NCBI GenBank assembly: GCA_007130855.1
Contig: SLRS01000158.1
Location: 1 to 35,226, forward strand
Reading direction: 5' to 3'
Length of the DNA: 35,226 bases
Source of the DNA: Trueperaceae bacterium
Lineage (GTDB): Bacteria; Deinococcota; Deinococci; Deinococcales; Trueperaceae
The notes beneath the pieces are model-generated. The model did no database searches, was not told the DNA's origin, and worked only from the letters and a program-made list of their open reading frames with translations. Numbering within the stretch: position 1 is the first letter of the stretch; each line of letters starts with the position of its first letter. This document shows, piece by piece, positions 1-35,226 of the stretch. The position numbers and the translations under genes were made by a program.

Positions 1-51
1 GCCGGCCACTACCGGCAAGGCGCGCTCAGGCAAGCCCTTGTCCGTATCTGA
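1..51 (+). other. Possible 3' end of an upstream gene
   Basis: Frame 1 is open from the window edge to a TGA at 49-51, giving 16 residues. This would be the end of a gene located 16 nt before the permease start at 68, perhaps the missing sugar-binding protein. Sixteen codons are too few to recognise anything, so this is only a suggestion from position. Confidence 0.2.
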
Positions 52-67
52 TCACCGGACGGTATCC

Positions 68-1189
68 ATGGCCAGCGCGCCATCCACCACCTACCGCAAA
101 CCCGGCTTCTGGCGCCGTCTGCGCCAGGGAAACCCGAGCGAGGCGCAACTGGGCTTCATCATGCTCATCCCAGCAGCGTTGGTATTGCTGCTCGTGATGT
201 TCTGGCCCATCGTCCAGGTGCTGTGGCAGAGTCTCCACTTCGAGCGCCTGAACCTGCCGGGGCACGGGCGACCCTTCATCGGGCTGGAGCACTACGAGCG
301 CATGCTGTGGGGCAGCGCCATGACCTGGGGCCTCGGCCACCTCGTGGCGTGGCGCCTCTTGGGCCTCGCCGCGCTGATCGCGCTCTGGATCGCCACAAGA
401 GCCGGGGCACTCCGACGCTCGACTGCGTGGTGGTGGACGCTCGGTATCCTGCTCGTCGCTGTCGGCCTCATGGGCTTCCACCCCGGCGATGACGGACGCT
501 GGAACGACGCTCGCTTCTGGAACAGCTTCTCGGTCACCCTCGTGATCATCGTCGCCAGCGTCGCAGGGTCGTTCGCGGTCGGCCTGCCACTGGCACTCTT
601 GGCCAACGTCACGTCGCGCTGGCGCTGGCTGGTCCGGGTAGCGTTGCTGATCCCTTGGGCCATGCCGCGCGTCTTGGTGGGCGTGATGTTCGCCTGGCTC
701 TTCAACAGCACCAGCGGCGTCATCAACGATCTCCTGCGGCGGATCGGGATCGAGGGTCCCTTGTGGTTGGCGCGCTCGGATCCCGCTGTATGGGCGACGA
801 TCATCACCATCGTCTGGGCCACGTCGGCCTTCGTGGGCCTGATCTTGCTGGCGGGCTTGCAGTCGATCGACGAGAGCCTCTACGAGGCTGCCGAGGTGGA
901 TGGCGCCAGCCCACTCCAACGCTTCGCAAGCATCACCCTGCCACTGCTACGTCCCGCCATCGCGGTGGCGCTGATCTTCCGTACGCTCACCGCCATCCAG
1001 ACCTTCGACATCCCCTATGCCATGACCCGCGGCGGCCCTGGGCGTACCCTCGAGACGCTCGGCATCTACATCACGAGCACCACCAACAACCTCAACCTCG
1101 GTTACGCCGCCGCTCTGTCGGTCGCCCTGTTCGCCATGAGCCTCGCCATCACCGTCCTCTACCTGCGCTGGATCTACACGGAGGACTGA
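68..1189 (+). CDS. Sugar ABC transporter permease, MalF/UgpA type, with extra membrane helices
   Basis: Inner-membrane subunit of a CUT1-family carbohydrate importer. The EAA loop that docks the ATPase lies at about residues 272-297 (LYEAAEVDGASPLQRF) and is followed by the usual conserved GGPGRTLET segment. Numbering is from ATG 68; an in-frame TTG at 38 would add ten residues but has no ribosome site, whereas GGACGG precedes ATG 68 by 5 nt. Residues about 84-137 hold two additional hydrophobic stretches (about 93-111 and 121-137) between the first helix and the conserved core, not typical of MalF/UgpA. The partner permease starts 1 nt after the stop. The binding protein is probably upstream, outside the window. 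The substrate is inferred only from the downstream isomerase, kinase and aldolase. Confidence 0.9.
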   Translation: MASAPSTTYRKPGFWRRLRQGNPSEAQLGFIMLIPAALVLLLVMFWPIVQVLWQSLHFERLNLPGHGRPFIGLEHYERMLWGSAMTWGLGHLVAWRLLGLAALIALWIATRAGALRRSTAWWWTLGILLVAVGLMGFHPGDDGRWNDARFWNSFSVTLVIIVASVAGSFAVGLPLALLANVTSRWRWLVRVALLIPWAMPRVLVGVMFAWLFNSTSGVINDLLRRIGIEGPLWLARSDPAVWATIITIVWATSAFVGLILLAGLQSIDESLYEAAEVDGASPLQRFASITLPLLRPAIAVALIFRTLTAIQTFDIPYAMTRGGPGRTLETLGIYITSTTNNLNLGYAAALSVALFAMSLAITVLYLRWIYTED

Positions 1190-1190
1190 C

Positions 1191-2108
1191 ATGCGCTCCC
1201 GGCGCCGCCCACTCACCCGCGCGCTCCTTGCCATCGGCACGCTGCTGCTGATCGCCAACGGCACCTTTCCCCTGTTGTGGATGATGCTTACCTCGCTCAA
1301 GGACGAGAACGAACTCATCCGCATGCCGATCACCTACGTGCCCGACGAGCCGACGCTGCGCAACTACGTGCAGGTCTTCGAGCAGCTACCCTTCGCGCGC
1401 TTCATGCTGAACTCGGCGGTCGTGTCGGTGAGCGCCACCATCGCCTGCGTGACCATCGCTGCGTTGGCCGGCTACGCCCTGGCGCGTCTGAACATGCCTT
1501 ATCGGCGGGCGATCCTCACGGCGATCGTCATGACCAGCATGTTCCCCGCGCTTGTCCTGCTCGTACCCCTCTACCGCGTGTTCCTGGGGGCCGAGATCCC
1601 CGTGGTCTCCCAGGTCGTTGCGTTCTTGCATGCGCTGGGCATGACGTTCGTGCCTGCAGACGTGCAAGGGCCCAACCTGCTCAACACCTACTGGGCGTTG
1701 ATCATCCCCTACGTGGCCTTGTCGCTGCCGATCGCCACGCTAATCCTGACGAGCTTCTTCCAGTTGATCCCCAAGGACCTCGAGAGCGCTGCGCTGGTGG
1801 ACGGCTGCACGCGCCTGCAGACCCTGGTCAAGGTGATCGCTCCCGTCTCGGCGCCAGGCATCGTGACGGCCGGCATCATCATCTTCGTCAACTCGTGGAA
1901 CGAGTTCCTGCTGGCCCTGAACTTCAACACCGCCATGACCATGCGCACGGTGCCGGTCGGGATCACCATGTACCAAGGGGAGTTCGCCTTCCCGTGGGCC
2001 GTCATCAGCGCTGCCATCACCATCGGCGTGCTACCACTGGTGGCGTTGATCCTCTTGTTCCAGCAGAAGATCATCGCCGGGCTCACCGCCGGCGGTGTGA
2101 AAGGATGA
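1191..2108 (+). CDS. Sugar ABC transporter permease, MalG type
   Basis: Second membrane subunit of the same CUT1 importer, 305 residues. It shows the MalG pattern: an N-terminal helix (about 11-34), a periplasmic segment, then five helices. The EAA loop reads LESAALVDGCTRLQ, and the typical C-terminal GLTAGGVKG is present. A periplasmic or loop insertion around VSQVVAFLHALGMTFVPADV between helices 3 and 4 makes it slightly longer than the usual 275-280 residues. It starts 1 nt after the MalF-type gene and its stop overlaps the isomerase start (ATGA at 2105-2108), so it is part of one translationally coupled operon. No ATPase gene is nearby. Confidence 0.93.
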   Translation: MRSRRRPLTRALLAIGTLLLIANGTFPLLWMMLTSLKDENELIRMPITYVPDEPTLRNYVQVFEQLPFARFMLNSAVVSVSATIACVTIAALAGYALARLNMPYRRAILTAIVMTSMFPALVLLVPLYRVFLGAEIPVVSQVVAFLHALGMTFVPADVQGPNLLNTYWALIIPYVALSLPIATLILTSFFQLIPKDLESAALVDGCTRLQTLVKVIAPVSAPGIVTAGIIIFVNSWNEFLLALNFNTAMTMRTVPVGITMYQGEFAFPWAVISAAITIGVLPLVALILLFQQKIIAGLTAGGVKG

Positions 2109-3559
2109 CGGTCATGCCGACCATCGCTCCACTGCGCGTCGGCTTCGCCGCGGTCGTGCGCGACGCGTTCAAGGGCGACGCGATGACGCTCACGAAGCGC
2201 GCGTCGGACGCCCTCGCGCGCGACGGGTCCGCACTCGGATACGACCTCGTTGCGGCAACCGAACGCGTCACCGACGCTGACGCCGCCCTCCGGGTGGGCG
2301 CCTGGGCGGCCTCGGCAGAGCTCGACTACCTGCTCGTGCTGCAGGCCACCTTCGCGACCGGCGAGGTGTTGGCGCCGCTCCTCAGGGCCGTTCCGCAAGT
2401 CGGGTTGTGGGCCGTGCCCGAAGCCGAAGGGCTGCCCCTGCGGCGCGCCGGCATCCGACCGGAAATGCGGCCGCTCCCGCTCAATAGCCTTTGCGGGCTG
2501 AATATGACGCTCTCGCTCCTCGACCACCCGGCCGTTGGCAAGGCGGAACGCGTCAAGTGGTACTGGGGCGCCCCGGGCAGCGAGGCGTTCGGCCGCCGTT
2601 GGCGGCCGACAGTGGCGTCGCTCAGAGGTATGCGGGCACTCGCGAATGCCCGCATCCTGCAGATCGGCGGCACGGCCCCGGCCTTCTACCGCCTCGAGGA
2701 GCGACCCGCGCTCCCCGGGGTGCACGTCGATACGATCCCCTTGGCCACACTGTATACGCGCATGGAGGCCGTCACCGACCATGACGCCATGATGCGGGCG
2801 AACGCGTGGCGTGCCAGCGAGCCCCTCCGCGGCGCCAGCGAGGCGCATGTCGCGGTCGCTGCCCGTACGGAGTTGGCGTTGGCCGCGCTAGCCGACGATG
2901 GCGCCTATCAGGCATTGGCCTTGCGCTGCTGGCCCGAGTTCGCCGACGCCTGCGGCGGGATGGCCTGCGCGGCGGTCGGCGCCATGGCCGACAGACTGCT
3001 ACCCACGGCGTGTGAAGGCGACGTCATGGGCGCATTGTCGATGCTGGCCCTGCAGGCCATCGCCGCCGCACCGAGCGCACTCTTGGACCTCTCGGATCTC
3101 GATGGCCGATACGACCGGCTGATGCTGTGGCATTGCGGCAATGCCCCCGCCGCCTTCTCCGGAAGGGCCGGCGCCCGCCTCACGACACACTTCAACCGCG
3201 ACGGTGTCGGGGTCGTTCGCGATATGCACCTCGCGGCGGGTCCCGCCACCGGCTTCCGGCTCCTGTCTGGTGGTGCTCGCGCCGTGATCATCAGCGGCAT
3301 CCTCGCCGAACCTGATGAGCCCGATGTCGACGGCGTGCGCGGCTGGCTGGGAACCTTGCGCTGGGATGGTGAGCCGCGTCGTGCCGCCGACGTCGTGGCG
3401 CAAGTGCTCGATGCCCGGCTCCCGCATCATCTGGCGCTCGTCGCAGGCGAGCACACCGAGGCAGTCCACGAGCTCGTGGTGCGTATCGGCGGAAGCGTCC
3501 TGCCGCCGGCGCGAGTGCGTGACGCCCTGGTCGCCGCTGTGGACATCGACCCCACGTGA
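2105..3559 (+). CDS. L-fucose/L-arabinose-isomerase-fold sugar isomerase
   Basis: Predicted Mn-dependent aldose-ketose isomerase of 484 residues. The C-terminal half carries the ligand pattern of the fucose/arabinose isomerase fold: Glu278 in CWPEF, Glu304/Asp306 in CEGDV, and His343 in WHCGN. The N-terminal half looks like the Rossmann-like substrate domain (for example YLLVLQATFATG at about 75-86). The start is ATG 2105 within the ATGA overlap with the permease stop; the same reading frame stays open far upstream but only as a shadow. It is followed by a kinase and an aldolase, so it should convert an imported aldose to the ketose that is then phosphorylated. Family members from other bacteria act on fucose, arabinose and, from memory, sulfoquinovose in non-YihS routes. 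The exact substrate is unknown. Confidence 0.8.
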   Translation: MTVMPTIAPLRVGFAAVVRDAFKGDAMTLTKRASDALARDGSALGYDLVAATERVTDADAALRVGAWAASAELDYLLVLQATFATGEVLAPLLRAVPQVGLWAVPEAEGLPLRRAGIRPEMRPLPLNSLCGLNMTLSLLDHPAVGKAERVKWYWGAPGSEAFGRRWRPTVASLRGMRALANARILQIGGTAPAFYRLEERPALPGVHVDTIPLATLYTRMEAVTDHDAMMRANAWRASEPLRGASEAHVAVAARTELALAALADDGAYQALALRCWPEFADACGGMACAAVGAMADRLLPTACEGDVMGALSMLALQAIAAAPSALLDLSDLDGRYDRLMLWHCGNAPAAFSGRAGARLTTHFNRDGVGVVRDMHLAAGPATGFRLLSGGARAVIISGILAEPDEPDVDGVRGWLGTLRWDGEPRRAADVVAQVLDARLPHHLALVAGEHTEAVHELVVRIGGSVLPPARVRDALVAAVDIDPT

Positions 3560-4473
3560 GCAGCGGCCTGCGCAGCACGATGGTGGGAGCGGTCGGCCTC
3601 GCCTGCCTCGACCACGTCTGGCACGTCGAGCGGTTCCCTCCCGAGTCCTCTCGGACCCATGCAAGCGCATACCGCGCGCACGGCGGCGGGCCAGCGGCTA
3701 CGGCGGCTGTCACGGCAGCGCGCCTGGGCGCTGAAGTGCACCTGTGGGCCTGCCTGGGCGACGATGCAGCCGGCCGCAGCCTCGCAGACGAGCTCGACGG
3801 CGAAGGCGTGCGCCTCCACGCAACGCGTGCCGGCGGGGCGCGCAGCTTCGTGAGCGCGGTCCTGGTCGACCCGCTGGGTGAGCGGCACATCTTCCCCTAT
3901 CGTGGCGATGGTCTGGTCGACGACCCAGCCCCCCTCGACTGGTCCGTCGTTCCGGCGGTGCAGGCGCTGTTGACCGACGCACGCCACCCACGGCTCTCGG
4001 CACATGCGCTGGCGCTGGCGCAGCGGCACGGCGTGCCGACGGTGGGTGACTGGAGCGACCTACGTCACTGGGAGCAGACCGCCGCGATCGATCATCTGAT
4101 CGTGTCCGAGGAGTGCGCCATCGCCGCGCTGGGCGAAACCGATCCGAGCACTGCCCTGGGTCGCCTCCGACAACGATGCGATCAGGTCGTCGCCGTCACC
4201 CTCGGCCCACGCGGTATCGTGTGGGACGCCGGCGAAGGCGTCAGGCGCAGTTCGGCGGCACGCGTCCAGGTAGTCGACAGCACGGGCGCGGGAGACGCCT
4301 TTCACGGGGCATACGCGTTCGCCATCGCGAGCGGCCGCAGCGTGCGCGCCGCGATGCGCTTGGCTAGCGCCGTCGGCGGCCTGGCCTGTACCGGACCGGG
4401 CCGTCGAGCCCTCCCCGACCTGGCGGCGGCCGAGCGGCTCGCCGCCACCTTGCCCGACGAGGAGCACGCATGA
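3556..4473 (+). CDS. PfkB-family sugar kinase resembling sulfofructose kinase YihV
   Basis: Ribokinase-family kinase of 305 residues, predicted to phosphorylate a ketose at C1 with ATP. The N-terminal motif GGGPAATA (43-50) followed by AARLGAEV matches E. coli YihV almost exactly, as recalled from memory. The PfkB C-terminal signature DSTGAGDAFHGA (241-252) carries the anion hole and catalytic Asp247. YihV residues reported to hold the sulfonate (Lys27, Asn109, Arg138, from memory) align here with Arg33, Pro114 and Arg143, so two basic residues are kept and the Asn is not. The start is GTG 3556, overlapping the isomerase stop as GTGA; ATG 3580 is a weaker alternative. The isomerase precedes it and the aldolase follows, which fits an EMP-like route for a sulfosugar or a related hexose. 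Confidence 0.85.
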   Translation: MSSGLRSTMVGAVGLACLDHVWHVERFPPESSRTHASAYRAHGGGPAATAAVTAARLGAEVHLWACLGDDAAGRSLADELDGEGVRLHATRAGGARSFVSAVLVDPLGERHIFPYRGDGLVDDPAPLDWSVVPAVQALLTDARHPRLSAHALALAQRHGVPTVGDWSDLRHWEQTAAIDHLIVSEECAIAALGETDPSTALGRLRQRCDQVVAVTLGPRGIVWDAGEGVRRSSAARVQVVDSTGAGDAFHGAYAFAIASGRSVRAAMRLASAVGGLACTGPGRRALPDLAAAERLAATLPDEEHA

Positions 4474-5567
4474 CCGAGGCCACCAGCGCGACCATTCCCT
4501 CTATGGCCAGCATGCCAGCCGGGACGTTGCGTGCGTTCATGACGCTCGCAGACGACAGTGGTCGATTCGGCATGATCGCCGTCGACCAACGACCACCGAT
4601 CTTCGCTGCGCTCGCCCGCCATGGCAACCGTCGACCAGAGGACGTCGAGTACGAAGAGGTGGCGGCCGTAAAGGGCGTCTTGTTGGAGGTCCTCGCGCCC
4701 GACGCAAGCGCGGTCCTGCTCGATCCTATCTGGGCGCATCCACACCATCTCCGCAAGGTTCCTGGTCACGTCGGGGTGCTCTCGACCCTCGAGGACCACG
4801 ACTTCACGCTCGCGGATGGGGAGCGGCGCTCTCACGCGATACCTGGCTGGTCGGTGGCCAAGATCAAGCGCTCCGGTGCGCAGGGGGTGAAGGTCCTGGC
4901 ATGGTATCGGCCCGACGTGTCGACCGCCACCCGCGATCACCAGGACGCCTTCGTCGCCGAGGTCGGCCGCGAGTGCCGCGAGCACGAGCTTCCCTTCGTG
5001 CTGGAGCTCCTCACCTACCCGTTGCCCGGTGAGGACCCTAACGGCAGTGACTACGCCCGAGCGAAGCCGCAGCGGGTGCTCGATTCGGTGAGGCACTTCG
5101 GTGACTCGCACTTCGGCGTCGACCTGTTCAAGCTCGAGTTCCCCGCTGAGCTCAAGGCGGCCGAAGAGTTCGCTGCCGGCGCCTTCGACGGCCGGTGCCG
5201 CGAGGCGGTGTACGCCCTCGACGAGGTGCGCGCCAGCCTGGCCGAACTCGACGAAGCCTCGCCCGTGCCGTGGGTCTTACTCTCGGCGGGCGTTGGCCCG
5301 CATGAGTTCGCGTTCAACCTCGAGCTCGCCTGTCTCGCCGGCGCCAGTGGCTTCCTGGCCGGACGCGCGGTCTGGTACGACGCGCTCGAGGCGTACCCAG
5401 ACCTGGACGCGATCCGCGAGCGCTTGCGAAGCGTCAGCCTGCCTTACCTACGATCCCTCCGCGCGCTCGCTCAGCGTGGCCGACCCTGGACCGCCCACCG
5501 GCGATACGAGGGTGCCATTGCGATCGAAGGTGCCGGTCCCAGCTGGTACGCGGAGTACGGGGCATGA
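4470..5567 (+). CDS. Class I aldolase, LacD/YihT (tagatose-bisphosphate / sulfofructose-phosphate aldolase) family
   Basis: Predicted Schiff-base aldolase cleaving a ketose 1-phosphate (or bisphosphate) into DHAP and an aldehyde. Visible family features are the N-terminal GMIAVDQRPP (34-43), the Schiff-base lysine Lys221 in VDLFKLEFP, and the phosphate/sulfonate-site strand WVLLSAGV (268-275, Ser272) with GFLAGRAVW (Arg299). At 365 residues it is longer than YihT (about 290) and LacD (about 325), owing to a C-terminal extension after about residue 335. It overlaps the kinase stop (ATGA). The central KIKRSGAQGVKVLAWYRPD stretch is closer to LacD than to YihT, so tagatose- or fructose-type substrates remain possible. 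Confidence 0.85.
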   Translation: MTEATSATIPSMASMPAGTLRAFMTLADDSGRFGMIAVDQRPPIFAALARHGNRRPEDVEYEEVAAVKGVLLEVLAPDASAVLLDPIWAHPHHLRKVPGHVGVLSTLEDHDFTLADGERRSHAIPGWSVAKIKRSGAQGVKVLAWYRPDVSTATRDHQDAFVAEVGRECREHELPFVLELLTYPLPGEDPNGSDYARAKPQRVLDSVRHFGDSHFGVDLFKLEFPAELKAAEEFAAGAFDGRCREAVYALDEVRASLAELDEASPVPWVLLSAGVGPHEFAFNLELACLAGASGFLAGRAVWYDALEAYPDLDAIRERLRSVSLPYLRSLRALAQRGRPWTAHRRYEGAIAIEGAGPSWYAEYGA

Positions 5568-6664
5568 GCGCCGACGTCGATCAACTCGCCGCACCGATGC
5601 GACGGAGCAGCGACGGCCAGCCACCGCCGGATGCCGTGGAGGGGCCGCAGCTCGTCGTCGCCGTCATCGGGGCAGGTGACATGGGCGCGCGGCACGCGCA
5701 GCACTGGCGCTCGCTGGGCGCTCGGGTCGCGGCCGTGGTCGACCCGGACTTCGAGCGCGCCAAGGCGACCGCCGCGCGCGTCGGCGCTCGTGCCGACACC
5801 GACGCCAGCGGCGCGCTCGCCGATCCGAGCGTGCACGTCGTCTCGGTGTGTACCCCGACCTACCTGCACGCCGGCTTCACGGTGGCGGCGCTGGACGCGG
5901 GGAAGCACGTGCTGTGCGAGAAGCCGGCGGCCTTGACGCTGACCGACGCCAGAGCGATGGAGAGCGCCGCACAGCGCTCCGGCAAGGAGTTGCGCATCGG
6001 TTTCATGCGGCGGTTCGACCCTGCCTACCAGCCGCTGATGGAGTACACCGGGCGCGCAGGCCGCCCACTGTTGGCTCAGGCCACAATCACCGCCGGCGTG
6101 CGACCGAAACGGTTGATGCACGACGCACTGGTCAATGGTGGACCGATTATCGACATGTGCTGCCACGTGTTCAACCTGTGGGACCGCATGTTCGCGGGCG
6201 AGCCGGTGGCGGTCAGTGCCCGTGGATACACCTTCTCGCACGACAAGCCCGAGGTCGCCGGCATCGCGCAGCGGGCGCTGGACAGCGCGCTCATCACGCT
6301 GGAGTACGCCGACGGCTCGGTGGGCCAGATCCAGGTGTCGTGGGGGCTTCCGGCGGGGATCGAACCCGTGGAGCGCCACAACTACGTGGGGCCGGCGGGA
6401 TTGGTAACGGTCGACTGGAACCAGCACCTCGCGCTCCGTGACGCCAGCGGCGTGACCCGTTGGCGCAGCCGGGGGGTCGACCCCTGGCGGGCACAGATCG
6501 AGCAGTTCAACCGTGAGATCCGCGAGGGCGCGCCGCGCGAGGTCGCCGGCATCGCGGCGGGGACCGCGGCGCTCCGCGTGTCGCTCGCGGTGCTCGAGGC
6601 CATTCGCACGCAGCGCGTGGTCGCGCCTGCCGAGGTCGCCGACGTGGAGGCGATCCAGCCATGA
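5564..6664 (+). CDS. Gfo/Idh/MocA-family NAD(P)-dependent oxidoreductase (first of two)
   Basis: 366-residue member of the glucose-fructose oxidoreductase / inositol dehydrogenase family. The Rossmann dinucleotide site GAGDMG lies at 36-41, the catalytic-site lysine motif CEKPAA at 118-123, and the conserved DxxxH segment (GGPIIDMCCHVFNLW, Asp197/His201) in the C-terminal beta-sheet domain. An N-terminal stretch of about 28 residues precedes the Rossmann fold. It overlaps the aldolase stop by ATGA. In this context it could oxidise a sugar carbon or act as an NAD-dependent glycosidase. From memory, families of this fold such as GH109 and GH188 work that way, and GH188 releases sulfoquinovose from its glycosides. 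Specificity cannot be read from the sequence. Confidence 0.88.
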   Translation: MSADVDQLAAPMRRSSDGQPPPDAVEGPQLVVAVIGAGDMGARHAQHWRSLGARVAAVVDPDFERAKATAARVGARADTDASGALADPSVHVVSVCTPTYLHAGFTVAALDAGKHVLCEKPAALTLTDARAMESAAQRSGKELRIGFMRRFDPAYQPLMEYTGRAGRPLLAQATITAGVRPKRLMHDALVNGGPIIDMCCHVFNLWDRMFAGEPVAVSARGYTFSHDKPEVAGIAQRALDSALITLEYADGSVGQIQVSWGLPAGIEPVERHNYVGPAGLVTVDWNQHLALRDASGVTRWRSRGVDPWRAQIEQFNREIREGAPREVAGIAAGTAALRVSLAVLEAIRTQRVVAPAEVADVEAIQP

Positions 6665-7776
6665 ACAGCGGCGAGCCGGCAGGGCCCGGACCGTTGCGCA
6701 TCCGTGGCGACGCCGCCGAACTGGAGACGAAGCGAGCGCGCTTGATCGCGCGCAGCGAGGCACGGGGTGCGGGGGCGATGGTGGTCCGACGAGCCGACAC
6801 GCTCGCTTGGCTGCTTGGCGGTGCGGACGTGCTGGTCAGCCGTCAGGCCGGACCCGTTGTCGAGGCCGTCGTGCATGCGACCGGTGTCGAGATCGTGACG
6901 AATCGGATCGAGTCCGAGCGGCTGCGGAAGGAGGAGCTGCCCGACGGCTGTAACCTCCATGCCGTACCCTGGGAAGAGCCTGGCGCGCTTCGCATACGCA
7001 GCCATGCAATCGCGCGCGCCGCGAGCCCGAGCGGCGACATCGTCGACGACGGCGAAGTCGACGTCACCGACGCCCGCTGGCCGCTTCTAGACGTCGAGGT
7101 CGAGCGGCTGCGAGCCGCCGGCCGCGTCACCGCGACGACACTCACCGACGTCATCGCCGGGCTCGAGCCGGACCTGAGTGAGCATGCCGCCGCCGGGCGC
7201 GCGATCGGCGCCCTGCGCTCACGAGGGCTGCACGTACCGGTGGTGCTGGTCGCGGGAGCCTCGCGGTTCGGCAGCGTGCGGCATCCGGTCCCGACCCATG
7301 CGCCGCTGGGGGCTGCGGCCTTGGTCGTCGTCTGCAGCGAGGCGCGCGGCCTCGTCAACTCGACCTCGCGGATCGTGCAGTTCGGTGTCCAACCTGGCCC
7401 GATCGCGGAACGTCTGGCGCAGGTGCTGCAAGTAGAGTCCGCGATGCTGACGGCGACACGGCCCGACGCCAGACTCGAGGATGTGTTGGGCGCCGCCCGG
7501 ACGGCATACACCGCCGTCGGGCACCCCGAGGCCTGGCGCGACCATCACCAGGGCGGGCCGATCGGATACCGACCGCGCGAGTGGTTGGTGACCCCCGGCG
7601 ACCAGCGCCCCCTGCTCCGCGGCGCCGCCTACGCGTGGAACCCGTCGCTGCCGTGGGCGAAGGCCGAGGATACCTTCTTCCTGAGCGAGTCCGGCCTGGA
7701 GAACGTCACTTGGGACGATCGTTGGCCGAGCCTCATGATCGACGGTCGCGCCCGCGCCGACGTGTTGAGGCTGTGA
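6661..7776 (+). CDS. M24 'pita-bread' protein, probably catalytically dead as a metallopeptidase
   Basis: 371-residue homologue of the Xaa-Pro aminopeptidase/creatinase family, of a subgroup often seen in sugar-catabolic operons. The C-terminal motif HHQGGPIGYRPREW (295-308) matches the family's His-x-Gly-x-Gly-Ile-Gly region, and AEDTF (335-339) matches the region of the first Glu ligand. The strands that should carry the two Asp metal ligands instead read VVVCSEARGLVNSTS (222-236), with no DxG or DxxR pattern. A normal dinuclear metal centre therefore looks impossible. The N-terminal half resembles the usual non-catalytic domain. ATGA and GTGA overlaps join it to both oxidoreductases, implying a role in the same pathway. 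Its function is unknown. Confidence 0.75.
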   Translation: MNSGEPAGPGPLRIRGDAAELETKRARLIARSEARGAGAMVVRRADTLAWLLGGADVLVSRQAGPVVEAVVHATGVEIVTNRIESERLRKEELPDGCNLHAVPWEEPGALRIRSHAIARAASPSGDIVDDGEVDVTDARWPLLDVEVERLRAAGRVTATTLTDVIAGLEPDLSEHAAAGRAIGALRSRGLHVPVVLVAGASRFGSVRHPVPTHAPLGAAALVVVCSEARGLVNSTSRIVQFGVQPGPIAERLAQVLQVESAMLTATRPDARLEDVLGAARTAYTAVGHPEAWRDHHQGGPIGYRPREWLVTPGDQRPLLRGAAYAWNPSLPWAKAEDTFFLSESGLENVTWDDRWPSLMIDGRARADVLRL

Positions 7777-8828
7777 GCCCCACCGTCGTCGAGCGCGCCG
7801 CCGGCGACACGTGGCCCCTGGGCATCGCACTCGTTGGCGCAGGCCGTTGGGCCGACATGCACCGACGTTCCCTCACTCGCGGTGGCGCCAGACTCATCGC
7901 CGTGGCCACGGGCAGCCAGGCCTCGAGCGACCGGGTGCAGGCCGAGTGGGGTGTCCCAGCGACACCGGACCTCGGCCAGGTGCTCGCGATCCCCGCGGTG
8001 GAAGCGGTCATCATCGCCAGCCCCAATGACCTGCACGCACCCCAAGCCATGGCCGCACTCGCGGCTGGAAAACACGTCCTGGTCGAGAAGCCCATGGCGA
8101 TCGACGTCGCCTCGGCCCGTAGGGTCGTGGCTGCGGCCGCGGCGAGCGCAGGTGTGGTCGCGGTCGGCCTCGAGATGCGGACGTTCCAGCTCTTCGAACG
8201 AGTGAAGACGCTGCTGCTCGATGAGACACTGGGAAGGCCCATCCACCTGGCGCTGGATCTGTTCCGTCGCCCCTACCGGGCCGGCTCGGGCGGTTGGAAG
8301 CAGGATCCGGCGCGGCTCGGCCCGGTGGTGCTCGAAGAGGCGATCCATTACCTCGACCTCGCCCGCTGGTACCTGGGCGACATGGTCTCGCTGGAATCGT
8401 GGGCGCGATCGCGTCCCGGCCGAGAACGGTTTCGCGAGCAACTCGACGTGCGGATCGAGAGCGAAGCGGGGGCGATCGGACTCGTGACGCGCAGCATCGC
8501 TGCCGGCGGTCATACGGTCGACCTACGGTTGGTGGGTGAGCGAGCCGCTGCCCGGGCGCTGTGGCGCGGTCGCATGGATGCCGACCCTCGGCCTAGCGTG
8601 CGGCTGGAGCTCCACGACAGACACGGCAGCCGGCTACTCCCGATCAGCGCCGCCACCGGCCACGCCTTCGATCTGTGGCGTCAGACGGCGGCGTTCGTGC
8701 GGGCGGCGCGCACGGGAACAGACGCTCCTGCAACGGCTGATGACGGCCTGAAATCGGTTGCACTCAGCCTGGCCGTCGAGCGCTCGCTGGCGACCGGAGC
8801 GCCCGTCGATCCGCGAACACTCGCCTGA
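7773..8828 (+). CDS. Gfo/Idh/MocA-family NAD(P)-dependent oxidoreductase (second)
   Basis: 351 residues from GTG 7773, which overlaps the preceding stop as GTGA; the frame is open further upstream but only as a shadow of the M24 gene. It has the Rossmann motif VGAGRWADMH (21-30), VEKPM at 104-108, and EEAIHYLDLARWYLGD from about 188, with His192 where the family keeps its catalytic His. It is clearly distinct from the first oxidoreductase (MVEKPM against CEKPAA and a different C-terminal domain), so the two are not a recent duplication. It is the last gene of the operon, 4 nt before a hairpin. It probably catalyses another redox step on the sugar or on the aldehyde released by the aldolase; the substrate is unknown. 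Confidence 0.87.
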   Translation: MSPTVVERAAGDTWPLGIALVGAGRWADMHRRSLTRGGARLIAVATGSQASSDRVQAEWGVPATPDLGQVLAIPAVEAVIIASPNDLHAPQAMAALAAGKHVLVEKPMAIDVASARRVVAAAAASAGVVAVGLEMRTFQLFERVKTLLLDETLGRPIHLALDLFRRPYRAGSGGWKQDPARLGPVVLEEAIHYLDLARWYLGDMVSLESWARSRPGRERFREQLDVRIESEAGAIGLVTRSIAAGGHTVDLRLVGERAAARALWRGRMDADPRPSVRLELHDRHGSRLLPISAATGHAFDLWRQTAAFVRAARTGTDAPATADDGLKSVALSLAVERSLATGAPVDPRTLA

Positions 8829-8831
8829 TTC

Positions 8832-8860
8832 GCCGCGCTGCCCGCTTGCCTCAGCGCGGC
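8832..8860. terminator. Hairpin between convergent genes
   Basis: Perfect 9-bp inverted repeat GCCGCGCTG (8832-8840) and CAGCGCGGC (8852-8860) with an 11-nt loop. It begins just after the plus-strand stop and spans the stop of the convergent dehydrogenase gene. No T tract follows in either direction, so intrinsic termination is only likely, not certain. Confidence 0.5.
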
Positions 8861-9804
8861 GCCGGCGTGCGTGAGCGCTCACCTCGCAAGACGCGCAAGA
8901 CTTCCTCCACCGCATGGGCGGATGCGCGCGCATTGGCCTGGTGCGTCACCCCAGCGACGTGCGGCGTGAGGATCAGGTTCGGGCACCCGGCCAACGGGTC
9001 GGGCGAGGCCGGTGGCTCGCCGCGCCGGACGTCGAGTGCCGCACCGCCGAGCTGCCCGGAGCGAAGGGCCTCCGCGATGGCCTCTTCGTCGACCAGCTCT
9101 CCCCGCGCGGTATTGACCAAGACAGCTCCGCGCGGCATCTGCGCGAGCGCAGCGGCGTCGATCAGGTCGCGGGTGGTCGGCAGCAGCGGCACGTGCAACG
9201 TCAGCGCGTCGGCACGTCCGAGCAACTCCTCGAGGGTGACGAGTTCGATGGCGTACTCCTGCACCGCCTGGGTGCTCTGGTGGACGAACGGATCGACGGC
9301 AAGAAGCTGCATGCGGAGTGCCAGCGCACGACGCGCGACACGTGCCCCGATATCACCGAGCCCCACGATGCCCAGAGTCGAACCGGCCACCTCGCTCCCC
9401 ATGAAGGCCTGCCGCTGCCAACCGCCTCCCCTGACGTGGCTGGTCGCGGCCTCGAAACGCCGGCGGAGCGCGATGACCGCGCCGATGACGTACTCGGCGA
9501 CGCTGGTGGCGTTGGTCCCCGGAGCCCACGACACGATCACGTCGCGTTCTTCGGCTGCCGCGACGTCGATCCGTTCGAGCCCGACGCCGACACGGCCGAT
9601 GACGCGCAGGCGCGGCGCGGCGTCCAACAACTCGCTGTCGACATGGGTCAGATTACGCACCAGGAGTGCCTCGGCATCGACCAGTGCCGCCAGCAATCGC
9701 GGTCTATCGGCATGCAAGTCGGGGTCGACAACGACCTCATGCCGCTCACGCAACCGCTCGAGGGCGGCACCGTCGACCCATTCCGAAACCACGACTCGAG
9801 CCAC
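8851..9804 (-). CDS. D-2-hydroxyacid dehydrogenase (phosphoglycerate-dehydrogenase-like)
   Basis: NAD-dependent dehydrogenase of 317 residues. The coenzyme motif is GLGDIG (148-153). The catalytic triad residues are Arg234 in NTARGELVD, Glu263 in RRGEPP and His282 in LTPHVAG, all in expected spacing. There is no C-terminal ACT domain, so it is not a standard SerA. It starts at GTG 9804 with a consensus AGGAGG at 9811-9816 (minus strand), 6 nt upstream. It converges on the sugar operon. It may reduce or oxidise a 2-hydroxyacid (glyoxylate, hydroxypyruvate, lactate or a pathway product), but the sequence does not fix the substrate. Confidence 0.9.
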   Translation of the reverse strand: MARVVVSEWVDGAALERLRERHEVVVDPDLHADRPRLLAALVDAEALLVRNLTHVDSELLDAAPRLRVIGRVGVGLERIDVAAAEERDVIVSWAPGTNATSVAEYVIGAVIALRRRFEAATSHVRGGGWQRQAFMGSEVAGSTLGIVGLGDIGARVARRALALRMQLLAVDPFVHQSTQAVQEYAIELVTLEELLGRADALTLHVPLLPTTRDLIDAAALAQMPRGAVLVNTARGELVDEEAIAEALRSGQLGGAALDVRRGEPPASPDPLAGCPNLILTPHVAGVTHQANARASAHAVEEVLRVLRGERSRTPAPR

Positions 9805-9855
9805 GGCGATCCTCCTGACGCGATGCTACCGCGAGCGCGTGCCCGTCACGCGCCG

Positions 9856-9884
9856 TTGCCGCCTCGACGTCGCGGGCGTAGGCT
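9856..9884 (+). promoter_or_regulatory. Sigma70-type promoter for the gene at 9949
   Basis: TTGCCG (9856-9861), a 17-bp spacer and TAGGCT (9879-9884). This predicts a start near 9891 and a leader of about 57 nt. The -10 fits the TANNNT form seen in Deinococcota. Confidence 0.45.
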
Positions 9885-9948
9885 GTAGAGCGTGTCGCGT
9901 CCAGCGGTAGCGTGCCGGTCAGCCGCTGGGCCCCTCGGAGGGTGTGCT

Positions 9949-10395
9949 ATGTACATCGGCTTGCTCCATCTCCATAACGCCGCGCGCTGGCTCGTCCTGA
10001 TAGCCGCCGTCCTCGCCATCGGCTTCGCCATCGCTGGCCTGGTGCGCGGCGCGCCGTGGGGACGCGGTGCCAAACTCTCAGGACTGGCCTACATGGTCTC
10101 CATGGACCTACAGCTGGTCATCGGCCTGCTGCTCTACGTCGTGAGCCCACTCGTACGCTCGGCCTTCGCCAACGTGGCGGCGGCGATGGCTGACCAGCAG
10201 TTCCGCTTCTTCCTCGTCGAGCACCTGTTACTGATGGTGGGCGCCGTCGTCCTGGTGCATGTTGGCTACGCCCTCGGCAAGCGCGCCACGGTGGCTCGGA
10301 CCGCCTATGTGCGCTCACTCGTCTTCTACGTTCTGGGGTTCGCCGTAACGTTGTTGGCGATTCCTTGGTGGCGCCCCCTTTTCCCCGGTCTCTGA
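9949..10395 (+). CDS. Small four-helix membrane protein with conserved histidines
   Basis: 148-residue integral membrane protein. Helices lie at about 12-33, 45-66, 88-108 and 120-139. Histidines at 7 and 9 (HLHN), 92 (VEHLLLM) and 104 look like possible haem or metal ligands. I recall similar short proteins starting M-[YT]-x-G-L-L-H-L-H-N, loosely annotated 'cytochrome B' in Bacteroidetes, but the function is not established. ATG 9949 is chosen because GGAGGG (9937-9942) lies 6 nt upstream. The frame is open to 9892, but that start would sit at the predicted transcription start. It is a single-gene unit between a promoter and a hairpin. Confidence 0.75.
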   Translation: MYIGLLHLHNAARWLVLIAAVLAIGFAIAGLVRGAPWGRGAKLSGLAYMVSMDLQLVIGLLLYVVSPLVRSAFANVAAAMADQQFRFFLVEHLLLMVGAVVLVHVGYALGKRATVARTAYVRSLVFYVLGFAVTLLAIPWWRPLFPGL

Positions 10396-10433
10396 GCCAC
10401 GGTCAGGTCGCGCTGTCGAGCGCAGCAAAGGTT

Positions 10434-10460
10434 GGACCCCGTGTGGGAGGCACGGGGTCC
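10434..10460 (+). terminator. GC-rich hairpin after the membrane-protein gene
   Basis: Perfect 10-bp stem GGACCCCGTG (10434-10443) and CACGGGGTCC (10451-10460) with a 7-nt loop. It lies 38 nt after the stop. No T run follows. Confidence 0.55.
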
Positions 10461-10688
10461 GGGTTCGGAAGAGAGTGGGAGGCCTTGGGAGGAGACCTCA
10501 TCGATCCACGTATCGATACTACGCGGAGACTCTGACGGGATTCTTACGAGGGCAGATTCGGCACCGGCGAGAGCGCCGCGGTCGCCGTGCCCCGTGCAGC
10601 GGGCGGCTCATTCCTGTAGCCTAGGCGAATTCCGCTCGAGCGCACCGCGTCGGCACAGCCGACGATCCGATCGACCCGGAGGTTGTGT

Positions 10689-12194
10689 ATGCAGCGACAC
10701 GTGCGTTGGCTCCTGAGCGCCGTCCTCACCTTCGGCTGGGCCGGCTGTGCCCTCGCACAGCAGGAAGGCCCGACGCCTGGGGGCAGCCTCGTGGTAGCGA
10801 TCAGCGCCGATCCGCCCGGCTGGGATCCAACCCTCAGCACCTCGCAGGAGATCCCGCGAGTAACGTACGGCAACGTGTTCGAGGGCCTCGTGCGCTTCGA
10901 TCGCCACGGCACGATCGTGCCAGCCCTGGCAACCGCATGGACGGTCTCGGACGACGGCTTGGTGTGGACCTTCACGCTACGCGACGACGTGCGGTTCCAT
11001 GACGGGAGCCCACTCACCGTCGCCGACGTGATGGCCAAGTTCGAGCGGGCCCGCGACCCGGACAGCGGTCACGTCAACCAGCAGTACTACGAGGCCATCG
11101 CGTCGGTCGAGTCCCCTGACCCGAGCATCGTGACCTTCTCGCTCACCCGGCCCAACCGCAGCTTGCTGTACAACCTGGCGCGTCCCGACTCGATCATCTA
11201 CCCCGCTGCTAGTGCAGCAACGCAGCGGAGCCAACCGATCGGCACGGGCCCGTTCCGCTTCGCTCGATACGTCGAGGGCAGCGAGGTTCGGCTCGAGCGC
11301 TTCGAGGACTACTGGAATCCCGAGCTCCCACACCTGGAAACCGTCACGTTCCGCATCATCAGTGACCCCAACACCCGCTTGGCAGCACTCCAGGCCGGCG
11401 ACATCGACCTGATCGGCGCCGCCGTTCCGCCGGAGCACGTCGGGGTGATCGACGCAACCCCCGGGCTCGAAACGCATGCTGGCACTGCTACGACCGAGAT
11501 CACGGTCGCCATGAACAATGCCCGACCCCCATTCGACGATCCGCGCGTTCGGCAGGCGATCACCCATGCCATCGACAAGGAAGCGATCGTTCGCGGGGCG
11601 TTCTTCGGGCAGGGCACTGTTATCGGAACCCACATGACGCCGGCCGAGCCGTACTACCTCGACCTGACGGACTTGTACGCGTTCGATCCGGAGCGAGCCC
11701 GCGCGCTCTTGGCCGAGGCCGGATACGCCGATGGCCTCAGCGTCACGTTCGAGCTCCCGGAGCCTTATCCATTCGAACGCCGCACCGGCGAGGTCATCGC
11801 GCAGCAGTTGCGCGAGGTGGGCATCACCGTGAACCTCGCTGTCGTCGAGTGGGGCACCTGGATCCAGCGGATCTTCCTAGGCGCCGATTACGACATGACG
11901 ATCATCGGCCACGCCGAGCCACGCGACATCAACATCTACGCGAATCCCGACTACTACTTCCGGTACGACAACCCTCGCATCGCCGAACTCTTGGCCGAGG
12001 CGGAGGCGGCCCGGAGCGCCGAGACCGAGCTCGAGGCCTACCAGGAGATTGCACGGATCATCGCCGAGGATGCAGTCAACGTGTGGGTCTTCAGCCCTGC
12101 CAACACCGTGGCCGTGCGCGAAGGGTTGCGCGGTTTCTGGATCGACCAGCCCACGCCGGCCATCGATGTGACCGAGGTCTTCTGGGCGCCCTGA
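10689..12194 (+). CDS. ABC transporter substrate-binding protein, family 5 (Dpp/Opp/Nik type)
   Basis: 501-residue extracytoplasmic solute-binding protein. It has a signal peptide (basic MQRHVR, hydrophobic core, cleavage after CALA, about residue 26). Typical family-5 motifs follow: GGSLVVAISADPPGWDPT, the VYGNVFEGLVRFD-like segment, DDVRFHDGSPLTVADV, and PFDDPRVRQAITHAIDK. ATG 10689 is preceded by GGAGG (10678-10682) with 6 nt spacing; an in-frame TTG at 10683 has no such site. Permeases follow at 12241 and 13182. Ligand class (peptide, nickel, glycoside or other) is not readable. The mature protein begins with Gln, so it is not an obvious lipoprotein. Confidence 0.9.
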   Translation: MQRHVRWLLSAVLTFGWAGCALAQQEGPTPGGSLVVAISADPPGWDPTLSTSQEIPRVTYGNVFEGLVRFDRHGTIVPALATAWTVSDDGLVWTFTLRDDVRFHDGSPLTVADVMAKFERARDPDSGHVNQQYYEAIASVESPDPSIVTFSLTRPNRSLLYNLARPDSIIYPAASAATQRSQPIGTGPFRFARYVEGSEVRLERFEDYWNPELPHLETVTFRIISDPNTRLAALQAGDIDLIGAAVPPEHVGVIDATPGLETHAGTATTEITVAMNNARPPFDDPRVRQAITHAIDKEAIVRGAFFGQGTVIGTHMTPAEPYYLDLTDLYAFDPERARALLAEAGYADGLSVTFELPEPYPFERRTGEVIAQQLREVGITVNLAVVEWGTWIQRIFLGADYDMTIIGHAEPRDINIYANPDYYFRYDNPRIAELLAEAEAARSAETELEAYQEIARIIAEDAVNVWVFSPANTVAVREGLRGFWIDQPTPAIDVTEVFWAP

Positions 12195-12240
12195 GCGCCC
12201 GACTTGCTGGCGCCGGGCGTCAGCGGAGTACCACCGCACC

Positions 12241-13185
12241 ATGACCGCCTTCGTCGTCAGGCGCCTGATCACGGCACTCGTCAGCATCGTGCTCGCGAGC
12301 GCAGTCGTGTTCGCAGCGGTGCTGGCGGTACCCGGTGACCCGGCCGCCATCATCCTCGGAGTCACGGCTTCTCCGGAAGCCCTCAGCGCCCTGCGCACGC
12401 AACTGGGCCTGGACGTGCCGCCTGTGGAACGCTACGGCCGCTGGCTCGCACGTCTCGTGCGGGGCGACCTGGGGACCTCGCTGCAGTTCCAGCGGCCGGT
12501 GGCGGACCTGGTAAGAGACCGGCTCATGTTGTCGGTGGCCCTCGCACTCGGGGCAGCGCTGGTGGCGACCTCGTTGGCGATCCCGCTTGGCGTGCTGGCA
12601 GCCGTACGCCGCGGCACCTGGCTCGACCCGCTGACCGTGCTCGCCTCGCAGCTGGGGGCAGCGGTCCCCTCGTTCTGGCTGGGCCTCCTCCTGATCATCC
12701 TCTTCGCCGTGGAGTTGCGGTGGCTCCCGGCGGGCGGTTTCCCGGGCTGGGAGGCTGGGCCCGTGGCCGCGTTTCGGGCGCTTCTGCTGCCGGTCCTGGC
12801 GCTCGGGTTGGGGCAGGCCGCCGTGATGACGCGGATGACGCGCGCGGTGCTCCTGGACGTGCTACGTCAGGATTACGTGCGCACGGCACGTGCCAAGGGG
12901 CTGGGATCGACCAGCGTGATCGGCAAGCACGCCTTGCGTAACGCGATGGTCACCCTCGTAACGATGCTGGGCCTGTCACTCACGAACGTGTTCATCGGCT
13001 CCATCGTGATCGAGCAAGTGTTCGCGCTGCCGGGCCTGGGGCGACTTGCGCTCTCGGCCATCGGCAACCGAGACTTTCCACTCGTACAGGGCGTGGTGTT
13101 GCTCTACGCCGGCACGATCGTGTTCGTCAGCTTCGTTGTCGACGTCTCCTACGGCTGGCTCGACCCGCGCATCCGGTACGCATGA
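12241..13185 (+). CDS. ABC transporter permease, DppB/OppB type
   Basis: 314-residue inner-membrane permease with six helices. The N-terminal helix and periplasmic segment are followed by the family motif for the ATPase-contact loop (DYVRTARAKGLGSTSVIGKHALRNA) and the terminal DPRIRYA found in nearly all DppB homologues. It starts 46 nt after the binding-protein stop and overlaps the DppC-type gene by ATGA at 13182-13185. A weak 6-bp hairpin (12196-12201 with 12214-12219) lies between it and the binding-protein gene. Confidence 0.93.
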   Translation: MTAFVVRRLITALVSIVLASAVVFAAVLAVPGDPAAIILGVTASPEALSALRTQLGLDVPPVERYGRWLARLVRGDLGTSLQFQRPVADLVRDRLMLSVALALGAALVATSLAIPLGVLAAVRRGTWLDPLTVLASQLGAAVPSFWLGLLLIILFAVELRWLPAGGFPGWEAGPVAAFRALLLPVLALGLGQAAVMTRMTRAVLLDVLRQDYVRTARAKGLGSTSVIGKHALRNAMVTLVTMLGLSLTNVFIGSIVIEQVFALPGLGRLALSAIGNRDFPLVQGVVLLYAGTIVFVSFVVDVSYGWLDPRIRYA

Positions 13186-13997
13186 GACGGCGGCCGCCCC
13201 TCAGCCTGGTGATGGGCTCGACGCTCGTGGGCCTGGTCGCGGCAGCGGCAGCGCTTTCATTGGTATGGCTCCCCGTCGACCCGAATCGAATGGACTTCGG
13301 TGCCCAGTTCTCGCCACCCGGCGTTGAGCACTGGCTGGGCACCGATCACTTCGGTCGCGACCTGTTCTCGCGCGTCTTGGTGGGGGCTCGCTCGGCACTC
13401 CTCGTCGGCTTCGTGGCCGTCGGCATCTCGCTCTCGCTCGGTTGTGTACTCGGCGCGCTCGCCGGCTGGCGCGGTGGCGCCGCTGATGAGCTGATCATGC
13501 GACTCGTCGACGTGCTCTACGCCTTTCCGGCGATCCTCATGGCGCTCCTCCTGGCTGCCGTATACCAACCCGGAACCGTCACGGCCATGGCCGCGATCGG
13601 GCTGGCCACGGTACCGGTGTTCGCCCGGCTGATGCGGGCATCGGTGCTGACGCTGCGTGGCCGCGACTACGTGGAGGCGGGGCGGGCGCTCGGGGCCAGT
13701 GAACCGCGGCTATTGTGGGCCCACGTGCTCCCTGGTGCCGCGTCGCCGATCGTCGTCCAGGCGTCGTTGTCCCTCGCGATCGCCGTCCTCGCCGAGGCGG
13801 CCCTGTCGTTCCTCGGCCTCGGCACGCCGCCGGACGTGCCTTCGTGGGGGAACATGTTGCGCGAGGCCCAGGGGTTCATGGCCCTCTCGCCTTTTCCCGC
13901 CCTCGTCCCTGGGCTGGCCATCATCCTCACCGTGCTGGGATGGAGCCTGCTCGGCGACGGTCTGCGCGACCATCTCGATCCGACCACCCGTCGTTGA
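13182..13997 (+). CDS. ABC transporter permease, DppC/OppC type
   Basis: 271-residue partner permease. It carries the DppC hallmark HWLGTDHFGRDLFSRVLVGAR, the ATPase-contact loop DYVEAGRALGASEPRLLWAHVLP, and the ALSFLGLGTPPDVPSWG segment. The N-terminus is short, with a single helix before the GTD motif. It is translationally coupled to the DppB-type gene. The expected ATPase genes (DppD/DppF) do not follow; an unrelated exonuclease gene starts 43 nt later. The ATPases must be encoded elsewhere. Confidence 0.93.
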   Translation: MRRRPPLSLVMGSTLVGLVAAAAALSLVWLPVDPNRMDFGAQFSPPGVEHWLGTDHFGRDLFSRVLVGARSALLVGFVAVGISLSLGCVLGALAGWRGGAADELIMRLVDVLYAFPAILMALLLAAVYQPGTVTAMAAIGLATVPVFARLMRASVLTLRGRDYVEAGRALGASEPRLLWAHVLPGAASPIVVQASLSLAIAVLAEAALSFLGLGTPPDVPSWGNMLREAQGFMALSPFPALVPGLAIILTVLGWSLLGDGLRDHLDPTTRR

Positions 13998-14028
13998 CGG
14001 CACCACCGGCTGGTGCAGCCACACTCCG

Positions 14029-14034
14029 TATGAT
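14029..14034 (+). promoter_or_regulatory. -10 element for a leaderless exonuclease transcript
   Basis: TATGAT, five of six to consensus, ends 6 nt before ATG 14041. A transcript started the usual distance downstream would begin at or next to the ATG. No Shine-Dalgarno sequence precedes that ATG and no good -35 is visible. Confidence 0.45.
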
Positions 14035-14040
14035 CACCCC

Positions 14041-14928
14041 ATGGCCGAATGCCCCACGTTCGACGGCTGGGATGCGGTCCCTCCCGGCCTGCGCCCCGCG
14101 AATGATCTGCGTTTTGCCGGGCTCGAGCCCCGCGGCGAACCGGTGGCATACCTGCGGCACGAAGGCCGTACCATCGAGTTGTTTCGCACCGTCGACGCCG
14201 TTCCACGCCAGCGCCAGCCCACCAAGCCCGTCGGACGAGGCAGCCACGATCCCAGCAGCGGCCCGTTGCCCATCGGCACGGCAGGGTCGACCGGTGGACG
14301 GGCCAGCCGGCGCGCCGTCGTGGCGCTCCCCGAAGCGCCGTCGACGTCGCGGCGCGCCGCCGGACGCCTCGGGGCACCGCCCGACATGGAAGCCGCGCGC
14401 GAGTGGATCCGAGCGCTGCTCCTGTCCGATTTCGTGATGCTCGACACCGAGACGACCGGATTGGGCTACCGCGACGAGGTGATCGAGATCGGTATCATCG
14501 CGCCAGACGGGGAGACCTTGCTCGAGACACTGGTCCGGCCAAAGGCCGGTGTGGTCCCCCCGGCCGCGACCCGCGTGCACGGGCTCACCATGGCCGATCT
14601 CGCCAAGGCACCGACGTGGGACGAGGTTCATGACACGGTGCTCCGACTGGTCGCGGGCCGTCGGGTGTTGGCCTGGAACGCACCGTTCGACGAGCGCATG
14701 GTGCGTCAGTCGGCCACACTATGGGGCCGCCGCGAGAGGATCCGCGGCTTCGAGTGCGCCATGCAGGCATACGCGCGCGCCTGCGGGTTACGCTTCAACC
14801 GCGCCAAGCTGGCGCGCGCCGCCGCCGAGATGGACGTCCTGGATCCCATCGGCCAGCGCCATCGCAGCTGCGACGACGCGCGCCTCAGCCTCAAGGTCCT
14901 GATGCGGGCGGCTACTCGGGGCCGCTAG
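14041..14928 (+). CDS. DnaQ-fold (DEDDh) 3'-5' exonuclease
   Basis: 295 residues. The exonuclease domain occupies about 118-290 with all catalytic residues in place: Asp135 and Glu137 in LDTETTG, the HGLT loop, Asp217 in NAPFDERM, and His274 with Asp279 in HRSCDDA. It resembles the stand-alone proofreading exonucleases used in repair and replication rather than a polymerase-linked domain. The first 115 residues are a separate segment of no known family with a low-complexity, probably disordered linker (about 56-110). The frame is open from 13657, but the upstream part is a shadow of the permease gene. ATG 14041 fits the -10 element and the natural protein composition. Confidence 0.88.
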   Translation: MAECPTFDGWDAVPPGLRPANDLRFAGLEPRGEPVAYLRHEGRTIELFRTVDAVPRQRQPTKPVGRGSHDPSSGPLPIGTAGSTGGRASRRAVVALPEAPSTSRRAAGRLGAPPDMEAAREWIRALLLSDFVMLDTETTGLGYRDEVIEIGIIAPDGETLLETLVRPKAGVVPPAATRVHGLTMADLAKAPTWDEVHDTVLRLVAGRRVLAWNAPFDERMVRQSATLWGRRERIRGFECAMQAYARACGLRFNRAKLARAAAEMDVLDPIGQRHRSCDDARLSLKVLMRAATRGR

Positions 14929-15632
14929 CCGTCTGCGGCGTTCACCCGCAGCACGCGCTCGATCTCGGCGCCATCGCCGGCTCGGTTCACGTTGAGACGT
15001 GCGTTCGCGGGCATGGCCGCCGGCTCAGCGACGACAAGGCGAGCATCGCGATGGAGCGCGTCGAGCCAGCTGTGGAGCGCGATCCGCGCTCTGCGGTCGG
15101 CACTGACGGCAGATCGGCAGCCAGCGCCGCGACCCAGCCGTCGCAGTGGCGCGCCGCCCTGGCCGGCGCGCACGAGGCGGGGGCGGAGGCCTTAGGTCAC
15201 GATGCCGACCTCGGGATCGCGCTCGGGTCGATCGACTGGCGCGATGCAGACTCGGTGGCCGTCACCGCCGTCGCCAGCCTCCTACCTGCCATACGCCGGG
15301 GGGCCGCCGATCGGATCGTGTTCGGCAACTACTGGCGCACGCGACCTGCACGGCGCCGCCGCGATGGCGCGCATCGACCCACGCTTCGCCGAGCTTGGCA
15401 GCGGTATCGGGTGGCACGGACGTGAGGCTCGCCCTTGCGAGCACGCGCTCAGGGACGCACGACCGTCAACGGTGCCGCTGGTCGGACACCCCGAGGCACC
15501 GGCTGGGCGCCGCCGTCACTCCCTGCGCCACGCACACGAATGGGCGTTGACGTAGCGAGAAGGCGGGACATGCGTCTAGCCCTCGGTACTGCACTCCGTG
15601 TAGGATAGGAATCGTCACAAACGGGCTCCCTG
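14929..15632. other. About 0.7 kb with no intact gene
   Basis: No intact gene can be supported here. On the minus strand 14928-15075 reads like a natural protein C-terminus (…RIALHSWLDALHRDARL…) but upstream of that the frame loses coding character. On the plus strand 15138-15555 reads coding-like across a frame change. High-GC coding-like stretches in conflicting frames suggest decayed genes or assembly or sequencing errors. The promoter for ugpB lies at its right-hand end. Confidence 0.4.
15138..15555 (+). pseudogene. Possible frameshifted gene remnant
   Basis: One plus-strand frame reads naturally to about 15345 (LGIALGSIDWRDADSV, then RGAADRIVFGNYWRT). The adjacent frame takes over with DLHGAAAMARIDPRFAELGS and runs to a stop at 15553-15555. 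Joining the two would need a single frameshift near 15340. No family was recognised and no convincing start codon with a ribosome site was found. It could also be chance open frames in high-GC DNA. Confidence 0.25.
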
Positions 15633-15662
15633 TTGTCCCGCCATAGGCGCTGCCCCTAGCCT
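15633..15662 (+). promoter_or_regulatory. Candidate promoter of the ugpBAE operon
   Basis: TTGTCC (15633-15638), an 18-bp spacer and TAGCCT (15657-15662), about 130 nt before the ugpB ATG. The leader in between has no recognised riboswitch. Confidence 0.35.
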
Positions 15663-15800
15663 GGACGCGCTCCTCGGTCTTCCCTCCGAGGCCGCGGCAG
15701 CCTACCGCGAGGGAGGTTTCGGGAGATACATCATTGGCAAGCGGCTTTACCGGTGACCAAGCGCGATCAACGCCTGTCACCGTCTCGAAAGGAGTTCTGT

Positions 15801-17147
15801 ATGCCGAGGTTCACGTCATCCTTTGCCCGCGCGCTACGCACCTCGCTCTTGGCGTCACTGTTAGCGCTCTTCGCCATCGCCCACGCCCAGCCCACCGAGA
15901 TCCAGATGTGGTACGCGCTCACGGGAGCACTCGGTGAGCACACCCTGGAGCAGGTCGAGGACTTCAACGCCTCGCAGGACCAGTACCGGGTGGTCGCCGA
16001 CTTCTCCGGTACCTACGATGAGACGATGGTCGCTGCCATCGCCGCCTTCCGCGCTGGCACCGCGCCGCACATCGTCCAGATGTTCGAGGTCGGCACGGCC
16101 ACCATGATGTACGCGGAGGGCGCCATCAAGCCAGTCCACGAGCTCTTCGCGGAGACAGGCGTACCGTTCGACCCCGACGTCTTCTTGCCCGCGGTCAGGG
16201 GCTACTACAGCCTGCCCGATGGCCGCATGATGTCGATGCCGTTCAACAGCTCCACAGCCGTGATGTGGGTCAACGACGACGCTCTCGAGGCAGCCGGCAT
16301 CGACCCGGCGACGGTGTCGCTGGAGACCTGGGAAGAGGTGCGCGAGGTCGCGCGGCAAGTGGTCGACGAGGGCGGAGCGGACTGCGGCTTCTCGATGGCA
16401 TGGCCCACCTGGACCCAGTTCGAGCAGTTCAGCGCCGTGCATGACATCCCGCTCGCATCATTGTCGAACGGCCTCGAGGGGCTCGGCGCCGAGATGCTGA
16501 TCGACAGTGACCTGCACGTCCAACACGTCCAGAACCTGATCGACATGTCGGCCGAAGGCTCGTTCATGTACGGCGGCCGCGGCAACGCCGGCGACACGCT
16601 CTTCGTCTCGGGCGAGTGTGCCATCGTGCAGGGCTCCTCGGCCCTCATCGCCCGCGTGAACCGCGAGGCGGAGTTCGACTGGACCATGCACATGCTCCCG
16701 TACTACGAAGGCACCCCGAACGCGCCGCTGAACTCGATCATCGGCGGGGCGAGCTTCTGGATCATGCAGGGTCCCGACCGCTCGGACGAGGAGTGGCAAG
16801 GCGTCGCCGAGTTCTTCGCCTTCCTCACCACCGTCGAACAGGCCCAGAAGTGGCACGTCGACACCGGCTACCTGCCGATCCGCTTCGGGATCTACGAAGA
16901 GCTCGAAGTCGAAGGCTTCTACGACGAGAACCCAGGCCTCGACATCCCTTACCTCCAACTCACCCGTGGAGAAGCGACCGACAACTCGCGGGGCCTGAGG
17001 CTCGGCAACATGCCTCAGATCCGCGCCATCATCGAAGAGGAGTTCGAGATCGCCTTGGAGGGCCAGCAGTCGGCCGAGCAGGCAATGAACAACGCCGTCG
17101 AACGCAGCAACGTCGTGTTGCGAGCCTTCGAGCGGGCGAACCGCTAG
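15801..17147 (+). CDS. ugpB: sn-Glycerol-3-phosphate-type ABC substrate-binding protein UgpB
   Basis: 448-residue periplasmic binding protein closely following E. coli UgpB in recalled alignment. Shared segments are VGTATMMYAEGAIKPV (about residues 92-107), SMPFNSSTAVMW, NSIIGGASFWIMQGPD, WHVDTGYLPI and GLRLGNMPQIRAI. The signal peptide ends near AHAQ (residue 29). ATG 15801 has AAAGGAG (15788-15794) 6 nt upstream. Known UgpB proteins capture glycerol-3-phosphate and glycerophosphodiesters such as glycerophosphocholine. A strong hairpin and then the permeases ugpA and ugpE follow, so this is a phospholipid-headgroup or phosphate-scavenging importer. No Pho box was recognised. Confidence 0.93.
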   Translation: MPRFTSSFARALRTSLLASLLALFAIAHAQPTEIQMWYALTGALGEHTLEQVEDFNASQDQYRVVADFSGTYDETMVAAIAAFRAGTAPHIVQMFEVGTATMMYAEGAIKPVHELFAETGVPFDPDVFLPAVRGYYSLPDGRMMSMPFNSSTAVMWVNDDALEAAGIDPATVSLETWEEVREVARQVVDEGGADCGFSMAWPTWTQFEQFSAVHDIPLASLSNGLEGLGAEMLIDSDLHVQHVQNLIDMSAEGSFMYGGRGNAGDTLFVSGECAIVQGSSALIARVNREAEFDWTMHMLPYYEGTPNAPLNSIIGGASFWIMQGPDRSDEEWQGVAEFFAFLTTVEQAQKWHVDTGYLPIRFGIYEELEVEGFYDENPGLDIPYLQLTRGEATDNSRGLRLGNMPQIRAIIEEEFEIALEGQQSAEQAMNNAVERSNVVLRAFERANR

Positions 17148-17160
17148 CCATCACGCCACA

Positions 17161-17188
17161 GGGGGCGCCGGGTCGACCCGGCGCCCCC
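17161..17188 (+). terminator. Strong hairpin between ugpB and ugpA
   Basis: Perfect 12-bp stem GGGGGCGCCGGG (17161-17172) and CCCGGCGCCCCC (17177-17188) with a TCGA tetraloop. The whole 28 nt is palindromic. It begins 14 nt after the ugpB stop and there is no T tract. It probably acts as a partial terminator or as a 3' stabiliser giving excess binding-protein mRNA. Confidence 0.6.
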
Positions 17189-17243
17189 GAATCCTAGCGT
17201 CCCGCATCGACCAGGACGCGCCCGTGGTTCGCGAAGGGGATCC

Positions 17244-18125
17244 ATGCGACGGCGCACTCTCTTCCGCAACAAACTGCTCCCCTTCCTCTTGCTCGCGCCC
17301 CAGCTGGCCATCACCATCGCCTTCTTCTTCTGGCCCGCCGGTCAAGCGATCTACCAGTCCCTGTTGATCGAGGACCCGTTCGGGCTACGGACCGAGTTCG
17401 TATGGCTCGAGAACTTCCAGATCGTCCTCTCGAACCCGCTCTACCTGGAGGCGGTACGCGTCACCGTCATCTTCTCGACCGCCGTGACGCTGCTCGCCAT
17501 GGCGCCCGCGCTGCTGCTCGCGGTGATGGCCGATCAGGTCATCCGCGGTGCCACCGGCTATCGCACGTTGATCGTCTGGCCGTACGCCATCGCGCCGGCG
17601 GTCGCCGCCGTGCTGTGGCTCTTCATCTTCCACCCGAATATCGGGACGATCGGCCAAGGCCTGCGTGCCATGGGTTTCGCTTGGGACTACCGGCTGCACG
17701 GTGATCAGGCCCTGGTGCTCACCATCTTCGTTTCGGCCTGGAAACAGGTCAGCTACAACTTCCTGTTCTTCCTCGCGGGCTTGCAGTCGATCCCCAAGAC
17801 GATCATCGAGGCGGCCGCCATCGACGGCGCGTCGCCCATGCGGCGTTTCTGGCAGGTGATCTTCCCGCTGCTCTCGCCAACCACCTTCTTCCTGCTCGTC
17901 GTCAACATCATCTACTCCTTCTTCGACACCTTCGGCGTGATCCATGCCATCACCCAAGGCGGTCCCGGCCGCGCCACCACCACACTGATGTACCGGCTCT
18001 ACCGCGACGGCTGGGTCAACCTCGACCTCGGCGGCTCGTCCGCCCAATCGGTGATCTTGATGGCGGCCGTGATCGGGCTCACCGTGATCCAGTTCCGTTA
18101 CATCGAACGGCGGGTGCATTACTGA
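17244..18125 (+). CDS. ugpA: Glycerol-3-phosphate ABC transporter permease UgpA
   Basis: 293-residue CUT1 permease with six helices. The EAA loop is [20 protein letters not shown], and the UgpA-type segments [14 protein letters not shown] and [15 protein letters not shown] are present. The start ATG 17244 has AAGGGGA (17234-17240) upstream with 3 nt spacing, somewhat tight, but the N-terminus fits homologues. It lies between ugpB and ugpE; the stop TGA and the ugpE ATG share one base (TGATG). Confidence 0.93.
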
Positions 18126-18970
18126 TGACACTCGGTCAGAACCGCTGGCTGCCACACCTGATCCTGCTCGTGGGCGTGGTCATCTTCGTCTTCCCGATCT
18201 ACTTGACGTTCATCGGCTCGACCCACACGGCACCGACCATCGCCCGCGGCGACATGCCACTCACGCCGGGCCCCGAGATCGTGGACAACTACCGGCAGGC
18301 GCTGTACAGCGGCGTGGGCGAACGAGTACGCGGGACGCCGGCCGTCATGCTGCTCCGCAACAGCATGTACATGGCCCTCGCGATCGTGTTCGGCAAGATC
18401 GCGATATCGCTGCTGTCGGCATTCGCGGTCGTGTTCTTCGAGTTCCCCGGCCGGATGTTCTTCTTTTGGATGATCTTCATCACACTGATGCTGCCGGTCG
18501 AGGTTCGGATGATCCCCACCTATGCGGTGGTGGCCAACCTCGGCATGGTGGACACGTTTGCCGGCCTGACGATCCCACTGATCGCCTCGGCGACCGCCAC
18601 CTTGCTGTTCCGCCAGTTCTTCCTCACGATCCCGGACGAGCTCGTCGATGCCGCACAAATAGATGGAGCCGGCGCAATGCGCTTCTTCTGGAGCGTGCTG
18701 CTGCCGCTGTCACGCACCAACATCGCGGCGCTGTTCGTGATCATGTTCATCTACGGCTGGAACCAATACTTGTGGCCACTCATCGTCACCACCAGCCGCG
18801 GGCGCGAGACGATCGTAATCGGCATCGTCAGGATGATTGGCAGCGGCGAGTCGGCGACCGACTGGAACATGATTATGGCCGTCGCCATGCTGGCGTTGGT
18901 ACCACCAGTGCTCATCATCATCCTCATGCAGCGCTGGTTCGTGAAAGGGCTGGTCGACCCCGAGAAGTGA
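18125..18970 (+). CDS. ugpE: Glycerol-3-phosphate ABC transporter permease UgpE
   Basis: 281-residue partner permease with the UgpE features PLTPGPEIVDNY in the periplasmic segment, the EAA loop ELVDAAQIDGAGAMRFFWSV, and the C-terminal LMQRWFVKGLVDPEK. It is coupled to ugpA. The ATPase UgpC and the phosphodiesterase UgpQ that often follow are not present; the convergent hyp operon ends 163 nt away. No clear terminator was seen in that gap. Confidence 0.94.
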   Translation: MTLGQNRWLPHLILLVGVVIFVFPIYLTFIGSTHTAPTIARGDMPLTPGPEIVDNYRQALYSGVGERVRGTPAVMLLRNSMYMALAIVFGKIAISLLSAFAVVFFEFPGRMFFFWMIFITLMLPVEVRMIPTYAVVANLGMVDTFAGLTIPLIASATATLLFRQFFLTIPDELVDAAQIDGAGAMRFFWSVLLPLSRTNIAALFVIMFIYGWNQYLWPLIVTTSRGRETIVIGIVRMIGSGESATDWNMIMAVAMLALVPPVLIIILMQRWFVKGLVDPEK

Positions 18971-19133
18971 CGTCCTGCGCCTTGTACCCGAAGATTCAAC
19001 GTCGTACCAACGCGCGTCGCTGCCTCGGCGCTCTCGGCCGCCGGTCACCGAGGGCAACGGCCACCGATCGCCTCGCGAACCCAGCAGCTGACACGCTGAA
19101 CGATGGCGCCTTGGCCGGCCGTGCGGTACGGCG

Positions 19134-20195
19134 TCAACAGATCCTGGGAAGCTGCTCCTCGATCGGCATCTCCAGTACGCGCCGGCTCCCATAGGCCGTC
19201 TCGACGAGGGCCACGCCCTCGGGCTTCCGCACGATGTCGCCGATGATGGCGGCCTCGCGCCCGAGCGGATGGGCCTTCATGGCGCCGAGTGCGGCGTCGG
19301 CCTCTTCAGGGGCCACGATCAACATCACCTTGCCCTCGTTTGCCGCGAGCATCGGGTCGATGCCGAGCATCTCGCTGTACTGCTCCACCAGCTCGTGTAT
19401 GGGCACCGCGACGTCGAAGACCCGCAGCCCGAAGGCCTGGCGCTGCACGACCTCGTTAGCGACGGCTGCGAGGCCGCCGCGGGTGACATCGCGCATGAAA
19501 CGGACATTCGGTGCCGCGAGACGTACGGCCTCGATCAGGCCGTTGAGCGGCGCCACGTCGGACTCGAGCTCGACCGCCAGGTCGAGCCCCTCGCGCCGAG
19601 ACATCACCGCGATACCGTGATCGCCGAGGGTCCCGTTCACCAGCACCTTGTCACCAGGACGAACGTGGCCGACACCTATATGGACGTCGTCTGCAAGGAA
19701 GCCGATGCCCGTGGTGGTGATGAAGATACCGTCACCGTGCCCGCGCTCGAGCACCTTGGTGTCGCCCGCGACGATCTCGACGCCGGCCTCGTCGGCGGTG
19801 GCCTTCATCGAACGAACCACTCGCTCGAGCTCCGCCATATCGAAGCCCTCCTCGAGCAGGAAGGCCGCGCTCATGTACTTCGGGCTTGCGCCCATGACGG
19901 CGAGGTCATTCACGGTCCCGGCGACCGCTAGGCGGCCGATGTCACCCCCCGGGAAGAAGGCCGGCTTCACCGTGTGCGAGTCGGTCGCAAATGCCAGCCT
20001 GCCGCCCGGGTTCACCAGGACCGCGGCATCGGTGAGCTCCTTGATGGCTCCGTCGTTGAACGTGGCCACGAACAGCTCCTCGATCAACTCGAGTGTCAGC
20101 TTGCCGCCCGAGCCGTGGCTCAGGCGGACGGTGTCGTAGCGTGAGGACGCGCGGGGGCGCTCCTCCGGGGGGGCCTCGCTAGACGGTTTCGACAC
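19134..20195 (-). CDS. hypE: Hydrogenase maturation factor HypE
   Basis: 353-residue PurM-like ATPase. It accepts a carbamoyl group from HypF on its C-terminal cysteine and dehydrates it to the cyano ligand of the [NiFe] centre. The diagnostic C-terminus LPRIC is intact. N-terminal family segments LSHGSGGK, FATDSHTVKPAFFPGGDIG and MRDVTRGGLAAVANEV are present. I choose GTG 20195: AAGGAG (20203-20208) lies 7 nt upstream. The in-frame ATG 20219 lacks a ribosome site and would lengthen the overlap with hypD from 17 to 41 nt. It is the last gene of the hypABFCDE operon. Confidence 0.96.
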   Translation of the reverse strand: MSKPSSEAPPEERPRASSRYDTVRLSHGSGGKLTLELIEELFVATFNDGAIKELTDAAVLVNPGGRLAFATDSHTVKPAFFPGGDIGRLAVAGTVNDLAVMGASPKYMSAAFLLEEGFDMAELERVVRSMKATADEAGVEIVAGDTKVLERGHGDGIFITTTGIGFLADDVHIGVGHVRPGDKVLVNGTLGDHGIAVMSRREGLDLAVELESDVAPLNGLIEAVRLAAPNVRFMRDVTRGGLAAVANEVVQRQAFGLRVFDVAVPIHELVEQYSEMLGIDPMLAANEGKVMLIVAPEEADAALGAMKAHPLGREAAIIGDIVRKPEGVALVETAYGSRRVLEMPIEEQLPRIC

Positions 20196-21372
20196 GGAGC
20201 TGCTCCTTGTGCATGCCATAGGTGTACCAGGCGCGACACGTCCCCTCGTGACTCACCATGCACGGTCCATAGGGGCTATCAGGCGTACAGCGCCGGCCGA
20301 ACACGCGGCACTCGTCTGGGCGGATCTGCCCGAGCGTCACCTCGGCGCAGCGGCAACCCTCGGGATGCTCAGCGCCGCGCAGCACTACCGGATCGAGTTG
20401 TCCTGAGAAGCGGCGGGCGGCGCTGGCGTACCAATGGGGCTCGCGCAGCTTGTAGCCTGACGCCGCGATCTCGGCGATGCCGCGCCAACGGATCGGCGCG
20501 AGCTCGAAAACCTCGTGGAGCTCCCGCTTGGCCCGTTCATTGCCGTCGTACTTGACGAGCCGCCCGTAAGGATTGGCGACGACGGGGGCGCCGTCTCGGA
20601 TCTGCTGTAGGAGCGAGGCGATGGAGGCGAGCACGTCGACGGGCTCGAAGCCACCGGAGGCGCAGGCGATACCGCGCGCCGGGAGGTCCTCGTAGACGCG
20701 CAAGCCGGTGATGGTGACGGCGTGCCCGGGCAGGATGAAGCCTTCGACATCGAAGCCGTCGAGGTCTGGGAGCAACTGCGTGGCCGGCGGCGTGTAGTAG
20801 TTGGCTTCGATGACCGAGAGGTTGTCGGGTACGCCGCGCTTGAGCATGGCTGCGACGGCGACGACGGTCGTCTCGAAGCCAACGGAGAAGAACACCACCT
20901 GCTCGTCGGGGTTCTGTTCGGCGATGCGCTTGGCATCGAACACGCTGTACACCGCGCGGACGTCACCCCCGCGGGCGCGGGCGTCGAGCAGGCTCATGCG
21001 GACGTCGCCGCGGCGCTCACCCTCGAGCGGGATACTGCCGGGGACGGCGAGCATGTCGCCGAACGACGTGAGGATCGTGTCGGGCTGGAGCGAGAGCTCG
21101 ATGGCCATGTTGATGTACTCGTTGTCGCACACGCACACGGGGCAGCCCGGCCCGGCGAGCACCTCGACACTCGCTGGGAGGAGGTCGCGCAACGCGTAGC
21201 GTCCCATCTCGTGCTCGTGGGTACCGCAGATGTGCATCAGCTTGACCGGCCGGCCGAGGCCGTCTGCCAAGGACGCGATTCGCCGCTGGAGTTGGGTCAC
21301 GAGACCAGGGTCCTTGTAGACCTCGGGCCGGAAGGCCACCCCGGCGCTGGGCGCCGTACCTGCGTCAACCAC
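20179..21372 (-). CDS. hypD: Hydrogenase maturation factor HypD
   Basis: 397-residue Fe-S protein that, with HypC, assembles the Fe(CN)2CO unit. Conserved motifs are MHICGTHEHEMGRY (about 46-59, with the redox-active Cys49), GPGCPVCVC (74-82), and a cysteine-rich C-terminal half with the [4Fe-4S] ligands (GCRCAEV, CRVFGRRC, YGPCMVSHEGTCRAWY). It starts at GTG 21372 and overlaps the end of hypC by 8 nt. Length and motifs are normal for the family. Confidence 0.96.
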   Translation of the reverse strand: MVDAGTAPSAGVAFRPEVYKDPGLVTQLQRRIASLADGLGRPVKLMHICGTHEHEMGRYALRDLLPASVEVLAGPGCPVCVCDNEYINMAIELSLQPDTILTSFGDMLAVPGSIPLEGERRGDVRMSLLDARARGGDVRAVYSVFDAKRIAEQNPDEQVVFFSVGFETTVVAVAAMLKRGVPDNLSVIEANYYTPPATQLLPDLDGFDVEGFILPGHAVTITGLRVYEDLPARGIACASGGFEPVDVLASIASLLQQIRDGAPVVANPYGRLVKYDGNERAKRELHEVFELAPIRWRGIAEIAASGYKLREPHWYASAARRFSGQLDPVVLRGAEHPEGCRCAEVTLGQIRPDECRVFGRRCTPDSPYGPCMVSHEGTCRAWYTYGMHKEQLRVETV

Positions 21373-21595
21373 CGGGAAGGGGCTCTAGGTACTGGCTGAT
21401 GAGCTCGAGGTTGGCGGCGGCATCCTCAGGGGAGATCTTGTCGATTGCGAAGCCCGCGTGGACCACCACCCAATCCCCTGCCTTCAACTCGTCGACCAAC
21501 CCGATGAAGCAGTGATGCATCGCGCCGCCAAGGCGGATCAGGCAACGATCCTCATCGAGCACCTCGACGACTTCGTGTGGAATCCCCAAGCACAT
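21365..21595 (-). CDS. hypC: Hydrogenase maturation chaperone HypC
   Basis: 76-residue HypC/HybG chaperone that binds HypD and escorts the iron unit to the large subunit. The start is fixed by the family rule MCLGIP, with Cys2 exposed after Met removal: ATG 21595. An in-frame TTG two codons upstream would bury the Cys. GGGAGG lies 6 nt upstream of this ATG, inside the end of hypF. The barrel core (VDELKAGDWVVVHAGFAI) and the helical tail are intact. It lies 2 nt after the hypF stop. Confidence 0.96.
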   Translation of the reverse strand: MCLGIPHEVVEVLDEDRCLIRLGGAMHHCFIGLVDELKAGDWVVVHAGFAIDKISPEDAAANLELISQYLEPLPGG

Positions 21596-21597
21596 GG

Positions 21598-23901
21598 TCA
21601 ACCTCCCGGCAGACAGGCGGCCAGTGCGAGCTGGCCCAGCGAGATACCTCCATCGTTCGATGGCACCACCTTGTTGCGCCAGTGCGGAATGTCCGCACCA
21701 TCGAGATGCAAAACGATGCGCTCGACGAGGAGGCTGTTCTGGAACACTCCTCCCGAGAGCACCACGCGCTCGAAGGGCTCGTCGGTGCGCAGGGAGATGG
21801 CAGCCTCGGCGACGCCGCGTGCCAGAGCGTCATGGAAGCGCCATGCCACCCGCGCTACGCTCGCGCCCGCGTCGATGTCGTCCAGCAGGGCCGCCAACAA
21901 GGGCGCGTGGTCCCACGTGCGGCCGTCGAAGGGCCACGGGTACGGCTCGAGATCCCTTTCGGACTCGGACGTCCGACGCGCCGCCGCCTCCAGGCCGATG
22001 GCGGCCTGCCCTTCGAAGGTCATGCTGCGATGGAACCCAGTGAGCGCCGCGACGGTGTCGAACAGCCTGCCCACGCTCGTGGTTCGCAGTGTGTTGAGTC
22101 CGGTGTGGATCAGCTGCCGGGCGAAGCCCAGGCGCGCGGCAGGCAGATCGAACGGCGGCTGCGTCACGCGCTCCCAGACGCCGTCGCCCAGGGCCTCGAG
22201 CCAGCCCGCCGCGGCCTGGATCGGTGTCCGGGCGGCCGCGTCGCCGCCCGGCAGGTATCCCTGGCGCACATGGGCGACCCGGCGCAGCCCCCCCACCAGG
22301 CTTCCCGCGAACACCTCGCCACCCCACACGGATCCGTCGTCACCAAGGCCGGCACCATCGAACGCGAAGCCGAGTACCGGGACCTCCCAGGCTCCGCGTT
22401 CGGCGAGCACGCTGGCCACGTGTGCGACGTGGTGTTGGACGGCGAGGCGAGCTGCTCCGAACTGCTCGGCGAAGCGGCTGCTCGCGTAGGCCGGGTGCAG
22501 GTCGTGCACCATGCGGACCTGACGCGGATCGACGTGGTACATGGCGCACAGGTCTTGCACGGTCTCCCTGAAGGCCTGGTACGACTCGAGATCGCCAAGA
22601 TCACCCAGATGCTGGCTCATGTATGCGGAGCCGCCGACGCCGAGGGTGATGCTGCTCTTGAGCTCGGCTCCGAGCGCCAGCAGCGGCTGTTCGAAGCGCT
22701 CCGAGCGCAGGACTGGAGCCGGGGCGTACCCTCGCGCGCGCCGCACCACCGCGCTTTCGCCGGCCACCACGAGGGCCACGCTGTCGTCGAGGCGGCGCGC
22801 GATCGGGCGCTCGCCGATGAGGAAGGCGTCGGCCAAGCCTTGCAGGCGCTCGAGTGCCTCGTCGTCACGATAGGCGATGGGCTCGGAGGAGCGGTTGGCG
22901 CTGGTCATCACCAGCAGTTCGGGGGCGCCGCCGTCGAACAGGAGGTGGTGCACCGGTGTGTAGGGCAGCATCACGCCCAGAGCTGCGTTGTCGGGCGCGA
23001 GATCGGCTGGGAGGGTGTCGCCGCGCTTGGCCAGGAGCACGATCGGTCGTTCGCTCCCAGAAAGGAGCCGGCGTGCTGCCGGCGAGAGCTCGACGTGCGG
23101 CTCGAGGGCGTCGAGATCGCGTCCCATCACCGCGAAGGGCTTCTCCTTGCGGAACTTGCGCACGCGCAACGCCGCGACCGCCGCCACGTCACGCGCGTCG
23201 CAGGCGAGATGGTACCCGCCAAGACCCTTTATCGCGACGACCGCACCCCCCCGCAGTGCAGACGCCGTCGCTCGCAAGGCGTCCTGGTCCCAGCGTTCGT
23301 CGACCCCTTCACCGGCAACCACGAAGCGCAGGCGCGGCCCGCAGACCTCGCAGGCCGTGGGTTGGGCGTGGAACCGGCGGTCGAGCGGATCGTGGTATTC
23401 GGCCTCACAGCTCGCGCACATGACGAAGCCGCGCATGGTGGTGAGTGGGCGATCGTACGGTAAGGCTTCGATGATCGAGTAGCGGGGGCCGCAGTTCGTG
23501 CAGTTGATGAACGGATAACGGTAGCGTCGGTCGTCTTGGTTGCGCAGTTCGCGCAGACAGTCTTCGCAGACCGGGAGGTCGGGCGAGATGGCTGTCGTGA
23601 CGTGCGCGGCATCTTCGCTCGCAACGATCACGAAGCCGGCCGGCGCGACAGCATGGGCCTGGGCGCGTTCGAGCTCGAACACGGCTTCGACGCGCGCGGC
23701 CGCTGGCGCCTCGACCTCGATGGCACGGACGAAGGCCTCGAGCACGTCGGCTGTGGCCACCGCCTCGATCGTCACACCGTGGACATCGTTGCGCACCCAA
23801 CCCGCGAGCGCGTGCACCCGTGCGAGTCGGTAGACGAACGGCCGGAAGCCGACGCCCTGTACGGTGCCGGTCACTCGGAGGCGGCGCCGCTCGAGCGGCA
23901 T
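21598..23901 (-). CDS. hypF: Carbamoyltransferase HypF
   Basis: 767-residue enzyme that makes carbamoyl-adenylate from carbamoyl phosphate and transfers the carbamoyl group to HypE. In order: an acylphosphatase domain with VQGVGFRPF (14-22); a double zinc-finger with Cys112/115/134/137 and Cys162/165/184/187; a YrdC-like domain (about 205-385) with GLGGYHLACDA; and a Kae1-like C-terminal domain with the metal motif HHVAH (490-494) and the segment VVLSGGVFQN. ATG 23901 is 4 nt after the hypB stop; the frame extends upstream into hypB, but the acylphosphatase domain begins normally from this Met. Confidence 0.96.
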   Translation of the reverse strand: MPLERRRLRVTGTVQGVGFRPFVYRLARVHALAGWVRNDVHGVTIEAVATADVLEAFVRAIEVEAPAAARVEAVFELERAQAHAVAPAGFVIVASEDAAHVTTAISPDLPVCEDCLRELRNQDDRRYRYPFINCTNCGPRYSIIEALPYDRPLTTMRGFVMCASCEAEYHDPLDRRFHAQPTACEVCGPRLRFVVAGEGVDERWDQDALRATASALRGGAVVAIKGLGGYHLACDARDVAAVAALRVRKFRKEKPFAVMGRDLDALEPHVELSPAARRLLSGSERPIVLLAKRGDTLPADLAPDNAALGVMLPYTPVHHLLFDGGAPELLVMTSANRSSEPIAYRDDEALERLQGLADAFLIGERPIARRLDDSVALVVAGESAVVRRARGYAPAPVLRSERFEQPLLALGAELKSSITLGVGGSAYMSQHLGDLGDLESYQAFRETVQDLCAMYHVDPRQVRMVHDLHPAYASSRFAEQFGAARLAVQHHVAHVASVLAERGAWEVPVLGFAFDGAGLGDDGSVWGGEVFAGSLVGGLRRVAHVRQGYLPGGDAAARTPIQAAAGWLEALGDGVWERVTQPPFDLPAARLGFARQLIHTGLNTLRTTSVGRLFDTVAALTGFHRSMTFEGQAAIGLEAAARRTSESERDLEPYPWPFDGRTWDHAPLLAALLDDIDAGASVARVAWRFHDALARGVAEAAISLRTDEPFERVVLSGGVFQNSLLVERIVLHLDGADIPHWRNKVVPSNDGGISLGQLALAACLPGG

Positions 23902-23905
23902 GCCC

Positions 23906-24625
23906 TCACCCCCGCTTGGTGGCCAGCCGCTCGCGCAGGAACGCCCGCCACGGCGCCATACCCTCACCGGTACGAGCCGAAAGCTCGAAGACCTGCGCCG
24001 CGGGAGTCACTCTATGTACGTTCGCCAGCGCCTGCGCACGATCGAACCCGACGACCTGCGCGATGTCTACCTTGTTGATCACGATCGCGTGCGAGTCTTT
24101 GAAGATGCGCGGGTACTTCAGCGGCTTGTCCTCGCCCTCGGTGACCGACAGCAAGGTGACACGGACGTCCTCGCCTAGATCCCAGGAGGCGGGGCACACG
24201 AGATTGCCGACGTTTTCGATCACGAGGACGTCGAGCCCATCGAGGTCGAGTTGATCGACGGCGCGGGCCACCATTTCGGCCTCGAGATGGCATACGGTTC
24301 CGGTGACGATCTGCACCGACGGGGCGCCGGCGGCGTGAATGCGCACGGCGTCGTTGTCGGTTTCGAGGTCACCAACCACGACCGCCATGCGCAGTTCCCC
24401 GGCGAGGTCTCGCACGGTCCGCTCGAGCAAGGCGGTCTTCCCCGAACCCGGTGAGGAAACCAGATTGAGCACCAGGCAGTTGGCGAATGCGGCGCGGTTG
24501 GCCACCGCGACCGCGTCATTGTGGCGCATCAGCGATTTCTGGACTTGGACCACGCGCGCGCCGGGAGTCTCGACCGTACCGTGGCCACTCACGCGCACGT
24601 CGCGCGTGAGTGCGGTACCGGCCAT
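23906..24625 (-). CDS. hypB: Hydrogenase nickel-insertion GTPase HypB
   Basis: 239-residue SIMIBI GTPase that works with HypA to insert nickel. The P-loop is SSPGSGKT (57-64). VGDLETDND, ENVGNLVCPASWDLGE and INKVDI follow, and Cys112-His113 in TGTVCHLEAEM form the GTPase-domain metal site. The N-terminus has neither the CxxCGC high-affinity nickel motif nor a His-rich stretch, so nickel storage here is unlikely. The start is ATG 24625, sharing a base with the hypA stop (TGATG), with GGAGG 7 nt upstream. Confidence 0.95.
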   Translation of the reverse strand: MAGTALTRDVRVSGHGTVETPGARVVQVQKSLMRHNDAVAVANRAAFANCLVLNLVSSPGSGKTALLERTVRDLAGELRMAVVVGDLETDNDAVRIHAAGAPSVQIVTGTVCHLEAEMVARAVDQLDLDGLDVLVIENVGNLVCPASWDLGEDVRVTLLSVTEGEDKPLKYPRIFKDSHAIVINKVDIAQVVGFDRAQALANVHRVTPAAQVFELSARTGEGMAPWRAFLRERLATKRG

Positions 24626-24972
24626 CACGTTACCTCCAAGTGGCTCACGTGCATCTCACGCCCTTGCCGCAGGTCGGCCGAAGGGGTGTCACAGCGAGGG
24701 CACACGGCGATACCGAAGCGATTGTCGAGTTCGAACTCGGACTGGCATGTCGCACAGTACGCGATGGCAGGGAGGTACGTCACCTCCAATCGAGCATGTG
24801 CCGCCATCGTGCCCTCGCGGGCGCCGCCGAAGGCGAACTCGAGAGCCTCCGGTACGACACCCGCCAGGGCACCGATCTCGACGTGGATGGCCTCGATCCG
24901 CTCGGCGCCTTCCTTGCGCGCTGCTTCAACAGCGAGATCGACCATGCTCACCGCCAGCCCGAACTCATGCAT
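24625..24972 (-). CDS. hypA: Hydrogenase nickel metallochaperone HypA
   Basis: 115-residue nickel chaperone. The start is fixed at ATG 24972 by the invariant N-terminus MHE, whose His2 binds nickel. The zinc site is Cys73/76 (CATC) and Cys91/94 (CPRC). No good Shine-Dalgarno is visible, which fits translational coupling to a small upstream reading frame ending at 24965 or a weakly translated first gene. It is the first recognised gene of the hyp operon; the Rrf2 regulator lies 234 nt upstream on the same strand. Confidence 0.95.
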   Translation of the reverse strand: MHEFGLAVSMVDLAVEAARKEGAERIEAIHVEIGALAGVVPEALEFAFGGAREGTMAAHARLEVTYLPAIAYCATCQSEFELDNRFGIAVCPRCDTPSADLRQGREMHVSHLEVT

Positions 24973-25206
24973 GCGGAGACACGATCTCTTCGACACTGAA
25001 GGGCTGATCGGCCCAGAGCCCCTGGCCGACCAGCGCCGCGCCGATCCCCTGGCGCTCGATGTTCGGCTTCAAGACCTGAAACGAGCGCCGGCATGCAGTC
25101 GTGCGCACGGCGGCTGGGCCCGAACCCGATCTCGCCGGAGTCGAACTTGGGTGGGCGTGGGGTTGAGCATCCTGGCCCGGCTTCCCGCCCACGCCTCGCG
25201 ATCGTC

Positions 25207-25629
25207 TCACGCCGCGCTCCACGCACCTTGCCGTTGCTCGAAGGCGGCAACGTCGGCCAAGGTGCTCTCGCGCAGGAAGTCCACCTGCTCCTTGCGGTGC
25301 TGGGTCCAGAACGAGTGCGCCGGGCACGCACGCTCATCCGTGCAATCCGCGGTCCCGAGCATGCAACGCTCCTCCAGCAGCGGATCGTCGAGCGCCTGGG
25401 CGATATCGAGGAGCGTGATCATCTCGGGCGGCCGCGCCAGCGCGACCCCACCACCAACACCCCGGCGCGTCACGACGAGACCACGCCGCGCGAGGGTGTG
25501 GATGATCTTGGCCAGGTAGGGATGGGGAAGGTTCGTGGCTTCGGCGATGTCCTTGATGAACTGCGCCTTGCCGCCATTGGTCGCGACGTGGCCCAACGCC
25601 GTGATGGCGTAGCCAGTGGACTGTGTCAT
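25207..25629 (-). CDS. Rrf2-family transcriptional regulator with an Fe-S cysteine triad
   Basis: 140-residue winged-helix regulator. The DNA-binding domain (about 1-80) contains the wing motif RRGVGGGVALARPPEMITLLDI. The cluster-binding loop has three cysteines, C-x6-C-x5-C, in ERCMLGTADCTDERACP, as in many Rrf2/NsrR/IscR relatives that sense redox, NO or Fe-S status. It starts at ATG 25629 with GAGG about 7 nt upstream. Its place directly upstream of hypABFCDE, same strand, suggests it regulates hydrogenase maturation, perhaps from a shared transcript; this is inference. It is not IscR by context: no isc or suf genes are here. Confidence 0.92.
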   Translation of the reverse strand: MTQSTGYAITALGHVATNGGKAQFIKDIAEATNLPHPYLAKIIHTLARRGLVVTRRGVGGGVALARPPEMITLLDIAQALDDPLLEERCMLGTADCTDERACPAHSFWTQHRKEQVDFLRESTLADVAAFEQRQGAWSAA

Positions 25630-25701
25630 CCCGCGGCCTCCTCGGCTGGCTCCAGCGGCCGCAGCAAAGCGGAGCTCTGGATACCTTTGTCTTCTATGCC
25701 G

Positions 25702-25731
25702 AGTGTATGAACCCTCCTACCGGAATGTCAA
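25702..25731 (-). promoter_or_regulatory. Promoter of the Rrf2 regulator gene
   Basis: Consensus TTGACA (minus strand, 25731-25726), an 18-bp spacer and TACACT (25707-25702). It predicts a start near 25695 and a leader of about 65 nt. It may also drive the hyp operon by read-through. Confidence 0.55.
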
Positions 25732-25779
25732 CCCCGTTGCTCCCAGATGACGCGTCTGGCATGGGGCTCGTGCCAATGG

Positions 25780-26904
25780 TCACGAACACCCTTTGGCGTC
25801 GGCGGTGAGGATCTCGATACGCTGGGTGAGCCGTTCCACCAGGCCGGCAACGAGGCGCACACCGATGCCGGGCCCGGACGGCACCTGCTGCACCCCGTCG
25901 ACGGCTTCGAGGAGCGGCTCGACGATGTCCGCGTCCCAGTAGCGGCTGGCGCTGCTCGTGTCGCCCGGCAGCACGAAGCCCTCAAGCGTCGAGATGTGCA
26001 GGTTATGGGCGCGCCCCACACCCGACTCGAGCATGCCACCACACCAAACTGGCGCCCCGAACGACACAGCGACCTCGTGCAAGCGGCGTGCCGCCACGTA
26101 GCCGCGTACACGGCCGACCTTGACGTTGATCACCCGCCCGGCACCGATCTGCAGCCCCTTACGCGCGTCCTCGGCGCTGTGGATCGACTCGTCGAGACAG
26201 ATGGCCGTGCCGAGCTGACCCTGCAACGCAGCGTGATCGATGAGGTCGTCGTGCGCGAGCGGCTGCTCGATGTACGCCAGGTCGAGGGTGTCGAGTTGAC
26301 GCATGATCGGCACGTCGACCAGGCGATAGGCGCTGTTGGCGTCGACCGTGAGATCCGCGTCCGGGAACGCCTCACGTACCGCTCGTACCGGTGCAACATC
26401 CCAGCCGGGCTTGATCTTGAGTTTCACGCGGCGATAGCCCTCTTCGAGGTGGATTCGCGCCTGCTCGATCGTCGCCTCGACGGTGGGCTGGATGCCGATC
26501 GAGACGCCGACCGGCACCTTCGTGCGCACGCCGCCCAAGAGGTGCCACAGCGGGACGCCCAGCGCCTTGGCCTGCAGATCCCAGAAGGCCATCTCGACGG
26601 CAGCCACGGCCATGTTGTGGCCGCGAACGAAGCGCAGATCATGGAGCAGTTGATGCGGCGTGGCGTAGTCGTGGCCAAGGATGAGTGGCGCCACGAACTC
26701 GCGTATCACGCTCCAGGCGGTGTCTCGAGTCTCGTACGCATAGCCCGGAAACTCCCCGGCCACGCATTCGGCGATCCCCTCGCCACCCTCGCCGCGAACG
26801 GTGACGAGCAGGATGCGACGGTCCTGCTCCACGCCGAAGCTGGTCTCGAAGCGGAACCGCAGCCGCATGGCGAGTTCGCGGAGCTCGATCTGTTCGATGC
26901 GCAT
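25780..26904 (-). CDS. Enolase-superfamily N-acylamino-acid racemase / o-succinylbenzoate synthase
   Basis: 374 residues with the complete MLE-subgroup active site: Lys161-x-Lys163 (KLKIKPG), metal ligands Asp188 (VDANSAY), Glu213 (YIEQPL) and Asp238 (CLDES), and Lys262 on the opposite face (NVKVGR). The segments FGAPVWCGGMLESGVGRAHN and LPGDTSSASRYW match, from memory, the Deinococcus NAAAR enzyme very closely. Relatives are often bifunctional: OSBS in menaquinone synthesis, or N-succinylamino-acid racemase. No men gene, acylase or transferase is adjacent, so the physiological role is open. It is divergent from dinB; ATG 26904 has no clear Shine-Dalgarno. Confidence 0.9.
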   Translation of the reverse strand: MRIEQIELRELAMRLRFRFETSFGVEQDRRILLVTVRGEGGEGIAECVAGEFPGYAYETRDTAWSVIREFVAPLILGHDYATPHQLLHDLRFVRGHNMAVAAVEMAFWDLQAKALGVPLWHLLGGVRTKVPVGVSIGIQPTVEATIEQARIHLEEGYRRVKLKIKPGWDVAPVRAVREAFPDADLTVDANSAYRLVDVPIMRQLDTLDLAYIEQPLAHDDLIDHAALQGQLGTAICLDESIHSAEDARKGLQIGAGRVINVKVGRVRGYVAARRLHEVAVSFGAPVWCGGMLESGVGRAHNLHISTLEGFVLPGDTSSASRYWDADIVEPLLEAVDGVQQVPSGPGIGVRLVAGLVERLTQRIEILTADAKGCS

Positions 26905-26993
26905 GGCCCCATCATGGCGCCTCGATCGGCCCCACGTCGTGACTGCGACCGCCGGGGCCGGTCGGCATCAGCCAGGCGCGGCTCGCTGCCTGC

Positions 26994-26999
26994 TAGCGT
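26994..26999 (+). promoter_or_regulatory. -10 element of dinB, leaderless arrangement
   Basis: TAGCGT (TANNNT type) ends 7 nt before ATG 27007, so transcription would start at or beside the start codon. A TGAGG overlapping the -10 is too close (3 nt) to act as a normal ribosome site. The -35 is not evident. Confidence 0.4.
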
Positions 27000-27006
27000 G
27001 AGGCCG

Positions 27007-28101
27007 ATGCGCAAGATCGTGCACGTCGACATGGACGCGTTCTACGCCGCCGTGGAGCAACGGGACGAGCCGCGGCTTCGTGGCCGCCCCGTGGCTGTCG
27101 GAGGGGGCAGCGAACGGGGTGTGGTGATGACGGCGTCGTACGAGGCACGCCGCTTCGGCATCCACTCGGCGATGCCGACGGCCGTGGCTCGTCGGGCGTG
27201 CCCGGAGCTCATCCTGGTGCCGCCGCGCTTCGCGGCCTATCACGAGGCATCGGCGCTGGTCCACGAGGTGTTCCGGCGCTTCACCGACCTGGTCGAGCCG
27301 TTGGCGCTCGACGAAGCCTTCCTGGACGTGACCGAACCCAAACGCGGTCCGCCCTCGGCCACGCTGGTGGCCCGAGCGATCAAGGCCGAGATCCACGCCG
27401 ACACTCGCCTCACCGCCTCGGCCGGCGTCGCCAACGGCAAGTTCGTGGCCAAGGTCGCCTCGGGCATGCGCAAGCCCGACGGGTTGACGGTGGTCACGCC
27501 CGACGAAGTTCCAGCGTTCGTTGCAGCCCTGCCGATCGAGGCCTTCTTCGGAGTCGGCCCACGCACCGCCGAACGGCTGCACGCGCTCGGCATCCGGACC
27601 GGCGCGGATCTGCTGCGCGTCGACCAGGAGCGGTTACATGCCGCGGTGGGCAAGCTCAGCCGCTTCCTCCTGGACGTGGCCCGAGGCGTCGACGAGCGTC
27701 CGGTCGTGCCCGATCGCCAGCGCAAGTCGATCGGGGCAGAACGCACCTTCGCGCGCGATCTCGACCGCCGCGAGGCGCTCGAGCCGGAGCTCTCGGCGAT
27801 CTGCGAGGTCGTGGGCCGCCGTCTCGTACGAGCCAGGCTTGCAGCGCGGACGGTGACGCTCAAGGTCAAGTACCGCGACTTCCGCGTGGTGACGCGCTCG
27901 TCCACGCCCCCTACGCCGTTGGGCACCACCCAGGAAGTGCGATCCTGGGCCGACGCCCTCCTGTTCACCACACCCCGGCCGCCCGGGGCCCTACGCCTGC
28001 TCGGCGTCAGCCTCAGTGGCCTCTTCCCCGCGCACCGGCGGATCGTCCAACCGCGATTGCCGTTCGACGCCCGGGAGGATGATCCGCACGACGCGACGTG
28101 A
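27007..28101 (+). CDS. dinB: DNA polymerase IV (Y-family, DinB)
   Basis: 364-residue translesion polymerase. Catalytic carboxylates are Asp8 in HVDMDAFYAAVE and Asp102/Glu103 in LDEAFLDV; Tyr13 is the expected steric gate. Helix-hairpin-helix segment FFGVGPRTAERLHALG and the little-finger domain (about 230-345, KSIGAERTFARDL) are present. The C-terminal QPRLPF fits the sliding-clamp binding motif QxxLxF. The frame is open far upstream as a shadow of the racemase gene; ATG 27007 gives the standard MRKIVHVDMD start. No LexA-like box was recognised. Confidence 0.96.
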   Translation: MRKIVHVDMDAFYAAVEQRDEPRLRGRPVAVGGGSERGVVMTASYEARRFGIHSAMPTAVARRACPELILVPPRFAAYHEASALVHEVFRRFTDLVEPLALDEAFLDVTEPKRGPPSATLVARAIKAEIHADTRLTASAGVANGKFVAKVASGMRKPDGLTVVTPDEVPAFVAALPIEAFFGVGPRTAERLHALGIRTGADLLRVDQERLHAAVGKLSRFLLDVARGVDERPVVPDRQRKSIGAERTFARDLDRREALEPELSAICEVVGRRLVRARLAARTVTLKVKYRDFRVVTRSSTPPTPLGTTQEVRSWADALLFTTPRPPGALRLLGVSLSGLFPAHRRIVQPRLPFDAREDDPHDAT

Positions 28102-28113
28102 CCCGTACGGTGC

Positions 28114-28143
28114 GTGACGACTTGGCGTGCGTTGCGGTACCGT
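28114..28143 (+). promoter_or_regulatory. Possible promoter of the carbonic anhydrase gene
   Basis: GTGACG (28114-28119), an 18-bp spacer and TACCGT (28138-28143), 9 nt before ATG 28153. The transcript would have a leader of only a few nt. A GAGG at 28145-28148 could instead serve a longer transcript from dinB. Confidence 0.3.
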
Positions 28144-28152
28144 TGAGGCGCG

Positions 28153-28803
28153 ATGACCTCCAAGCTCCAGCCCCGTGCCGCCGTCGTGCTCGAGGAACTC
28201 TTGGCCGGCAACGAGCGCTACGCTGACGACCGTCCGACTCACCCCCATCAGGGACGCCGCACGCGCGCCACACTCACCGCCGGCCAGCATCCCTTGGCCG
28301 CCGTGCTCGCGTGCTCCGACTCCCGCGTCCCGCCGACGCTCGTCTTCGACCAGGGGCTCGGCGACCTGTTCATCGTGCGCAATGCCGGGCAGGTGCTGTC
28401 ACCCGATGCGCTCGCGAGCCTCGAGTTCGCCGTGCTCGAACTCGACGTCCCGCTCATCGTCGTCCTGGCTCATCAGGCATGCGGCGCAATCCGCGCCGCC
28501 GCCGCCACCTTCGGCGGCGACGACATCCCCGAAGGCCACCTGGTGCAGGTGTTGGCCCCGCTGTCGCCGGCCGTCGCCTTCGCCTCGAGGCACGCGAGCG
28601 ACGCCGACGACCTCGACGCGCTCGCCGATCTCGCCGGGCACACCCACCTGCGCATGACGGTCACCGCCTTGCGGTTGGCCGGGCCTGTCATCGCCACGCG
28701 TGTGGCGGATGGCCGGCTAGGGGTGGTAGGGCTCACCTACGAACTCGCGACCGGCATCACCCGAATGCTCGGCGACCACGTACGGCCCACAGCCGCAGCC
28801 TGA
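28153..28803 (+). CDS. Beta-class carbonic anhydrase
   Basis: 216-residue zinc enzyme interconverting CO2 and bicarbonate. Zinc ligands are Cys54 (in CSDSR), His107 and Cys110 (in HQACG). The Asp56-Arg58 dyad is intact, as is the FIVRNAGQV segment. There is no signal peptide, so it is cytoplasmic. It follows dinB after 51 nt with its own possible promoter. Bicarbonate could feed carbamoyl phosphate, the HypF substrate, but that link is only speculative. Confidence 0.94.
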   Translation: MTSKLQPRAAVVLEELLAGNERYADDRPTHPHQGRRTRATLTAGQHPLAAVLACSDSRVPPTLVFDQGLGDLFIVRNAGQVLSPDALASLEFAVLELDVPLIVVLAHQACGAIRAAAATFGGDDIPEGHLVQVLAPLSPAVAFASRHASDADDLDALADLAGHTHLRMTVTALRLAGPVIATRVADGRLGVVGLTYELATGITRMLGDHVRPTAAA

Positions 28804-28834
28804 GCGACGCTGACACCACGACGCCGATGCGTTC

Positions 28835-28861
28835 GCCAGACGTCAGCGAGCGCCGTCTGGC
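28835..28861. terminator. Hairpin between convergent carbonic anhydrase and TlpA-like genes
   Basis: Perfect 8-bp stem GCCAGACG (28835-28842) and CGTCTGGC (28854-28861) with an 11-nt loop that contains the stop codon of the minus-strand gene. The geometry is the same as at 8832-8860. No T tract. Confidence 0.45.
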
Positions 28862-29664
28862 CCCGCGAGCCGCGCCATCAGCGACCGCAGCGCGGGCGCC
28901 GAGATCTCGCCGACGTGCACGTGGATCAGGGCACCCTGGGCGTCGAACGCGAACGTCGTCGGGAGGCCGGCGACCCGGAGCGCCGAACCCAGAGCTCCGC
29001 TAGGATCGAGGAGCACCCCGTCATGGGGCAGGCCTGCCGCGTCCAGGTAGGCACGCACCGCCGCCGGACTCTCACGCTGGTTGACCAGCCACACCCGCAC
29101 GCCGGGAGTGGCATCGGCGGCCTCGAAGAGGATCGGCATCTCGCGTCGGCAGGGTGGGCACCAGGTCGCCCATACGTTCACCACACTCGGTTCGCCTAGG
29201 TCGACGAGGCTCACGATCTGGCCCTCGAGCGTCTCGAGCTCGAGCGGCGGCAGCCGAGCGGCGCTCACGTGGCCGCTCGGCGTGAAGAGGGCCGACGGCA
29301 ACCACCAGGCCGCCAACGCGACGACACCCAACGACGGGGCTACACGCCGAAGAGCGGGCGCGCGCACGGCGAACACGACACTCGCCGCTGCGGCGGCCGC
29401 GACGCCCCACCAGGGCTCGAAGCCGCCCTGCCAGATGGCCAAGATGGCCGCTGGCGCAGCGCCGTAATGCTCGAGATTGACGAGCACGAATCCCGCACGA
29501 GCGCCAACGAATGCGGCCAGCGCCGCCTGCCAACCCCAGGACGCAACCTCGGGGCGCCCACGACGCGCGAGCCACTCGGCGCCCAGCAGCAGGACCGCGA
29601 AGCCGAGGCCGGCATAGGCTCGGTCGAGCGACAGCACGAGCGGTCCGAGCGTCAAGGCGCCCAC
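28843..29664 (-). CDS. Fusion of an Lgt-like membrane domain with a TlpA-type thioredoxin domain
   Basis: 273 residues from GTG 29664. The N-terminal half (about 1-130) has four or more helices and the segment GARAGFVLVNLEHYGAAPAAIL (about 54-75), which resembles the GARLGYVLFNWxYY region of prolipoprotein diacylglyceryl transferase. However, the HGG and catalytic Arg/His segments of true Lgt are not seen. The C-terminal half is a TlpA/ResA-like redoxin with WCPPC (Cys169/Cys172) and the cis-Pro loop GLPTTFAFD. It probably reduces disulfides outside the membrane. The frame is open to GTG 29751, but a CsoR-like operator lies at 29714-29728 and GGGGAGG precedes GTG 29664 by 11 nt, so the shorter form is preferred. 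Confidence 0.75.
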   Translation of the reverse strand: MGALTLGPLVLSLDRAYAGLGFAVLLLGAEWLARRGRPEVASWGWQAALAAFVGARAGFVLVNLEHYGAAPAAILAIWQGGFEPWWGVAAAAAASVVFAVRAPALRRVAPSLGVVALAAWWLPSALFTPSGHVSAARLPPLELETLEGQIVSLVDLGEPSVVNVWATWCPPCRREMPILFEAADATPGVRVWLVNQRESPAAVRAYLDAAGLPHDGVLLDPSGALGSALRVAGLPTTFAFDAQGALIHVHVGEISAPALRSLMARLAGPDGAR

Positions 29665-29713
29665 GTGACGGCGTTCCTCCCCCCGTGCATATGACTGAGC
29701 ATGCAAGAGAGCA

Positions 29714-29728
29714 TACCCTACGGGGGTA
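29714..29728 (-). promoter_or_regulatory. CsoR-type operator upstream of the Lgt-TlpA fusion
   Basis: TACCC-TACGG-GGGTA, a GC-core pseudo-palindrome flanked by A/T. From memory it is identical to the core of the B. subtilis copZA CsoR site and similar to CstR persulfide-sensor sites. It lies 50 nt upstream of GTG 29664, in promoter territory for that gene. No CsoR/CstR gene is in the window. Confidence 0.5.
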
Positions 29729-29760
29729 CCGCGCCACGTGTTGGACCGCACGACGCAACG

Positions 29761-31020
29761 TCACGCCCTGGGCGACAGGCCGAGGGCCCTGAGCTCGGCG
29801 ACCAGCAGGCGTCGAAGTGTCGGCAGCGAGAAGTGCGCGCGCGCGATTTCGAGGTTGTGCGCAGCCGCTGCCGCGCGCGCTTGCGGATCACCTAGCAGCC
29901 GGGCGAACACCGCCACAGCCGCAGGCGTTACCGAGCCGTCGATCTCCACGAACCGGAAACCCTTGGGCGCGATGTCTGCAACGTACACCGGGTAACGGTT
30001 CACGAGCGCCGCTTTGCCGAACCAGACAGTCTCCAGCAACGCGTTTCCGAACCCCTCGTAGAGGCTCGGATAGGTGACCATGTCGGCGTGCGGATAGGTG
30101 TCCCAAAGGCCGAAGCGCTGCTTGCCCTCGCGGCTCGTGCCTCGTACCGGCCCGACGAGGTGATCGACCGGCCGCAGGTCCACGCGACGTTCGCGTGCCC
30201 GCCGCTCGAGCATGCGGAGGTAGTCGAAGCCCTCGTCACCTGCGGCGTGGGTGATCACGAGGACCGCTCGCGGATCGGCCAGTTCGGCCAAGAGGTCAAT
30301 CGCCAACTCGATGCCCTTGCGCGGGATCACCCGCGTCGGCTGCAGCACCAGTCGCTGCTCGTCGCTGAGGCCGATCGCGCGGCGAAAGCTGGCCGCGAAC
30401 GCATCGGGCTGCGGCGCAAGGGCATCGAAGTCGAGCACGTTCGGCACGACCGTTGCCTGGACGCCGCGGCGGCGGCGCAACTCCGCTGCAGCCAGGCTGT
30501 TGATGGTCATGTGTCGTACACCGGTGGTATGGAACGGGAAGTACGTGTCGAGGTAGTGCGGAACCCGCGTGCGAGCGAAGCGCTGGCGCTCCCAGTGGAA
30601 GTCGTGCTCGTGCGACAACGTCGGGAGGCGGCGGGCCACCACCAAGTCCGCGAGTGCCTCGGCTAGCGGCAACTGCATTGGCACAGCCCACACGTTCTGG
30701 AGCACGAGCAAGTCGGGGCGCACGGCATCGACAACCCGCTCGAGCATGATCAAGAGCTCGGCCGCGCGCGCGCGCAAGTCGTCGCGAAGCGACGCATCGG
30801 GCTCGCGACCTCCGAAGGCGCGCTCTGCGAGCGCCAGCGCTACCGGGTCGCGGAAGTGGAGCGCGGGCACGAGGGTGCCGGGCGGACCGGTCTCATCGAG
30901 CTCCCCGGCACACAAGTGTGGCTCGAAGCCGAGTGCTTCCAGCGCACCAACGAGTTTGGCGTTCTCGAGGCTCACGCCATCCGTGCCGGCAAGCCGCGCG
31001 GAAACGAAGAGGGCGCGCAT
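29761..31020 (-). CDS. GT4-family glycosyltransferase coupled to a sugar importer
   Basis: 419-residue GT-B fold, retaining glycosyltransferase. Donor-site residues are Arg230 and Lys235 (PTRVIPRKGIELA) and the E-x7-E pair Glu322/Glu330 (YEGFGNALLE). The N-terminal AGTDGVSLENAKLVGALEALG fits the acceptor-domain glycine loop. No membrane segment, so it is cytoplasmic or peripheral. Its ATG shares one base with the stop of the MalG-type permease (TGATG), so it belongs to the importer operon. Partners of such operons include trehalose-forming TreT, but the N-terminus does not match TreT as I remember it. A compatible-solute glycosyltransferase is possible. Product unknown. Confidence 0.82.
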   Translation of the reverse strand: MRALFVSARLAGTDGVSLENAKLVGALEALGFEPHLCAGELDETGPPGTLVPALHFRDPVALALAERAFGGREPDASLRDDLRARAAELLIMLERVVDAVRPDLLVLQNVWAVPMQLPLAEALADLVVARRLPTLSHEHDFHWERQRFARTRVPHYLDTYFPFHTTGVRHMTINSLAAAELRRRRGVQATVVPNVLDFDALAPQPDAFAASFRRAIGLSDEQRLVLQPTRVIPRKGIELAIDLLAELADPRAVLVITHAAGDEGFDYLRMLERRARERRVDLRPVDHLVGPVRGTSREGKQRFGLWDTYPHADMVTYPSLYEGFGNALLETVWFGKAALVNRYPVYVADIAPKGFRFVEIDGSVTPAAVAVFARLLGDPQARAAAAAHNLEIARAHFSLPTLRRLLVAELRALGLSPRA

Positions 31021-32279
31021 CAGCCCTTGACGCCGCCGGCCGTGAGGCCACCGACCAGGAACTTCTCGAACCAGAAGAACAGCAGCATGATCGGCAAGGT
31101 GATGATCATGGCGCCGGCCATCAGGTACTGGCGGGGGACCTCCTGGCTATCGAGCATCACCATGCCTCGCGGCAGCGTGAAGATCGCCGGGCTGTCGAGG
31201 AACATGAAGGCGAACAGGAACTCGTTCCAGGCGATCATGAAAACGTAGAGGCCGACCGAAGCGATCGCCGGCATCGACAGCGGCAGGGTGATGCGCCAGA
31301 TCACCTGCGCCCGCGTACACCCGTCGATCAGGCCCGCCTCCTCGAGATCCCGTGGCAGCGTCTGGAAGTAGCTGCGTAGCATGTAGAGGGCGACGGGGAT
31401 GGTCGTAGCGGGGTACACGATGAGTAGGCCCGGTAGCGTGTTGCGCAGCCCCAACTGCGTGAACACGGCGTAGAGCGGGATCACCAGCACGATCGCCGGG
31501 AACATGTAGATGAGCAGGATCGAGCGCGACAGGAAGGTACGCCCGGGGAACGCCAGGCGGGTGACCGCGTAGGCGCCGAGCACCGCCATGATCAAGGTCA
31601 CCACCATCGTCACGGTGGCCACCAGGGCGCTGTTGCCGATGAACCGGACGAAGTCGAAGGTGAAGAGCACCTCCCAGTAACCACGCAACAGCGTCTGGGC
31701 TCCGAGGCCGAACTCGATGGCGAGATTGGCTGGGTCGCGCAGCATGGCTGCGCGAGTCTTGAGCGACGCCGAGAGCATGTACCAGAAGGGGAACAGGATG
31801 ATCACGAAGAAGAACGCGAACCCGAACCCGCGCAGCAACCGCACGATCACGCGCTCGATCACGTCGCGCCGTGCGCGCCGGAGGTCGAGATCGCGCAGTG
31901 CGTAACGGACCAGGAAGCCGGCCAGCCCGAGTGCGACGAAGGCGAACACGACGCCCCAGATCGGTTGCACGGCATCCAGTCCGAGCGGCCGGAACGCTCG
32001 CAGCGCCAGGTAGGCCAGCGCCAGCAGGAGGCCGCCGCCGACGGCGAGCGCGACGGGCGTATCGCGGCGGCCGCGAACGACCCCGGTGAATGCCCCGAGC
32101 AGCACGCCGAGGATGAGCGCCTCGCCGATCGGCATGGTCGTCACCATTCCGCCAACGACCGTGGCGACTAAGGACCACAGCATCACCACCAGCGCGACGG
32201 TGACCGCCCCGACGAGGGCGCCGATGACCACGGCAGGTGCAGTGAAACGCTGGCTGCGAGGCTCGATCGCTGCGCTCAT
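31020..32279 (-). CDS. Sugar ABC transporter permease, MalG type, with a four-helix N-terminal extension
   Basis: 419 residues, against about 280 for typical MalG. The canonical permease starts near residue 145 (helix FGFAFFFVIILFPFWYML). It has the EAA loop DLEEAGLIDGCTRAQVIWRI (about 311-330), IAWNEFLFAFMF and the C-terminal GLTAGGVKG. Residues 1-140 form an extra membrane domain with about four hydrophobic helices (about 16-45, 50-68, 75-95, 106-126) and a basic cytoplasmic linker. ATG 32279 overlaps the MalF-type stop (ATGA). The same frame continues upstream only as a shadow. Confidence 0.9.
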   Translation of the reverse strand: MSAAIEPRSQRFTAPAVVIGALVGAVTVALVVMLWSLVATVVGGMVTTMPIGEALILGVLLGAFTGVVRGRRDTPVALAVGGGLLLALAYLALRAFRPLGLDAVQPIWGVVFAFVALGLAGFLVRYALRDLDLRRARRDVIERVIVRLLRGFGFAFFFVIILFPFWYMLSASLKTRAAMLRDPANLAIEFGLGAQTLLRGYWEVLFTFDFVRFIGNSALVATVTMVVTLIMAVLGAYAVTRLAFPGRTFLSRSILLIYMFPAIVLVIPLYAVFTQLGLRNTLPGLLIVYPATTIPVALYMLRSYFQTLPRDLEEAGLIDGCTRAQVIWRITLPLSMPAIASVGLYVFMIAWNEFLFAFMFLDSPAIFTLPRGMVMLDSQEVPRQYLMAGAMIITLPIMLLFFWFEKFLVGGLTAGGVKG

Positions 32280-33544
32280 CGCTCCGTCTCCGGCGCGAAG
32301 CGGTAGTACACGAACAGGAACAGCAGCAGCACCAGGAACAGGATCATCGCCACCGCCGAGCCGGCGCCGATGTCGGCGCGGCCGAAAGCCTCGTCGTAGA
32401 TCAGGACCGGCAGGTTGCGCGTTCCAGCTGCCCCGCCGGTGAGCAGGAAGATGTCCTCGAACTTGTTGATCAGGAACATGAAGCGCAGCAAGAACAGCAC
32501 CGCGAGCACGCCCGCGAGATTCGGGAGCGTGATGAACCAGAACTTCTGGAAGGGCCCCGCGCCGTCGACGTCGGCGGCCTCGTACATGTCCGCTGGCACC
32601 GCCTGGAGGCGCGCCAGCAGGAACAAGAAAGCGAACGGGAAGTAGTTCCAGGAGCTGAACGCGATCACGGTTGCGAGCGCGAGCGGGAAGCCGAAAGAGA
32701 GCCCGAACAAGCTCACCCCGATGCTGCGCTGCCCTAAGAAGCTGATCGGTTCGGACATGAGATCCCAGCGCTGGCCGAGCGCATTCACGGTGCCACTGAA
32801 CGGATCGAGGAAGAACGCCCACACGAAGGCCACGGCGATCACCGGAGCCACGTACGGGAAGAGGAAGAGGCCGCGGAGGAACGCCTGGCCGCGGAACGAC
32901 GAGTTCAGGAGCTGGGCGGCGAACAGCCCGAGCAGGATCGAGCCGACGGAGCTGAAGAAGGTGTACGCAAGCGTGATCCTCAAGGTCGACCAGAAGTCGG
33001 GGCCGGCGATGATCCGACGATAGTTGTCTAGCGTGAACACGAAGTTGGTGAGGATGTTCTCGGCCTGGGCGCGCACCTCGGTCGGCGCCGCGCGGACGTC
33101 GGGCGCGCCGGCGTCGAAGTAGGCGGCGCCTGCGCCGAAGACCAACTCGAACGTCTCCCGGTGCCCCCCTTCCCAGTCGCCGAACCGGCACGTGAGCACC
33201 CGACCGTCCTGAGAACAGCGCGCGTCGACGCGCTCGAGTTCGAGGCCCGGTGGCAGGGTCTTCCGCCATCGCACGTCGTGGAGCGGGACGCGTTGGCTGC
33301 TGTTACGCATGGTGAGCCGCAGCACCAGCTCGTCGCCGACCGCGTCAGGCTGCTCCATGGCGCGCTCGTTTACGACCGGCGCGGGGGCGCGCAAGTCGGC
33401 GAGGGTGACCGGCTTGAAGCTGATCCAGACATTCAGCAGCACCGGGAAGAGCACGATCAGCAGGATGACGGCGAACGTCGGCGCCAGCATCACGTACGCG
33501 AGACGTGCCTCCCGGGCCGATAAGCTCCTACGGCGCGCCGGCAT
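32276..33544 (-). CDS. Sugar ABC transporter permease, MalF type, with a DUF11-like periplasmic domain
   Basis: 422 residues. Helix 1 lies at about 17-40. The following periplasmic loop is about 130 residues and contains a beta-rich segment (about 70-137). Its pattern, LRLTMRNSSQRVPLHDV, LPPGLELERVDARC and RVLTCRFGDWEGG, matches DUF11-like repeats usually found in surface proteins. Cys110 and Cys119 could form a disulfide. The permease core follows, with the EAA loop DMYEAADVDGAGPFQKFWFI and a typical C-terminal helix. It lies 33 nt after the big hairpin that follows the binding-protein gene. Confidence 0.9.
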   Translation of the reverse strand: MPARRRSLSAREARLAYVMLAPTFAVILLIVLFPVLLNVWISFKPVTLADLRAPAPVVNERAMEQPDAVGDELVLRLTMRNSSQRVPLHDVRWRKTLPPGLELERVDARCSQDGRVLTCRFGDWEGGHRETFELVFGAGAAYFDAGAPDVRAAPTEVRAQAENILTNFVFTLDNYRRIIAGPDFWSTLRITLAYTFFSSVGSILLGLFAAQLLNSSFRGQAFLRGLFLFPYVAPVIAVAFVWAFFLDPFSGTVNALGQRWDLMSEPISFLGQRSIGVSLFGLSFGFPLALATVIAFSSWNYFPFAFLFLLARLQAVPADMYEAADVDGAGPFQKFWFITLPNLAGVLAVLFLLRFMFLINKFEDIFLLTGGAAGTRNLPVLIYDEAFGRADIGAGSAVAMILFLVLLLFLFVYYRFAPETER

Positions 33545-33576
33545 GAGACACCCCCAAGCGTCGGGCCTAGGTGAGC

Positions 33577-33608
33577 CTGGGTGGCCGACCGATCAGTCGG
33601 CCACCCAG
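33577..33608 (-). terminator. Strong hairpin between binding-protein and permease genes
   Basis: Perfect 13-bp stem CTGGGTGGCCGAC (33577-33589) and GTCGGCCACCCAG (33596-33608) with a 6-nt loop. It starts 9 nt after the binding-protein stop. There is no T run, so partial read-through to the permease genes is expected. Confidence 0.6.
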
Positions 33609-33616
33609 CGTGGGCG

Positions 33617-34942
33617 TCAGCGCAGACCCTCGACCCGGGCCTGCATCTCGCGAGCGGTCTCTTGGGCGGTACGTTCGCCGTCGATGAAGGAGCGCAGCAG
33701 GTCGTTGATGACTTGCGTGGCGTAGACGCTGCCGAGCAGCGCGCCTTCGTCCTGGGCGAAGCCCCAGCGGCTGCCGGTCTCGAGGCCTCCGACGATCTGG
33801 TCGATGACCTCCTGATCGTAGAAGTCGCTCAAGGGCGCGAACCGATCGACGCCGATCTCGAGGCCAGCCCAACCCGCGGTGAAGCGCTCGGGATCGTCCT
33901 GGGTGCCGGCACGCACCGGGAACTTGCCCTGCGGCGCCATCGACAACCAGTCGAGGTAGCCGTCGGTCAGCAGGTAGCGCACGAACGCCTGCGCCGCATC
34001 GATGTCGGCGTCGACGGTGATGCCGAAGTACTGCAGCTGCGCCCAGCCGGCGCCATCGGGATTGCTCGGACCGGCGACGCTGGTGACGAACTCGGTCTGC
34101 TCGGCGAGCCAGCCGGAGTAGTGCGGATCGTCGGCGGGCACCGGGAACTCGTCGCGCAGCCCCACCAACGACGGGATGATGAAGGGCGACCAGACGATCA
34201 TCGCCGCGCTGCCGTCCTGGTAGAGCTCGCGTGAGTGCATCCAGTAGAGGTTGCCCGGCGGGGAGGCGGCCGCGAGCTCGCGGTAGAACTCGAGGGTCTC
34301 GACCATCTCGGGCGTGTCGAGCGTGATGTTGCCCTCGTCGTCGACGAGGTGGACGTCGTTCGCGAGCGCGAAGTGCTCGAACACCTGCATCATGTAGTCC
34401 TGGCTGGGATCGGTAGCCGCCACGAAGCCGAACATGTTCGGAGGATCGTGCAGCGCCTCGACGGCCGCGAGGATCGCCTCGAACGTCGTCGGCGACTCGA
34501 GCCCGGCCTCCTCGAACAGATCGGCGCGGTACAGCAGCAGCTGTGTCCAGCCGTCGGCCGGCACCGAGGTGTACTCGCCGGCGAACTCGACCATCTGCAG
34601 CGCGCCGCCGCTGAACGTGTCGATCCCAAGGTCGTCGATGACCTCCGTCGCAGCGGCGGTGTCGAGGATGCCGGCGTCGGCCCAGGTGACGGCGTAGTTG
34701 ACCGGGTGGAACACGACGTCGGGAAGGTCCGCGGCGGCGAACGCCGCCGTCATGCGCTCGGCGAGTTGGCTCTCGGTGACCGGTACGACGACGACGCTGA
34801 TGCCGGTGGCCGCTTCGAAGTCCGCGGCGATCCGCTGTTGGATCGCCATCCGCTCGGCCTGCTCTTCGGTCGTCCAGAACGTCAACTGGGCACTGGCGGC
34901 GCCGAGAACGAGGGCGAGAACCGCCGTGATGAAGGTGCGCAT
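33617..34942 (-). CDS. Sugar ABC transporter substrate-binding protein (family 1)
   Basis: 441 residues. The signal peptide MRTFITAVLALVLGAASA is followed by QLTFWTTEEQ, the usual family-1 opening with an aromatic sugar-contact position. Further family traits are PDVVFHPVNYAVTWADAGIL, GDGSAAMIVWSPF-like and the C-terminal hinge region. ATG 34942 has GGAGG 5 nt upstream (34948-34952). It is the first gene of the operon with the MalF/MalG permeases and the GT4 gene. The ligand is probably an oligosaccharide or disaccharide; this is not resolved. Confidence 0.9.
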   Translation of the reverse strand: MRTFITAVLALVLGAASAQLTFWTTEEQAERMAIQQRIAADFEAATGISVVVVPVTESQLAERMTAAFAAADLPDVVFHPVNYAVTWADAGILDTAAATEVIDDLGIDTFSGGALQMVEFAGEYTSVPADGWTQLLLYRADLFEEAGLESPTTFEAILAAVEALHDPPNMFGFVAATDPSQDYMMQVFEHFALANDVHLVDDEGNITLDTPEMVETLEFYRELAAASPPGNLYWMHSRELYQDGSAAMIVWSPFIIPSLVGLRDEFPVPADDPHYSGWLAEQTEFVTSVAGPSNPDGAGWAQLQYFGITVDADIDAAQAFVRYLLTDGYLDWLSMAPQGKFPVRAGTQDDPERFTAGWAGLEIGVDRFAPLSDFYDQEVIDQIVGGLETGSRWGFAQDEGALLGSVYATQVINDLLRSFIDGERTAQETAREMQARVEGLR

Positions 34943-35226
34943 GTCTACCTCCAGGGAATGTTCCGAAGGCTCGTTGCGGGTGCTACCCGCTGCGGGATTC
35001 GCGGGTCCGGGCCGCGATCACAGCTACGAAGACTCACCTCCCATCGGCACGAACGCCTCGAGTTCGGCGTGAGCGTACCGAGCGGCGCTGCCGTTCGGCC
35101 GTGTTCCGGCGCCCCGTTAGGCGTGCGTCGGCACGGCGCGAAGCGTCGCACGAGGCACCGCTCGAGCGAGGACATGGTCCACGACTTGAGTTCGTGATGA
35201 TGCATGAGCCGCCACACGCGCAAGCA
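34943..35226 (-). promoter_or_regulatory. Leader and promoter region of the sugar-importer operon
   Basis: 284 nt upstream of the binding-protein gene with no convincing gene on either strand. It holds a 6-bp hairpin GCGGGT/ACCCGC (34976-34990, 3-nt loop) near the start codon and the GGAGG ribosome site. No clear -35/-10 pair or LacI-type operator was identified. Confidence 0.35.

Follow-up and report, generated by a model that had tools for sequence, protein, structure and literature searches.

Sulfoquinovose (SQ) is an abundant sulfur sugar of plant and algal lipids. The stretch of DNA analysed here (the window; 35,226 nucleotides of a Trueperaceae bacterium, contig SLRS01000158.1) opens with an operon of eight genes on the plus strand (68–8828), which raises the question of which sugar is taken up and degraded by their products. 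A preliminary description of the locus had proposed an isomerase-kinase-aldolase operon for a sulfosugar. This proposal is strongly supported by a SmoF-type binding protein (SBP), by a match of the isomerase to the family NF048012, by the kinase tree together with residue Arg138, and by sulfolactate genes in Thermaceae. Judged from sequence, the eight genes very probably serve the import and breakdown of SQ. We consider it likely that, by way of this operon, SQ or an SQ glycerol glycoside enters through an ABC transporter of SmoF type and is broken down along a hybrid sulfo-EMP route.

The genes are joined by six 4-nt overlaps and one 1-nt gap. Seven of them had been described beforehand, and all seven were located on the plus strand with the reported coordinates and junctions; the eighth, coding for an M24-fold protein (6661–7776) between the two Gfo/Idh genes, had been omitted. 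The same gene order is found again in many named Trueperaceae metagenome-assembled genomes (MAGs), and hence the arrangement of open reading frames is not due to chance. The relatives (Trueperaceae, Meiothermus and Calidithermus) agree with the Deinococcota origin suggested earlier. The host is a soda-lake relative of Deinococcus, and its MAG is 89% complete.

The first two genes, permA (68–1189) and permB (1191–2108), code for ABC sugar permeases (both PF00528, BPD_transp_1). They display 84% and 87%, respectively, to permeases of the related locus L032, where the counterpart of permA adjoins an SBP. Position 1 of the window is a contig end, and the preliminary description had advised a look upstream of it for a binding protein. 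Another contig of this MAG, C130, carries the gene for such a protein at its end, together with Xer and LacI genes. The protein shares 40% identity with SmoF at 334 bits in phmmer; at most 62 bits are reached by two other SBPs of the window and by SBPs of further clusters, sulfofucose-like ones among them. An SBP of the same genus has SmoF as its top PDB match (341 bits; runner-up 223). SmoF is the sulfoquinovosyl-glycerol binder whose structure has been solved. The end of C130 and the permease end of the window's contig (C70) share no bases in our search, so that the join is based on the truncation of the SBP and on the synteny seen with L032, in which the same order of SBP and permeases is uninterrupted. 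As far as homology and synteny tell, the missing upstream partner of the operon permeases is the SmoF-like SBP of C130, which with these permeases makes up an importer of SmoF type. Most ligand-site residues of SmoF are retained. In Agrobacterium, however, the SmoF importer serves a monooxygenase (sulfo-SMO), whereas here it would serve an isomerase-kinase-aldolase route.

The isomerase ISO (2105–3559) adopts the L-arabinose/L-fucose isomerase fold and is best described as a divergent SqvD/SftI-like sugar isomerase. The sulfoquinovose isomerase model NF048012 is its sole NCBIfam match (86 bits and E 1.9e-24, with the equivalog cut-off of 700 far above), and the same family is the sole or top match of its orthologues. 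There is no Pfam match, and thus none to the YihS-type family PF07221; a search of PDB by sequence gave no match either. The AF2 model (pLDDT 90.7) leads in Foldseek to arabinose and fucose isomerases at TM 0.70–0.79, and residues E278, E304, D306, H441 and H442 are invariant. The NF048012 match and this fold rule out a YihS-type SQ isomerase and bear out the earlier assignment of a non-YihS isomerase with fucose-isomerase fold.

KIN (3556–4473; PF00294) is a PfkB kinase and a putative sulfofructose 1-kinase. Its top PDB match is the YihV sulfofructose kinase (7ag6, 155 bits; next match 111), and the tree that had been called for places it on the YihV side, as the preliminary description had expected. 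Arg138 is present in all operon kinases and missing from LacC, PfkB, KdgK, YdjH and RbsK. PDB match, tree and Arg138 thus class KIN with the YihV-type sulfofructose kinases. At two sulfonate contacts of YihV, K27 and N109, KIN, however, carries R and P.

The aldolase ALD (4470–5567) is of the class I DeoC/LacD type and a candidate sulfofructose-1-phosphate aldolase. It scores above the cut-off of PRK12858 (tagatose-1,6-bisphosphate aldolase subfamily) with 317 bits, and in the tree it lies on the LacD side, split from YihT with support 100/100. Of the "LacD/YihT-like aldolase" proposed earlier, only the LacD part stands; orthology to YihT is dismissed by the tree. A grouping of kinase and aldolase with tagatose or fructose enzymes had been named beforehand as evidence against a sulfosugar; with ALD on the LacD side, this grouping is half observed. 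ALD goes with LacD and is neither YihT nor SqiA, which suggests that the sulfo-EMP route is a hybrid one with an aldolase of a third type.

In this route, SQ would be converted to sulfofructose by the SqvD-like isomerase and phosphorylated at C1 by the YihV-like kinase. The LacD-type class I aldolase, taking the part of YihT or SqiA, would cleave the resulting sulfofructose-1-phosphate to DHAP, which enters glycolysis, and sulfolactaldehyde; oxidation of sulfolactaldehyde may then yield sulfolactate. Gene content, homology, conserved linkage, co-occurrence and residue conservation are observed; we infer each reaction with its substrate specificity, what becomes of the sulfonate, and what the three last operon genes do. 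The logic of isomerase, kinase and class I aldolase is shared with sulfo-EMP (E. coli yih; Arthrobacter), as is a YihV-like kinase with Arg138. Unlike there, the isomerase is non-YihS, ALD lies outside the clade of YihT and the Arthrobacter and Cereibacter aldolases, an ABC importer is used, and the window lacks YihU, YihO and YihP. With sulfo-EMP2 (Bacillus urumqiensis, Megamonas), the operon appears to share the SqvD-type isomerase fold and the family match, the latter far below the equivalog cut-off. By Pfam, however, its kinase (PF00294) is not SqiK (PF00365) and its aldolase (PF01791) is not SqiA (PF01116). Hybrid sulfo-EMP/EMP2 clusters of Vibrio and Yersiniaceae (PMC13372026, PMC9594981) likewise mix isozymes of both routes, but these exchange SqvD or SqiA, while the Deinococcota operon would use the LacD-type aldolase.

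The last three genes code for GFO1 (5564–6664; Gfo/Idh/MocA oxidoreductase, PF01408), the M24-fold protein (PF00557, E 5.5e-7) and GFO2 (7773–8828; Gfo/Idh protein), which probably release SQ from glycosides or pre-process it. In the M24-fold protein three of the five canonical metal ligands (D-D-H-E-E) are replaced, and orthologues as well as D. peraridilitoris show the same kind of change at this site. The Gfo/Idh pair had been likened to the GH188 sulfoquinovosidases. Membership is dismissed on score, since GFO2 reaches 82 bits against the SqgA profile and unrelated paralogues reach up to 92; a partial likeness is left in the contact residues of GFO2. Among the seven SQ contacts of SqgA (K107, Y136, R166, K172, E189, H193, H321), GFO1 retains two and GFO2 five, Y136 and K172 being absent. 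GFO2 shares the Gfo/Idh fold and 5/7 contacts with SqgA but is distant from it by score, and true SqgA homologues are found in Thermaceae.

It is conceivable, at somewhat less than even chances, that the core route holds with a modified SQ glycoside as substrate, and that a new oxidoreductive system for its release, composed of GFO1, the M24-fold protein and GFO2, replaces GH188 and GH31, with GFO2 as NAD-dependent sulfoquinovosidase-like candidate. In 20 further Gfo paralogues encoded by the genome, the combination of R166, E189 and H321 seen in GFO2 does not occur. In genome G089, moreover, GFO1 and GFO2 accompany a SmoF-like transporter without ISO, KIN and ALD, and an SqgA-like gene stands beside such a transporter in G096 and G097. 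The distance of GFO2 from SqgA and its two missing contacts speak against such a release, as do the Foldseek leaders of GFO2, anhydrofructose reductase and GFOR, with SqgA no higher than rank 38 in a model whose contact loop is partly of low confidence. The wider proposal combines an SQ pathway of Deinococcota that uses a third class of aldolase with a new oxidoreductive sulfoquinovosidase system of Trueperaceae, in which an M24 protein devoid of metal ligands takes part and which stands in for GH31/GH188; as a whole, it appears rather unlikely.

The hybrid sulfo-EMP reading also has to account for the sulfonate. In Thermaceae the operon runs SuyA-SuyB-SlcC-ComC-SBP-permA-permB-ISO-KIN-ALD. 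The sulfolactate genes of Meiothermus and Calidithermus thus lie within the operon, matching the SlcC/ComC/SuyAB set for mineralisation in Chromohalobacter and Paracoccus, and a GH188-type sulfoquinovosidase with all seven SQ contacts lies close by. In these relatives, SlcC, ComC and SuyAB would convert sulfolactate to pyruvate and sulfite. SuyB orthologues (at least 63%) were found in 26 of 111 genomes, every one with ISO; the 26 include 1/27 genomes of genus g30. The genus of the window lacks SuyB and ComC and has instead the three last operon genes and a convergent SlcC-like gene. The latter codes for a 2-hydroxyacid dehydrogenase (8851–9804, minus strand; PF02826), lies 22 nt from GFO2, and is a candidate (S)-sulfolactate dehydrogenase, with 49% to a Calidithermus operon gene, 42% to a Rhodococcus sulfolactate-cluster gene and 33% to E. 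coli SerA. With the SlcC-like gene alone kept, the C3 sulfonate is probably excreted or re-routed. A search of the window for a sulfolactaldehyde reductase or dehydrogenase and for a sulfonate exporter gave none, as had been pointed out before. Window and genome hold no clear sulfolactaldehyde dehydrogenase, sulfonate exporter, SuyB, ComC, Xsc or SqgA; the genome has a general SSADH (53%) and, for SuyAB, only a UxaA-type protein (29%). A GabD-like dehydrogenase is present in the locus of D. peraridilitoris, at the position corresponding to the sulfolactate genes, and in that of G072. In low-GC clostridial loci some genes were missed by gene calling. Xsc-dependent sulfonate cleavage was rejected, with no genome of the phylum above the Xsc cut-off. 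A classical YihQ sulfoquinovosidase was rejected as well: in some relatives, D. peraridilitoris among them, the GH31 of the operon resembles alpha-xylosidases, and Q288 and W304 of YihQ are missing from it.

With another sulfosugar such as sulfofucose (6-sulfo-D-galactose), ISO would yield sulfotagatose, KIN its 1-phosphate, and ALD would cleave it. ALD does group with LacD and with Shinella and Rhizobium aldolases of probable sulfofucose clusters resembling that of P. wurundjeri (SDR, enolase-type dehydratase, GabD, TSUP), and such a role of kinase and aldolase on sulfotagatose has been suggested (PMC12421959). We nevertheless regard this as improbable, since operon-type SBPs are 40–49% identical to SmoF and the Shinella SBP just 23%, the SqgA homologues beside the Thermaceae operons keep every SQ contact, an SQ isomerase is the sole family match of ISO, and kinase and aldolase of the P. 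wurundjeri cluster are not induced on sulfofucose. An unsulfonated hexose or deoxy-sugar (tagatose, fuculose or similar) is slightly more improbable still: the PRK12858 score, the fucose/arabinose isomerase fold, the two Gfo/Idh genes and a window without sulfonate export gene would fit it, but the SmoF-type SBP, the YihV-type kinase with Arg138 and the sulfolactate genes recurring in the Thermaceae operon argue against it.

SQ is among the largest pools of organic sulfur, with 10 billion tons made yearly (PMC10755693). The enzyme mix of the operon is not known to have been described together before, and we found no report of SQ breakdown in Deinococcota in the literature searched. Divergent isomerases such as ISO can slip past surveys that demand at least 30% identity (e.g. 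PMC13372026). Occurrence of the operon in cultured strains of Meiothermus, Calidithermus and D. peraridilitoris makes the claim directly testable. If true, it would place SQ breakdown in Deinococcota, with apparently full mineralisation in Meiothermus and Calidithermus.

Sugar import and the first catabolic steps are probably encoded by an eight-gene operon at 68-8828 of the forward strand. It comprises, in order, two ABC permeases, an isomerase (ISO), a PfkB kinase (KIN), a DeoC/LacD-type aldolase (ALD), a Gfo/Idh protein (GFO1), an M24-fold protein (M24; 6661-7776) and a second Gfo/Idh protein (GFO2). All genes named in the preliminary description are present, and the M24-fold gene is to be added to its list; the tight spacing described there is borne out by one 1-nt gap and six 4-nt overlaps. 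Separated from the operon end by 22 nt, and convergent with it, lies a gene for a 2-hydroxyacid dehydrogenase (2HADH; 8851-9804, reverse strand). Genomic context and homology give good support to a hybrid sulfoquinovose (SQ) operon, although we infer all activities.

The window comprises all of C70, one of the 287 contigs in the MAG, so that its position 1 is a contig end. In a related region (L032) the gene order is Xer-LacI-SBP-permA-permB-ISO-KIN, SBP denoting the binding protein. A search for such a protein upstream of position 1, as had been proposed, leads to contig C130 (28,943 b) of the same genome, where an SBP gene (27721-28941) follows Xer and LacI and is cut by the contig end; its product shares 86-88% identity with that of the L032 gene. 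No shared bases were found between the end of C130 and the start of C70, hence the join is deduced from truncation and synteny. The best solved match of the L032 SBP is the sulfoquinovosyl-glycerol binding protein SmoF (341 bits; runner-up 223). Identity to SmoF is 40% for the window genome's own SBP, 49% for the Calidithermus and 47% for the D. peraridilitoris operon SBP, while two other window SBPs and SBPs from other sugar clusters reach at most 62 bits. Of the presumed SmoF ligand positions (Q12, H13, S43, Q46, D113, G166, T220, R345), the own SBP retains all except H13, which is replaced by Q. The window holds two further sugar-type ABC importers (15849-18970 and 31020-34942), each with two permeases and an SBP that is not SmoF-like. 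A peptide/nickel-type ABC transporter (10689-13997; family 5 SBP, two permeases) neighbors the operon.

ISO has no match in Pfam, and its sole NCBIfam match is NF048012 (sulfoquinovose isomerase) at 86 bits (E 1.9e-24), against a model cut-off of 700. Against this model, orthologues from Deinococcota and one Armatimonadota MAG score 46-139 bits, clostridial ones 127-273 bits. The AF2 model (pLDDT 90.7) displays an arabinose/fucose isomerase fold. E278, E304, D306, H441 and H442, unchanged across 23 ISO sequences, are plausible metal ligands.

The best solved match of KIN is YihV, the E. coli sulfofructose kinase (155 bits; runner-up 111). As the preliminary description had anticipated, KIN groups with YihV rather than LacC: in the tree it joins YihV, Cereibacter, Shinella and other kinases (support 91/82), outside RbsK (88/73), KdgK/YdjH and LacC/PfkB, with moderate support at the inner node. 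Arg138 of YihV, presumably a sulfonate contact, is present in every operon kinase and missing from LacC, PfkB, KdgK, YdjH and RbsK. K27 of YihV is replaced by R, and N109 by P or R, in the operon kinases. The proposed likeness of the aldolase to YihT did not hold. A split with 100/100 support separates ALD, a PRK12858 member (317 bits), from the aldolases of the YihT, Arthrobacter and Cereibacter group and puts it with LacD; close to it fall the Shinella and Rhizobium sequences and PDB 8tnf.

Known routes include sulfo-EMP (YihS/YihV/YihT), sulfo-EMP2 (SqvD/SqiK/SqiA) and hybrids (PMC9594981, PMC12890257), among them a Vibrio hybrid with SqiA (PMC13372026). The SqvD-like, YihV-like and LacD-type set of the window equals none of these. 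A sulfofucose cluster holds a PF00294/PF01791 pair that was proposed as possibly acting on sulfotagatose and was not induced (PMC12421959). In the literature searched, which includes few subscription papers, no report of such catabolism was found for SQ in Deinococcota or Meiothermus, for sulfoglycolysis in Thermus or for sulfolactate in Meiothermus.

Searches of the window's own genome revealed no ComC, no close homologue of SqgA (the GH188 NAD-dependent sulfoquinovosidase), nothing above cut-off for Xsc, and a 29% UxaA-type protein in place of SuyB. It encodes a general SSADH-like protein (53% identity to D. peraridilitoris GabD). The window 2HADH shares 49% identity with the SlcC-like protein of Calidithermus, 42% with its Rhodococcus counterpart and 33% with SerA. 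A gene run at 19134-24972 (reverse strand) has N-termini like those of NiFe-hydrogenase maturation proteins HypE, D, C, F, B and A; hydrogenase structural genes were not noticed within the window.

Membership of a Gfo/Idh protein in GH188, raised earlier, was rejected for GFO2, since its 82 bits against the SqgA profile are no more than paralogues attain (up to 92), and SqgA appears in Foldseek only from rank 38 downwards. Of the seven SQ contacts named for SqgA (PMC10755693), GFO2 retains K107, R166, E189, H193 and H321, and lacks Y136 and K172. R166 and E189 occur together in 0 of 20 other Gfo proteins of the genome. In one genome (G089), GFO1 and GFO2 stand beside a SmoF-like transporter with ISO, KIN and ALD absent, and in two others (G096, G097) an SqgA-like gene adjoins such a transporter, which suggests a role of GFO1 and GFO2 in glycoside release. 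M24 is kept both here and in D. peraridilitoris; three of the five ligands of its D-D-H-E-E metal site (both Asp, one Glu) are replaced in all orthologues checked, including that of D. peraridilitoris.

Across the phylum scan, ISO homologues occur in 51 of 111 genomes. A second scan, of genome contigs, names as carriers Meiothermus, Calidithermus, Thermaceae MAGs, Trueperaceae MAGs and one Armatimonadota MAG. The Thermaceae order is GntR / SuyA-SuyB-SlcC-ComC-SBP-permA-permB-ISO-KIN-ALD. Among NCBIfam models its ComC-like gene scores highest with that for L-sulfolactate dehydrogenase, at 218 bits against a cut-off of 500, and its SuyB-like protein is 62% identical to that of a Rhodococcus cluster which also holds SuyA, an aldehyde dehydrogenase and SlcC-like and ComC-like genes. 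A SuyB orthologue (at least 63%) is encoded by 26 of the 111 genomes, each of these 26 also carrying ISO (hypergeometric p = 1.6e-11, phylogeny ignored); within genus g30 (27 genomes), G063 alone carries either. In most Thermaceae, SqgA homologues (38-39%) share a contig with ISO, as a rule no more than about 17 kb away, and those checked have 7/7 SQ contacts. The D. peraridilitoris locus reads M24-GabD / GntR / SBP-perm-perm-ISO-KIN-ALD-GH31, and the G072 operon ends with a GabD-like gene. A GH31 replaces the SqgA homologue in G004, G063, G072 and D. peraridilitoris; assignment of these GH31 to the YihQ type was rejected, as they are alpha-xylosidase-like and lack YihQ Q288 and W304. In a Trueperaceae genome (G098, contig C3), a SuyA-SuyB pair (71% to Rhodococcus SuyB) lies apart from the ISO operon of that genome, accompanied by a Gfo gene and a distinct 2HADH.

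In a Spirochaetales MAG, an ISO homologue (26%) adjoins a YihQ-like GH31 (44-46%), an SqgA-like protein and ABC permeases, possibly a further sulfosugar cluster. The Armatimonadota MAG holds a GntR / SuyA-SuyB-GabD-SBP-perm-perm-ISO-GH31 cluster, which suggests that the route exists beyond Deinococcota.
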